Assembly: GCA_949358305.1 (NCBI GenBank)
Contig: OX442319.1
Location: forward strand, 11,594,001-11,658,000
Direction of reading: 5' to 3'
Origin: Strigamia acuminata
Lineage: Eukaryota > Arthropoda > Chilopoda > Geophilomorpha > Linotaeniidae
DNA length: 64,000 nucleotides
Shown here: positions 1 to 64,000 of the stretch, one piece after another
How the letters are laid out: each line of letters begins with the position of its first letter
How positions within the stretch are numbered: the stretch's first letter is position 1
Position numbers and translations under genes: made by a program
The notes under the pieces: generated by a model
What the model was told of the DNA's origin: nothing
The model's input: the letters and a program-made list of their open reading frames with translations, nothing else
Database searches by the model: none

Positions 1-501
1 AAAAACGTAAAGTATTCACGAACTCCAACATTAATGCATCTCCTCATGCAAAAACTTCCACCGATTGAAGGAACTATGACAGACCAAAATTTTGTGGATT
101 ACGGCAGGATTCTCATTTCTAGTCAAGGGTTATTTAAAAAGAACAATTCAGCAACTAATATGCCAAAGTCTAGTAAAGGAGAAAAGTATATGACAGTGGT
201 TAAACGAATTTGGGAACTGTATAAAAATCGTCCAAAGACAACACCCCAAGCTGGCAAGAACACACCCCAAGCTGGCAAAGGCGTTAAGAAAACGTATCAT
301 CCATACAACTCCATAGACTACAAGTATTACAATAACCCGGACGAATTAATAGACAGGCTGCGATTGTTGCATGCATCACGGGATGCTGGAAACCAGTCTC
401 ACGACAACGAAATTGTAGAAATACTTATGGAACTAAAAGAGGAAAGAGTCCTCGATAAAACCAAGTTTGAAAACATGCGGAAGAAAATTCTCGCAAATTA
501 A
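1..501 (+). CDS. Conserved viral-element protein of unknown function, C-terminal part (cut by window)
   Basis: The frame is open from base 1 with no stop, so the protein is probably longer and begins outside the window; the first ATG inside is at 34 (155 aa to the TAA at 499-501). It is basic in the middle, with a short direct repeat (TPQAGKN/TPQAGKG, about residues 70-85), and has a charged C-terminal half containing the segment DELIDRLRLLHASRDAGN. I recall similar C-terminal halves in proteins encoded beside the penton-like gene of Polinton/adintovirus-like elements of invertebrates, but the function is unknown to me. The next gene starts 27 bases downstream on the same strand, consistent with a compact viral gene block. 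The assignment to the element is firm from context; no enzymatic motif is visible. Confidence 0.6.
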   Translation, partial: KNVKYSRTPTLMHLLMQKLPPIEGTMTDQNFVDYGRILISSQGLFKKNNSATNMPKSSKGEKYMTVVKRIWELYKNRPKTTPQAGKNTPQAGKGVKKTYHPYNSIDYKYYNNPDELIDRLRLLHASRDAGNQSHDNEIVEILMELKEERVLDKTKFENMRKKILAN

Positions 502-527
502 AAAAAGTAATAATAATCGTGATTACC

Positions 528-1289
528 ATGTCTATCGTACTAAGCAGTACAAAATCGGATTTCCTCACTACTTTTAGCTCACCTTTAATTTTGGGTGACG
601 ACGAATACGAATTGGGATTAGTGAGCCTCGAGACATTTTACACGATGCCAAATATAACCGAGGACAACAACGTGTTCAAATACTACACCATTGAAGTAGA
701 CGTGAACGTCCCCGCTCGTATTATAGGTACGCTCAACTACGACATCATCGTTCCCGTGGGTTGTTACGAACTTGCCGACATTATCTCGTACATACATACC
801 GAAATGAAATCCAGAGGACACTGGAATATGAAAGACGACGCACCTTTCATCGACATCGTGGCCAATTATAATACTCTGTCCACGACATTAGTGATTAGCG
901 ATGCCAGTTACGGGGCCAATTTTTCGGAAAATAGAAGTATGGCTAAATTATTCGGTCTCAAAACAAAGAAATACGGTGTAGGTAGAAGCGAATCCATTAA
1001 TCCGGTGAACATTTTTCACATTAACACTATCCTGGTCCATTGTGATCTTATTACCGACTCTTATAAAAACGGGAAGACGGCTCCGATCATATACGCATTT
1101 TTTCCTAATGTCCCGCCAGGCTTCAAAATAGTAGAAATGCCGTATAACATAGTTTACTTGCCGGTGAAAAATCAATCTAAAATACACGAAGTCAGGATCT
1201 GGTTGACCGATCAAGACGATAAACCACTGAATCTGAGAGGAGAAATTTTTACTACACGTTTACACTTACGAAAATTAATTAAAGCGTAA
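528..1289 (+). CDS. Penton-like minor capsid protein (Polinton/adintovirus-like)
   Basis: Protein of 253 aa. The frame opens with a GTG at 519, but the first ATG, in a normal context, is at 528 and gives MSIVLSSTKSDF, so I use it. The sequence is rich in beta-type segments without long hydrophobic stretches, has no signal peptide, and ends in a basic tail (TRLHLRKLIKA). Recognisable family features are the N-terminal LVSLETFYTMPNI segment, a central IIVPVGCYELADI segment, and the C-terminal IIYAFFPNVPPGFKIVE and LTDQDDKPLNLRGE segments. I associate these with the single-jelly-roll penton-type protein of invertebrate Polinton-like elements. The order penton-like then major-capsid-like on one strand supports this. 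The jelly-roll fold itself cannot be verified from sequence alone. The gene appears intact. Confidence 0.6.
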   Translation: MSIVLSSTKSDFLTTFSSPLILGDDEYELGLVSLETFYTMPNITEDNNVFKYYTIEVDVNVPARIIGTLNYDIIVPVGCYELADIISYIHTEMKSRGHWNMKDDAPFIDIVANYNTLSTTLVISDASYGANFSENRSMAKLFGLKTKKYGVGRSESINPVNIFHINTILVHCDLITDSYKNGKTAPIIYAFFPNVPPGFKIVEMPYNIVYLPVKNQSKIHEVRIWLTDQDDKPLNLRGEIFTTRLHLRKLIKA

Positions 1290-1299
1290 TTAAAAAAAC

Positions 1300-1461
1300 A
1301 TGCCGTTAATTTTTAATAAGAACGTAACGGCAAGTAATACCCCCAGCACCAGCTCCAACACTGCCACTGTCAAGACACCCTCGTCGATTAGAGGTGGAAA
1401 TATAAAAATTATAAAGTCTTCGATACGGCCAGATAATCGAGAATATATAAATTCTTTTTAA
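1300..1461 (+). CDS. Small basic ORF (53 aa), hypothetical
   Basis: The ATG at 1300 lies 10 bases after the penton-like stop, and the ORF runs 53 codons to a TAA at 1459-1461. The N-terminal half is rich in Ser/Thr/Asn; the C-terminal half is basic (GGNIKIIKSSIRPDNREY). Its tight spacing behind the penton-like gene and ordinary codons in an otherwise A+T-only spacer argue for a real small gene. It ends exactly where the A+T minisatellite begins. No function is recognised; a small capsid cement or DNA-associated peptide would fit the position but is a guess. Confidence 0.45.
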   Translation: MPLIFNKNVTASNTPSTSSNTATVKTPSSIRGGNIKIIKSSIRPDNREYINSF

Positions 1462-1650
1462 AAAAAATATATATTAAGTAATTAATTAAATACCGTAATT
1501 CTTTTTAAAAAAAAATATATATTAAGTAATTAATTAAGTAATTCTCTTTTAAAAAATATATATATATTAAGTAATTAATTAAGTAATTCTTTTTAAAAAA
1601 ATATATATATTAAGTAATTAATTAAGTAATTCTTTTTAAAAAAAATATAT
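1449..1650 (+). repeat. A+T minisatellite spacer of the viral element, about 4.5 units
   Basis: A unit of roughly 43-50 bp is repeated: ATTCTTTTTAAAA, then (AT)n, then ATTAAGTAATTAATTAA. Units start near 1450, 1498, 1543 and 1585, and the fifth unit is broken by the gypsy-1 insertion. The rest of that unit, ATATATATTAAGTAATTAA, resumes at 14995-15013 just before the capsid gene. Base composition is almost pure A+T. Confidence 0.85.
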
Positions 1651-2812
1651 TGTCACGGTCCGGTGTTCACGCGTACGAGTAGTACGCATTGTTTCCCCCG
1701 TGTTGTGTTTCTAATAAACCCTAATTGTGTTCCTACCTTGTATTGTTTACATTCTGTCTTACGTTTAGCCGAATTCTCCTCATTTTTCCCTCATTTCTTC
1801 CTTTCTTATCCCTTACTCATTCCTAACTTTCTTCTCTTTCTCTCACTTCTCTCTTATCTCTTCCTAGTTTTTCTATTTCTGTTTATTGTTTTGATGCGAA
1901 CTCATTTGCATTTCTATTCTGGTCAGTACGCGTCGACGTTAGTCATACACTTAGTATGCACCGACTGTACTGATTGGCTCTTGACTCTTCCGTGATTGGT
2001 TGAGCTTGGATGAGTCCAAGTTTACCTTTCACCCTATTTTTCCCTTTTTTCCTCAGTTAAGCTCTGTATCCCGAACGCGTAGGTGCTCTTTGGAGCCAGT
2101 GCTCATGGCAGAGTCTTAGCTCACTTCACAAAGCTCACTTGCTGCTTTGTTTCACCTAGTAGTTCTGAGACATGACTCTAGGTTTTCATCTCATCTTTAT
2201 TAGTGTTAACTCACAGTTTTATCCACTTGAACCTGTTGTTTTTTCCGCTTCCTTTCGTGTTGTTTTAAGCGCCGTGACGCGTCGCTATTTAGGCAGGATA
2301 AGTTTGTTTGGCTTTCAAACTGAAATCTTTGTGTCTATTTATTTCATGCATCCGGCGCGTAGCTTAGTTTCGCCGCTCACAACGAGCTTTAGCTTAATTA
2401 AGCATTAGTTTGAGGTTTAGTTTAGATTTGAGTGACCGTGCAGGCCAGATACGCACGCGTTAGCACCCATTTCGCGCTTCACTTCGACAGCGAGGCGGAC
2501 GTTTGCGAGTCGGGACGTTACGTGTTTCGTTTAACTTCGTGTGATCTTGTGATCTGCACGATACGTTGCGGGACGCGCGTTGGGTCTTGACTCTGGTGAC
2601 CGCTAAGCAAATTCTGTCCCCCCATTTTAGTAGCTCGGAATACCCGGCCAAAATAAATATTTGTGTAAAGATCGGGATCTGGAGTGTGTGCTACCGACAT
2701 AAGGCGCGCACTCACGGCTGGGCAGGTCTCGAGGACCAGGCTCCCAAGATTTTCTGTATCGCGGCGTCTTTCAAACGCGTCCCAAACCGCTCGGGAAACG
2801 CGATTCATTACA
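1651..2812 (+). repeat. Gypsy-1 5' LTR
   Basis: 1162 bp, TG...CA ends. Contains two inverted CCAAT boxes (GATTGG near 1972 and 1995), an AATAAA near 1709 and six ACGCGT palindromes. ORFs inside it are duplicated exactly in the 3' LTR and are not genes. Confidence 0.95.
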
Positions 2813-2814
2813 CG

Positions 2815-2832
2815 TGGTGCCGAAACCCGGGA
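2815..2832 (+). promoter_or_regulatory. Primer binding site, tRNA-Phe type
   Basis: TGGTGCCGAAACCCGGGA starts two bases after the 5' LTR. Its reverse complement matches the 3' end of eukaryotic cytoplasmic tRNA-Phe as I remember it (acceptor stem GCCGAAA plus CCA) over 18 bases. This marks the start of minus-strand cDNA synthesis. Confidence 0.8.
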
Positions 2833-2948
2833 GTATTCCGAGTTTTTCTAATTGCTGCCCATATAAACTGCTTTTGCGGTGGGTGCGGCAATTATCTTTG
2901 GAAAAACTAAGGTTTAAGTGGCGTTGTTACTCGCTACTTTTTTAAGCA

Positions 2949-2954
2949 GTAAGA
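2949..2954 (+). promoter_or_regulatory. Possible leader splice donor (GTAAGA)
   Basis: GTAAGA follows AAGCA at 2949, 43 bases before the gag ATG, the usual place of the donor that makes subgenomic RNA in elements with a third ORF. It pairs logically with the acceptor-like site at 11405. Inference only; a better-consensus donor, CAG|GTAAGT, also lies at 9690 inside pol. Confidence 0.35.
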
Positions 2955-2991
2955 TCATTCATTTGAGTCACTGCTATAGTTTCTGTCTATC

Positions 2992-5019
2992 ATGGCGGAA
3001 GGAGGTCATCTTGGTGATGACTCTACAAGTGTGTGGCCCGATTGGTTGCGTCGGGCGGGTGAGCGGCTTTACGAACGTACGCCGCGCCCGTCTGACTCGC
3101 AGCCAAGGCCCAAGTCCGTGCATGGCGTTCCCTTGGCAGGGGATGGTCGGCCGCCATCCTACTCGCAAATACACGAGGGTGCTGCAATTGCAGAGATGGG
3201 GGCCTCCACAACAGATGGCTCCTATCGCCCCGACACCTCCTCGTCTCTGCATGAGTCTCGAGTGGATTTTTCAGCGTCAGCGGTGTTGACTCCCCCGGTG
3301 CCGAGAAACCCCACCGCTCCTCCGGGATCTAGTCCGGAGGATAATGTTGCTAGGGAGGGAGTCCAACGTGAACCAGATTGGTTGCGTTATTTACAGCGAG
3401 CCGAGCTGGCGCTGAATGAACGCGTTGTTCGAACAATGGAACAATTTAGTCATAATATCGACTGCAGATTGGTACATTGGAGGAATGAGACTCTAGGGGG
3501 GATGAGGGATGTAGTTAGGGAGGAAATTGTGGCTTTAACCGTGCAGCCCGTGGAGGGGGTTATTCCACCTGTTCAGCAGAGACCTCATGACACTCTGCCT
3601 GGCGACGGGCCTCCTCCTGGGCAGGATCAGGGGCCGAGACCGGTCCGCTCACGTATCCTGACGCCAAGTGAATTTGACAGACAAGGTTTAGCAGGAGAAG
3701 GGGGAGCGCCGGATGATATAAACCCTCCGCTGCCCCCGCGGGAGAGGCCATCGAACGTGACAGCCCAAGCGGGCTCGCAAAGATACGCTCCGTCGGAGTA
3801 TGCCAACAGTGAGGTTATGAGGGACATAATTCGTTCCAAATCCTCGGCTGTCAGCCTTCCTTCGACGGCAAGTGTCGATCGGGCAGCTGCTGCGCGCGGA
3901 AATTCAGTCAATTCGCGTTTCCGGCAGCGGACTTATCCGCCCATACCGGCCCCGCCGCCGCAGTATGATTTGTCGCATGTGAAATCGGAGAGTGTGCCGA
4001 AGTTTGATGAGACGGACCTATCTTATAATGCTGTTGAGCGATTCCTGGCAAAACTGCGTGCACATTTTGTTATGTCACGCGTGTCGGAGGAGGCGTACAT
4101 CGACTTGTTTATTCCTTTGGCCTTGGGTGGGAAACCACTAAATTGGTTCCTGCGTTTGCGTCATAAACCTAAAACATGGAGTGAATTTGTCGTGCGCTTC
4201 CGCAAGGTGTATTCCCTGTCTGAGGCTGACGCGGCAGTCTTCTTACAAGATGCGTGTCAGGAAGTTGGAGAGGATACGGCAGAGTTTCTGTGTGAAATGA
4301 GTCGTTACCTTGAATTGACAGGTGTGCTAGGGGATCGGCAGCAGTGGAACTTGGCTCAGCATTGGCTGCAGCCGCAGATCACCGATACGATGGTCCGGTA
4401 TGGCGTACATTCCATGTCGCGAGCGATAGATCTGGGTCAGGTGGCGGATCGTGAGTTGAAGATGCGTGCCCTTCAACACCGTAGATTTGACGAAAAAGGG
4501 GTTCGAAAAGGCCTAGTTCCCGCTCCCGAACCCAAACCTAGGAAAGCTAGGGTTGGGGAGACTAGGAAAGTGGAACCGGCTAAGGCAGAGAAACCTCCTG
4601 CCCGCCTCCAATTTGATAAACGAAAATTGGTCGCGTTGGCCGAGGTTTTGGGCTATCCGATGGCGGATGGTGACGCGCAGAGTGTCGTCGGGCAGTCCCT
4701 GAGGAGTGAACCTCCGGCGCCGACACGGGTAATCAGTGCCCCTGCAAAGGCCCCGGAGGCAAAGGTTCCTCCGGGTGTCGCGGTGGCATTGTGTGGCCAT
4801 TCCGCTCATTCTTTTGCCAACACGACAAGCCCTCCCAATTTAGTGTTACCACCCGGAGCTGAGTGGGTGCGAAATCGCAAGGATCGTTGGTATATGCGTG
4901 ATATAGAAAAACGCATTGCTTTATGTCCCCATTGCTTCAAGCCCTGGCAGTTTCCGGGAAACGACCTGGGTCCGTCGACCAACCCGTCCGAGAAGGCGGC
5001 GGACCCGAAACGCAAGTAA
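2992..5019 (+). CDS. gag: Gypsy-1 Gag polyprotein
   Basis: 675 aa from the first good ATG (ATGGCGGAAGG) after the leader. The N-terminal 330 residues are Pro/Ser/Arg-rich and look disordered. Residues about 335-500 form a compact helical region (FDETDLSYNAVERFLAKL, GGKPLNWF, WSEFVVRFRKVY) like the retrotransposon-gag capsid core. A basic Pro/Lys linker follows. The C-terminus has no CCHC knuckle; instead CGHSAH and, about 65 residues on, CPHC could form one divergent zinc site. The final 97 bases overlap pol in the -1 frame, with a slippery heptamer at 4956. The protein should form the cytoplasmic virus-like particle. No internal stop or frameshift is present. Confidence 0.85.
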   Translation: MAEGGHLGDDSTSVWPDWLRRAGERLYERTPRPSDSQPRPKSVHGVPLAGDGRPPSYSQIHEGAAIAEMGASTTDGSYRPDTSSSLHESRVDFSASAVLTPPVPRNPTAPPGSSPEDNVAREGVQREPDWLRYLQRAELALNERVVRTMEQFSHNIDCRLVHWRNETLGGMRDVVREEIVALTVQPVEGVIPPVQQRPHDTLPGDGPPPGQDQGPRPVRSRILTPSEFDRQGLAGEGGAPDDINPPLPPRERPSNVTAQAGSQRYAPSEYANSEVMRDIIRSKSSAVSLPSTASVDRAAAARGNSVNSRFRQRTYPPIPAPPPQYDLSHVKSESVPKFDETDLSYNAVERFLAKLRAHFVMSRVSEEAYIDLFIPLALGGKPLNWFLRLRHKPKTWSEFVVRFRKVYSLSEADAAVFLQDACQEVGEDTAEFLCEMSRYLELTGVLGDRQQWNLAQHWLQPQITDTMVRYGVHSMSRAIDLGQVADRELKMRALQHRRFDEKGVRKGLVPAPEPKPRKARVGETRKVEPAKAEKPPARLQFDKRKLVALAEVLGYPMADGDAQSVVGQSLRSEPPAPTRVISAPAKAPEAKVPPGVAVALCGHSAHSFANTTSPPNLVLPPGAEWVRNRKDRWYMRDIEKRIALCPHCFKPWQFPGNDLGPSTNPSEKAADPKRK

Positions 5020-8000
5020 ATCGGTCGTTGGCTGCTTCTACAGGTGGCCCAAGTGATTGGATCGAGCCACCCAAACCAGCAGAAGTTGATGCTACTGTTG
5101 TGGCTGGTGCCCCTCCAAAAATGACAAATTTTATCATGTTGTCGCCACCCGAGTTCTTGGCTTCTAAAGAACCGAAGCTGATAATCGGGTTGCAGGACCG
5201 TTGTCGCCGCGATGCGCCCTTCGTTAAGATAGCTTGGGTGAACATCGAGTTTATAGCCCTAATGGATAGCGGAGCGCAGACATGTATAATGACTATGCCG
5301 CTGTTCAAAAGGCTTTCCAAGGAAATTGGAGTGGAGATGGTCCCAATGGACGAGACAATTCGGACCGCGTCAAATCAAATTGAACGCGTCATTGGTTGTG
5401 TGCAGATTGCCGTCCGAGCTCCCTTGGCGGTAGTTTGCTTTACTTGTCTCATCATTGCTCAGGGGTCGCAAGAACTCCTCCTGGGATTGGACTTTTGTAA
5501 GGCCGTTGGTTTATGCGTAGATCACGGCAATAACTATTGGTTTCTCCTGGGAGATGGAACGCGTCACCCCTTCCTGAATGAGGAGCAAGCCCGAGCCTCC
5601 GATCCAGTGGTCCTTTTCCCTCTGACCAAGGAACAACCCTCGTTGCCAGAGGGGGTTTGCGTCCGAGGCCCGCCTCTGTACAACTTGCCGGGAATGAGGA
5701 ATCCGCCGGTTAAATTACCGGAAAATCCAGCGGAACCCATTAGCTCGGTTAAGCAGGAGGTGAAGCCGGACGAGGACACTCCTCCAGTTGAAAGGGAGGA
5801 GCCCGTGGCTAAGCCGCCGATTGGTGATGTGAACTGCGTTTTCCTGAGCAAGCGTGAATTTGAAGAAGAGTTGTTTGAGCCTCCGTATTCGGACAATCCC
5901 CACATTGTGAAGGTTGTTTTGGCTCGGAGGAACCCTGACTCTCAGCAGTGGACATTCATTTGGTCTCCCAGGAGGCGTGAAAGGGCGCGCAAGAGTATTG
6001 TGCGGATAACGCGTAAACCTGGAAAACGGACCATGTGTTTGAGCCAACTGCGTCGGGCAGTTAAATTGCGCAAGGCGAGGGTGAAGATGGCTTCTCGAAG
6101 CCCTTCGGTGGCCCTTACGGCTTCTCCCGTGGTGGGGGGCGGCGTGGGCGACGTGGAGACTCCTCCTACTTTCCCTATAACAGAAGGTGTTGAGAGTACT
6201 CCTAGGCAGCATGATATTAATTTTGTGCAATATATCCCGAATAGGGACCCGACCAAACTCACTTGGGTCTACGACCAATTGTGTAATCAGTTGGAGCCCA
6301 AACGCATAACTCATCTAATGGATGCGTTGAAACCAGTTGCTCACATTTTCCGTGAGGAGCTGGGGCTCTGCAATAATACGCAATTTGAGGTGAATTTGAA
6401 GCCCGACTTTAGGCCGATTCATGTGCCGGTACGTCCGGTGAATCCGGCAAAAAAGGACATTATCGACGCTTACATAGACCAGAAAATGGCACAAGGAGTA
6501 ATAAGACGCTCCAAAAGTGACTGTGCTGTGGCGCCAGTTGTGGTCCCGAAGAAGGACGGGCGCTGGCGCTGCGCTATGGACTTTAGGCCGATAAATGCCC
6601 AAACCTTGCCCGACGTTTATCCGCTCCCAGATATCGACAACATCTTTGCATATCTTGGTGGAGCAAAGTGGTTTTCCATAATCGACGGAAGGGAAGCGTT
6701 CCATCAAATAGGGGTCCGACCTGGAGATGAACGATATCTCGCGTTCGTCACCCACAGGGGACTCTATGAGTATACGCGTATGCCCTTCGGTCCAATTAAC
6801 GGGCCGGCCACCCTGCAGCGCGCCATGAATCTTACACTGGCTGAACACCTCTACAAATTCGTCTTTGTCTATATCGACGATATTATTGTCTTTGGCAAGA
6901 CCTTCGAGGAGCATGTTGTTCACCTGCAAAAGGTGCTCTCGCTCCTCGATAACGCCGGTTTTACCATGAACGCCGGGAAGACTGAATTGTGTAAGAGGAG
7001 CCTTGAGGTTCTTGGCCATATCGTTGAAGAGGGAATTATCCGACCCAACCCGAAGAAAACTGACGCTATCCAAAAATACCCGGTGCCGACTAACCTCAAA
7101 GAGCTGCAACGCTTCAAGGGGATGGTCGGGTATTACGCGTCGTTCTTTCCCGGTTATTCTAAGACTTGCGAGGTATTTCGTGTTCTGATGCGAAAAAATG
7201 CGCCTTGGGTGTGGAAGCCCGAGCACCAGGCGGCCTTTGAGTATTTGAAAAACCAGATTTCGTTGTCTACACTTCATAGGAATTTCCCCGATTGGACGAA
7301 ACCCTATATTCTCCAAACAGACGCCAGTTATTCGGGGCTTGGTGCCGTCTTGATGCAAATCAACAATGACGGCGTACGCGTTCCCATTGCCTTCGCGTCG
7401 AGAGCCCTAAACAAGGCGGAGAAGAATTATATGACAACTGAAATTGAATGCTTGGCCGCTGTGTGGGCTGTGAAGCGCTTCAGGGCGTATCTCGAGCTAA
7501 TGGACTTTTACCTCGAGAGTGACCATAAGTCCTTGATGTGGCTCTTCACCCAACGAGAGCCCAAGGGTCGATTGGCGCGCTGGATTCTTTCTTTGTCGGA
7601 GTATCGTTTTACGTTCCTACACTGCAGTGGAACAAAGAATCGAGTCGCTGACGCGTTGAGCCGCGCCCCTGTCGACCCACCAATCGAGTTGGATGATGAG
7701 GATTGCCCAGCTTTGGACAACACATGTTATTGTGCGTTCTTTGACGATTACAGGGATTGGCCTGTGCCAAAGATGGAGGAGTTGGAAGATTTGACGCATT
7801 TCAAACCATCAAATGCTAAAATTGTTCGAGCTGTTACAATGCGTCGTCAAAAACGCATCCTGCTCGCCAGGTTGGCTGGGGCAGTTCCGGGGTCGGTGGA
7901 TATTAGTCCGGTGGACAACAACCCTCCAAAAAAGAAGAGGGGACGTCCACGAAAGCACCCGATCGCCGGAGGACCAACACCAGTTGGGGCTACTCCGGTG

Positions 8001-10049
8001 AAAAGGAGGAGGGGTCGACCAAGGAAATATCCGGTCGTCCAAAACCCAATGATTGATGAGCTCATTTCCGATGATGAGGAGTCCGTGGCAATTTCTCTTC
8101 CTGTTGGGGATCCCCCCGAGAAGAGGAAAAGGGGCCGACCGAGGAAGCACCCAATTATTGAGGACCCGGTGGAGCAACTAATCTCCGAGGATGAAGAGTC
8201 CACGGCGGTTTCCTTGCCTGGGGACGTCCCTGTGAAAAAGAAGAGGGGGCGACCGAAGAAGGTTGGGGAGAGGAGACCTGTTGGTAGGCCCAAAAAGGCT
8301 CCCATAATCTTCGACCGTGCTTCCGACTCTGAAGGCAGTGAAATGTCCCTTTTAAGTGGGGAGCCGCCAGGTGACACGGATTCTGACGAGTTCCGGATTC
8401 CGGACTTGCCACTGGATTTAGGGCCTACGACGCGGACGCGGCGACAATTGGCCTCTCCAACACCCTCCGTCGACCCGGAGTTGTCCCAACACTCCGACCA
8501 CTCCTCCGACGGCAGTTTTTACTCACTTCCTGCGGATCACCCGACAATTGAGATACTTCCAACGCAGAAAGCCATTAAAGAAGCCCAAAACGCCGATGAA
8601 TGGTCGAAAGGACTAATCTCGTATCTCAGTTCGAAAAGTCTTCCGCCGGATGAGGAAGAGGCTGAAAGGGTCAAGAAGCAAGCAATTGACATGGCTTTAT
8701 ACAGAGGCTTGCTTTGCAAGTTCCCTCCAACCAAAATTGGTCAGCGAGCTCCTACGCGTCGGATATATCTTCCACAGCCGCTTCGCTACAAGTATTTCCA
8801 CTGTCTACATTTTCCGCCTACCTCCGGCCATTTAGGCATCGAAAAGACAATGATGCGTTTAAAAACACGCGTGTTTTGGCCGGGGATGAAAAAAGATGTG
8901 ACGGAATGGATCAAGGTGTGCGAGTCCTGTCAAAGGGCGAAAGTGGAGCGAAGACTTCCGTACGGCGAGATGGAGACTGCGAAGCCAAGGAGGTTATTTC
9001 GAACTATTTACGTCGATTATTTCGGAAAGAAGCTAAAGTCGACTGGCGGCCACTGCTACGCGTTTGTCATGGTTGATGCCGCCAGTCGTTGGGTGGATGT
9101 ACGCCTAACCGAAAGAGCCGATGTGTCCACCACAATCAAACAGCTTAAAAAGTTCACTTATCGATGGGCATATCCAAAAACCATCATTAGTGATAACGCC
9201 CCCACCTTCCGCTCCGCCAAATTTCAGGCGCAGTGTGCGGAAATGGGAATGGTCAATAAGTATCTGTCTGTGTACCATCCGCAGGGGAACTTGGCGGAAA
9301 GGCTGAACCAATCGCTCAAAACATGCATCCTTGCGTATATTGATGAACATACGCGTTGGGATCGGCATATTGGTTCATTTATTCTCGCCATCAACTCTGC
9401 ATACCAGACATCTCTTAAATTTTCACCATATATGATGGTTACGGGACAGGAGGCACGGTTTCCAGGCGACGTGGACTCGGATACGGACGACGGAGAACCA
9501 CTACCACCAGACGAGGCTCAATTTCTCCATCGATATTTGCTACGCGTTCGAGGAGAAGCTAAGAAGAACTTGGAGGCCGCCAACTTGCGCCACAAGAAGT
9601 GGTATGACCGGAAACGGCGGCCACACGCGTTCAAACCTGGAGATTGGGTCACCGTCAAAAATCGGACTTTGTCGTCGACCGACAAACAGGTAAGTTCGGG
9701 TTTCCAACACCGAACCGAGGGCGTTTACCTGCTACATCGTCTTCTTGGACCGAATACCGTGCTTTTAATGGACGAAAACGGGAACATTTCACAGCCAATT
9801 CACGTGGCGGATCTCCGCCACTGGTATCAGGCGCCAGAACCAGAACCGGAAGTTCCTGACGTCGCCAGTGACCCTGAAGACGAGGAATCTGGACTGGAAA
9901 TGGAGGATTTGTCTCCAGCAGACCAAGTTGACATTTCCGCCCGTGTTGCTGAATTTCAGTCAGAAATTCGGTCTATTTGCATTAACTTCGCAAAGGAACG
10001 ATGTTCACGCGTTAAAACATCGGAAAACACGGCAGAAGTCGTCCCCTAA
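4923..10049 (+). CDS. pol: Gypsy-1 Pol: protease, RT, RNase H, AT-hook linker, integrase
   Basis: The open frame begins near 4923 but is probably entered by frameshift at 4956-4962. Numbering from 4923: aspartic protease IALMDSGAQT at about 110-120; reverse transcriptase with the catalytic YIDDIIVF at about 648-655; RNase H starting LQTDASYSGLGA near 797; a lysine/arginine-rich linker with four RGRP-core AT-hooks plus one GRPKK at about 1003-1125; integrase H2C2 finger (HLGIEK...CESCQRAK) at about 1300-1340; D,D,E core near 1363 (VDYFG), 1423 (SDNAPTF) and 1459 (GNLAERLN); then a C-terminal SH3-like tail (VADLRHWYQ). All catalytic residues are present. The linker is unusual: related elements normally pass from RNase H to integrase through a short connector. 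An ideal splice donor CAG|GTAAGT sits at 9687-9695. Confidence 0.93.
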   Translation: MSPLLQALAVSGKRPGSVDQPVREGGGPETQVNRSLAASTGGPSDWIEPPKPAEVDATVVAGAPPKMTNFIMLSPPEFLASKEPKLIIGLQDRCRRDAPFVKIAWVNIEFIALMDSGAQTCIMTMPLFKRLSKEIGVEMVPMDETIRTASNQIERVIGCVQIAVRAPLAVVCFTCLIIAQGSQELLLGLDFCKAVGLCVDHGNNYWFLLGDGTRHPFLNEEQARASDPVVLFPLTKEQPSLPEGVCVRGPPLYNLPGMRNPPVKLPENPAEPISSVKQEVKPDEDTPPVEREEPVAKPPIGDVNCVFLSKREFEEELFEPPYSDNPHIVKVVLARRNPDSQQWTFIWSPRRRERARKSIVRITRKPGKRTMCLSQLRRAVKLRKARVKMASRSPSVALTASPVVGGGVGDVETPPTFPITEGVESTPRQHDINFVQYIPNRDPTKLTWVYDQLCNQLEPKRITHLMDALKPVAHIFREELGLCNNTQFEVNLKPDFRPIHVPVRPVNPAKKDIIDAYIDQKMAQGVIRRSKSDCAVAPVVVPKKDGRWRCAMDFRPINAQTLPDVYPLPDIDNIFAYLGGAKWFSIIDGREAFHQIGVRPGDERYLAFVTHRGLYEYTRMPFGPINGPATLQRAMNLTLAEHLYKFVFVYIDDIIVFGKTFEEHVVHLQKVLSLLDNAGFTMNAGKTELCKRSLEVLGHIVEEGIIRPNPKKTDAIQKYPVPTNLKELQRFKGMVGYYASFFPGYSKTCEVFRVLMRKNAPWVWKPEHQAAFEYLKNQISLSTLHRNFPDWTKPYILQTDASYSGLGAVLMQINNDGVRVPIAFASRALNKAEKNYMTTEIECLAAVWAVKRFRAYLELMDFYLESDHKSLMWLFTQREPKGRLARWILSLSEYRFTFLHCSGTKNRVADALSRAPVDPPIELDDEDCPALDNTCYCAFFDDYRDWPVPKMEELEDLTHFKPSNAKIVRAVTMRRQKRILLARLAGAVPGSVDISPVDNNPPKKKRGRPRKHPIAGGPTPVGATPVKRRRGRPRKYPVVQNPMIDELISDDEESVAISLPVGDPPEKRKRGRPRKHPIIEDPVEQLISEDEESTAVSLPGDVPVKKKRGRPKKVGERRPVGRPKKAPIIFDRASDSEGSEMSLLSGEPPGDTDSDEFRIPDLPLDLGPTTRTRRQLASPTPSVDPELSQHSDHSSDGSFYSLPADHPTIEILPTQKAIKEAQNADEWSKGLISYLSSKSLPPDEEEAERVKKQAIDMALYRGLLCKFPPTKIGQRAPTRRIYLPQPLRYKYFHCLHFPPTSGHLGIEKTMMRLKTRVFWPGMKKDVTEWIKVCESCQRAKVERRLPYGEMETAKPRRLFRTIYVDYFGKKLKSTGGHCYAFVMVDAASRWVDVRLTERADVSTTIKQLKKFTYRWAYPKTIISDNAPTFRSAKFQAQCAEMGMVNKYLSVYHPQGNLAERLNQSLKTCILAYIDEHTRWDRHIGSFILAINSAYQTSLKFSPYMMVTGQEARFPGDVDSDTDDGEPLPPDEAQFLHRYLLRVRGEAKKNLEAANLRHKKWYDRKRRPHAFKPGDWVTVKNRTLSSTDKQVSSGFQHRTEGVYLLHRLLGPNTVLLMDENGNISQPIHVADLRHWYQAPEPEPEVPDVASDPEDEESGLEMEDLSPADQVDISARVAEFQSEIRSICINFAKERCSRVKTSENTAEVVP
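4956..5006 (+). promoter_or_regulatory. Programmed -1 frameshift signal, gag to pol
   Basis: GGGAAAC at 4956-4962 is read in the Gag frame as (CC)G GGA AAC, the exact X XXY YYZ register. Slipping back one base enters the pol frame (SGKRPG). Five bases downstream, GGGTCCG (4968-4974) is perfectly complementary to CGGACCC (5000-5006), giving a 7-bp G+C-rich stem with a 25-base loop, a typical stimulator spacing. The Gag stop is at 5017-5019. Heptamer, spacer and stem are seen directly; function is inferred. Confidence 0.8.
7927..8305 (+). other. AT-hook cluster inside gypsy-1 Pol
   Basis: Five motifs: KKKRGRPRKHP, KRRRGRPRKYP, KRKRGRPRKHP, KKKRGRPKK and VGRPKK, each the Arg-Gly-Arg-Pro type core that inserts in the minor groove of A+T DNA. 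Between them two acidic spacers are near copies of each other (ELISDDEESVAISLP and QLISEDEESTAVSLP), so the cluster grew by tandem duplication of about 45 codons. Confidence 0.85.
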
Positions 10050-11419
10050 TTGTGTCAAAGTGTCGTTTTTGTTTCTTTATTGTATTTGGAAATTATTGTT
10101 AATTTTTACTTGTTTTATTTGTTAATCTTAAGTTTTTGTACTTTTTCCGTGTCTTTGCCCGTTTGTCGGGGCTCAAGTTCGCTATTCAGAAGAATTGGTG
10201 ACTAATTTCCTCGTGGGGGGGCGCTGAGTGTTCATTGGTCAGATGACCGACCACGTGTTTTTCACACTTGTGCTCGGTCGCCATTTTCCCCCACTTGTTG
10301 GACGCGTTTACCTCGTGCGATTTCAGCGGAGTTCGACAACGCATAGAATAGCGGATTTGGGTGTTCGACGGGGCGAGGAGCATTGGATTTTAGTGTATTT
10401 GTAACCGTGAGTGTGTTTATTTTTCATTTCATGGACAATTTTGTATTTTTACTCGTGAGTTAGTGTGGCGAACGCCGTCGCTCGCGCCGTGTCGACAAAA
10501 CTTTATTTTTTCACGCCTTATTGTTAGAATTATTGAGTTATTCAATTGTTTAACTTCGTTTAGTTTGATTTTACGCGTTGTTAGTTTTGTTTTGACATTT
10601 TTACGGCTCGGGCTTGGAATTTTCGTCACTCTCACTTTTCGAGAAACAACATGGCCGAATTTGCACTTCGTTGAGGAATTTTGTTAGGGTCACGTGACTG
10701 AGTTTTAGCCTCAATCCGGGCCTCGGCGTCCATCTTTGTTGGACTTAGAACATTTTTCTTCGTGTTTGTCTTTTGACATTTAGTCGCGCGCTCGTGCTCA
10801 CATTTGTTTAGAATGCCTATGCATTTACAGGACGCGTACTTTGTACTTTTCACGTTCTTGTTTGTATTTTACTTGGAAGAGCTTTGTTATTGCTTATTTG
10901 TTTGCACTTTAGATATTTTGATCTTTATTCTCAATTTATTCATGTAATGCGAACCCGTTTTTTGTGCGTATATCTTTGGCTATTTCATGTTATGTACTGG
11001 GTGTTCTGCATCTTAGTTGAAGCTGTATATTGGGAGTGTGCAACTGCATTTTATATTAATTTGTACCTTTTCTTTGAAATTATCAAATTGTCAGTTATAG
11101 CGCTTGTATTCACCTTGTGGGTTATAGCGAGTATTTTGGAATCCGGTGCTTGTCAGCGGCCTGGATAGCTACTTCTCAACTATGCTAGTTAATGCTGAGG
11201 CTTATGCATTTTTCGTTTTGATTATGTTCATTTATGCGTTGCACACTTATGTAAATTTCCTCATTAGAACCAGCGTCATAATTCTGAGCACTGTGTATTT
11301 TTTGTTTGTTCGCCATGTTTATATGCGTTGAATTTTTGTCCATGAATTTGAACCATTTTGTAATTTATTGTTTGTTCATTTGTTTACATTCTTTCTGTGA
11401 TTTAGAGTAGTGTGTTGTC
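10050..11419 (+). other. Gypsy-1 pol-ORF3 spacer with 3' splice-site-like end
   Basis: 1370 bases, T-rich, with no ORF that looks coding (the longest is about 94 aa and lacks any family features). It contains ACGCGT at 10301, 10571 and 10832. It ends with a pyrimidine-rich run TTCTTTCTGTGATTTAG finishing at 11405, 14 bases before the ORF3 ATG, a good 3' splice acceptor. A long intron used to make ORF3 mRNA, as env is made in retroviruses, is the simplest reading. Confidence 0.55.
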
Positions 11420-13201
11420 ATGGCAGACTCGGACAGCGACAATGAGAGCCTCGATGATGTGTCGACCGATGAAGAATTTTGGGACGACGAGGGAGCGGCA
11501 GGAGCGGAACAATGCCCAGATCCGCGTCCACGTTCCTCAACGCGTCGTGGGACCTACAAGCCGCCCTACCCAGTTCCGGATTTGTATGCCGGTGGACCAA
11601 TTTTGATTCCGCCATGGCACCCCGATCATCCAAAAGAGGGAGGATTCCCTAACTTCGAGATATGTCCCTACTGCTCGGGTTGGGGGCACATTGAGAGGGG
11701 GACCAAGGAATGCCCGGCGTGTAAAGGAAAAGGCGCCCTCCGCCGGGGCCCCTTCAAGATTTGGATGCGTCGGCTTCAGGCGATGGCGCTCCGTAAGCCT
11801 TTTTGGGACAGACGGGACCTTTCACAGTTTAAATGGCCGGAGGAATTCCAAGTAATCCGGGGTGACGCGTACGCCACAACGCGTTTTGTCCGGCGCCACG
11901 AGACGTTTTGGAGGAACACCGTGTCGGAGGCCACGGCGGCTGGGATTAGACCTAGAAATTGGCAGTATCCGCCGATGAACTCGATTGTGCCGGTGGAGGG
12001 AGCTTGTGCACCCCCATTGCCAGTGATGTTGCGTGGACTTCCAGACGGCACGAGCTCGATTAATGTCATCCGACATTCCAATCAGGACGAGATGCCGACC
12101 ATTACGCGTCCCCTCCACTCTAGAGAGCTGCAGAAGAGAGAGGATCCCGAAACTCTGACCAGATGGGGAACCACGCCCGAGGAGGAAGAGCAGGAACGCG
12201 TACGCTGTATCGAGGAGCGTAATGAGCATCTCATTGAGGAGATTGCTCAGCTCCGTCGGCTCCATCTCCACGCGGCCGCCCGCCTCCGTCGAGCCATACC
12301 ACCCGACTCCACGGTGGAGATTCGAGACGTAACTGAGGCGGCGGGAGGACTTCCGGCAATCGAGGCGTCGCAACCCATTTGTGAGGTGGAAGAGTTGGCT
12401 TTGGTCCCGGTGAGGAGGGCCGCGGAGGCGCCTACGATCGCCCAGGAGGTAGCCAAAATTGAGGGGGAGACCCCTGAACAGTTTTTGGCCCGGAATTGCG
12501 GTGGGTATTCGCGTCAACAACAATCAGCGCGAACCCGCTTGGAGCGACGGGCCCTTGCCAAGATTGCGGAGGGGCACATTCGGGGCGTTTCTGGTGGAAG
12601 AGTGGCTGGTGGCGCGCCGGCCCCGTGTAAGCGAAAGGCTATCATGCCTGCTCCTGAGCCGGACGTCGTCCCCGAGCGGGCGACGCGTAGATTTGAGCGC
12701 CAGGCCCGCCGAGATTCGAGTCCCAGTTGCAACCCCCTTGCGGTTTCCAGTGTGAACTTCAGGGACTTGAGTGCTGCTGTTCAGCGAGTGATTTTCCGCC
12801 AGCAAAGCAATAGCGACTGGATGCGTTATACGCGTGTGAGTGAGTTTCCCACGACTGTGTGGGCACGCACCGGTTTCGACGAGCTTTTTCCCTTTGGGGC
12901 CCTCGATTGGCAACGGCCTTCCCTTCGCGATCCGACGACCTTTTTACAGGCGGACCCGGACTTGTGGCGGCAGTATTTTTATGCCGTCGCGAGGGCAGAA
13001 CATGGGTGGCCAGAGAACCAGGCCATGGCCCTCTTCGAGCTGGACGACACTCAGATCGGGGCCCTGGAGCAGCTCATCGCGTCCAACCTTACGCGTTATC
13101 GCCCCCGAAACGAGGACCAGCTTGGGGATGTGATTGCGTGTCGTGTGGTGCTCCTGGTCGAGGAGATTCTCCGTGTGGTGTTCCCAGGAGATAGTGACTA
13201 A
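11420..13201 (+). CDS. Gypsy-1 ORF3: acidic protein with DnaJ-like zinc cluster, function unknown
   Basis: 593 aa from an ATG at 11420. It occupies the env position but has no signal peptide, transmembrane helix or fusion peptide, so it is not an envelope. The first 35 residues are strongly acidic (SDSDNESLDDVSTDEEFWDDE). Residues 82-101 carry CPYCSGWGH and CPACKGKG, the spacing of half of a DnaJ-type CxxCxGxG zinc domain (Cys 82, 85, 98, 101). The middle (about 250-420) is Glu/Arg/Ala-rich and helical; the C-terminal 150 residues (WARTGFDELFPFGALDW...) look globular and are unlike anything I recognise. Codon use and G+C match gag and pol. Probably expressed from a spliced RNA. Possible roles are RNA or DNA binding, or a host-interaction factor; none is shown. 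Confidence 0.75.
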   Translation: MADSDSDNESLDDVSTDEEFWDDEGAAGAEQCPDPRPRSSTRRGTYKPPYPVPDLYAGGPILIPPWHPDHPKEGGFPNFEICPYCSGWGHIERGTKECPACKGKGALRRGPFKIWMRRLQAMALRKPFWDRRDLSQFKWPEEFQVIRGDAYATTRFVRRHETFWRNTVSEATAAGIRPRNWQYPPMNSIVPVEGACAPPLPVMLRGLPDGTSSINVIRHSNQDEMPTITRPLHSRELQKREDPETLTRWGTTPEEEEQERVRCIEERNEHLIEEIAQLRRLHLHAAARLRRAIPPDSTVEIRDVTEAAGGLPAIEASQPICEVEELALVPVRRAAEAPTIAQEVAKIEGETPEQFLARNCGGYSRQQQSARTRLERRALAKIAEGHIRGVSGGRVAGGAPAPCKRKAIMPAPEPDVVPERATRRFERQARRDSSPSCNPLAVSSVNFRDLSAAVQRVIFRQQSNSDWMRYTRVSEFPTTVWARTGFDELFPFGALDWQRPSLRDPTTFLQADPDLWRQYFYAVARAEHGWPENQAMALFELDDTQIGALEQLIASNLTRYRPRNEDQLGDVIACRVVLLVEEILRVVFPGDSD

Positions 13202-13832
13202 GTGTTGACAGTGACTTGAACCTGTGTGGACTTACTAAACGTGACTTTTTGTTTTTACGCATTTTTTGGTTTGGGTGGGTAAGCCCCCATTCAAACGCGT
13301 GTTCATTTTATATTTTTGTATTTCGTTTTCCAAGTTGTGATAACTGAATGTGATATTTTTTACCGATTGTGATATTTATTTATTTTTGTTTATTTTCTAG
13401 TGTTTACCGCGCCCTCTGTGACCACCTGCACGGCCGAAGGATGTTCATTCCTCCTCCGGCAATCACGTACCGGATGGAGATGACCTCTAAATTTTCTTCC
13501 TTTGGCTGTGCGGCTGGCCGCGCCAGGCGTTGGTTTTCCCGACAATCAAGGATTGTATGGTGATTTTTTGTTAGTTTTAGAATTTATCTTAGTGCCAAAT
13601 GCATTCTTGCTGTTGTTTAGTTTATTATTTAACGCGTTTGACGCGAATGTTTGATTTAATCATGCCCTTTTGTTATCGCATCATTCTTAAGTTTAAGACC
13701 GCTAAGGTTGCGGCGAATCTAGTCTATTTTGATTGTTTATTGATTTTGATTATGTTTTTCGATTTTGTTTCCTGCTTTGTATCGTTTCATTGCCGTTTTA
13801 ACCGGAGCAATAAAACTCTGGTGGTTGGGGCG
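13202..13832 (+). other. Gypsy-1 3' untranslated region and polypurine tract
   Basis: 631 bases without a credible gene; T-rich. The last 14 bases before the 3' LTR (GTGGTTGGGGCG) are the only purine-rich stretch in the right place for plus-strand priming. The long ORF starting at 13599 only arises by running into the LTR. Confidence 0.6.
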
Positions 13833-14994
13833 TGTCACGGTCCGGTGTTCACGCGTACGAGTAGTACGCATTGTTTCCCCCGTGTTGTGTTTCTAATAAA
13901 CCCTAATTGTGTTCCTACCTTGTATTGTTTACATTCTGTCTTACGTTTAGCCGAATTCTCCTCATTTTTCCCTCATTTCTTCCTTTCTTATCCCTTACTC
14001 ATTCCTAACTTTCTTCTCTTTCTCTCACTTCTCTCTTATCTCTTCCTAGTTTTTCTATTTCTGTTTATTGTTTTGATGCGAACTCATTTGCATTTCTATT
14101 CTGGTCAGTACGCGTCGACGTTAGTCATACACTTAGTATGCACCGACTGTACTGATTGGCTCTTGACTCTTCCGTGATTGGTTGAGCTTGGATGAGTCCA
14201 AGTTTACCTTTCACCCTATTTTTCCCTTTTTTCCTCAGTTAAGCTCTGTATCCCGAACGCGTAGGTGCTCTTTGGAGCCAGTGCTCATGGCAGAGTCTTA
14301 GCTCACTTCACAAAGCTCACTTGCTGCTTTGTTTCACCTAGTAGTTCTGAGACATGACTCTAGGTTTTCATCTCATCTTTATTAGTGTTAACTCACAGTT
14401 TTATCCACTTGAACCTGTTGTTTTTTCCGCTTCCTTTCGTGTTGTTTTAAGCGCCGTGACGCGTCGCTATTTAGGCAGGATAAGTTTGTTTGGCTTTCAA
14501 ACTGAAATCTTTGTGTCTATTTATTTCATGCATCCGGCGCGTAGCTTAGTTTCGCCGCTCACAACGAGCTTTAGCTTAATTAAGCATTAGTTTGAGGTTT
14601 AGTTTAGATTTGAGTGACCGTGCAGGCCAGATACGCACGCGTTAGCACCCATTTCGCGCTTCACTTCGACAGCGAGGCGGACGTTTGTGAGTCGGGACGT
14701 TACGTGTTTCGTTTAACTTCGTGTGATCTTGTGATCTGCACGATACGTTGCGGGACGCGCGTTGGGTCTTGACTCTGGTGACCGCTAAGCAAATTCTGTC
14801 CCCCCATTTTAGTAGCTCGGAATACCCGGCCAAAATAAATATTTGTGTAAAGATCGGGATCTGGAGTGTGTGCTACCGACATAAGGCGCGCACTCACGGC
14901 TGGGCAGGTCTCGAGGACCAGGCTCCCAAGATTTTCTGTATCGCGGCGTCTTTCAAACGCGTCCCAAACCGCTCGGGAAACGCGATTCATTACA
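13833..14994 (+). repeat. Gypsy-1 3' LTR
   Basis: 1162 bp, same length as the 5' copy with one substitution seen (about 14688). Followed directly by the second ATAT of the target duplication and the remainder of the broken A+T minisatellite unit. Confidence 0.95.
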
Positions 14995-15025
14995 ATATAT
15001 ATTAAGTAATTAAAAAATAGCGACG

Positions 15026-16345
15026 ATGCAAGTCTCCGAGAATTATTTGGATGTCGAACAACCATTCGTCGTCGATGAATCTGTTAATGCCTACAACTAC
15101 CACGAATATTATCCTATTATAGGAACTAATTTAAATAATGTGAATTCCGAAATTCGATTAATCATTCAAAACGAAGATGTATGGACTCACCCTCATAAAA
15201 GTTACGTCTGCATAACAGGAAGATTAGTGAAAGCGGATGGTACAGACCTTATCGCTCAAGCTGATGAACAAGACCATATAATAACGTTAGGAAATAACTT
15301 TATGCCATTTTTGTTCAGCAACATGAAATATCACATAGGTGATAAATTAATAGACGAAATAAATTATCCGGGTTATGCTACCACTATTAAGGGCTTACTA
15401 ACGTACAAACAGCTCCAAAATTCGAGCGGAAATATGGGATGGATAGTAGATCATCACAAGGGCGAAGCATCAGATACTCTTAATCCCGCTTTTCTAGAAC
15501 GTAGAATATTTTACAACATAATGCCAACGCCCAAAGGATCGTTCTCTTTGTTAGTACCGTTAACACATTTAATGGGATTTTTCGAAGACTATACGAAAAT
15601 CATATATGGTGCCAAACAAGTTTTGACCTTAATGCGAACTCACGACAACGATGCCATTTTTAAAGCGATACAGTCCGGTCCCGCCCCAAAAGTAAACACC
15701 CCCGTTGGAAAAATTATCATCGAACAGTTATATTGGTTGATGCCGCACGTCTTACCGTCCGATATCCAAAAGAATAGATTACTCACTGCCATAGATAGAG
15801 GGGTGAACGTTCCATTAGCTTTTCGACATTGGTCGTTCGAAATGACAGACGTGCCACAAAGTAAGGAACACGCGTGGAGAGTGGTAACAACCAGCACGTC
15901 AGAAAAACCACGTTACATCATCGTGGCTTTACAAACGAATAAAAGAGACGACCAATTAAAAAATCCAGCCACATTTGATAACTGCAATGTAACGGAAGTT
16001 CATGCCTACTTAAATTCGGAACGATATCCTTATCTGGACAGTAACAATGATTTTAAGAAAGCCAATTTCTGTAAATTCTTAGAAAGTTGCATTCAATTTA
16101 GAAAAGACTATTACGGTGCCGACGATTTACCGTTTAATACTTTCGAGTACGGAAATATATACCCGCTCATCGTAATAGATTGCACGAAACAAAGCGAAAG
16201 AATGAAAACCGGAATAATGGACGTGCAAATAAAAATGAAATTTGCGGAAACCGTTCCTGCCGACACTAAAGCCTACGCTTTGATAATAAGCGATAGACTA
16301 ATGACTATGAAATTAGACAAGGGTAAAATCGAAGTATTATATTAG
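15026..16345 (+). CDS. Major-capsid-like (double jelly-roll type) protein of the viral element
   Basis: 439 aa from ATG at 15026. It begins with a short acidic tail, then YHEYYPIIGTNLNNVNSEIRL and a series of beta-rich segments. Landmarks include NNFMPFLFSNMKYHIGD, ATTIKGLLTY, FLVPLTHLMGFFEDY-like and TLMRTHDNDAIFKA regions, KPRYIIVALQTNKRD, and a C-terminal KQSERMKTGIMDVQIKMKFAE. I associate this pattern with the abundant capsid-like protein of invertebrate Polinton/adintovirus-like elements. Length is near that family's usual 430-460 aa. It is intact, although gypsy-1 now separates it from the penton-like gene by 13.7 kb and lies only 31 bases upstream, so its promoter is probably disrupted or replaced. 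Confidence 0.65.
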   Translation: MQVSENYLDVEQPFVVDESVNAYNYHEYYPIIGTNLNNVNSEIRLIIQNEDVWTHPHKSYVCITGRLVKADGTDLIAQADEQDHIITLGNNFMPFLFSNMKYHIGDKLIDEINYPGYATTIKGLLTYKQLQNSSGNMGWIVDHHKGEASDTLNPAFLERRIFYNIMPTPKGSFSLLVPLTHLMGFFEDYTKIIYGAKQVLTLMRTHDNDAIFKAIQSGPAPKVNTPVGKIIIEQLYWLMPHVLPSDIQKNRLLTAIDRGVNVPLAFRHWSFEMTDVPQSKEHAWRVVTTSTSEKPRYIIVALQTNKRDDQLKNPATFDNCNVTEVHAYLNSERYPYLDSNNDFKKANFCKFLESCIQFRKDYYGADDLPFNTFEYGNIYPLIVIDCTKQSERMKTGIMDVQIKMKFAETVPADTKAYALIISDRLMTMKLDKGKIEVLY

Positions 16346-16435
16346 ATTTTAAAATAATATATACGTATATAAAATATATATAAATATATATAATATATAT
16401 ATATATATAATATATATATAATATATATAATATAT
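16346..16435 (+). repeat. (AT)n spacer, left part
   Basis: Almost pure TA/ATA dinucleotide runs after the capsid stop. The solo LTR interrupts it at 16436, and it resumes at 17436-17506 with ATATAATATATAATATAT, ending 1-3 bases before the next ATG. Confidence 0.85.
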
Positions 16436-17435
16436 TGTCACGGCCCGGCATTTACGCGCTTGTGATCCTCACCTAATTGTTGTGTTGTGCGCGTTATTCC
16501 GTGTGTTTTCCACCATTGTTAAAACTCCCAATAAATCCTTAAACCTATTTGTGTTTGAATTTGAGTTTTGATTTGTCCTTATTTCTTATTCATGTTTATC
16601 CCTTGATGTGGTCTGGTGTGGCTCAATTCTGCCACATCAGACTAGTCTAAGTCAGGTATTTCCCACTGTTACCCCTCCTGATTTTGTTTAGTTTATCCTA
16701 CCTAATTTAAATGTTTAGTCACTCGCGACTGACTCATCGCGATGATTATTCACGAGCGCGCCTGATTGGCTTACGCGTGCTTGACTCATGGTTTTCCCCT
16801 CGTTTTCTGTGATGGACTTGGCCCAAGTTCACTTCTGAGCTGATTCAGCCAAGTCTGATCAGAAGGCGTAAGACCATGAGCTATCGTAAGTGCCTTAACT
16901 GGCCGTTGTGCATTTGGCGACTTTTCCTGTGTTAATTCGCAGTAACTCCATGCCACGTAATTGTGCATGTTTGAGTATATTCATGGTCATATCGCGTGTC
17001 TAAATTCCGCGTGTCATCTTTGTTTCCTTTCCTTTCGATGTTCTTTTGTGTTTACACGACGTTTTATGCCACTGACGTGCCTCTGGACTAGAGATTAGAT
17101 TCAAGTAGCTAATGAGTTGTTTATTTCGTCTTTTGCGCGCGATTAGTGCGCGCTTGCTCGGTCTGGCCGCTCCGCCATTAGGGGTCCCTGCCAGATTAGC
17201 CTAAGCCACGTTTGCGTTGTTAATTCCGCACGTGAGCATTACTTCTTCCATTTTTAAGGCTCCAACAAACCCGGTAAAATTCGTGAAATGATCGAATAGG
17301 GGAATAAGCTTGCCGCCACCCTCCAGGCTGCTTATTGTTGCCCGGGCCCTTATTCGGGACCAGGCTCTCCCAGTATCGTAACTGGCGCGCCTTTCAAACG
17401 CGGTTTCCAATACCAGAAACAACCGGTTCATGACA
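16436..17435 (+). mobile_element. Solo LTR, 1000 bp, of a gypsy family related to gypsy-1
   Basis: Begins TGTCACGGCCCGGC (gypsy-1: TGTCACGGTCCGGT) and ends CGGTTCATGACA (gypsy-1: CGCGATTCATTACA). It shares GGGACCAGGCTC and CCTTTCAAACGCG-type segments near the right end and a CTGATTGGCT CCAAT box, but is otherwise diverged. Flanks are ATAT on both sides, so it is a target-duplicated insertion that lost its interior and one LTR by recombination. No coding sequence inside. Confidence 0.85.
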
Positions 17436-17506
17436 ATATAATATATAATATATATAAATAAATATATATAAAATAATATATACGTATATAAAAAAAGAAA
17501 TAAAAA

Positions 17507-17974
17507 ATGTATAAGATACATAAAGTGAATCTATCTCCGAATCAACAACGAAAAATATCCAAGTCTGTCAAAAAAAAGATACCCTTGCATTTAAGATTGA
17601 AATACGAACAATTAAACGGCAATCATGGCTTGTCTCTTACGGATAGACAAATAAACAAGATCAAAAAAGCCGGTTCTAAAAAGAAAGGCATGACTTTGAG
17701 TATACCTTCGAATCAAATTAAACAATCTGGCGGATTTTTCCCTTTATTACTTCCACTATTGGGGGCTTTAGGCGGTCTCGCTGGCGGTGCGGCAGGAATT
17801 GCCAAAGCTGTCGATGAGGCAAAAACCAACAAGAGAATGCTCGATGAGACAAAACGTCATAATGCAGTTTCAGAAGGTAAAGGAATGCAATTCGCAAAAA
17901 AAAAATCGCGGAAACGCAAGTCTGGAAAAGGTTTTTACTTGAAACCTTACGGCTCACTGGTGACAAAAAAATAA
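17507..17974 (+). CDS. pX/pVI-like basic protein with a Gly/Ala hydrophobic segment
   Basis: 155 aa, ATG at 17507. Residues 1-70 are very basic (about one quarter Lys/Arg). Residues 77-102 form a hydrophobic Gly/Ala-rich stretch (FFPLLLPLLGALGGLAGG), followed by an amphipathic charged helix and a basic C-terminus (KKKSRKRKSGKG). This plan resembles adenovirus-like core (pX) and membrane-active (pVI) minor virion proteins found in adintoviruses; a role in genome condensation or membrane penetration is inferred. The GG at 75-76 and 90-91 could be sites for the adjacent adenain-like protease, which recognises Gly-containing sites. The last 92 bases overlap the open frame of that protease gene in -1 phase. 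Confidence 0.55.
   Translation: MYKIHKVNLSPNQQRKISKSVKKKIPLHLRLKYEQLNGNHGLSLTDRQINKIKKAGSKKKGMTLSIPSNQIKQSGGFFPLLLPLLGALGGLAGGAAGIAKAVDEAKTNKRMLDETKRHNAVSEGKGMQFAKKKSRKRKSGKGFYLKPYGSLVTKK
17896..17905 (+). other. A10 run at the start of the pX-like/protease frame overlap
   Basis: Ten consecutive A bases at 17896-17905. The pX-like frame runs to 17974; the protease frame (-1 relative) is open from 17881 with no ATG until 18016. A -1 slip on this run would join them. An assembly or biological indel in the homopolymer is the competing explanation. Confidence 0.5.
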
Positions 17975-17988
17975 AACCGCTAGATTCG

Positions 17989-18342
17989 TTGCAGTTGGAG
18001 GAACTGGCCAGACGAATGAAAATTTCATTTTTTAGAGGAGTGTTTTCGAGAGATACTTTACCCGTCAAACCACGATCGAAAGAATGTGGAATTATTAATT
18101 TGAACACGCACCACGAAAGCGGAAGTCATTGGGTGGCATACAGTAAAATTGGAAATAAGAAGCTGTACTTCGATAGTTTCGGAGACTTGCCACCCCCGTT
18201 GGAATTATACGATTATCTGGGAGACAACATAAAATACAATTACAATCAGTATCAAAATTTTGACGAAATTACTTGCGGCCATTTGTGCTTATATGTTTTA
18301 AAAAAATGGAGGAAAGAAGAAAAAAAAATAATTAAAAAATAG
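17989..18342 (+). CDS. Adenain-like cysteine protease (clan CE)
   Basis: Processes virion proteins during maturation in adenoviruses and adintoviruses. Numbering from the TTG at 17989, the His-Asp-Gln-Cys set is visible: H47 in SGSHWVAY, D62 in LYFDSFG, Q89 in NQYQNF and C96 in ITCGHLCLYVL. The Q-to-C spacing of seven equals that of adenain. The start is unresolved: the frame is open back to 17881 but has no ATG before 18016, which would give 108 aa and keep every catalytic residue; upstream codons (LRLTGDKKIKPLDSL) look coding, suggesting frameshift entry or a non-AUG start. At 117 aa or up to about 150 it is shorter than adenain (about 200). It sits between the pX-like and fibre-like genes, the expected late-gene neighbourhood. 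Confidence 0.75.
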   Translation: MQLEELARRMKISFFRGVFSRDTLPVKPRSKECGIINLNTHHESGSHWVAYSKIGNKKLYFDSFGDLPPPLELYDYLGDNIKYNYNQYQNFDEITCGHLCLYVLKKWRKEEKKIIKK

Positions 18343-18365
18343 TTTTTTTCCCTTCTATTAAAAAA

Positions 18366-20006
18366 ATGGTAAGCGTAAATAAACTAGGAGACGATTATCG
18401 TCTTAACGCAGTGCATAAATTGGGCAAACGTCAACGTCGAGAAGTAGATGAGGTTCTCGCAGATCACGTTGGTTACGATGCATTATCCGATCTAGAAAAA
18501 AAAATTTTTGACGAGATCACAAAGACTAAAAATGCCCTGAAAGCTGCTTGCGATTCTATAATTAACGATTTGAACGCATTAAAACGTACCGTACAAGATC
18601 AAGCTACTAAGCTAACGGGGCAAGGCGAAGGAATTGATACGAAGGATATTGATAAACTCAAAAATGATATTGCCTATGCTACTATAAAATATGGAACGTT
18701 GGAACAAGATTTGATTAAGAAAATTAAAGAATTAGAAGCGAACATTAAGATATTAGTAGATAATGCGACTGCTTCCGGTGGTGTAGAAGTTGACGAAAAA
18801 CAAATAAGCGCATTAGAAATCAAAATCAAAGACTTGATAAATGACGTTAAATCCGAGTTGGAATCTGCGATCGAAGATTTAAAGACTGGGTTGGAGACGT
18901 TGACTAATAGCTTAATCCAGAATAAAACCGATTATGATACAAAAATAAACGAAGCATTGGATGAAGTAGAAACCAAAATCCAGAACTTAGACGTGGACAA
19001 AATCAGAACCAACATCGAGGCATCAAATGACAAGATAAAACAAGCACAGGATGATATAAAAAAGTTAGAAAAAAGTGTGGAAAATGAGGTTAAAGCCTTG
19101 CAAACCAAAATCAAAGCTTTACCCGCAAAATTTGGTGTTAGTAGCGAAAGTACGGAAGACTTAAAAACCAAAATTGAAGCGGCGAAAGCGGAGCTAGACA
19201 CAGTCAGTACTGCCATTCAAAAAGATCTGGACGAGACTAAACTTAAATTAAACGAGTACGTAGACGAAAATTCCGTAAAGTCAGATAAAATGCAAACGAG
19301 CGTCAACGAGGTTACCGATAAAATCAAATTAGCCAACGAACAAATAATAACGTTGCAGGAAAACATGTTGTCCATTTTGACATCCGTTCAAGAAGAAATA
19401 TCAAAAATTAGCGCAATTCCGAGCGTTGACGAATCAAGTTTTGCTCCCGCTGCTTTGGCCGGCACTGTCGATACGGTAGAAGCCACGTTAAATTCTAACA
19501 TCGAAGCGAACAAAATAGAAGTTAATAAGAAATTGACGGAATTAGAAGACAAAATATCAAATCTAAATATTCCCGAAGTAGAAGAACAGGCCGATTTAGT
19601 GCTAGGGTTCCTACATTCGCAACGGACCGATTGGTTTTTGAAGGTGTCCGAAGAATGGAAATTATTTGCACATAATGGGAAGTTTTATACTCCTCATTAC
19701 GGGCATATAACGCGAATCAGTTTATTCATGTATGCTACTACAGCAGAATACACAGTAATACCTAACGAGTTTGAGTTTATCTTGTCTATTAACGGGCATG
19801 GTCGAACGTTCCATATTCCACGTACAGATGTTACAAAAACACCACGTAAAATGCCGGTATGTTTTAGAACGTACAATTTAGAGAAAAAAGTAGATTTTGA
19901 TGATAACGATCACATTAGAATATCTACTATCACCAATTGGAGTCCGGAAATACAAGTTTACGCCCTCGTGTATTGCAGATTCGATCGTAGTAAATGGGAC
20001 GATTAA
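18366..20006 (+). CDS. Fibre/spike-like coiled-coil protein with C-terminal globular head
   Basis: 546 aa from ATG at 18366, 23 bases after the protease. Residues 1-45 form a short basic head (LGKRQRREV). Residues about 50-430 are nearly continuous heptad-type sequence rich in Lys, Glu, Asp, Ile and Leu with regular DLK/IKDL/KIKAL periods, predicting a long coiled coil. Residues about 430-546 change character: aromatic, beta-type (GFLHSQRTDWFLKVSEEWK, HYGHITRISLFMY, VYALVYCRF). A stalk plus terminal domain is the plan of adenovirus fibre and other attachment proteins, so a receptor-binding spike is inferred. I recognise no specific homologue. No signal peptide or membrane segment. The stop is 17 bases from the convergent end of the polymerase gene. 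Confidence 0.55.
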   Translation: MVSVNKLGDDYRLNAVHKLGKRQRREVDEVLADHVGYDALSDLEKKIFDEITKTKNALKAACDSIINDLNALKRTVQDQATKLTGQGEGIDTKDIDKLKNDIAYATIKYGTLEQDLIKKIKELEANIKILVDNATASGGVEVDEKQISALEIKIKDLINDVKSELESAIEDLKTGLETLTNSLIQNKTDYDTKINEALDEVETKIQNLDVDKIRTNIEASNDKIKQAQDDIKKLEKSVENEVKALQTKIKALPAKFGVSSESTEDLKTKIEAAKAELDTVSTAIQKDLDETKLKLNEYVDENSVKSDKMQTSVNEVTDKIKLANEQIITLQENMLSILTSVQEEISKISAIPSVDESSFAPAALAGTVDTVEATLNSNIEANKIEVNKKLTELEDKISNLNIPEVEEQADLVLGFLHSQRTDWFLKVSEEWKLFAHNGKFYTPHYGHITRISLFMYATTAEYTVIPNEFEFILSINGHGRTFHIPRTDVTKTPRKMPVCFRTYNLEKKVDFDDNDHIRISTITNWSPEIQVYALVYCRFDRSKWDD

Positions 20007-20022
20007 ACTAACCATCGTCATA

Positions 20023-23000
20023 TTAATCCTCCGCCAAGCTTACGTATCCATAAGCCAAAGTATGAATACAATCATCTAATATCACTCGTTTCTTGTCTTT
20101 TGCCGACAATGCCAATTTGTCCACCTTGACCGTTGTGAGATCGTGCAGTTTTGATTTGATCGTTTCAAATTTCAATCTGTGGGCCTCCCGTTCACCGAAC
20201 AATATCTTCTTGTACGCCTCCAAGTCCAGCTCTTGCTCCACGACAGCCTTCTTTATGCCTTTACATCGCATGCTCGTTTTCCCGTTCACGTTATAAGCGT
20301 AACATTTGGCTCTTAGCCCTACAAACTCTTCTATCGGCTCGCCGGCAGTCTCGTCTTTGAAGCATCCTATGACACGCCTGTTTCTGCCATCGGGTGGGTG
20401 GTAATTAGACAGATCCATCACTTGTGGTATTTCTTCTCTGAAGAACGAGTAGACTGACGGAGCTTCTATTTCGTACATCAAACTATCCGTATCTGTCATC
20501 AGCAATCTCAGCTTGTCTGAGAATTTTTTTTTCATGACGTTGTAATGAAAGTCGTAAAGCAAGCATTTAGACAAGTCCAGGATAGTTAAACCGCTGTAAA
20601 TAGGTTTGTCTAACGTCAATTCCAGCTTTCGGCGTTCAACCAACACCAGTTTTTCGTTTAATTTTTTTTTTCCTTTGAAACCGACGTGGTTGACGTGAGT
20701 ATTCAAGTCTTTTGCATTGTTTACCAGATAAAATTGTCTATATTTCCTCACGTCCTGCAAGGTTTTTCCAAAGACCGAATTGTTAGCTAATTTCGCCAAT
20801 TCCTGCTCAAAATCACTGGTAGCGGACTTCCGTTTCTCAATATTCAGTTCGATATACTTGGCCAACCATGGTTTTTGCTCAAACGTCAGCACTTTTTTTA
20901 TTTTCATCAACGTCATGCCCAGGGACAAGTACAATTGCAGAGCTCTGTAATGCAGAATGTAATTACAACGACCTTGCAAATGCGGGATTAATCTGGGAGA
21001 AGTGTCATCCCCAGAACGTATCATTTCCGGAGCCAAAGGCAAACAATTGTGGGACGAATGCAGTTCTTGCGGATATCCCAAATCCACTTCCAAGATGCAT
21101 CCCATCGTATCGTTCTCTCCCATTTTTAAAATCCGTTCTTGTGTCCATTCGGCTACATTATCGTCGAAGGCAAACTTGCCAACTGGTAGCGGTTTGCTCA
21201 TTGCCCAGGAATACATGGAATTCGCATCCAAATAGACGATGTAACTCTCTGGTTTCTCGCAATCGTATCCCGATGCCAGAAGAGGATTATTGGCTTTGGC
21301 GTAGCGTTGACTGATAGTGGCAACACCGCCTCTTATTCCTTGTTCGACAAACATGTACATATCTGGATCAGACAGAAGCTCCAATTTAACTTCGGTGATG
21401 AGCAGCGCAGCGTCCCAAGAAAGACTTGGAAACGTGATGTAATGACAGGGGTCTAGCTTGTAGTGATTTAAACACATTTTTCTGAACTGTTCGAATATAT
21501 CCGCCAACAACAGAGTGTCGGTCTTCAGATACAAATCGTGATATTCGCCCATGTTTTTAATTCCGAACGTTTTCCAAACTAACTGGGCATATTGGTATTC
21601 GTCGTCGGTTATGTTCTCAAATTCTTCTTTCGGCGGAAGTTTATCTTCTTGAAATTTTGACCAACCGGTCATATATCTGTAAGGGTACACTCCTTTCCTC
21701 AACAGAAGATCAATTTCCTCGCCTTTAAACTCGCTTCGAAAGACAGCGAACTGCGACTTCTTCTCTAGATTTTTTGCCAAATTGGATAAACTGCTCGCGA
21801 GAAATTGGAAACTATCCATGAATTTTAACGTTACGACCTGTTTTGGATCATCACCGGTCTTGATTTTCAACGTGAACGATTTGTATAATTCCGAGTTTTC
21901 GGCGATCATCGTCACTTTTTCTGACGCGACGGTCAAATGCGGCAATATTAGATGAAAATCATACTTTTTCCCATTATGGAAAATTATAGGCACAGATTTC
22001 CGCCAATGGTAGTTGAGGTTACAATTAGCGTGTGCGGCCCCACGAAACTTTCCGGTGAAATGGTTATGATCCAAGACTTTTGTCAAGCCTTTTAATTCTT
22101 CCAAGAATTCATCACCGCATAAGTAACACGTTGTTGCATTTCTATAGGCGATCCATTGAAGCGAAGTCATCGTTTTGGAATTGAATTGTTTATGTTCCAA
22201 TTCGGAAAATTGCTGAACCACGGCTTTAATTTCCGCACGCAACGATTGCAAAAAATGATCGACGGCATCCGGACCTCTATACAGCTGTAACGGTCTGGAA
22301 TAAGCTTCGTTCTCAGTGCACACTACTTTAAACGAATAACCGCACGGCTCGTGAGAATTAATGATTATCGAATGTAAAGTGGGTTCGCTCTCCGCATCAG
22401 GTACTAAGAATGCCTCGAAATCGGCGTAACAAACGTACGGTAAAGGATATTTTTTTTTCTCACTTTTGAACGTACAGATAGCTCCTTCGTCGGGACATTT
22501 AGTGCTGCAGGCTTTATATTTCCCGCAGTATCGTTTATGCCTAACGAGCACTATGGCACTGGAAAACCCGTTCATACAGTTCATGCAATAATACCGCTTA
22601 TGTTTATTGCCGGCGCTCAAGAGTCGTGAGAAATCCCTGATCCACATGTAATGATTTTGTTTCTTCAGTAGGTTAATAGTGATAAGGCGGTTCGTCAGAA
22701 TATCTACTTTAATCGGAACAATGCGGGACTTGGGCAGCAACTCGAATACATTAATGTTCAAACTTACATTCTGTCTTTCGAACGTAAGCACTTCTTTCGG
22801 CCCCACGGGAAAAACTAGCCCTTCGAGATTGAGTTTATTCATAAACTGTTCGTAATAATCCGCTCTGCAAACATGACCGGGGGCTGGATACAAGGCAGCT
22901 AATACAGACCATAAAAAACTTTTTTGATCCGAGTTCTGGACATTTACAACGGCCTTTTTTTTCTGCAGACATTCGTCCAGTTCCTGATACGACGATTTTT

Positions 23001-24042
23001 CGGGAACGGAGTGGAATATCGACGCATGTTTGTCTCTTCCCACGCAGCTCTTGAATTGGTTATCGCAGTAGTGACACGGAAAATAACCCAGCAACCGTTT
23101 TGGATCCCTCACAAGTCCGTAGCTATTCTTTCCGTAGAAGAATAGATCTACGTGATGTTTCCTGTTTCTGTGAACGGTAACGTATCTTTCCACGCGATCG
23201 CCATTGCAATAATAAATAGTTACTTCGATATCGGGATTCTGCGACTGGAATTTTTCTAGGTTTCTGTAAGGCAGCGGAAATTCTAAGCCTTGCAAGTTCA
23301 ATTCGTGCTCATACTTCAAGTAATTAGATATGCGTTCGGCATTAATAGCTACCGGATGTAAAGATGCAAGAATGGCCCAAACAAAAGACTTTCGCAAATC
23401 CATTTTAAAAGTCAAAACCGCTTTCTTATTGCGAATGACGGCCGATAAATCAATATTCGAACCCAATGGAAAGAAGATGGCATCTTTGCCCCATTCACCT
23501 TTCTGTTTTAAAATATCAAAATCAATTTTAAGAGCCTCTACACATACTAAACAGAAGTAGTCGTGAGTTTCTACATATTCAGCACTTTCTTCGGCCAGTT
23601 GCCTCGCAGCCAAATCCAAAATTGGATCAACATCATCCGTTAACATCACGAACGGCCCGGCCCGGTACCAAAAAAGAGCTGGCGACAATTTCACGGAATG
23701 CCGATATCTCAATTGCATCATAACACTCACTTTGCACGAATTCATGTCGGCTGCAACTTCCGCCACCAAAGCACGGATATTTGGAGCGGCATCTTTAATC
23801 ACATCTTCTATTTCACAAATCCTTTCATCGAAATTGACCATGTACTCGCGCGATTGTCCATCAAAGATACCTTTATGAAGATAATACGGAACTGAGATAA
23901 TCTTCTCAAAATCTTTATATTCGCCGCATTTCTTCAAAAGTTGATCCAAACCGACATTAAACTTGAAAGCCCTAGATAAATCACCCCTTTTTCTTTTTCC
24001 TTTTAAAAACTCGACACATTTTCTGAATTTGTATCTATTCAT
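20023..24042 (-). CDS. polB: Protein-primed family B DNA polymerase
   Basis: The open frame starts with a GTG at 24051; the first ATG, at 24042, gives 1339 aa. Numbering from 24051: two similar N-terminal modules, each with SF(V/L)W(A/S)(I/V)LA(S/A)L and ending in a zinc finger (CHYC...H, about 325-343; CMNC...HKRYC, about 490-508); exonuclease I YADFEAF about 540; an HNH-like insert CYLCGDEF...LDHNHFTGKFRGAAHANCN about 640-670; exonuclease II HNGKKYDFHL about 695; exonuclease III YHDLYLKTDTLLLADIF about 840; polymerase A YLDANSMYSW about 940; B NNSVFGKT about 1090; C TDTDSLMYE about 1187. All catalytic acids are present, so it looks functional. It would replicate the linear element from a terminal protein. 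It converges with the late genes. Confidence 0.92.
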   Translation of the reverse strand: MNRYKFRKCVEFLKGKRKRGDLSRAFKFNVGLDQLLKKCGEYKDFEKIISVPYYLHKGIFDGQSREYMVNFDERICEIEDVIKDAAPNIRALVAEVAADMNSCKVSVMMQLRYRHSVKLSPALFWYRAGPFVMLTDDVDPILDLAARQLAEESAEYVETHDYFCLVCVEALKIDFDILKQKGEWGKDAIFFPLGSNIDLSAVIRNKKAVLTFKMDLRKSFVWAILASLHPVAINAERISNYLKYEHELNLQGLEFPLPYRNLEKFQSQNPDIEVTIYYCNGDRVERYVTVHRNRKHHVDLFFYGKNSYGLVRDPKRLLGYFPCHYCDNQFKSCVGRDKHASIFHSVPEKSSYQELDECLQKKKAVVNVQNSDQKSFLWSVLAALYPAPGHVCRADYYEQFMNKLNLEGLVFPVGPKEVLTFERQNVSLNINVFELLPKSRIVPIKVDILTNRLITINLLKKQNHYMWIRDFSRLLSAGNKHKRYYCMNCMNGFSSAIVLVRHKRYCGKYKACSTKCPDEGAICTFKSEKKKYPLPYVCYADFEAFLVPDAESEPTLHSIIINSHEPCGYSFKVVCTENEAYSRPLQLYRGPDAVDHFLQSLRAEIKAVVQQFSELEHKQFNSKTMTSLQWIAYRNATTCYLCGDEFLEELKGLTKVLDHNHFTGKFRGAAHANCNLNYHWRKSVPIIFHNGKKYDFHLILPHLTVASEKVTMIAENSELYKSFTLKIKTGDDPKQVVTLKFMDSFQFLASSLSNLAKNLEKKSQFAVFRSEFKGEEIDLLLRKGVYPYRYMTGWSKFQEDKLPPKEEFENITDDEYQYAQLVWKTFGIKNMGEYHDLYLKTDTLLLADIFEQFRKMCLNHYKLDPCHYITFPSLSWDAALLITEVKLELLSDPDMYMFVEQGIRGGVATISQRYAKANNPLLASGYDCEKPESYIVYLDANSMYSWAMSKPLPVGKFAFDDNVAEWTQERILKMGENDTMGCILEVDLGYPQELHSSHNCLPLAPEMIRSGDDTSPRLIPHLQGRCNYILHYRALQLYLSLGMTLMKIKKVLTFEQKPWLAKYIELNIEKRKSATSDFEQELAKLANNSVFGKTLQDVRKYRQFYLVNNAKDLNTHVNHVGFKGKKKLNEKLVLVERRKLELTLDKPIYSGLTILDLSKCLLYDFHYNVMKKKFSDKLRLLMTDTDSLMYEIEAPSVYSFFREEIPQVMDLSNYHPPDGRNRRVIGCFKDETAGEPIEEFVGLRAKCYAYNVNGKTSMRCKGIKKAVVEQELDLEAYKKILFGEREAHRLKFETIKSKLHDLTTVKVDKLALSAKDKKRVILDDCIHTLAYGYVSLAED

Positions 24043-24051
24043 TCTGAGCAC

Positions 24052-24172
24052 AGAATGAATCTAAATCATTATTCTTTTTTATATAAAAGAAAAATAAATT
24101 TAAAAAAAAAGGAAAATTGATTAAGAATGAAACATACTTTTAGGAATTTTTTTATTTATTAATTAATTAATT
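24052..24172. other. A+T-rich region upstream of polB
   Basis: 121 bases, very A+T-rich, with TATATAAAAG (24076-24085 region) about 35-40 bases upstream of the polymerase ATG on the plus-strand map. It probably holds the polB promoter, but no motif is decisive. Confidence 0.35.
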
Positions 24173-24440
24173 AATGAATTGAATTACACATTTAGCATTT
24201 TCTATTAAATATTTACAAATAAATGAATTACTTGTAAATTAATTGAATTACACATTTAGCATTTTCTATTAAATATTTACAAATAAATGAATTACTTGTA
24301 AATTAATTGAATTACACATTTAGCATTTTCTATTAAATATTTACAAATAAATGAATTACTTGTAAATTAATTGAATTACACATTTAAGATTTTTTATTAA
24401 ATATTTACAAATAAATGAATTACTTGTAAATGAATTGAAT
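24173..24440 (+). repeat. 64-bp tandem repeat near the right end of the viral element
   Basis: GAATTACACATTTAGC recurs at 24181, 24245 and 24309, with GAATTACACATTTAAG at 24373, an exact 64-bp period, four units. The unit also carries ATTAAATATTTACAAATAAATG. The last unit has the most changes. It probably belongs to the terminal region of the element; the matching left terminus is outside the window. Confidence 0.9.
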
Positions 24441-24715
24441 TACTTGTAGTTATTTATTTTAATTAATTAAATTAATATAATTTATTAGTTATTTATTTAT
24501 TTATAAATTAAATAAATTAATATAATTTATTTATTTATTTATTTAAAAATTGAAGGTTAAGCATCATTTTTTATGCTCCTGAAATCCATCTGAGTCCTTT
24601 CTTTCTTTGTTTTTCATTCATCCATCTTCATACCATCGGGCCATTTCCTCCTTCATCCCTTTAAATCCCTCCTTGAGGTAGAAATCAAGAATTGCATCTT
24701 AAATGCGTATTCATA
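24441..24715. other. A+T-rich end and unique junction before the satellite
   Basis: 24441-24550 is A/T runs with TTTATTTATTT and AATTAATTAA. 24551-24715 is ordinary unique sequence with no ORF or repeat that I can see. The right boundary of the viral element should lie here, but no target duplication can be called because its left end is outside the window. Confidence 0.4.
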
Positions 24716-27700
24716 GATCTCATATTTTACTACAACAGACTTAGCACAAACATCACAAGACCAATGTCTCTGAATGTTCTGAAATAGTGTTTAAACCTTA
24801 GTAGAAAGCTTTAATGTAAGTTTTAGCAACATCCAAGAAATGATTTGGGAAAATAGACTTTTGATCTCATCACAGTTGACTTAGCACAAACACCACAAGA
24901 CCAATGTCTCTGAATGTTCTGAAATAGTGTTTAAACCTTAGTAGAAGGCTTCAATGTTAGTTTTAGCAACATCCAAGCAATAATTTGAAAGAATAAACTT
25001 TTGATCTCATTTGACATCACAGTTGACTTAGCACAAACACCACAAACCAATGTCTCTGAATGTTCTGAAATAGTGTTTAAACCTTAGTAGAAGGCTTCAA
25101 TGTAAGTTTTAGCAACATCCAAGCAATGATTTGAGAGAATAGACTTTTGATCTCATCACAGTTGACTTAGCACAAACACCACAAGACCAATGTCTCTGAA
25201 TGTTTAGAAATAGTGTTTAAACCTTAGTAGAAGGCTTCAATGTAAGTGTTAGCAACATCCAAGCAATAATTTGAAAGAATAAACTTTTGATCTCATTTGA
25301 CATCACAGTTGACTTAGCACAAACACCACAAACCAATGTCTCTGAATGTTCTGAAATAGTGTTTAAACCTTAGTAGAAGGCTTCAATGTAAGTTTTAGCA
25401 ACATCCAAGCAATGATTTGGGAGAATAGACTTTTGATCTCATCACAGTTGACTTAGCACAAACATCACAAGACCAATGTCTCTGAATGTTTTGAAATAGT
25501 GTTTAAACCTTAGTAGAAAGCTTTAATGTAAGTTTTAGCAACATCCAAGCAATGATTTGGGAGAATAGACTTTTGATCTCATCACAGTTGACTTAGCACA
25601 AACATCACAAGACCAATGTCTCTGAATGTTCTGAAATAGTGTTTAAACCTTAGTAGAAAGCTTTAATGTAAGTTTTAGCAACATCCAAGCAATGATTTGA
25701 AAGAATAAACTTTTGATCTCATTTGACATCACAGTTGACTTAGCACAAACATCACAAGACCAATGTCTCTGAATGTTCTGAAATAGTGTTTAAACCTTAG
25801 TAGAAGGCTTCAATGTAAGTTTTAGCAACATCCAAGCAATGATTTGGAAGTATAAATTTTTGATCTCATTTGACATCACAGTTGACTTAGCACAAACATC
25901 ACAAGACCAATGTCTCTGAATGTTCTGAAATAGTGTTTAAACCTTAGTAGAAGGCTTCAATGTAAGTTTTAGCAACATCCAAGCAATGATTTGGAAGTAT
26001 AAATTTTTGATCTCATTTGACATCACAGTTGACTTAGCACAAACACCACAAACCAATGTCTCTGAATGTTCTGAAATAGTGTTTAAACCTTAGTAGAAGG
26101 CTTCAATGTAAGTTTTAGCAACATCCAAGCAATGATTTGGGAGAATAGACTTTTGATCTCATCACAGTTGACTTAGCACAAACATCACAAGACCAATGTC
26201 TCTGAATGTTTTGAAATAGTGTTTAAACCTTAGTAGAAAGCTTTAATGTAAGTTTTAGCAACATCCAAGCAATGATTTGGGAGAATAGACTTTTGATCTC
26301 ATCACAGTTGACTTAGCACAAACATCACAAGACCAATGTCTCTGAATGTTCTGAAATAGTGTTTAAACCTTAGTAGAAAGCTTTAATGTAAGTTTTAGCA
26401 ACATCCAAGAAATGATTTGGGAAAATAGACTTTTGATCTCATCACAGTTGACTTAGCACAAACACCACAAGACCAATGTCTCTGAATGTTCTGAAATAGT
26501 GTTTAAACCTTAGTAGAAGGCTTCAATGTTAGTTTTAGCAACATCCAAGCAATAATTTGAAAGAATAAACTTTTGATCTCATTTGACATCACAGTTGACT
26601 TAGCACAAACACCACAAACCAATGTCTCTGAATGTTCTGAAATAGTGTTTAAACCTTAGTAGAAGGCTTCAATGTAAGTTTTAGCAACATCCAAGCAATG
26701 ATTTGAGAGAATAGACTTTTGATCTCATCACAGTTGACTTAGCACAAACACCACAAGACCAATGTCTCTGAATGTTTAGAAATAGTGTTTAAACCTTAGT
26801 AGAAGGCTTCAATGTAAGTGTTAGCAACATCCAAGCAATAATTTGAAAGAATAAACTTTTGATCTCATTTGACATCACAGTTGACTTAGCACAAACACCA
26901 CAAACCAATGTCTCTGAATGTTCTGAAATAGTGTTTAAACCTTAGTAGAAGGCTTCAATGTAAGTTTTAGCAACATCCAAGCAATGATTTGGGAGAATAG
27001 ACTTTTGATCTCATCACAGTTGACTTAGCACAAACATCACAAGACCAATGTCTCTGAATGTTTTGAAATAGTGTTTAAACCTTAGTAGAAAGCTTTAATG
27101 TAAGTTTTAGCAACATCCAAGCAATGATTTGGGAGAATAGACTTTTGATCTCATCACAGTTGACTTAGCACAAACATCACAAGACCAATGTCTCTGAATG
27201 TTCTGAAATAGTGTTTAAACCTTAGTAGAAAGCTTTAATGTAAGTTTTAGCAACATCCAAGAAATGATTTGGGAAAATAGACTTTTGATCTCATCACAGT
27301 TGACTTAGCACAAACACCACAAGACCAATGTCTCTGAATGTTCTGAAATAGTGTTTAAACCTTAGTAGAAGGCTTCAATGTTAGTTTTAGCAACATCCAA
27401 GCAATAATTTGAAAGAATAAACTTTTGATCTCATTTGACATCACAGTTGACTTAGCACAAACACCACAAACCAATGTCTCTGAATGTTCTGAAATAGTGT
27501 TTAAACCTTAGTAGAAGGCTTCAATGTAAGTTTTAGCAACATCCAAGCAATGATTTGAGAGAATAGACTTTTGATCTCATCACAGTTGACTTAGCACAAA
27601 CACCACAAGACCAATGTCTCTGAATGTTTAGAAATAGTGTTTAAACCTTAGTAGAAGGCTTCAATGTAAGTGTTAGCAACATCCAAGCAATAATTTGAAA

Positions 27701-30700
27701 GAATAAACTTTTGATCTCATTTGACATCACAGTTGACTTAGCACAAACACCACAAACCAATGTCTCTGAATGTTCTGAAATAGTGTTTAAACCTTAGTAG
27801 AAGGCTTCAATGTAAGTTTTAGCAACATCCAAGCAATGATTTGGGAGAATAGACTTTTGATCTCATCACAGTTGACTTAGCACAAACATCACAAGACCAA
27901 TGTCTCTGAATGTTTTGAAATAGTGTTTAAACCTTAGTAGAAAGCTTTAATGTAAGTTTTAGCAACATCCAAGCAATGATTTGGGAGAATAGACTTTTGA
28001 TCTCATCACAGTTGACTTAGCACAAACATCACAAGACCAATGTCTCTGAATGTTCTGAAATAGTGTTTAAACCTTAGTAGAAAGCTTTAATGTAAGTTTT
28101 AGCAACATCCAAGAAATGATTTGGGAAAATAGACTTTTGATCTCATCACAGTTGACTTAGCACAAACACCACAAGACCAATGTCTCTGAATGTTCTGAAA
28201 TAGTGTTTAAACCTTAGTAGAAGGCTTCAATGTTAGTTTTAGCAACATCCAAGCAATAATTTGAAAGAATAAACTTTTGATCTCATTTGACATCACAGTT
28301 GACTTAGCACAAACACCACAAACCAATGTCTCTGAATGTTCTGAAATAGTGTTTAAACCTTAGTAGAAGGCTTCAATGTAAGTTTTAGCAACATCCAAGC
28401 AATGATTTGAGAGAATAGACTTTTGATCTCATCACAGTTGACTTAGCACAAACACCACAAGACCAATGTCTCTGAATGTTTAGAAATAGTGTTTAAACCT
28501 TAGTAGAAGGCTTCAATGTAAGTGTTAGCAACATCCAAGCAATAATTTGAAAGAATAAACTTTTGATCTCATTTGACATCACAGTTGACTTAGCACAAAC
28601 ACCACAAACCAATGTCTCTGAATGTTCTGAAATAGTGTTTAAACCTTAGTAGAAGGCTTCAATGTAAGTTTTAGCAACATCCAAGCAATGATTTGGGAGA
28701 ATAGACTTTTGATCTCATCACAGTTGACTTAGCACAAACATCACAAGACCAATGTCTCTGAATGTTCTGAAATAGTGTTTAAACCTTAGTAGAAAGCTTT
28801 AATGTAAGTTTTAGCAACATCCAAGCAATGATTTGAAAGAATAAACTTTTGATCTCATTTGACATCACAGTTGACTTAGCACAAACATCACAAGACCAAT
28901 GTCTCTGAATGTTCTGAAATAGTGTTTAAATCTTAGTAGAAGGCTTCAATGTAAGTTTTAGCAACATCCAAGCAATGATTTGGAAGTATAAATTTTTGAT
29001 CTCATTTGACATCACAGTTGACTTAGCACAAACATCACAAGACCAATGTCTCTGAATGTTCTGAAATAGTGTTTAAACCTTAGTAGAAGGCTTCAATGTA
29101 AGTTTTAGCAACATCCAAGCAATGATTTGGAAGTATAAATTTTTGATCTCATTTGACATCACAGTTGACTTAGCACAAACACCACAAACCAATGTCTCTG
29201 AATGTTCTGAAATAGTGTTTAAACCTTAGTAGAAGGCTTCAATGTAAGTTTTAGCAACATCCAAGCAATGATTTGGGAGAATAGACTTTTGATCTCATCA
29301 CAGTTGACTTAGCACAAACATCACAAGACCAATGTCTCTGAATGTTTTGAAATAGTGTTTAAACCTTAGTAGAAAGCTTTAATGTAAGTTTTAGCAACAT
29401 CCAAGCAATGATTTGGGAGAATAGACTTTTGATCTCATCACAGTTGACTTAGCACAAACATCACAAGACCAATGTCTCTGAATGTTTTGAAATAGTGTTT
29501 AAACCTTAGTAGAAAGCTTTAATGTAAGTTTTAGCAACATCCAAGCAATGATTTGGGAGAATAGACTTTTGATCTCATCACAGTTGAATTAGCACAAACA
29601 TCACAAGACCAATGTCTCTGAATGTTCTGAAATAGTGTTTAAACCTTAGTAGAAAGCTTTAATGTAAGTTTTAGCAACATCCAAGAAATGATTTGGGAAA
29701 ATAGACTTTTGATCTCATCACAGTTGACTTAGCACAAACATCACAAGACCAATGTCTCTGAATGTTTTGAAATAGTGTTTAAACCTTAGTAGAAAGCTTT
29801 AATGTAAGTTTTAGCAACATCCAAGCAATGATTTGGGAGAATAGACTTTTGATCTCATCACAGTTGACTTAGCACAAACATCACAAGACCAATGTCTCTG
29901 AATGTTTTGAAATAGTGTTTAAACCTTAGTAGAAAGCTTTAATGTAAGTTTTAGCAACATCCAAGAAATGATTTGGGAAAATAGACTTTTGATCTCATCA
30001 CAGTTGACTTAGCACAAACACCACAAGACCAATGTCTCTAAATGTTCTGAAATAGTGTTTAAACCTTAGTAGACGGCTTCAATGTAAGTTTTAGCAACAT
30101 CTAAGCAATGATTTGGGAGAATAGACTTTTGATCTCATCACAGTTGACTTAGCACAAACACCACAAGACCAATGTCTCTGAATGTTCTGAAATAGTGTTT
30201 AAACTTTAGTAGAAAGCTTTAATGTAAGTTTTAGCAACATCCAAGCAATGATTTGAAAGAATAAACTTTTGATCTCATTTGACATCACAGTTGACTTAGC
30301 ACAAACATCACAAGACCAATGTCTCTGAATGTTCTGAAATAGTGTTTAAACCTTAGTAGAAGGCTTCAATGTAAGTTTTAGCAACATCCAAGCAATGATT
30401 TGGAAGAATAAACTTTTGATCCCATTTGACGTCACAGTTGACTTAGCACAAACACCACAAGACCAATGTGTCTGAATGTTCTGAAATAGTGTTTAAACCT
30501 TAGTAGAAGGCTTCAATGTAAGTTTTAGCAACATCCAAGCAATGATTTGAAAGAATAAACTTTTGATCTCATTTGACATCACAGTTGACTTAGCACAAAC
30601 ATCACAAGACCAATGTCTCTGAATGTTCTGAAATAGTGTTTAAACCTTAGTAGAAGGCTTCAATGTAAGTTTTAGCAACATCCAAGCAATGATTTGGAAG

Positions 30701-31536
30701 AATAAATTTTTGATCTCATTTGACATCACAGTTGACTTAGCACAAACACCACAAACCAATGTCTCTGAATGTTCTAAAAAATAGTGTTTAAACCTTAGTA
30801 GAAGGCTTCAATGTAAGTTTTAGCAACATCCAAGCAATGATTTGGGAGAATAGACTTTTGATCTCATCACAGTTGACTTAGCACAAACATCACAAGACCA
30901 ATGTCTCTGAATGTTTTGAAATAGTGTTTAAACCTTAGTAGAAAGCTTTAATGTAAGTTTTAGCAACATCCAAGCAATGATTTGGGAGAATAGACTTTTG
31001 ATCTCATCACAGTTGACTTAGCACAAACATCACAAGACCAATGTCTCTGAATGTTCTGAAATAGTGTTTAAACCTTAGTAGAAAGCTTTAATGTAAGTTT
31101 TAGCAACATCCAAGAAATGATTTGGGAAAATAGACTTTTGATCTCATCACAGTTGACTTAGCACAAACACCACAAGACCAATGTCTCTGAATGTTCTGAA
31201 ATAGTGTTTAAACCTTAGTAGAAGGCTTCAATGTTAGTTTTAGCAACATCCAAGCAATAATTTGAAAGAATAAACTTTTGATCTCATTTGACATCACAGT
31301 TGACTTAGCACAAACACCACAAACCAATGTCTCTGAATGTTCTGAAATAGTGTTTAAACCTTAGTAGAAGGCTTCAATGTAAGTTTTAGCAACATCCAAG
31401 CAATGATTTGAGAGAATAGACTTTTGATCTCATCACAGTTGACTTAGCACAAACACCACAAGACCAATGTCTCTGAATGTTTAGAAATAGTATTTAAACC
31501 TTAGTAGAAGGCTTCAATGTAAGTGTTAGCAACATC
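24716..31536 (+). repeat. Satellite array, left block (140/147-bp monomers with higher-order repeats)
   Basis: Head-to-tail monomers of 140 bp (CTCATCACAGTTGACTTAGC junction) or 147 bp (CTCATTTGACATCACAG, seven bases more; forms with CACAAACC are one shorter). Diagnostic variants (GGCTTCAATG/AGCTTTAATG, TTAGAAATAG, AAGAAATGATTTGGG) recur in a six-monomer order with an 852-bp period: the same variant is at 26401, 27253 and 28105. The first monomers are degenerate. The array is cut at 31536 by the BEL insertion and continues at 54380. No coding content. Confidence 0.97.
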
Positions 31537-33049
31537 TGTTGCAAACAACGTGGAAATATTTTGGAAATTGCATTTATTACTGTGTTTTTTGTCATATTAA
31601 ATATTCATAGTGTAGTGGAATTTTTGCCTAATATTTTCATTTATTGCTTTTCAGGTTTTTTCTTATTAAAACATTGTTTTTTAGTGTTTTCAGTAATTTT
31701 AGTGTCTTTTGTGTTGATATTGCATTTTAATTTACTGTTATTTCAAGTGTTTTCAAAGCTTTGTGTCTTATTTCATTGATTTCTTATGCATTTTCATGAT
31801 TTACGGCAATTTTAGGTACATTCGTCGAAGTGCAGTTCAGTTACGCTACATGCGTGACGTCATTTTTCCATTACTAGTCTCGTTTCGTTAGAACTTCTAA
31901 CGTTTCGTTCTATACTTTCCGAGTTGTTAAGAATTCTATTTACAATTGCTTTCTACTAATTAAAGTCTGCTCTTTCGACTGGTGTGTTTTATTATTGCCC
32001 AAGTGTTTTCGTTTCATCTGTACGAACGTTCGTTGTCGGCCACCGCATGGGCGCGGCCGATAATGTTCGGTTCGTGCGGCTTACGATCTATTTCAAAGTG
32101 TTGTGTTGAATAAATACTGTGATTTTGTGCAGGAAATAACATTTCCTAATTTTATTTAACATTCCTATGTGGTTTTTATTAACATTCTGTGTATCTAATT
32201 TCAAATGTACTGGTTTTACCGCCAACATGACGTTCGAGGCCGCCATGTTGGAATTTATCGGTAATTCGTTTTTATTTCAATTTGTTTGCGTCGTTTATTG
32301 ATTGAATTGATTATACTATTTGTTTACGATGTATTTTAACCTGAATTCTTATGTTATTTTGTGTTTTAAAGCCATTTTAAATTCAAATCTTACGGTTACG
32401 TCATCATACTTGTCTGTGATTGGCTATTGCGATCGTCTGCTACACGATCATTGTTTTGTGCATCGTTTTCATTGTTTTACTTATTGAATCGAATTGTTAT
32501 GATTAGCTTTTTTATTCACTGCATTCTTGCGGTCATTTTGATATATTACAAACTGTAATCCGTGCTAATTTCACAATTTGTCAACTTTGCCTGTATTTCG
32601 TTTTCCTCCGTTGCCATGACAACGGAGAATTTTGTATTTGTATTTCGCCGCTAATCGGCTCGGCGCGTGCCATTTTCAGTATTGCGCATGTGCGGCTCCC
32701 TTGAGGGCCAATTACATTCGTGTATTTTATTCAGTTATCATCTAACCGTTCATTAAAGAAGTTGTTGAATTTTAGCTCGTGTTTAACTTTATTTCCGCCA
32801 TCTTTACCAATGTGTCGGGAGTAGTTAATCTTTTTCCCCGCTGGCTTATGGATAAACAAGCACTCGGATACCTTTCAACAGTGCTCTCGATTGCTTTCTC
32901 CTCATGCAACAATGGATTCGGGAGTGATTATTGTGGTTTCCAGCACGGTTTATGTACGTACTTTGCTATACGATCATCAAATCATAGTGGCGGGAATTTC
33001 AAACCGCAAATGCCCATTTCTTCTATATTCGTGTTGACCGACCGCAACA
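31537..33049 (+). repeat. BEL LTR A (5')
   Basis: 1513 bp, TGTTGC...CAACA. Holds AATAAA near 32109, a YY1-like GCCGCCATGTTG (32239-32250), an inverted CCAAT box (GATTGGCTAT near 32419), an RFX X-box-like GTTGCCATGACAAC (32610-32623) and an NRF1-like TGCGCATGTGCG (32683-32694). The ORFs across it are repeated exactly in LTR C and are not genes. Confidence 0.93.
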
Positions 33050-34054
33050 TCGAATATCTAGTTTTGGTAGCCGTGACCAGGATAGCCGTTGCATTCTTTC
33101 TGTGTTTTCGTCGTGACGTCAGTGCAACGTCCGATCGTGCGTTTGGTGCGATCAACGGAATAATTTACGTTCGCGATTCGTCGTCTGCTACAAGTAGTGT
33201 CAACGTTCAACGTGACTTCAGCCACAACGAGGACAGGTACGGCGTCGAATTTGAACAATCGTGTGCAAGCAACGGGATCTTCCGGTCGCCATATTTGGAT
33301 ACACAACGCGCTGCGCTGGGAAGACGATTTGCCCCTGGATTATTTGCATTTTCTTGTTTTTGGAGTTCTGTGTTTTCATTTTGGGGATTTTTATTGCATG
33401 AGGGTATTGTTTTGGGTATTCCATTGGTGTTTTTGTTGTTTCATTTGCTAGTTTTGGGGAAAATTTTAGTAAAAGTGTTTTCATATCAAATTTTGAAGTG
33501 TTTTTTCATTGCATGCTTAGTTCTCCATTATAACCGCCATAAGCGGGGGAGATTAGATTTATTTCGAGTAAAACTGACTAGTTTCAAGTTGAATGAGCTG
33601 TCAGTAGAGTCAAAATTTAATGTTAGGAGTTATTGGCGTGTTTTGTTGCAAAACGAACCGTCAATTGTTTTCAAAAGAGTTTATTGGCGTGCTTTGTTGC
33701 AAAACAAACCGTCAATTATTTTCAAAGTGTGCAGGATAATTGTGTCACGTTTTATTTACGTACACAATACCGCTCAAATTTTTGGTCATCCTCGATTGGC
33801 CAAACATTTGATATTCTAAAATTCTCACGTGTCACCAAGGACCGTGAAAATTGAGTGCTTTTTGGGGGATAAAATTAAAAGGTTTATTCTCTTTAAAGTT
33901 AAAACAAAAACCGTGAATATTGAGATATTTTTGGGGGATAAAATAAAAAGGTTTATTCTCTTAAAAATTAAAACAAAGTTGAATTGTCATGCCCGTTATT
34001 ATCTGTTCTTTCCAAATTTCACAGCCGAATTTTTTGTGAGAGAGGACAGAGAAA
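33050..34054 (+). other. BEL leader with two internal tandem duplications
   Basis: About 1 kb of untranslated leader. TATTGGCGTG(T/C)TTTGTTGC is repeated with a 51-bp period (33631 and 33682), and ACCGTGAA(A/T)ATTGAG with a 69-bp period (33841 and 33910; both include TTTTTGGGGGATAAAAT). The open frame 32779-33819 runs from the LTR into this leader and has no protein-like features. Confidence 0.7.
33065..33083 (+). promoter_or_regulatory. Candidate BEL primer binding site
   Basis: TGGTAGCCGTGACCAGGAT lies 15 bases after LTR A. It resembles the complement of the 3' end of tRNA-His as I remember it, apart from one extra A after TGGT. The distance and the extra base leave doubt. Confidence 0.45.
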
Positions 34055-34831
34055 ATGGCGGAACCTACAATGAGAGATCTTCTAACTGAGGATCAAATCG
34101 AAGTGCAACAACAACGTTGGGAGTCGCAAGTCACTGCAATGAATCATTTGTTGTCTATATCGGAGAAGACAGCAGATCCAGGTGAACTGGAAGCGCTGGT
34201 GCAAACTGCGACCCCGAAAGAAACGAGAATAGTCGGTGCACTGAATGATCTACAGGAATATTCGGACCACGGCTATTATCTGGAATGCATTGACAAGCTT
34301 GAGACTATGCAAGCAAGAGTGGATCTTCTTCGCACGAGATACGAAATTTCAAAGCGATCACTTCCAACTTTGGGAGGAAGATTAAATACGTCGACAAGCT
34401 CAAATCAGAATACAACCTTGAACGCGACAGCAACGTTTAGAAAAAATTCGAAGCTGCCCAAACTGGATTCCGTAAAATTCGACGGAGATATTTTGAAGTA
34501 CAGAACATTCAAAAGCAACTTCGAGACCTCCGTACACAAGGATCCAGACCTAAGTAACATTGAGAAACTTCAGTATTTACAAACCATGTGTACTGGAGAA
34601 GCGGCGATTCTCATCTCCACTTTTCCCCTGATCGAGGAATCATATGACCTGGCCAGGGAAGAACTCGAAAGACATTTTGGTGATGAGGATGCACAACAAA
34701 CTGCTTTAATAAAATCAATTCGAGAATTAAAAGTGGTTTCGAGTATTTATCCAACAAAAGCGATAAAAACAAACTTGACCAAGATTTCTGCGACTATTAG
34801 ACTTTTAGAGCAACTAAAAATTCCTATTTAG
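34055..34831 (+). CDS. gag: BEL Gag, N-terminal part, ending at an in-frame TAG
   Basis: 258 aa from ATG at 34055 (MAEPTMRDLL). Residues 1-130 are helical and acidic. Residues about 130-245 (LPKLDSVKFDGDILKYRTFKS, YLQTMCTGEAAILIS, AREELERHFGDED) match the DUF1759-type BEL/Pao capsid region. The TAG at 34829-34831 interrupts the normal sequence mid-domain; translation in the same frame continues without another stop to 39295, so this is one polyprotein split by one codon. Either the copy is inactivated or the stop is read through (context ATT TAG ACT). Gag should assemble the cytoplasmic particle. Confidence 0.85.
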   Translation: MAEPTMRDLLTEDQIEVQQQRWESQVTAMNHLLSISEKTADPGELEALVQTATPKETRIVGALNDLQEYSDHGYYLECIDKLETMQARVDLLRTRYEISKRSLPTLGGRLNTSTSSNQNTTLNATATFRKNSKLPKLDSVKFDGDILKYRTFKSNFETSVHKDPDLSNIEKLQYLQTMCTGEAAILISTFPLIEESYDLAREELERHFGDEDAQQTALIKSIRELKVVSSIYPTKAIKTNLTKISATIRLLEQLKIPI

Positions 34832-37800
34832 ACTTCGGGAGCTTTCTTATTGCCCGACATAATTAGCAAGTTTCCAACTTCAATGGCATTAAGATTTTAC
34901 CAGGTTCACGGAATTCAAAATAAGAACATTGTTACGTTGCTCAATTTCTTTGTGAATGAAGTTGCGATGGCCGAACGAACTGAAAACGTTTCTGAAAAAT
35001 CGAAAAAAGACAAGAATGAAAAATCTGAAGTGGAGAAACCGAAAGTGAAAGGTTCAATGACCACGTGCGCAGCTACTCAAGACGCCAAGCAGTCTACTAG
35101 TGCCAAAACAAAAAATGAAACGAAATCTGACAGCAAGAGTGCGCCTTCAAGGACAAGCAAGTGCATTTTTTGTGATGATGAACATTTAAACGGCTCTTGT
35201 AAAAAGGATTTCGAAATCAACGCGAAAATCGAAATAGTTAAGAAAAACAGACTGTGTTTTAACTGTTTCAGAACTGGACATAGAGTGGGAGACTGCAAGG
35301 TCAAATTTTCTTGTAAACATTGTGGTGGGCGACACCACTCCACAATATGCAAAAAATCCGAGGTGAAGAATTCAACGAACGCTGCGGAGAAGCCGAAGGA
35401 GCCACAAGTAACAACACATGTTTCATGCGCAATCTCGACGACTCTACAACTAATGATCTTCACCGCGGACCTCAAGACCAAATCAGGAGGAATTCACAGC
35501 GTTCGTGGAATGATCGACCCGGGAAGCCATCGATCGTTCATCACAAAAGAATTTGTTGAAAGACTGAAACTGAAAAAATGCGGCAGTGTCTCTGCCACCA
35601 CACAGAGATTCAACGACTCGTCTCCAGCAGCCACAGACTATGATGTGTTTAATGTCACACTGCAGAGTAAAAATGACACTCAAGATTTGAAACTTTCAAT
35701 GCTTTCTGTGGAAAATTTGCCACGAGTGCAGGGCATTCTTAACTCATCAATAATAGACAAGGTGAAGAAGTTAAACCTTGAACTTGCTGAAGACCTACCA
35801 GCTAAGACTTCTCAAATCGATGTGCTTTTAGGAGTCGACGTGTGGTGGAAGGTCATTAAGGATGGCAAGAAAAAGGTAAACGCCGACCTTGGACTCATTA
35901 ATACAATTTTTGGATGGGTCTTGTCTGGAGCAGCTGGAAACACCAATTTGTTTGAGGATGAGGAAGGAATGACAACATGTTGCAACACATGCGACTTAGA
36001 CATCCAAGAAAAATTGGACAAACTGTGGAACTTGGAAGCAATCGGAATAAATGCGGGAGAAAAAGAATCCGACTTTATTCGCGATCGATTCGAATCAACT
36101 ACAAAGCGTCTAGACGATGGACGTTATGAAGTCATGCTGCCATTCAATGGACAGGAAGTCGACTTGGAATCCAATTGGGAGTTGGCCATGAACCAACTGG
36201 CTAACACGCTCAAAAGAATAGATGCCAACGAAGACTACAAAAAACGTTACGACGAATCCATGTGGCAGTATATTCACGAAAATCACGCGGAGGAAGTCCC
36301 AAAAGAAGAGCGTTTTTTGAAGAAAGGAACCTACAATATACCTCACCACCCTGTAATCAAGGAGGATCGAGACACGACGAAATTTCGAGTAGTGTTCAAC
36401 GCGTCTTCATCCAAAAAGGGGAAACTTTCCCTCAATGACTGTTTATTTCCGGGACCTTCCCTTAATCCAGACTTAATACTCGTTATTGTGAGATTCCGTC
36501 TCTATTGTATTCCAATAATAGCAGACATTAAGCAAGCGTTCCTCCAAGTAATGATCAACCCTACTCAAACAAACTTTTTACGTTTTTTGTGGGTCGCTCG
36601 TGACTATTTCAAAGAGCCATACTCATGGCAAAATTTGTGGAATAATCTAATGGTTCTGCGAATGATTGTCGTGCCATTTGGCGTCATTTCTTCTCCATTC
36701 CTCTTGTGTGCGACGATTAGGAAACAAGCGAAACAATTTGAAGAAACTCATGCAAAAGAAGTCGACGCACTCGATGATGGAATCTTCATGGATGATTTGA
36801 CGTCAGGAGGAGATTTTACAGCCGACACAACATCACATTGCGAGAAACTGAAAATGATATTAGACGACGGAAAGCTTCCCCTCGTGAAGTGGGCGACCTC
36901 AAGCAAGGACGTCTTCAACAATTTGAAAAAAGAAGGTTTTCATATGCGAGGAGAGGAGTTTTCGGACTTAGGAATTATAAAAATGCTTGGAATATTGTGG
37001 AACACGGCAGAAGATGTCATGATGTTTAACATTCCGACAATTGAAAAAATTCCGAATACGAAGCGAGAAGTTGTTTCATTAATGGCTTCCATATTCGATC
37101 CAATGGGACTCATTGCTCCTGTTGTGCTTCAAATGAAACTGCTAGTTCAAGCAATCTGGATTAGAACAAAAAACTGGGATGAAAAGATTCTTGACTCAGA
37201 GAAAAAAGAAGTCGAAGAATGGAGTCAAGACATACAAAAATTGAAAGAATTGAAAGTACAACGTTGGCTACAGACTTATTCCGGTCAAGACATCACTTTA
37301 GAAGTTTTCTGTGACGCAAGCACAAAGGCATTTGGCTGTTCAATTTTTGTCGTCAATCTGGAGGGCAAAAGAACTTTATTGTTGAGTAAATGTCGTATTG
37401 CGCCGACGAAAAAAGTGACTCTTCCTCGACTTGAATTAACTGCAGCAGTGGTAGGAGTTAGGATGACCAAGTACCTGTTAGAAAACTTTCTTCCCGGGTA
37501 CCCAGTCACTGAAGTGCGATACTACTCGGACTCCACCATAACTTTAGCCTGGATAAATAGTGACAAAAACGTGTGGAAGCCATACGTCTCGAACCGTGTG
37601 CAAGAAATTACTTCTTCAACCAAACCCGAACAATGGTCTCATGTACCAACGGAATTTAACCCAGCAGATTTATTAACTCGACCACATAACTCAAAAACAT
37701 TGATGAACAATAAACTTTGGTGGTTTGGAGTTGATGTTTCGAAACTAGAAAAAAGTGAAATTATACAAGAAGAACTTCCGGAAGACGAACGAAAAATCGT

Positions 37801-39295
37801 TGTGATGACAATTCAAGTGAAGGAAAGCTTTATTGGTCAATTCTTCAAACGTTTCCGGAATTACAACAAACTTTTGAGAGTTTTTTCATATATTTTGCGA
37901 TGGAAAAACAAACTTTTGCGCGGTGAGCCTCTCTCGCCACTCGAGAAAGAGGCCAACCAATTGAAGATCCTGCAGTTTTCCCAGAAATTACATTTTTCTG
38001 AGGAAGTTGAGGATGTGAAAAACAAGAGAGAACTGTCTAAACATTCCACCCTACGCAATTTCGAGCTCTTCATTGACGAGGACGGATTACTTCGACTTCG
38101 TAGCCGCTTGAAAAAATCTTTATTGACATTTGATGAGGTTTATCCAATTATTTTGCATTATGACAGTTGGATAACAAGACTGTTAATTAAGAAAGTACAT
38201 CTGGAGTTGCTTCACGGTGACATAAGCGAAACTTTGTATCACCTACGCGAACAATTTTGGATTATAAGAGGACGAAGAACTATACAAACAGTTATTCGAG
38301 AATGTGAGATTTGCAGACGAGGAAAACTTGCTCGCAATAACCCTTCAACTGGTGACCTTCCTGCTGAACGTGTGACACCAGCGGCGCCATTCCAAAACAC
38401 TGGAGTGGACCACCTGGGTCCCATTTATGTCGGCAGCAACAAGAAAGAAAAGAAAAAAGTTTACATCTTGCTTTTCACGTGTATGGTGACCCGTTCCATA
38501 CATTTAGAAGTATCAGAGGACCTTTCTGTGCCAAAGTTTTTGCTTGCAATGAGAAGATTTGGGGCACGCCACGGATACCCCGGGAAGATTTTCTCTGACA
38601 ACAGTAAGACGTTTGAGCGCGGAAGCCTCGAATTACAATCATGGGGGAAACTCATCGGTCATTCAGATGTGAAAACTTTCCTATCCGAAAAAAGAATGCT
38701 TTGGACTTTCATCCCACCGCTGTCTCCATGGATGGGCGGAGCGTGGGAGCGCTTAGTCCGCTCAGTAAAAGATAAACTTCGAAAAACTTTGTTGCGCAGC
38801 ACTGTAGACTTGGAAACTCTCCAAACACTGGTCTTGGAAATAAGTTCAGTGCTAAATTCCCGACCCTTAAGTTACGTCCCAGACAGTGTTGATGGTGGTA
38901 GAGTTTTGGCACCTGAAAACTTTCTAACAGGAGGCATGCCAAAATACGTAATAAACAAACAACTGAGTGCAATTAAAAAATCAGATTTGCGAAAACTGGA
39001 CATTAAACGACGTCAATTTATTTGGGAGTTCTGGAAAATTTGGAAAAAGAGTTACCTCATGCAATTGAGGAATTTTTATGAATCCAAAGGTGATAAGTTC
39101 TTCAAAAACCCTAAAGTAGACCAAATAGTGCTTCTAGAAAAAATGGGTACTAACCCATATTTTTGGCCACTTGCCAGGATAAAAGAAATTTTTCCCGGTG
39201 AGGATGGTCAAATCCGTGTGATAAAAGTTGTGCTACCCGATGGACGTGAGTTGAAAAGGTCAGTCAAGCATGTGAGAGCCCTAGAACTTGAGTGA
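34832..39295 (+). CDS. pol: BEL Gag C-terminus and Pol (protease, RT, RNase H, integrase)
   Basis: Same frame as 34055-34831, directly after its TAG; an ATG-type start at 34850 is not credible because the sequence before it is also conserved Gag. Features in order: zinc knuckles CIFCDDEHLNGSC, CFNCFRTGHRVGDC and CKHCGGRHHSTIC (35160-35350); protease GMIDPGSHRSFI near 35510, with Pro where most aspartic proteases have Ser or Thr; reverse transcriptase with LSLNDCLFPGPSLNPD and the catalytic FMDDLTSG near 36787; RNase H VFCDASTKAFG near 37310; integrase H2C2 (HLELLHGD...CEICRRG) near 38200-38310 and D,D,E at GVDHLGP, FSDNSKTF and PWMGGAWERL (38405-38755); then a DUF5641-type tail (39010-39290). 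Long, 1481 aa, and otherwise intact. Confidence 0.9.
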   Translation, partial: TSGAFLLPDIISKFPTSMALRFYQVHGIQNKNIVTLLNFFVNEVAMAERTENVSEKSKKDKNEKSEVEKPKVKGSMTTCAATQDAKQSTSAKTKNETKSDSKSAPSRTSKCIFCDDEHLNGSCKKDFEINAKIEIVKKNRLCFNCFRTGHRVGDCKVKFSCKHCGGRHHSTICKKSEVKNSTNAAEKPKEPQVTTHVSCAISTTLQLMIFTADLKTKSGGIHSVRGMIDPGSHRSFITKEFVERLKLKKCGSVSATTQRFNDSSPAATDYDVFNVTLQSKNDTQDLKLSMLSVENLPRVQGILNSSIIDKVKKLNLELAEDLPAKTSQIDVLLGVDVWWKVIKDGKKKVNADLGLINTIFGWVLSGAAGNTNLFEDEEGMTTCCNTCDLDIQEKLDKLWNLEAIGINAGEKESDFIRDRFESTTKRLDDGRYEVMLPFNGQEVDLESNWELAMNQLANTLKRIDANEDYKKRYDESMWQYIHENHAEEVPKEERFLKKGTYNIPHHPVIKEDRDTTKFRVVFNASSSKKGKLSLNDCLFPGPSLNPDLILVIVRFRLYCIPIIADIKQAFLQVMINPTQTNFLRFLWVARDYFKEPYSWQNLWNNLMVLRMIVVPFGVISSPFLLCATIRKQAKQFEETHAKEVDALDDGIFMDDLTSGGDFTADTTSHCEKLKMILDDGKLPLVKWATSSKDVFNNLKKEGFHMRGEEFSDLGIIKMLGILWNTAEDVMMFNIPTIEKIPNTKREVVSLMASIFDPMGLIAPVVLQMKLLVQAIWIRTKNWDEKILDSEKKEVEEWSQDIQKLKELKVQRWLQTYSGQDITLEVFCDASTKAFGCSIFVVNLEGKRTLLLSKCRIAPTKKVTLPRLELTAAVVGVRMTKYLLENFLPGYPVTEVRYYSDSTITLAWINSDKNVWKPYVSNRVQEITSSTKPEQWSHVPTEFNPADLLTRPHNSKTLMNNKLWWFGVDVSKLEKSEIIQEELPEDERKIVVMTIQVKESFIGQFFKRFRNYNKLLRVFSYILRWKNKLLRGEPLSPLEKEANQLKILQFSQKLHFSEEVEDVKNKRELSKHSTLRNFELFIDEDGLLRLRSRLKKSLLTFDEVYPIILHYDSWITRLLIKKVHLELLHGDISETLYHLREQFWIIRGRRTIQTVIRECEICRRGKLARNNPSTGDLPAERVTPAAPFQNTGVDHLGPIYVGSNKKEKKKVYILLFTCMVTRSIHLEVSEDLSVPKFLLAMRRFGARHGYPGKIFSDNSKTFERGSLELQSWGKLIGHSDVKTFLSEKRMLWTFIPPLSPWMGGAWERLVRSVKDKLRKTLLRSTVDLETLQTLVLEISSVLNSRPLSYVPDSVDGGRVLAPENFLTGGMPKYVINKQLSAIKKSDLRKLDIKRRQFIWEFWKIWKKSYLMQLRNFYESKGDKFFKNPKVDQIVLLEKMGTNPYFWPLARIKEIFPGEDGQIRVIKVVLPDGRELKRSVKHVRALELE

Positions 39296-39356
39296 TTTTT
39301 CTTTTGTGATTTTTTTTGCGTGGTTCTCCATCTCTGTCCTCTCGCCGGCAATTCGC

Positions 39357-40918
39357 TGTTGCAAGACAGCGTAGAAATTGTTGTGCTATTTTATTGTCAA
39401 TATTTTTACCATTTACTTTGAGTTGATTAAAATCTTTAAGTGTTTTAATTTCCTTTGCCTAATTGGTATTTTTCACTTTTCAGATTTTTTTATTGCTTAT
39501 TAAAGTGTTTTGACTTGATTTTTATTCATACTTTTCAATATTCAGTAATGTTTATGCTTTGTATTGATTTCAAATATCTTATTCCGTGCATTTATTGACT
39601 TATTCACTTGTTTTTTGAGAGTTTGTATTGATTTCGAACTGTTTTGGTGCAAATTTCGTTACCTAGCATACAATTGCGATGCTAGTGACGTCATTTTTCT
39701 GTTTCCCGTAAAGTTACGGTTCCGCCTTCTAACCTTTTGTTTAGTACTTATCAAATCACTTGGATTTTTATTAAGCATTCGTTTAGACTAATTCAAGCAT
39801 GCTCTTTCTATCTAGATGCATCAAAACTGCTTTGGAAGTTCCGTTTGATTGGTTTGAACGTTCGTTTCCGTCTGCCATAAAAGCGCAGCCGGGAATGTTC
39901 GTTTGGCCGATAAATTCGTATTTATTCAACTTGTGTGTAATCACTCGGTGTTTTGTGAAGAGAATGAACAAATATTCTTATTATTTAATCTATTCTTTAT
40001 TGCATAATTACATTTAGTGCTTTTTATTCCATTTTTGTGTTGTTTTGAAGCTTTTGTAATGTTCGCCGGACGCCATGTTTGATCCAACACCTTTGTTATG
40101 TTCGCCGGTCGCCATGTTTGTCCCAAGCGACTGTTTACATTTAGTAATCGTTGTTTATGTATTTTATATCACATAATTTGCATTTACTATTACATTGCGT
40201 TATTATTCAGTATGTATTCTTTGATAATTTTGTGCTTTTGTACCGATCGAAATTCAAATGTGATCGTTATGTAATTTTCGAAGCCTGTGATTGGCTATTT
40301 TCAATCCTTTCATTCCGAGATCGGTTTATTGCAAATATCTCATTGTTTAACGTGTTTTTGGACATTGTTGTGATTAGCTTTTTTGTTCACCGCATTCTTG
40401 TGGTCATTTCAATGTAATTCAATGTATTTTTAGTGCATTTTTAAGCAAATGCCAACTTTGCCGTAATCTTGTTTCCTCCGTTACCATGGTAACGGAATCT
40501 TTCGTGTATCTGTATTTCGCCGCTATCGGCCTGGCGCGTGCCATATTCGGTACTGCGCATGTGCGGTTCTCTAAGAACCAATCTAATTGCTGTAATTTCT
40601 TCAGTTATTAACCAACCTTTGAATAAATGTGTTGTGTTTTATTAGCTCTTGTTTTAGGCTTATTTTCAAACACATTCAATGTGTAGTGAGTAGTTTAAAA
40701 ATTCTCAGGCCAACTTATGTTTCCGCCACCTATTGGATACTTGGTGCAGGTGTTCTCCACATTGTTCCAGCGGTTCAACAATGCCATTTGTTGCGGATTT
40801 ATTGCTTTCCAGTGCGATTTTCGTACTAACCACGCCATACGACCTTGGGCGAGCTCAAGTGTCTTGAATTTGGATACGCATCGCCATTCCTTTCTGTCTG
40901 TCTTGTTGACCTGCAACA
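39357..40918 (+). repeat. BEL LTR B, internal and diverged from LTR A/C
   Basis: 1562 bp, from TGTTGCAAGACAGCG to TTGTTGACCTGCAACA. It lies where the 3' LTR of the first gag-pol should be, but is clearly a different subfamily from LTR A. It keeps the same landmarks: GATTGGCTAT (about 40287), a perfect palindromic X-box GTTACCATGGTAAC (40480-40493) and TGCGCATGTGCG (40554-40565). Two CGCCATGTTTG motifs lie in a duplicated 40-bp segment at 40060-40120. Confidence 0.85.
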
Positions 40919-42889
40919 AAGGCGTTTGGCTGTTCAATTTTTGTCGTCAATCTAGAGGGCAAAAGAACTTTATTGTTGAGTAAATGTCGTATTGCGCCGA
41001 CGAAAAAAGTGACTCTTCCTCGACTTGAATTAACTGCAGCAGTGGTTGGAGTGCGAATGACCAAGTACCTGTTAGAAAACTTTCTTCCCGGTTACCCGGT
41101 CACTGAAGTGAAATACTACTCGGACTCCACCATAACTCTAGCCTGGATAAATTCGGACAAGAACGTATGGAAACCATATGTCTCAAACCGTGTTCAAGAA
41201 ATTATTTCTTCTACCAAACCCGAACAATGGTCTCACGTACCAACGGAATTTAACCCAGCAGATTTATTAACTCGACCACATAACTCGAAAACATTGATGC
41301 AAAATAAACTTTGGTGGTTTGGAGTTGATGTCTCGAAACTGGAAAAAAGAGAAATTATACAAGAGGATCTTCCAGAAGAAGAAAGAAAAATCGTTGTGAT
41401 GACAATTCAAGTGACAGAAAGCTTTATTGGTCGATTCTTCAAACGATTCCGAAATTACAACCGACTTTTGAGAGTTTTCTCATACATTTTGCGATGGAAA
41501 AACAAACTTTTGCGCGGTGAGCCTCTCTCGCCACTCGAGAAAGAGGCCAACCAATTGAAGATCCTGCAGTTTTCCCAGAAACTACATTTTTCTGAGGAGA
41601 TTGATGATGTGAAAAACAAAAGAGAACTGTCTAAACATTCCACCCTACGCAATTTCGAGCTCTTCATTGACGAGGACGGATTACTTCGACTTCGTAGCCG
41701 CTTGAAAAAATCTTTATTGACATTTGATGAGGTTTATCCAATTATTTTGCATTATGACAGTTGGATAACAAGACTGTTAATTAAGAAAGTACATCTGGAG
41801 TTGCTTCACGGTGACATAAGCGAAACTTTGTATCACCTACGCGAACAATTTTGGATTATAAGAGGACGAAGAACTATACAAACAGTTATTCGAGAATGTG
41901 AGATTTGCAGACGAGGAAAACTTGCTCGCAATAACCCTTCAACGGGTGACCTTCCTGCTGAACGTGTGACACCAGCGGCGCCATTCCAAAACACAGGAGT
42001 GGACCACTTGGGTCCCATTTATGTCGGCAGCAACAAGAAGGAAAAGAAAAAAGTTTACATCTTGCTTTTCACGTGTATGGTGACCCGTTCCATACATTTA
42101 GAAGTATCAGAGGACCTTTCTGTGCCAAAGTTTTTGCTTGCAATGAGAAGATTTGGGGCACGCCACGGATTCCCCGGGAAGATTTTCTCTGACAACAGTA
42201 AGACGTTTGAGCGCGGAAGCCTCGAATTACAATCATGGGGGAAACTCATCGGTCATTCAGATGTGCAAACATTCCTATCCGAAAAAAGAATGCTTTGGAC
42301 TTTCATCCCACCGCTGTCTCCATGGATGGGCGGAGCGTGGGAGCGCTTAGTCCGCTCAGTAAAAGATAAACTTCGAAAAACTTTGTTGCGCAGCACTGTA
42401 GACTTGGAAACTCTCCAAACACTGGTCTTGGAAATAAGTTCAGTGCTAAATTCCCGACCCTTAAGTTACGTCCCAGACAGTGTTGATGGTGGTAGAATTT
42501 TGGCACCTGAAAACTTTCTAACAGGAGGCATGCCAAAATACGTAATAAACAAACAACTGAGTGCAATTAAAAAATCAGATTTAAGAAAACTGGACATTAA
42601 ACGACGCCAATTTATTTGGGAGTTCTGGAAAATTTGGAAAAAGAGTTACCTCATGCAATTGAGGAATTTTTATGAATCCAAAGGTGATAAGTTCTTCAAA
42701 AATCCTAAAGTAGATCAAATCGTGTTGCTAGAGAAAATGGGTACAAATCCCTATTTTTGGCCCCTTGCTAGGATAAAGGAAATTTTTCCCGGTGATGATG
42801 GTCAAATCCGTGTTATAAAAGTTGTGCTACCCGATGGACGTGAGTTAAAAAGGTCAGTCAAGCATGTGAGAGCCCTAGAACTTGAGTGA
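40913..42889 (+). pseudogene. pol: 5'-truncated second BEL pol copy (RNase H to end)
   Basis: Begins directly at the end of LTR B, where ACAAAGGCGTTTGG aligns with 37321 of the first copy, so gag, protease, RT and the start of RNase H are missing. About 650 codons follow without a stop: LPRLELTAAVVGVRM (RNase H), the H2C2 finger, the D,D,E integrase core and the DUF5641-type tail to LELE. The middle (about 41640-42640) is almost identical to the first copy, while both ends carry many more differences. It has no promoter or ATG of its own; the TTG at 40973 is only the first permissive codon. It joins LTR C at 42950 through the same 3' spacer as copy one. Confidence 0.88.
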
Positions 42890-42949
42890 TTTTTCTTTTG
42901 TGATTTTTTTGCGTGGTTCTCCTTCTCTGTCCTTTCGCCGGCAATTCGT

Positions 42950-44384
42950 TGTTGCAAACAACGTGGAAATATTTTGGAAATTGCATTTATTACTGTGTTT
43001 TTTGTCATATTAAATATTCATAGTGTAGTGGAATTTTTGCCTAATATTTTCATTTATTGCTTTTCAGGTTTTTTCTTATTAAAACATTGTTTTTTAGTGT
43101 TTTCAGTAATTTTAGTGTCTTTTGTGTTGATATTGCATTTTAATTTACTGTTATTTCAAGTGTTTTCAAAGCTTTGTGTCTTATTTCATTGATTTCTTAT
43201 GCATTTTCATGATTTACGGCAATTTTAGGTACATTCGTCGAAGTGCAGTTCAGTTACGCTACATGCGTGACGTCATTTTTCCATTACTAGTCTCGTTTCG
43301 TTAGAACTTCTAACGTTTCGTTCTATACTTTCCGAGTTGTTAAGAATTCTATTTACAATTGCTTTCTACTAATTAAAGTCTGCTCTTTCGACTGGTGTGT
43401 TTTATTATTGCCCAAGTGTTTTCGTTTCATCTGTACGAACGTTCGTTGTCGGCCACCGCATGGGCGCGGCCGATAATGTTCGGTTCGTGCGGCTTACGAT
43501 CTATTTCAAAGTGTTGTGTTGAATAAATACTGTGATTTTGTGCAGGAAATAACATTTCCTAATTTTATTTAACATTCCTATGTGGTTTTTATTAACATTC
43601 TGTGTATCTAATTTCAAATGTACTGGTTTTACCGCCAACATGACGTTCGAGGCCGCCATGTTGGAATTTATCGGTAATTCGTTTTTATTTCAATTTGTTT
43701 GCGTCGTTTATTGATTGAATTGATTATACTATTTGTTTACGATGTATTTTAACCTGAATTCTTATGTTATTTTGTGTTTTAAAGCCATTTTAAATTCAAA
43801 TCTTACGGTTACGTCATCATACTTGTCTGTGATTGGCTATTGCGATCGTCTGCTACACGATCATTGTTTTGTGCATCGTTTTCATTGTTTTACTTATTGA
43901 ATCGAATTGTTATGATTAGCTTTTTTATTCACTGCATTCTTGCGGTCATTTTGATATATTACAAACTGTAATCCGTGCTAATTTCACAATTTGTCAACTT
44001 TGCCTGTATTTCGTTTTCCTCCGTTGCCATGACAACGGAGAATTTTGTATTTGTATTTCGCCGCTAATCGGCTCGGCGCGTGCCATTTTCAGTATTGCGC
44101 ATGTGCGGCTCCCTTGAGGGCCAATTACATTCGTGTATTTTATTCAGTTATCATCTAACCGTTCATTAAAGAAGTTGTTGAATTTTAGCTCGTGTTTAAC
44201 TTTATTTCCGCCATCTTTACCAATGTGTCGGGAGTAGTTAATCTTTTTCCCCGCTGGCTTATGGATAAACAAGCACTCGGATACCTTTCAACAGTGCTCT
44301 CGATTGCTTTCTCCTCATGCAACAATGGATTCGGGAGTGATTATTGTGGTTTCCAGCACGGTTTATGTACGTACTTTGCTATAC
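42950..44384 (+). repeat. BEL LTR C, left part (interrupted by gypsy-2)
   Basis: Matches LTR A at a constant offset of 11,413 bases with no difference noticed, up to CTATAC at 44384. The remaining 78 bases are at 54302-54379 after gypsy-2, and the two parts add to 1513, the length of LTR A. X-box-like site at 44023-44036. Confidence 0.93.
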
Positions 44385-44966
44385 TGTTACGTGGATTCTG
44401 GGCTTCGATCCGAGTTCCACGCAACTGTATTTTGACTGAGTGATAGTGAAAGAATAAGGCGTTGTTTATATTTTTAAATTCCAAACTTAAACTTTATTAG
44501 ATCGGACAGACAAAGTCTGTTCGACCTTCAATAATTATGCGCTTTACACATCAAATAAATCATCATCAACAACTTTGAATGAAATGGCATTTACATTATA
44601 TTAATTCAGTACAACTAAATAACACTTTACAACTGGGTGATAAATTGTATAATTCATAATATCAAAAGCTAGCCGTCAGCCGTACCCTTTGTTTATCGGG
44701 CGACATTAGGCTAGTAAAGGGCGGCTGTAATTCATAGTTACCTATTGAAGTCTGGAGAGAGAAGAGAGCTCTGTCTGAAAGCGGGTGGTTTTATAGCAAA
44801 TCTGCCATAACCCCCATTCACGAATTAATCGGTCCACTCACATGACGATGACGGTTTCCAATCGTCAACGCCATCTGTGGCCGAAATTAAGCAACATTAA
44901 ACTAATAATGGATCAAATTACGTGTTACGAATCGCGCATTAATCGACACGGTTCGTACACGTGACA
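44385..44966 (-). repeat. Gypsy-2 3' LTR
   Basis: 582 bp, preceded on the minus strand by the polypurine tract GCAAAAAAGGGAGT (44967-44980). Confidence 0.94.
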
Positions 44967-44980
44967 ACTCCCTTTTTTGC

Positions 44981-45266
44981 TGTGATTTGGACCCCAAATT
45001 ACAAATTTCGGTCCAGACAGGTCTCTTTTATAGTCGGACATTCTTAAGGAATGTTCGGTTGCTCTTTGCTTTTTATACAAGTTATCACTCAGCTGTTTTA
45101 CAATTATTTCTCAAAATCAAATGAAAATTTCACAATTTTTACATGTACTCCCTTTTAGTTTAATTTATACAGGTCTTTTGTATTTCTATGTTTTATTTTA
45201 CATGTTTTTTTTCTGAAATGAAATGAAAAGTATAAAACTCAAATAACTCAAAATAAAAAATAAACT
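44981..45266 (-). other. Gypsy-2 3' untranslated region
   Basis: About 290 bases between the ORF3 stop and the polypurine tract; A+T-rich, with no gene or clear motif. Confidence 0.5.
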
Positions 45267-46709
45267 TTAGATTTCTTCAAAAGGTTCGAATTTTCCGTGC
45301 TGGATCTCGTACAGGATTCGAACTCGCAATTCCGAGCCCTCCGCTAGTTTCATCAGGTCTCGGCACTCAACGTATCTACGAGCAAAATGTAGAATCATGG
45401 GCCCGCAGCTGTCCCCATCGAGCTGGGCTGCTTTTGGTGGTTCCCATGGCTCGTAACTCGGTATTTCGTATCCAGCACCTATTAAATTGAGTTTAATATT
45501 ACACCACCACGTGAAATGATCCACGTGTGGCTTTCCCGACGAGTCGTAGAACCCCACACACGGCGGAGAACGCTCCATATCAAACACGTATATGATCCAA
45601 TGTTCCTCCGCCGGTATGGGGAAGAACCAAATCTTGTGCTGTTTTTTCGGTTGGTCGACCTGGTCGCGGAGCCAACGCCATGTATTGGGTTTATCCTCGC
45701 CTTTCATTAATTTTGCCACGGTTGCCACTGGAAACGCATAAACTATCGGATATCGCTTCATCAACATACCCAAATAATAGTCAACCACCGTGTCGTGAAC
45801 CCAAGATATACGGCCTGGCATCAATGCTCCTAAAGAGATCATTTCTCTGGGGCCGACCGCGATGTGTGGTCGCACTTCCGACACGTACATTTGCTCATCC
45901 GGGTGATGTTGAAAATATTCCGGCCATTTCTCCAGGGCTTCCATCGCTTTATCTGCAGGAATCTTGACTTCATAGTCGGCTGGTGGTAACGGCAGGTTGA
46001 TCCGTGGGTCGTAGAGCGCTGTTCGCTTCCCTAATTCCTTTGCGCGATCCACTTTGTTACGGATCTTTGCTTCTTCCAGGATCAATACCTGCGCCTCCTG
46101 CTTATAAGCTTGAAAGATTGGTCGTCCTTCCGCGCCCTTTGGTTGAAGAGGAATAACCGCCGCCGCTAGATTTCTCCGTTCAACGTTAATCTCCAGCAAA
46201 CGACGGAAATTTCTCCTCACCGCTCGCTGAGACTGCTCTCGAATAATCTTCAAACCCCTTGGTGTTAATTTCTTTTTCTCGATACCTTCAGTTTTACGAC
46301 GCAAGGTTCTATTTCTCTTACGTCGGTCCTGACGGTTTTTCTTTTTAATGTACTTCGGGTCGTTTGGATCTAGCATCATTGGTGGCTGGCTATGACCTTT
46401 CTTACGTCTGTTGGTAAATGGACGCTCGAACTGGACTATGTCTTCCAATTTAATCGTTTTACTGGTACCCGCTGTTGGATTGTTCAAGTCTATACTTCTA
46501 TCGTACCAATTCCACATGGCCATCGGGTCGATCTCTACTTCAGCTTGATCAGGCATTACATCGTTTAAGTCCGTTGCCTCTTCAGTTGGTTCAATCGGCT
46601 CAACTTCAATTGGTTCGGTTGGTTCGTATTCTGGTATTTCGAACTCGTCGCTCTCATCTGAGCTCGAATGGATGTCCATCCTGTCGAATTTACTCGCCAT
46701 ATTTTCCAT
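45267..46709 (-). CDS. Gypsy-2 ORF3 with a C-terminal Ulp1/SENP-like cysteine protease domain
   Basis: The frame opens with a GTG at 46739; the first ATG is 46709 (480 aa). Numbering from 46739: residues 20-110 are acidic (SSDESDEFEIPEYEPTEP); 120-215 are strongly basic (KKKNRQDRRKRNRTLRRK), likely nuclear-localising or nucleic-acid binding; 290-490 form a Ulp1-type fold. Visible catalytic set: H380 in EEHWIIYVFD, D399 in GFYDSSG, Q439 and C445 in AAQLDGDSCGPMIL. The H-D distance of 19 and Q-C distance of 6 fit the C48 family (yeast Ulp1 has 17 and 6). WVHDTVVDYYLGMLM matches the family's substrate-groove start. Ulp1-type enzymes cleave SUMO or ubiquitin-like tags. It sits in the env slot, same strand as pol, apparently intact. 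Such a domain is known in some DNA transposons, but I know of no standard LTR family with it. Confidence 0.85.
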   Translation of the reverse strand: MENMASKFDRMDIHSSSDESDEFEIPEYEPTEPIEVEPIEPTEEATDLNDVMPDQAEVEIDPMAMWNWYDRSIDLNNPTAGTSKTIKLEDIVQFERPFTNRRKKGHSQPPMMLDPNDPKYIKKKNRQDRRKRNRTLRRKTEGIEKKKLTPRGLKIIREQSQRAVRRNFRRLLEINVERRNLAAAVIPLQPKGAEGRPIFQAYKQEAQVLILEEAKIRNKVDRAKELGKRTALYDPRINLPLPPADYEVKIPADKAMEALEKWPEYFQHHPDEQMYVSEVRPHIAVGPREMISLGALMPGRISWVHDTVVDYYLGMLMKRYPIVYAFPVATVAKLMKGEDKPNTWRWLRDQVDQPKKQHKIWFFPIPAEEHWIIYVFDMERSPPCVGFYDSSGKPHVDHFTWWCNIKLNLIGAGYEIPSYEPWEPPKAAQLDGDSCGPMILHFARRYVECRDLMKLAEGSELRVRILYEIQHGKFEPFEEI

Positions 46710-46739
46710 TTGGCGGTCCTTCGCACTGTCACTAAGCAC

Positions 46740-47623
46740 TACACGATTCCAACCTACTTATGAAGAAAATAAAACAAAACAAAATGAGATTAAATAATAT
46801 CAACCATATTATGCCTAATAAATAAAATTATTCCTATTGCAAATAAATATTCCATAACAAACTTCAAACTTCTAACAATCCCTAAAAGAATTTCAAATTA
46901 ATTAAATTTTTCTTTCATTTTTTTCAAGTTTTCTTTAAAAAATCATTAATATTTTCAAAAACAAACATCAACTTATTCCATTTTACTTATTTACAATAAA
47001 TTATTCTTATCAAAATTCAATCAAATTTCCATCGAAAAATATTTACATTTATCAATTTTAACAAAATTCGCAATGAATTCGCTTATCGCGTCCCGAGTCA
47101 TTCGTGTTGTTAGAACTAAATTTTCCAAATTTCCTCTTTGAAATTTATTTTTAATTTACTCTACTATGCTATTAAATTCAGCATTTTATAATTTTAAAAC
47201 TTTACCCAAATTATTAAGCCTAATTAAAATTCAATGCAGATGAACGAAGATCGCGCTGGGTCCTTTCGCGTCCCCGCCATTCGCACTTTCATTACTTCTT
47301 ATCTATTCTTTAAAATCATCTTATTTCACGCTAATGTGTCATTAAATTTTACTTCTAATCATTTAAAATTTTAGTTTAAAATGTTTTCACCTAATTAAAA
47401 TTCTAACACGAATGAACGAACATGGCGATTAGTTTCACTTTACGAAAATCGCTCAAGAAACGTTTAAAACCTCAAAATTCATCTCTAAAATCACTTAAAA
47501 TTATCAATATCATTCATACAAACCTTTTGAAATACAATATCATACACAAAATATAAATAAATAGACAATAAAAAGATTTTGTTTCCGGGTCACACTATGA
47601 GTTCGTGTTCACCGTAGCAAGAA
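46740..47623 (-). other. Gypsy-2 pol-ORF3 spacer with 3' splice-site-like end
   Basis: 884 bases, A+T-rich, no coding frame. On the minus strand it ends in a pyrimidine tract TTTTGTTTTGTTTTATTTTC followed by TTCATAAGTAG|GTT (plus 46755-46785), a good acceptor for a spliced ORF3 RNA. It holds a diverged tandem duplication: CTAATTAAAATTC recurs at 47220 and 47391, with similar ATGAACGAA(G/C)AT and CGCGTCCC segments (about 172-bp period). Confidence 0.55.
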
Positions 47624-50600
47624 TCAATAGCAATGACGATAGTCTTTTCGTTTCTGCGGTCTGAGTCTGCGCGACCGGAAATCGTCTTTTTGTGTATTTG
47701 CGCCATCTTGTGGCGGATTTTTAAGTTGATTTTCATTAGTTCCTATCAAAGGCTGTGGTTCAAATAGCGATTTTAATGAGATCTGTTCTGTATCGTCTAT
47801 GTAACGTTCTCTTGGTTTGATTTTCGTTATTTCCACTAGTTTTTCGATGTTTTCTTCTACACTTTGTCCTTTTTTACTGATTTTCTTTACTTTATCAGCA
47901 AATTTCACTTTCTTTTCTGGTAATTCTTTCAAAACTTCGTCTATTTCTGGTTCAACTCGTTCTTTATACGGTTTTAGTCTTTCTACATTCACTATATCAC
48001 TTTTCTTTCTTGTTGAATTGATTATTTCATAATCATTCGGTGCAGTTCTTCGCACAATTTCATATGGGCCGGAAAATTGCGGTAAAAGCTTCTCTGACAA
48101 GCCAACTTTTCTGTTAATGGTTTTCAAATATACCAATTCACCTGGTTCAAATTCCTTGTTGACTCTATCTTCATCAAACCTTTTCTTGCTTTTTGCTGAT
48201 TGTTTTTCAAGCCTCTCATTTGCAATTTTCCTGGCTGCTCGAATGAATTTCGCTGTCCTTAAAGTAAATTCTTTCTGTGGCAAATCAAGATTTACATCTA
48301 CTGTCAAATCCACATCATATCCTCGTAAAAGATAATGTGGTGTATAACCTGTTGTTTCATGAACTCCCGTGTTATATGAAAACAGAAGAAATGGAAGAAA
48401 TTCGTCCCAGTCAGTATGTTCTTCATTAACGTAACTTTGCAACATTTTTGCGAATGTCGCGTTAAATCTCTCAGTTAATCCGTTTGTTCTTGGATGGTAT
48501 CCTGACGTAGTTTTATGCAAACTTTTAAACATATTTGAGACTTCCTCAACCATTTTATTCCTGTATTCTGTTCCACGGTCACTTAAAATCTCTCTTGGAC
48601 TGCCTTCTTTCAGAATTACTTCATATAACAACGTTCTCGCTGCTTCTAAAGCTGTAGCTGCTGCTGCTGGTCTAGCTATTGCATTTCTCGAAAGATAATC
48701 AGTCACAACAAAAACATGTTTATTTCCAAGACGTGATAATGGAAATGGTCCAAGCGTATCTATTCCAATTCGCTCAAAAGGCTTTGAAACTGTTGACCAT
48801 GGCTGCATTAGTCCCTTCGCTGGTGTAGTCATCGTTTTTGCTTTCGCGCAACTTTGGCAGGACAAGACGTAATTTCTAACGTCCCTATAAATTCTTGTCC
48901 AAAAGAATCGTGTTCTTATTCGTTTCCATGTTTTTGCCAATCCCAAATGAGCTCCTAGTAATCCATCATGCATTTCATATAATACATCTGTTTGAAGTTG
49001 TTTTGGAACTACTAGTAACAAATCTTCCATGTTCAGGGAACTATTTAGTTTTTTCTTCCTGAACAACGTTTTGTTTTGAAGAACGAACTGCTTTAGAGGT
49101 CGTCTTCTTTTTCTTGGAAGTTGCTCTTGGTTTTCTAGCGCTGTTATGAGGTCCAGAAGTTTAGGATCCTTCCTCTGCTCAGCAGGGAGGTCCAAATTTT
49201 CTAAGAGAAGCGAAGGCAATTTTTGGATTTCTTCTTCACTTAACTCTTCCTGGATCCTACTCAGGGCATCAGCATCTGTGTGCTTCTTGCCACTTTTATG
49301 AAATATATCAAAATCATACTCAGCTAGTTGCAGCGCCCACCTGGCCAGCCGTCCATTTGGATTTCGGACTCCTTTCAGCCATTGGAGGGCAGAATGGTCG
49401 GTAATAATTTGGAATTTCTGTCCATATAAGTACGGTCTAAACTTTTCAATAGCAAAAATAATTGCTAACATTTCCCTTTCAGTTGCAGTGTAATTCATTT
49501 CTGCTGTGCTCATCATACGACTTGCATAAGCGATGGCACGCTCTTGATTGTTGACTTTTTGCTTCAAAATAGCTCCTAATCCATAGGCACTTGCATCGCA
49601 TGAAATCATGAAAGGCTGAGCAAAATCTGGATGCGCTAACACCGGCACTGTTATTAATGCTGTTCGAAGCATGTGGAATGCTTTTTCATGGGGAGGTCCC
49701 CAATCAAACTTTTCATCCTTTTTGGTTAAATTCACCAGAGGTTTGGAAATGTCCGCAAAACCTTTAATAAACTTCCGGTAATACGAGCATAATCCAAGAA
49801 AACCACGTAGTTGTTTAACGTTCACAGGAATTGGAAACTTGGCCACAGAATCCAGGTTCCTGGGATCCGGTGAAATACCTTCTGCATCAACCACATGTCC
49901 GAGGTATCGTATGGTGTGTGTCGCAAACGTACATTTACTCAGTTTGACTTTGAGATTTGCTGCTCTTAGTTTTTCGAAAACTGCCTCCAAATCGACGAGG
50001 TGCTGGTCAAAAGTCTTTGAAAACACTATCAAATCGTCAAGATATGCTATGCATACTTTTCCCAGGAGATTACCAAGTACCTTATTCATCAATTTTTGAA
50101 AGGCTGCTGGACTGTTACATAATCCCATTCCAAGGACATTAAACTCATAGTGTCCGCTTGAAGTAGTGAACGCTGTTTTCTCACGATCTTGTTCATCTAT
50201 TTCGACTTGGTGATATCCCTGAATGAGATCCATCATTGAAAAATACTTTGCACCCGCTAGCTGATCTAGGGTGTCATCTATACGTGGTAAGGGATACACC
50301 ATTTTTTTTGTCACTGCATTCAAACGTCTCCAATCTACACAAAATCTCCATTTGCCATCTCTCTTCTTGATGAGCAGTACTGGTGCACTCCATGGGCTCT
50401 CGGATTCTCTAATGACTCCTTGCTCAAGTAACTTTTTTGTTTCAGCATCCTCGATTTCTTTTTCCTTAATCGATCGTCTATAAGGTTGTAAATGGATTGG
50501 AGGAGAATCTCCAGTATCTATTCGATGCCTAATCGTGTGAGCTCTGCCTAAATCATTATCAGTCTTCGCAAATCTATCTGAATTTTTCTTCAACAATTGT

Positions 50601-51433
50601 AGCATCAGCTCTTGTTGTGATGGCGTCATATTGTCATTTGCCATAGACGTGCTAAAGTCAAAATGATCATCTCTTTTTTCATCAAGCACGCCAGACTCAA
50701 TTACATAAAAAGCTTTTGCAATTGCTGAATTACGTCCTAAGTAAATTGTCTTTTTAGTCGGATTTGCAACTCGCAGAACTCCTTCACCTTTTCTGAATTT
50801 GGTCAATGTTTTACAGCAAATCACTCCAAATCGATCTACTACTCCACTAAGTGGTTCAATAAATAATTCATCGTCTACTTTCTTTGCAATTTTTATTGGT
50901 ACTACACATTCATGTAAAGCTGGTATAGTAATAGGTTTCAAAACTCGAGCTATGTAATTTTGATCGGTATGATTTTTTGACATTGGGAAAACTTCTTGTT
51001 GTTCATCTTTTGGGCCTACAAAGATCTTCTGGTGGTCGTAATCAAGTTTACACCTCGCAGATGTCAGAAAGCTATGTCCCAGCAGTAAATGGTGGCCAAA
51101 TCCGTTGACGATCAGCACCTCAATGGTGTGTTGCTGTTGTCCAACGTCAATAGTGATCTTGGTTTTTCCTTCCGGGATTATTATTGAACCATCTACAACT
51201 CTAAGTCGAATGTATGGACATGGTTGATATTTGAGCTGCAATGTTCTTACCAAATCTTCATTAATAATATTACGATAACCTCCAGAATCCAAGACACCTG
51301 TTATCTCCATACCATTCACCACTACTGGAATTTGCAAAAGTTCATCTGTGGCGTTCAACTCAATAATTTCTAACTTCCTTTTTCTTCTTCTCTTCTTTTT
51401 GTTATTTCGTCTTTGTGGCCATTCTAGTTTCCC
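47624..51433 (-). CDS. pol: Gypsy-2 Pol: protease, RT, RNase H, integrase
   Basis: Entered by frameshift at 51433; a TTG at 51358 is the first non-ATG start codon in frame and is unlikely to be used. Numbering from 51358: protease GVLDSGGYRNII about 22-33; reverse transcriptase with LIKKRDGKWRFCVDWRRLN and YLDDLIVF about 440; RNase H SCDASAYGLGAIL about 590; integrase H2C2 finger (HLGLAK...CQSCAKAK) about 800-840; D,D,E at GIDTLGPF about 867, LSDRGTEY about 925 and TERFNATF about 965; GPY/F module LPQFSGPYEIVRR about 1095. A charged tail follows. All catalytic motifs are present and uninterrupted. There are no AT-hooks, unlike gypsy-1. Confidence 0.94.
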   Translation of the reverse strand, partial: GKLEWPQRRNNKKKRRRKRKLEIIELNATDELLQIPVVVNGMEITGVLDSGGYRNIINEDLVRTLQLKYQPCPYIRLRVVDGSIIIPEGKTKITIDVGQQQHTIEVLIVNGFGHHLLLGHSFLTSARCKLDYDHQKIFVGPKDEQQEVFPMSKNHTDQNYIARVLKPITIPALHECVVPIKIAKKVDDELFIEPLSGVVDRFGVICCKTLTKFRKGEGVLRVANPTKKTIYLGRNSAIAKAFYVIESGVLDEKRDDHFDFSTSMANDNMTPSQQELMLQLLKKNSDRFAKTDNDLGRAHTIRHRIDTGDSPPIHLQPYRRSIKEKEIEDAETKKLLEQGVIRESESPWSAPVLLIKKRDGKWRFCVDWRRLNAVTKKMVYPLPRIDDTLDQLAGAKYFSMMDLIQGYHQVEIDEQDREKTAFTTSSGHYEFNVLGMGLCNSPAAFQKLMNKVLGNLLGKVCIAYLDDLIVFSKTFDQHLVDLEAVFEKLRAANLKVKLSKCTFATHTIRYLGHVVDAEGISPDPRNLDSVAKFPIPVNVKQLRGFLGLCSYYRKFIKGFADISKPLVNLTKKDEKFDWGPPHEKAFHMLRTALITVPVLAHPDFAQPFMISCDASAYGLGAILKQKVNNQERAIAYASRMMSTAEMNYTATEREMLAIIFAIEKFRPYLYGQKFQIITDHSALQWLKGVRNPNGRLARWALQLAEYDFDIFHKSGKKHTDADALSRIQEELSEEEIQKLPSLLLENLDLPAEQRKDPKLLDLITALENQEQLPRKRRRPLKQFVLQNKTLFRKKKLNSSLNMEDLLLVVPKQLQTDVLYEMHDGLLGAHLGLAKTWKRIRTRFFWTRIYRDVRNYVLSCQSCAKAKTMTTPAKGLMQPWSTVSKPFERIGIDTLGPFPLSRLGNKHVFVVTDYLSRNAIARPAAAATALEAARTLLYEVILKEGSPREILSDRGTEYRNKMVEEVSNMFKSLHKTTSGYHPRTNGLTERFNATFAKMLQSYVNEEHTDWDEFLPFLLFSYNTGVHETTGYTPHYLLRGYDVDLTVDVNLDLPQKEFTLRTAKFIRAARKIANERLEKQSAKSKKRFDEDRVNKEFEPGELVYLKTINRKVGLSEKLLPQFSGPYEIVRRTAPNDYEIINSTRKKSDIVNVERLKPYKERVEPEIDEVLKELPEKKVKFADKVKKISKKGQSVEENIEKLVEITKIKPRERYIDDTEQISLKSLFEPQPLIGTNENQLKNPPQDGANTQKDDFRSRRLRPQKRKDYRHCY

Positions 51434-52923
51434 GATGCATTAGGTGGTCCACCACGTGGGGCTCCTCGATTTCCTCGGCCTTGGTAATTTTCAATAAAAT
51501 TTTTACCTTTATAATTTGAATTTTTAGGATGACCTTGGTTATTTGGATTCCCCTGTTGTCTTTGACCTTGTGGTGGATTCCCTTGCTGTTGTGGCGGATT
51601 CCATTGCTGTTGTGGATATTGTTGTTGGAATCCTTGACCTGAATTATTCCAATTACCTCTGTTTTGACCTCTATTATTCCATCCTCTACCTTGGTTCCAA
51701 TTGTTGTTATTATTCCACCATCCTCGTTGTTGTCCAGGTCGTCCTCTAAAGTTACCTCTATTGTAGAACTGCGCCTGGTTTGGATGTGGCGTATACCATT
51801 GGTTTTGGTAGAAGACTGGAGTAACCTCTGCATATTGGACATCCCCAAACTGCTGCTGTTGTCTTAGCACTTTGACCTCTGCTAACAACTCGTCTTTTGT
51901 TTTATTGACGTCGCTCGGTTCTACCAAGCAACTTGGTGTCACCTTGCTAGGTGTATCAACAGCTTTTTGCAGTAGGGTTAGTAAAACTTCTGCAGGGTCC
52001 TCGTTGAATGCATGAGCTTCCAATAACCCAAGTTGAGATGTTAGTTGATCCAACGTCTTTGGAAAGTTGACTACTAATTTATCTCTAGTCGCCTTTTTAA
52101 GTGTCTGAAACACATGAAATATCTTTTGCTCTTCCGTGAATGATGGTCTTGCAAAAGAACATTCTTTTAGTATCTTCTGCATGTGTTCCAAAGCTGTTCC
52201 ATCCTTGTGCTGCATTGCTTGTAATTTCGACAAAATCGTTGTTATTTGTCGTCTAAACTTCGTCTTCAACGCATCTTTCCATTGTGTCCATGTTCTAGTC
52301 GGATACAGTGGAAGTTGATCTAAATACCATGATGATGCGGAAGATTTCAGCACAATTGACAGATGCTTAATACGTTCAGTATCATCGGCGATCGTATCTT
52401 CATATCCAATCAACCACGTGTCAATATTTCCTGTAGCCGGATCAAAATCAACTGGATTTCTTCTATTGACCACTAAGTTTTGTAACACTGTCTGTATTGC
52501 TACCAGTTCTGATGATGGCGAAGCATTAGCCATTTTAGTAGAAGATTGTTCAATTTTTATTTCCACTTTTGGTTGAATTGATTCCTCGTGCTCTTCAATA
52601 TCTTTGGCTGCGTCCTCAAATACGTCGTCCAAATTTACCTGTGCCTTTTCCAAGAGATCGCCTAATTCTAATTGTTCCTTAGGCGATAACCACTTATACA
52701 CCTCTGGATCTATTAATCTTTTATTACGCTGCTCGGGAGTTTCCAGATCTTCCCTTTTTTGTGTTTTTTGTTCACCTTTGGATTTTGATCTATACCTCCG
52801 ACCAGTTACTTTATCATCCAGTAACTCTTTGGGTGTATCAGGTTCTCCTGGTTCCTTTTTGGAAAACAGATAATCTGCTACAAACTCTGGCAGTTTATAA
52901 CGTTTGGATTCCGCAATGATTAA
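51424..52923 (-). CDS. gag: Gypsy-2 Gag with a Q/N/G-rich C-terminus
   Basis: The frame is open from just after a TAA at 52924-52926 to the TAG at 51424-51426 (499 codons), yet its first ATG is only at 52533; a GTG lies at 52701. The sequence before that ATG looks coding (TPEQRNKRLIDPEVYKWLSP), so initiation is probably non-AUG or spliced. The capsid core is VDFDPATGNIDTWLIGYED, SSASSWYLDQLP and WTQWKDALKTKFRRQ. There is no CCHC knuckle; instead the last 120 residues are Gln/Asn/Gly/Arg-rich with RG and QQ repeats (RGNFRGRPGQQRGWWNN), a plan seen in RNA-binding, phase-separating proteins. The slippery heptamer lies immediately before the stop. Confidence 0.82.
   Translation of the reverse strand, partial: LIIAESKRYKLPEFVADYLFSKKEPGEPDTPKELLDDKVTGRRYRSKSKGEQKTQKREDLETPEQRNKRLIDPEVYKWLSPKEQLELGDLLEKAQVNLDDVFEDAAKDIEEHEESIQPKVEIKIEQSSTKMANASPSSELVAIQTVLQNLVVNRRNPVDFDPATGNIDTWLIGYEDTIADDTERIKHLSIVLKSSASSWYLDQLPLYPTRTWTQWKDALKTKFRRQITTILSKLQAMQHKDGTALEHMQKILKECSFARPSFTEEQKIFHVFQTLKKATRDKLVVNFPKTLDQLTSQLGLLEAHAFNEDPAEVLLTLLQKAVDTPSKVTPSCLVEPSDVNKTKDELLAEVKVLRQQQQFGDVQYAEVTPVFYQNQWYTPHPNQAQFYNRGNFRGRPGQQRGWWNNNNNWNQGRGWNNRGQNRGNWNNSGQGFQQQYPQQQWNPPQQQGNPPQGQRQQGNPNNQGHPKNSNYKGKNFIENYQGRGNRGAPRGGPPNASGN
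51427..51433 (-). promoter_or_regulatory. Programmed -1 frameshift heptamer GGGAAAC in gypsy-2
   Basis: Minus-strand ...TCG GGA AAC TAG: the heptamer G GGA AAC is in exact slippery register and abuts the Gag stop. A -1 slip reads GGG AAA CTA GAA and continues into pol through a Lys/Arg-rich stretch (NNKKRRRKRK). No obvious simple stem directly follows. Confidence 0.75.
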
Positions 52924-53701
52924 TTAATTAAACTGAAGACACAATCCTTTGAAGCACTCAGTTTGTTCAATTGCAAATAACACTATAACACTCTTAACTC
53001 TCTGAAAACAAGTCAATGATTAAACAATTCAAACAATTCAATCTTCACAATCAAATTTCAAAATTTTCAAAACAACTAAATTTTCATGGTCATATTTCAA
53101 AACTTTATTAAATCTATTAGTAGCAAATATTCAAGAAAACTTTTTTTTTTTTTTTTTTATTAGTAAATAATTACAAAAATATCCTGAAATTCAAAAATTC
53201 ATTAATAAATTCAAACTATATATTTTATTAATATACACTTTCATCAAAATGGAAAACACTAAATTCCTTATTTAACAATAATAAACGTCACCATTCATAT
53301 TCAATTTACAATTAAACTTCACAATAAATATCACTCAATATCACTTCATTCAATTAAATATTCAAAGTTATTTTGTTATATTTTATTTCTTAATTTCACC
53401 AATTTTAAAACTCAATTAAATCTATTATCTTAATTAACAATGAGTCACCTTTTTCATTTCTATCACTCTTATCAATGAATCATCTGTATGCAAATTAAAT
53501 TACGGGTTTTCAAAATTTTATATGATTTTTAAACTGATTTTCCACAAATTTCAATTCTAATTGCTTTAATTTCCCAATTTTAATTTTCCAATTTCCTGAA
53601 AAACTAATCACTAGGTAAACTCAAGCAAAACTAAGCTTAATTTCAAAATTTTCGCTAATTTTCAAATTTTATTCTAATTTTATGCGGTATGGGAAAGACT
53701 C
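52924..53701 (-). other. Gypsy-2 A+T-rich leader
   Basis: About 780 bases with no coding frame. Very A+T-rich, with a long homopolymer of T (plus strand about 53142-53158). Nothing else recognised. Confidence 0.5.
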
Positions 53702-53713
53702 GCATCTCCACCA
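53702..53713 (-). promoter_or_regulatory. Gypsy-2 primer binding site, tRNA-Ala type
   Basis: Minus-strand TGGTGGAGATGC lies two bases inside the 5' LTR. It equals the complement of the 3' end of eukaryotic tRNA-Ala (GCATCTCCA plus CCA) over 12 bases, as far as I remember that tRNA. Confidence 0.6.
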
Positions 53714-53715
53714 TT

Positions 53716-54297
53716 TGTTACGTGGATTCTGGGCTTCGATCCGAGTTCCACGCAACTGTATTTTGACTGAGTGATAGTGAAAGAATAAGGCGTTGTTTAT
53801 ATTTTTAAATTCCAAACTTAAACTTTATTAGATCGGACAGACAAAGTCTGTTCGACCTTCAATAATTATGCGCTTTACACATCAAATAAATCATCATCAA
53901 CAACTTTGAATGAAATGGCATTTACATTATATTAATTCAGTACAACTAAATAACACTTTACAACTGGGTGATAAATTGTATAATTCATAATATCAAAAGC
54001 TAGCCGTCAGCCGTACCCTTTGTTTATCGGGCGACATTAGGCTAGTAAAGGGCGGCTGTAATTCATAGTTACCTATTGAAGTCTGGAGAGAGAAGAGAGC
54101 TCTGTCTGAAAGCGGGTGGTTTTATAGCAAATCTGCCATAACCCCCATTCACGAATTAATCGGTCCACTCACATGACGATGACGGTTTCCAATCGTCAAC
54201 GCCATCTGTGGCCGAAATTAAGCAACATTAAACTAATAATGGATCAAATTACGTGTTACGAATCGCGCATTAATCGACACGGTTCGTACACGTGACA
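53716..54297 (-). repeat. Gypsy-2 5' LTR
   Basis: 582 bp; on the minus strand it begins TGTCACGTG and ends CACGTAACA. I noticed no difference from the other LTR. Confidence 0.94.
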
Positions 54298-54301
54298 ATA
54301 C

Positions 54302-54379
54302 GATCATCAAATCATAGTGGCGGGAATTTCAAACCGCAAATGCCCATTTCTTCTATATTCGTGTTGACCGACCGCAACA
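54302..54379 (+). repeat. BEL LTR C, right remainder (78 bp)
   Basis: Starts GATCATCAAATCATAGTGG after the second ATAC and ends GACCGACCGCAACA, identical to the end of LTR A (32972-33049). It is followed by the second ACATC. Confidence 0.93.
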
Positions 54380-57300
54380 ACATCCAAGCAATAATTTGAA
54401 AGAATAAACTTTTGATCTCATTTGACATCACAGTTGACTTAGCACAAACACCACAAACCAATGTCTCTGAATGTTCTGAAATAGTGTTTAAACCTTAGTA
54501 GAAGGCTTCAATGTAAGTTTTAGCAACATCCAAGCAATGATTTGGGAGAATAGACTTTTGATCTCATCACAGTTGACTTAGCACAAACATCACAAGACCA
54601 ATGTCTCTGAATGTTTTGAAATAGTGTTTAAACCTTAGTAGAAAGCTTTAATGTAAGTTTTAGCAACATCCAAGCAATGATTTGGGAGAATAGACTTTTG
54701 ATCTCATCACAGTTGACTTAGCACAAACATCACAAGACCAATGTCTCTGAATGTTCTGAAATAGTGTTTAAACCTTAGTAGAAAGCTTTAATGTAAGTTT
54801 TAGCAACATCCAAGCAATGATTTGAAAGAATAAACTTTTGATCTCATTTGACATCACAGTTGACTTAGCACAAACATCACAAGACCAATGTCTCTGAATG
54901 TTCTGAAATAGTGTTTAAACCTTAGTAGAAGGCTTCAATGTAAGTTTTAGCAACATCCAAGCAATGATTTGGAAGTATAAATTTTTGATCTCATTTGACA
55001 TCACAGTTGACTTAGCACAAACATCACAAGACCAATGTCTCTGAATGTTCTGAAATAGTGTTTAAACCTTAGTAGAAGGCTTCAATGTAAGTTTTAGCAA
55101 CATCCAAGCAATGATTTGGAAGTATAAATTTTTGATCTCATTTGACATCACAGTTGACTTAGCACAAACACCACAAACCAATGTCTCTGAATGTTCTGAA
55201 ATAGTGTTTAAACCTTAGTAGAAGGCTTCAATGTAAGTTTTAGCAACATCCAAGCAATGATTTGGGAGAATAGACTTTTGATCTCATCACAGTTGACTTA
55301 GCACAAACATCACAAGACCAATGTCTCTGAATGTTTTGAAATAGTGTTTAAACCTTAGTAGAAAGCTTTAATGTAAGTTTTAGCAACATCCAAGCAATGA
55401 TTTGGAAGAATAGACTTTTGATCTCATCACAGTTGAATTAGCACAAACATCACAAGACCAATGTCTCTGAATGTTCTGAAATAGTGTTTAAACCTTAGTA
55501 GAAAGCTTTAATGTAAGTTTTAGCAACATCCAAGAAATGATTTGGGAAAATAGACTTTTGATCTCATCACAGTTGACTTAGCACAAACATCACAAGACCA
55601 ATGTCTCTGAATGTTCTGAAATAGTGTTTAAACCTTAGTAGAAAGCTTTAATGTAAGTTTTAGCAACATCCAAGCAATGATTTGAAAGAATAAACTTTTG
55701 ATCTCATTTGACATCACAGTTGACTTAGCACAAACACCACAAACCAATGTCTCTGAATGTTCTGAAATAGTGTTTAAACCTTAGTAGAAGGCTTCAATGT
55801 AAGTTTTAGCAACATCCAAGCAATGATTTGGGAGAATAGACTTTTGATCTCATCACAGTTGACTTAGCACAAACATCACAAGACCAATGTCTCTGAATGT
55901 TTTGAAATAGTGTTTAAACCTTAGTAGAAAGCTTTAATGTAAGTTTTAGCAACATCCAAGCAATGATTTGGGAGAATAGACTTTTGATCTCATCACAGTT
56001 GACTTAGCACAAACATCACAAGACCAATGTCTCTGAATGTTCTGAAATAGTGTTTAAACCTTAGTAGAAAGCTTTAATGTAAGTTTTAGCAACATCCAAG
56101 CAATGATTTGAAAGAATAAACTTTTGATCTCATTTGACATCACAGTTGACTTAGCACAAACATCACAAGACCAATGTCTCTGAATGTTCTGAAATAGTGT
56201 TTAAACCTTAGTAGAAGGCTTCAATGTAAGTTTTAGCAACATCCAAGCAATGATTTGGAAGTATAAATTTTTGATCTCATTTGACATCACAGTTGACTTA
56301 GCACAAACATCACAAGACCAATGTCTCTGAATGTTCTGAAATAGTGTTTAAACCTTAGTAGAAGGCTTCAATGTAAGTTTTAGCAACATCCAAGCAATGA
56401 TTTGGAAGTATAAATTTTTGATCTCATTTGACATCACAGTTGACTTAGCACAAACACCACAAACCAATGTCTCTGAATGTTCTGAAATAGTGTTTAAACC
56501 TTAGTAGAAGGCTTCAATGTAAGTTTTAGCAACATCCAAGCAATGATTTGGGAGAATAGACTTTTGATCTCATCACAGTTGACTTAGCACAAACATCACA
56601 AGACCAATGTCTCTGAATGTTTTGAAATAGTGTTTAAACCTCAGTAGAAAGCTTTAATGTAAGTTTTAGCAACATCCAAGCAATGATTTGGGAGAATAGA
56701 CTTTTGATCTCATCACAGTTGAATTAGCACAAACATCACAAGACCAATGTCTCTGAATGTTCTGAAATAGTGTTTAAACCTTAGTAGAAAGCTTTAATGT
56801 AAGTTTTAGCAACATCCAAGAAATGATTTGGGAAAATAGACTTTTGATCTCATCACAGTTGACTTAGCACAAACACCACAAACCAATGTCTCTGAATGTT
56901 CTGAAATAGTGTTTAAACCTTAGTAGAAGGCTTCAATGTAAGTTTTAGCAACATCCAAGCAATGATTTGAGAGAATAGACTTTTGATCTCATCACAGTTG
57001 ACTTAGCACAAACACCACAAGACCAATGTCTCTGAATGTTTAGAAATAGTGTTTAAACCTTAGTAGAAGGCTTCAATGTAAGTGTTAGCAACATCCAAGC
57101 AATAATTTGAAAGAATAAACTTTTGATCTCATTTGACATCACAGTTGACTTAGCACAAACACCACAAACCAATGTCTCTGAATGTTCTGAAATAGTGTTT
57201 AAACCTTAGTAGAAAGTTTTAATGTAAGTTTTAGCAACATCCAAGAAATGATTTGGGAAAATAGACTTTTGATCTCATCACAGTTGACTTAGCACAAACA

Positions 57301-60300
57301 CCACAAGACCAATGTCTCTGAATGTTCTGAAATAGTGTTTAAACCTTAGTAGAAAGCTTTAATGTAAGTTTTAGCAACATCCAAGAAATGATTTGGGAAA
57401 ATAGACTTTTGATCTCATCACAGTTGACTTAGCACAAACATCACAAGACCAATGTCTCTGAATGTTCTGAAATAGTGTTTAAACCTTAGTAGAAAGCTTT
57501 AATGTAAGTTTTAGCAACATCCAAGCAATGATTTGAAAGAATAAACTTTTGATCTCATTTGACATCACAGTTGACTTAGCACAAACACCACAAACCAATG
57601 TCTCTGAATGTTCTGAAATAGTGTTTAAACCTTAGTAGAAGGCTTCAATGTAAGTTTTAGCAACATCCAAGCAATGATTTGGGAGAATAGACTTTTGATC
57701 TCATCACAGTTGACTTAGCACAAACATCACAAGACCAATGTCTCTGAATGTTTTGAAATAGTGTTTAAACCTTAGTAGAAAGCTTTAATGTAAGTTTTAG
57801 CAACATCCAAGCAATGATTTGGGAGAATAGACTTTTGATCTCATCACAGTTGACTTAGCACAAACATCACAAGACCAATGTCTCTGAATGTTCTGAAATA
57901 GTGTTTAAACCTTAGTAGAAAGCTTTAATGTAAGTTTTAGCAACATCCAAGCAATGATTTGAAAGAATAAACTTTTGATCTCATTTGACATCACAGTTGA
58001 CTTAGCACAAACATCACAAGACCAATGTCTCTGAATGTTCTGAAATAGTGTTTAAACCTTAGTAGAAGGCTTCAATGTAAGTTTTAGCAACATCCAAGCA
58101 ATGATTTGGAAGTATAAATTTTTGATCTCATTTGACATCACAGTTGACTTAGCACAAACATCACAAGACCAATGTCTCTGAATGTTCTGAAATAGTGTTT
58201 AAACCTTAGTAGAAGGCTTCAATGTAAGTTTTAGCAACATCCAAGCAATGATTTGGAAGTATAAATTTTTGATCTCATTTGACATCACAGTTGACTTAGC
58301 ACAAACACCACAAACCAATGTCTCTGAATGTTCTGAAATAGTGTTTAAACCTTAGTAGAAGGCTTCAATGTAAGTTTTAGCAACATCCAAGCAATGATTT
58401 GGGAGAATAGACTTTTGATCTCATCACAGTTGACTTAGCACAAACATCACAAGACCAATGTCTCTGAATGTTTTGAAATAGTGTTTAAACCTCAGTAGAA
58501 AGCTTTAATGTAAGTTTTAGCAACATCCAAGCAATGATTTGGGAGAATAGACTTTTGATCTCATCACAGTTGAATTAGCACAAACATCACAAGACCAATG
58601 TCTCTGAATGTTCTGAAATAGTGTTTAAACCTTAGTAGAAAGCTTTAATGTAAGTTTTAGCAACATCCAAGAAATGATTTGGGAAAATAGACTTTTGATC
58701 TCATCACAGTTGACTTAGCACAAACACCACAAACCAATGTCTCTGAATGTTCTGAAATAGTGTTTAAACCTTAGTAGAAGGCTTCAATGTAAGTTTTAGC
58801 AACATCCAAGCAATGATTTGAGAGAATAGACTTTTGATCTCATCACAGTTGACTTAGCACAAACACCACAAGACCAATGTCTCTGAATGTTTAGAAATAG
58901 TGTTTAAACCTTAGTAGAAGGCTTCAATGTAAGTGTTAGCAACATCCAAGCAATAATTTGAAAGAATAAACTTTTGATCTCATTTGACATCACAGTTGAC
59001 TTAGCACAAACACCACAAACCAATGTCTCTGAATGTTCTGAAATAGTGTTTAAACCTTAGTAGAAAGTTTTAATGTAAGTTTTAGCAACATCCAAGAAAT
59101 GATTTGGGAAAATAGACTTTTGATCTCATCACAGTTGACTTAGCACAAACACCACAAGACCAATGTCTCTAAATGTTCTGAAATAGTGTTTAAACCTTAG
59201 TAGACGGCTTCAATGTAAGTTTTAGCAACATCCAAGCAATGATTTGGGAGAATAGACTTTTGATCTCATCACAGTTGACTTAGCACAAACACCACAAGAC
59301 CAATGTCTCTGAATGTTCTGAAATAGTGTTTAAACCTTAGTAGAAAGCTTTAATGTAAGTTTTAGCAACATCCAAGCAATGATTTGGGAGAATAGACTTT
59401 TGATCTCATCACAGTTGAATTAGCACAAACATCACAAGACCAATGTCTCTGAATGTTCTGAAATAGTGTTTAAACCTTAGTAGAAAGCTTTAATGTAAGT
59501 TTTAGCAACATCCAAGAAATGATTTGGGAAAATAGACTTTTGATCTCATCACAGTTGACTTAGCACAAACATCACAAGACCAATGTCTCTGAATGTTCTG
59601 AAATAGTGTTTAAACCTTAGTAGAAAGCTTTAATGTAAGTTTTAGCAACATCCAAGCAATGATTTGAAAGAATAAACTTTTGATCTCATTTGACATCACA
59701 GTTGACTTAGCACAAACACCACAAACCAATGTCTCTGAATGTTCTGAAATAGTGTTTAAACCTTAGTAGAAGGCTTCAATGTAAGTTTTAGCAACATCCA
59801 AGCAATGATTTGGGAGAATAGACTTTTGATCTCATCACAGTTGACTTAGCACAAACATCACAAGACCAATGTCTCTGAATGTTTTGAAATAGTGTTTAAA
59901 CCTTAGTAGAAAGCTTTAATGTAAGTTTTAGCAACATCCAAGCAATGATTTGGGAGAATAGACTTTTGATCTCATCACAGTTGACTTAGCACAAACATCA
60001 CAAGACCAATGTCTCTGAATGTTCTGAAATAGTGTTTAAACCTTAGTAGAAAGCTTTAATGTAAGTTTTAGCAACATCCAAGCAATGATTTGAAAGAATA
60101 AACTTTTGATCTCATTTGACATCACAGTTGACTTAGCACAAACATCACAAGACCAATGTCTCTGAATGTTCTGAAATAGTGTTTAAACCTTAGTAGAAGG
60201 CTTCAATGTAAGTTTTAGCAACATCCAAGCAATGATTTGGAAGTATAAATTTTTGATCTCATTTGACATCACAGTTGACTTAGCACAAACATCACAAGAC

Positions 60301-63300
60301 CAATGTCTCTGAATGTTCTGAAATAGTGTTTAAACCTTAGTAGAAGGCTTCAATGTAAGTTTTAGCAACATCCAAGCAATGATTTGGAAGTATAAATTTT
60401 TGATCTCATTTGACATCACAGTTGACTTAGCACAAACACCACAAACCAATGTCTCTGAATGTTCTGAAATAGTGTTTAAACCTTAGTAGAAGGCTTCAAT
60501 GTAAGTTTTAGCAACATCCAAGCAATGATTTGGGAGAATAGACTTTTGATCTCATCACAGTTGACTTAGCACAAACATCACAAGACCAATGTCTCTGAAT
60601 GTTTTGAAATAGTGTTTAAACCTCAGTAGAAAGCTTTAATGTAAGTTTTAGCAACATCCAAGCAATGATTTGGGAGAATAGACTTTCGATCTCATCACAG
60701 TTGAATTAGCACAAACATCACAAGACCAATGTCTCTGAATGTTCTGAAATAGTGTTTAAACCTTAGTAGAAAGCTTTAATGTAAGTTTTAGCAACATCCA
60801 AGAAATGATTTGGGAAAATAGACTTTTGATCTCATCACAGTTGACTTAGCACAAACACCACAAGACCAATGTCTCTGAATGTTCTGAAATAGTGTTTAAA
60901 CCTTAGTAGAAGGCTTCAATGTTAGTTTTAGCAACATCCAAGCAATAATTTGAAAGAATAAACTTTTGATCTCATTTGACATCACAGTTGACTTAGCACA
61001 AACACCACAAACCAATGTCTCTGAATGTTCTGAAATAGTGTTTAAACCTTAGTAGAAGGCTTCAATGTAAGTTTTAGCAACATCCAAGCAATGATTTGAG
61101 AGAATAGACTTTTGATCTCATCACAGTTGACTTAGCACAAACACCACAAGACCAATGTCTCTGAATGTTTAGAAATAGTGTTTAAACCTTAGTAGAAGGC
61201 TTCAATGTAAGTGTTAGCAACATCCAAGCAATAATTTGAAAGAATAAACTTTTGATCTCATTTGACATCACAGTTGACTTAGCACAAACACCACAAACCA
61301 ATGTCTCTGAATGTTCTGAAATAGTGTTTAAACCTTAGTAGAAAGTTTTAATGTAAGTTTTAGCAACATCCAAGAAATGATTTGGGAAAATAGACTTTTG
61401 ATCTCATCACAGTTGACTTAGCACAAACACCACAAGACCAATGTCTCTAAATGTTCTGAAATAGTGTTTAAACCTTAGTAGACGGCTTCAATGTAAGTTT
61501 TAGCAACATCCAAGCAATGATTTGGGAGAATAGACTTTTGATCTCATCACAGTTGACTTAGCACAAACACCACAAGACCAATGTCTCTGAATGTTCTGAA
61601 ATAGTGTTTAAACCTTAGTAGAAAGTTTTAATGTAAGTTTTAGCAACATCCAAGAAATGATTTGGGAAAATAGACTTTTGATCTCATCACAGTTGACTTA
61701 GCACAAACACCACAAGACCAATGTCTCTAAATGTTCTGAAATAGTGTTTAAACCTTAGTAGACGGCTTCAATGTAAGTTTTAGCAACATCCAAGCAATGA
61801 TTTGGGAGAATAGACTTTTGATCTCATCACAGTTGACTTAGCACAAACACCACAAGACCAATGTCTCTGAATGTTCTGAAATAGTGTTTAAACTTTAGTA
61901 GAAAGCTTTAATGTAAGTTTTAGCAACATCCAAGCAATGATTTGAAAGAATAAACTTTTGATCTCATTTGACATCACAGTTGACTTAGCACAAACATCAC
62001 AAGACCAATGTCTCTGAATGTTCTGAAATAGTGTTTAAACCTTAGTAGAAGGCTTCAATGTAAGTTTTAGCAACATCCAAGCAATGATTTGGAAGAATAA
62101 ACTTTTGATCCCATTTGACATCACAGTTGACTTAGCACAAACATCACAAGACCAATGTTTCTAAATGTTCTGAAATAGTGTTTAAACCTTAGTAGAAAGC
62201 TTCAATGTAAGTTTTAGCAACATCCAAGCAATAATTTGAAAGAATAAACTTTTGATTTCATTTGACGTCACAGTTGACTTAGCACAAACACCACAAGACC
62301 AATGTGTCTGAATGTTCTGAAATAGTGTTTAAACCTTAGTAGAAAGCTTTAATGTAAGTTTTAGCAACATCCAAGCAATGATTTGAAAGAATAAACTTTT
62401 GATCTCATTTGACATCACAGTTGACTTAGCACAAACATCACAAGACCAATGTCTCTGAATGTTCTGAAATAGTGTTTAAACCTTAGTAGAAGGCTTCAAT
62501 GTAAGTTTTAGCAACATCCAAGCAATGATTTGGAAGAATAAACTTTTGATCCCATTTGACATCACAGTTGACTTAGCACAAACATCACAAGACCAATGTT
62601 TCTAAATGTTCTGAAATAGTGTTTAAACCTTAGTAGAAAGCTTCAATGTAAGTTTTAGCAACATCCAAGCAATAATTTGAAAGAATAAACTTTTGATTTC
62701 ATTTGACGTCACAGTTGACTTAGCACAAACACCACAAGACCAATGTGTCTGAATGTTCTGAAATAGTGTTTAAACCTTAGTAGAAGGCTTCAATGTAAGT
62801 TTTAGCAACATCCAAGCAATGATTTTGGAGAATAGACTTTTGATCTCATCACAGTTGACTTAGCACAAACATCACAAGACCAATGTCTCTGAATGTTCTG
62901 AAATAGTGTTTAAACCTTAGTAGAAAGCTTTAATGTAAGTTTTAGCAACATCCAAGCAATGATTTGAAAGAATAAACTTTTGATCTCATTTGACATCACA
63001 GTTGACTTAGCACAAACATCACAAGACCAATGTCTCTGAATGTTCTGAAATAGTGTTTAAACCTTAGTAGAAGGCTTCAATGTAAGTTTTAGCAACATCC
63101 AAGCAATGATTTGGAAGAATAAACTTTTGATCCCATTTGACATCACAGTTGACTTAGCACAAACATCACAAGACCAATGTTTCTGAATGTTCTGAAATAG
63201 TGTTTAAACCTTAGTAGAAAGCTTCAATGTAAGTTTTAGCAACATCCAAGCAATAATTTGAAAGAATAAACTTTTGATCTCATTTGACGTCACAGTTGAC

Positions 63301-64000
63301 TTAGCACAAACACCACAAGACCAATGTCTCTGAATGTTCTGAAATAGTGTTTAAACCTTAGTAGAAGGCTTCAATGTTAGTTTTAGCAACATCCAAGCAA
63401 TAATTTGAAAGAATAAACTTTTGATCTCATTTGACATCACAGTTGACTTAGCACAAACACCACAAACCAATGTCTCTGAATGTTCTGAAATAGTGTTTAA
63501 ACCTTAGTAGAAGGCTTCAATGTAAGTTTTAGCAACATCCAAGCAATGATTTGAGAGAATAGACTTTTGATCTCATCACAGTTGACTTAGCACAAACACC
63601 ACAAGACCAATGTCTCTGAATGTTTAGAAATAGTGTTTAAACCTTAGTAGAAGGCTTCAATGTAAGTGTTAGCAACATCCAAGCAATAATTTGAAAGAAT
63701 AAACTTTTGATCTCATTTGACATCACAGTTGACTTAGCACAAACACCACAAACCAATGTCTCTGAATGTTCTGAAATAGTGTTTAAACCTTAGTAGAAAG
63801 TTTTAATGTAAGTTTTAGCAACATCCAAGAAATGATTTGGGAAAATAGACTTTTGATCTCATCACAGTTGACTTAGCACAAACACCACAAGACCAATGTC
63901 TCTAAATGTTCTGAAATAGTGTTTAAACCTTAGTAGACGGCTTCAATGTAAGTTTTAGCAACATCCAAGCAATGATTTGGGAGAATAGACTTTTGATCTC
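54380..64000 (+). repeat. Satellite array, right block (continues past the window)
   Basis: Same 140/147-bp monomers and orientation as the left block. Larger blocks are duplicated: the marker CCTCAGTAG is at 56639, 58490 and 60621 and TTTAGAAATAG near 57040, 58891, 61169 and 63624, so one block repeats at 1851 bp (13 monomers) and later ones at 2131-2455 bp, differing by whole monomers. Toward 62-63.4 kb the variants CCCATTTGAC, ATTTGACGTC and TTTCTAAATG appear in a further local order. No coding content. Confidence 0.97.

Follow-up and report, generated by a model that had tools for sequence, protein, structure and literature searches.

A predicted Ulp1/SENP-family protease in the third open reading frame of a centipede Ty3/gypsy retrotransposon

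Env-bearing elements of the gypsy group (errantiviruses) carry a third open reading frame between pol and the 3' LTR. In bdelloid rotifer LTR retrotransposons the env slot holds an enzyme gene (GDSL, DEDDy) as ORF3 (PMC5408684), and the text on these elements contains 0 occurrences of Ulp1, cysteine protease or SUMO. Proteases of the Ulp1 type are associated with mobile elements of other kinds. A preliminary description of the locus studied here had named DNA transposons as their known carriers, which is correct for Ginger1 and MULE elements but too narrow, as nematode non-LTR retrotransposons carry them too. As the respective reports describe them, the nematode elements NeSL and Utopia-1_TSP contain an Ulp1-like cysteine protease domain (PMC4640811); Ginger1 is a cut-and-paste DNA transposon with TIRs whose protease is the C-terminal domain of the transposase (PMC2836005); the MULE/Vandal elements (KIU/VANC genes) are plant DNA transposons silenced by DNA methylation, and the role of their Ulp1 domain is given there as unknown (PMC13317346); and CryptonF and CryptonS carry a C48/Ulp1 peptidase, which is an additional protein in CryptonS (PMC3212892).

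In this article, we analyze an LTR retrotransposon whose third open reading frame (ORF3) encodes, we argue, a cysteine protease of this family. The window, i.e., the whole stretch of DNA that was analyzed, comprises 64,000 nucleotides of the centipede Strigamia acuminata (assembly GCA_949358305.1, contig OX442319.1, positions 11,594,001 to 11,658,000 of the forward strand), and all coordinates below refer to it.

The element and its third open reading frame

The LTRs, the target site duplication (TSD) and the empty site delimit a complete element of 9,913 bp (44385..54297, minus strand). Its two LTRs, each 582 bp long and bounded by TG and CA (5' LTR 53716..54297, 3' LTR 44385..44966, both minus), differ at 0 of 582 positions, which agrees with the young age previously assigned to the element. 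The 4-bp TSD, ATAC (GTAT on the element strand), is found at 54298..54301 on the 5' side and at 44381..44384 on the 3' side. The 5' LTR is followed by a primer binding site (TGGTGGAGATGC..., 53696..53713, minus), which we take to agree with the 3' end of tRNA-Ala, and a polypurine tract (AAAAAAGGGAG, 44968..44978, minus) lies just ahead of the 3' LTR. The element sits inside the 3' LTR of a surrounding BEL/Pao element, whose pol matches the Pfam Pao peptidase A17 family (E 1.8e-40); BEL/Pao elements are known as metazoan, in agreement with an animal host. When the element and one copy of the TSD are removed, the restored site is identical to the BEL 5' LTR at 978 of 978 nt, indicating that the whole unit, ORF3 included, arrived by a single recent insertion. 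The insertion point adjoins a 140-bp satellite array.

The gag open frame (51424..52923, minus) has its first in-frame ATG only at 52533 and matches Pfam Ty3_capsid with an E-value of 1.2e-05, under the curated cut-off. Directly before its stop, in the gag frame, stands the slippery heptamer G GGA AAC (51427..51433, minus), presumably a -1 frameshift site into pol; no clear stem was found downstream of it (folding z +1.08; 166 of 200 shuffles fold equally well or better). According to Pfam, pol (47624..51439, minus) encodes aspartic protease (gag-asp protease, 4.1e-08), reverse transcriptase (RVT_1, 8.8e-38), RNase H (RT_RNaseH, 1e-38) and integrase (H2C2, 7.5e-21; rve, 3.7e-07, slightly under the cut-off). 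The RT, RNase H and H2C2 matches exceed their cut-offs by a wide margin. The LTRs, TSD, primer binding site, polypurine tract, gag, and the order PR-RT-RH-INT in pol assign the element to Ty3/gypsy. The stretch from the pol stop to the ORF3 start codon (46710..47623, minus) is AT-rich, with a GC content of 0.26 in its first 884 nt, and includes 3'-splice-site-like sequences near 46753-46757 whose score is modest (ranks 12 and 14 among 14).

ORF3 itself (45267..46709, minus) lies between pol and the 3' LTR and encodes 480 amino acids. The preliminary description had the frame and the slot right but not the start: the GTG at 46739 stems from applying the bacterial code, the first ATG is at 46709, and the residues formerly numbered H380, D399, Q439 and C445 become H370, D389, Q429 and C435 when counted from it. 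A frame of 496 codons was obtained in none of 1,000 simulated elements, the longest simulated frame being 266 codons, so that the length of ORF3 is not a matter of chance.

In addition to the protease domain discussed below, ORF3 has an N-terminal half of its own (45888..46709, minus), for which no match was found in Pfam. This half is acidic and then basic, just as had been reported, with 22 D/E and 2 K/R among residues 1-65 followed by 9 D/E and 28 K/R among residues 111-200. The basic region is NLS-like and conserved, R130, R138 and K145 being invariant in 19 aligned ORF3s. No transmembrane segment was detected in ORF3 (top mean hydropathy 1.03 in 19-residue windows), which leads us to reject a retroviral or errantiviral env, i.e., a membrane-anchored glycoprotein. 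Derivation from the adenain-like protease of a Polinton in the same window was likewise rejected (BLASTP gave no meaningful match, E 2.1), and no kinship was found with the third ORF of the window's other gypsy element. Searches of PHROGs and NCBIfam returned nothing useful on the element, nor did searches of viral contigs and genome contigs with ORF3 and with pol.

Family identity of the ORF3 protein

The catalytic domain was searched as residues 275-480 (45270..45887, minus). On the minus strand, the codons of interest are those of Trp303 at the position of the Ulp1 Gly-Gly-clamp Trp (45801..45803), the catalytic His370 (45600..45602) and Asp389 (45543..45545), the oxyanion-hole Gln429 (45423..45425) and the nucleophile Cys435 (45405..45407). 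The roles of W303 and of W371, the Trp of the HW pair, are those known from Ulp1. The H-D-Q-C set in Ulp1-like spacing is present, as first noticed, but it is weak evidence alone because the same arrangement also arises in 558 of 20,000 shuffled sequences; it occurs in 3 of the 56 stop-to-stop frames of at least 100 aa in the window, ORF3 included. The extended pattern W..D..HW..D..Q..CG was found in 0 of 20,000 shuffles and in one of the 56 frames, namely ORF3. The W-H-D-Q-C spacing is 67/19/40/6 in ORF3, compared with 66/17/43/6 in yeast Ulp1.

When the single domain was compared with PDB, all 13 matches at E up to 10 were Ulp1/SENP chains, the best at 7.3e-05. The shuffled domain gave no match in PDB, the reversed domain matched no Ulp1/SENP chain but two unrelated ones (E 0.58 and 0.96), and the last 97 aa of ORF3 searched alone gave no match. 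The decisive result comes from a profile of 19 ORF3s, which matches SENP1 in PDB with an E-value of 3.3e-11 over profile positions 251-441 of 447, the region of the catalytic Cys being aligned. The top 17 of its 23 PDB matches are SENP1/2/3/5, Ulp1 and XopD, 16 of them at E ≤0.0095, and the other six (ribosomal S6, three claudin-3, centrosomin and FAM32A) have E-values of 0.57 or worse. Identity of ORF3 to Ulp1 and SENP1 is 28-31% across 90-94 aligned residues.

Family models and structure predictions are less sharp. Pfam C48 scores 12.6 bits against the ORF3 protein of the window, with a cut-off of 20.7, and is matched by 14 of the 19 ORF3 members with E ≤1, the lowest value being 0.0019; the domain alone matches C57, the pox I7 family, better (E 0.0049) than C48 (E 0.062), both families belonging to clan CE. 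Single-sequence structure models were unusable (pLDDT 38 and 40). A Foldseek search with the poor first model placed Ulp1/SENP structures at ranks 1-10 of 41, the best E-value being only 0.3, with the pox core proteases ranked after the SENPs; we give this ranking little weight. A chance motif is rejected on the grounds of the 19-ORF3 profile match together with the selection reported in the next section, and the relation over the whole domain supports the assignment of ORF3 to the Ulp1/SENP family (clan CE), as a cysteine protease that the element itself encodes.

Membership in the family leaves several substrates to be considered. Clan CE enzymes specific for NEDD8 or ubiquitin exist, and ORF3 could be an Ulp1-fold protease for such another ubiquitin-like tag, as its specificity is not readable from its sequence; we give this reading little credence, about one part in ten, because the Ulp1-family matches of the profile are all SENP1/2/3/5, Ulp1 and XopD, and the comparison of the profile with PDB, carried to an E-value of 10, yielded neither a SENP8 chain nor any further bacterial deubiquitinase. 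ORF3 might instead serve in maturation by cutting Gag or Pol, in the manner in which adenain and pox I7 act on virion proteins. The C57 match and the fold-search ranking of the pox core proteases speak for this reading, but pol already encodes an aspartic protease, adenain and I7 are absent from the PDB matches of the 19-ORF3 profile at E up to 10, the clamp Trp and the HW Trp are invariant in 28 frames, and the copies that have no ORF3 retain a stop-free pol frame. Since pol has its own protease and stays open where ORF3 is missing, a maturation protease fits worse, and we consider it distinctly improbable.

Copies with and without ORF3

A search of the host genome (237.5 Mb, 157 contigs) found at least 88 places that match ORF3; the count is a lower bound, with 87 of 385 candidates scored, and some places are pieces of one copy. 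Among the 88 places listed, 58 extend over 381 or more residues with no stop. Identities are approximately 90-100%, 56-72%, 51% and 36-41%. Capture of a host gene in a single copy, the outcome against which the preliminary description had proposed to check other copies, is rejected by this number of places and by their range down to 36% identity; other copies do keep the frame and its residues, although many near relatives are without ORF3.

We read 32 loci and left out four in which the frame is cut short (L013, L014, L015 and L020), which gave 28 distinct open frames of at least 380 aa each, including the window copy (L001) and two partly truncated ones (L011 and L012). W303, W371, D389, Q429 and C435 are present in all 28 frames, G436 in 27, H370 in 25 (replaced by Arg in L050 and by Ser in L059 and L060) and D306, the Asp of the Ulp1 W-x-x-D, in 20. 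In the alignment of 19 ORF3s, the catalytic part has 32 invariant positions among 190 and the N-terminal part 14 among 290.

The neighborhood of ORF3 is conserved as well. In the closest group (L001-L013 and L020; n = 14), the end of pol stands beside ORF3 in 12 copies and an LTR match lies on the other side in 13, two of these matches being partial. Pol adjoins ORF3 in four identity groups (94-100%, 60-64%, 41% and 37%). Two distant groups have an open pol C-terminal frame upstream, of 597 and 697 aa in the stretch read, and these frames are 63% and 69% identical to the window pol; one of these distant-group copies is flanked by 519-bp LTRs that do not differ from each other, and a 4-bp TSD is present if the LTR end is taken as GTAACA. 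No pol was found within 2.4 kb upstream at the three His-less copies or at the single 51% copy. Between the window and L016, L017 and L019, the synonymous difference is 0.33-0.48 at the end of pol and 0.85-0.87 in ORF3. Exchange of an ORF3 cassette between lineages is suggested by this contrast but is not claimed, as codon bias and saturation could produce the same. C48 also occurs in this genome in long frames present in several copies, and one of these is MULE-like with a PHD finger (Pfam, sub-threshold).

Selection was assessed by dN/dS (NG86) in 19 ORF3 pairs, which share members and are not independent of each other. All 12 close pairs that keep the His have dN/dS of 0.03-0.13, the N-terminal and catalytic halves alike; six more distant pairs are saturated, and the His-less pair L059/L060 has a dN/dS of 0.88 from 29 changes. 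Judged from these ratios, it is the ORF3 protein, beyond the DNA alone, that is maintained by purifying selection. The initial proposal, which placed an Ulp1-type protease in the third ORF of a gypsy element, is supported by the SENP1 profile match, by the retained residues (D, Q and C in all 28 frames, H in 25 of them) and by dN/dS across copies, a comparison that had been suggested as a check.

ORF3 is frequently missing from related elements. In a search of the genome with pol, 37 of 7,294 candidates were scored and compared with the ORF3 places listed, and 25 of these 37 copies have no downstream match among those places. The match is present in 11 of the 14 copies with pol identity of 96-100% and in one of 23 at 94-95%. 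None of the 25 copies without an ORF3 match has a stop in pol; four of the 12 with ORF3 do. Three of the 25 were read (L072, L073 and L074), and ORF3 is missing in all three. L073, one of the 99% pol copies, shows 95% identity with the window element as far as the opening codons of ORF3, and its alignment resumes at the last ~10 codons, the two alignments overlapping by 7 nt; from this junction, L073 is taken to have lost ORF3 through a precise internal deletion. In L072 and L074, both 94% pol copies, the AT-rich interval follows the end of pol and leads into the spacer and the LTR; the part that would hold ORF3 is absent. Given that ORF3 is found in distant lineages, the simplest view is that copies without it have lost it secondarily, and its absence from 25 of the 37 scored pol copies means that not every copy needs it. 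As far as these comparisons go, ORF3 is selected in many copies and dispensable in cis in others. In this respect it may be likened to env in envelope-less retroviral families.

The frequent copies without ORF3 would also be compatible with a gene of little current use. ORF3 would then be a passenger, a captured protease gene that rides along and brings the element no benefit. A separate origin is indicated by third-position GC, which is 0.48 in the N-terminal half and 0.54 in the catalytic part of ORF3 versus 0.32 in gag and 0.31 in pol, and the distribution of pol stops just described, which are confined to copies that carry ORF3, points the same way. Nevertheless, the low dN/dS in the 12 close pairs, which extends to the N-terminal half, and the conservation of residues down to 36% identity disfavor a mere passenger, and of all the readings considered this is the one to which we give the least weight.

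Proposed function and comparison with known elements

In the reading that we prefer, with a probability of roughly one half, ORF3 is an ancestral and selected deSUMOylase that would act in the nucleus and in trans against SUMO-dependent silencing. ORF3 would be translated from its own start codon, probably from a spliced or separate mRNA, and would enter the nucleus by means of its basic N-terminal half. There it might strip SUMO from host proteins by which the element is silenced or restricted, such as SUMO-dependent small-RNA silencing complexes. Because the protein would act in trans, copies without ORF3 could spread alongside copies that keep it; frequent ORF3-less copies with stop-free pol are what one would expect if ORF3 is so supplied, and a trans-acting deSUMOylase would account both for the selection and for the success of copies that have lost the gene.

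SUMO is involved in silencing of retroelements or transposons in yeast, worms and flies, according to two reports (PMC8585004, PMC8131101). In C. elegans, Argonaute-directed silencing requires SUMOylation of HDA-1, for which fly and mouse parallels are discussed (PMC8131101). In yeast, reduced SUMOylation in ubc9, siz1 siz2 and ulp1 mutants leads to more Ty1 RNA (PMC8585004). As the loss of proper Ulp1 function itself derepresses Ty1 in yeast, an additional protease need not lower silencing.

The same enzyme could alternatively serve the element's own proteins, freeing Gag, integrase or the integration complex of SUMO, or shielding them from SUMO-targeted ubiquitin ligases. We regard this as unlikely, though less so than the other substrates and the passenger considered above. 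It would be in keeping with the persistence of ORF3 beside pol over long divergence and with a consensus SUMO site in Gag (IKIE, residue 123 of the frame), but a single Gag site is unremarkable, pol is without a site of the consensus pattern used, and many copies without ORF3 have a stop-free pol frame.

The trans-acting deSUMOylase can be cast in a bolder form, which we put forward tentatively and with more doubt than belief: a clade of metazoan Ty3/gypsy elements would carry in the env slot a trans-acting deSUMOylase that predates the split of the families, dismantles SUMO-dependent silencing and is exploited by cheaters without ORF3. If this is true, the elements would be equipped with an anti-silencing arms system, and its cheaters would be sister copies multiplying by means of the protease that the others supply. 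A young LTR family in which many copies carry ORF3, together with near-identical copies that do not, provides a natural plus/minus comparison within one genome.

In open-licence PMC full text, we encountered no LTR retrotransposon that carries an Ulp1 gene, in line with the initial remark that no described Ty3/gypsy family of this kind was known, and no element-encoded countermeasure to SUMO silencing in LTR elements. Cellular Ulp1/SENP proteins share with ORF3 the W, H, D, Q, C layout and the whole-domain profile match, but ORF3 has a different N-terminal half and is borne on a mobile element. It occupies the slot of errantiviral env and, in contrast to env, is a protease that has no transmembrane segment. 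The literature on mobile elements allows the following comparison. NeSL and Utopia-1_TSP resemble our element in being retrotransposons with an Ulp1-like domain as part of the element, but they are non-LTR elements with a restriction-like endonuclease, and the Ulp1 domain is N-terminal in the RT protein (PMC4640811), whereas our element has LTRs and an integrase, and its protease is a separate ORF that follows the integrase in the env slot. Ginger1 likewise combines an Ulp1 (or OTU) domain with a gypsy-type integrase (PMC2836005); our element differs in having RT and LTRs and in that ORF3 is separate. MULE/Vandal elements have long retained an element-borne Ulp1 domain, and VANC-type genes counter silencing (PMC13317346). 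CryptonF and CryptonS differ in being tyrosine-recombinase elements of oomycetes (PMC3212892). The association of Ulp1 with transposons, so far comprising non-LTR, MULE, Ginger and Crypton elements, would extend to LTR retrotransposons, and its recurrence points to a shared need rather than to accident.

Copies of the element lacking ORF3

Among the 37 scored pol copies (from 7,294 candidates), L072, L074 and 20 further copies at 94% identity to the pol of the ORF3-bearing gypsy element have nearly equal scores and no match to ORF3, its Ulp1/SENP-type protease-like third ORF; direct reading confirmed the absence in L072 and L074. This 94% subfamily has the look of elements without ORF3 that multiplied in one burst. 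An ORF3 match is also missing from three pol copies at 99%, namely L073, C9:2867703 and C1:65065859 (the latter two judged from the match tables alone). In L073 a precise internal deletion took out ORF3, and consequently the loss seems to have occurred more than once.

Elements surrounding the ORF3-bearing copy

The gypsy insertion bearing ORF3 (44385-54297, minus strand) interrupts a BEL/Pao element (31537-54379) whose LTRs show no difference across the 1,435 nt compared and which contains a partial duplication, at 37322 and 40916. Long arrays of a 140-bp satellite flank this BEL/gypsy block on each side (24738-31536 and 54378-64000). The gag frame of the insertion is open for ~130 codons 5' of its first ATG at 52533 (52534-52923), so that translation may begin at a non-AUG codon or the transcript may have a spliced leader.

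A second gypsy element (1651-14994, plus strand) has 1,162-bp LTRs that are 99.9% identical, with ATATAT at either flank, and carries gag (2980-5019), pol (4902-10049) and a third ORF of 596 aa (11411-13201). The third ORF contains a CxxCxGxG zinc-ribbon-like stretch, and a family search gave it no confident assignment. The element appears to lie within a Polinton. A Polinton/adintovirus-like element occupies 1-1650 and 14995-24060, with a double-jelly-roll capsid gene (15014-16345; Pfam 3.1e-64), PolB (20023-24060; Pfam 1.5e-27) and an adenain-like ORF (17881-18342; weak match to adenain, E 1).

ORF3-like frames away from pol

L050 and L051 are ORF3-like open frames for which a search of up to 2.4 kb upstream (pieces L065 and L064) found no pol match. 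In L050 arginine replaces the catalytic histidine (H370), and the ORF3 matches of the genome include at least four similar places, one of which was read; L051, a single copy at 51% identity, retains the full catalytic set. Both are candidates for non-autonomous or host-adopted versions of ORF3. In the ORF3 copies L059 and L060, which are 97% identical to each other with a dN/dS of 0.88, the same histidine is replaced by serine; upstream of L060 are a relative of the 596-aa ORF and a segment with 78% similarity to positions 16436-17468 of the window.

C48 domains and possible exchange of ORF3

Between the window copy and L016, L017 and L019, synonymous difference is 0.33-0.48 in the pol end and 0.85-0.87 in ORF3. 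Because of this higher value, ORF3 cassettes may have been swapped between lineages; codon bias and saturation would be alternative causes. Other elements of the host genome (L026-L031 and L033-L034) also carry C48 domains, in multi-copy long frames of 1,075 and 1,828 aa, one of them MULE-like with a PHD finger by sub-threshold Pfam matches.
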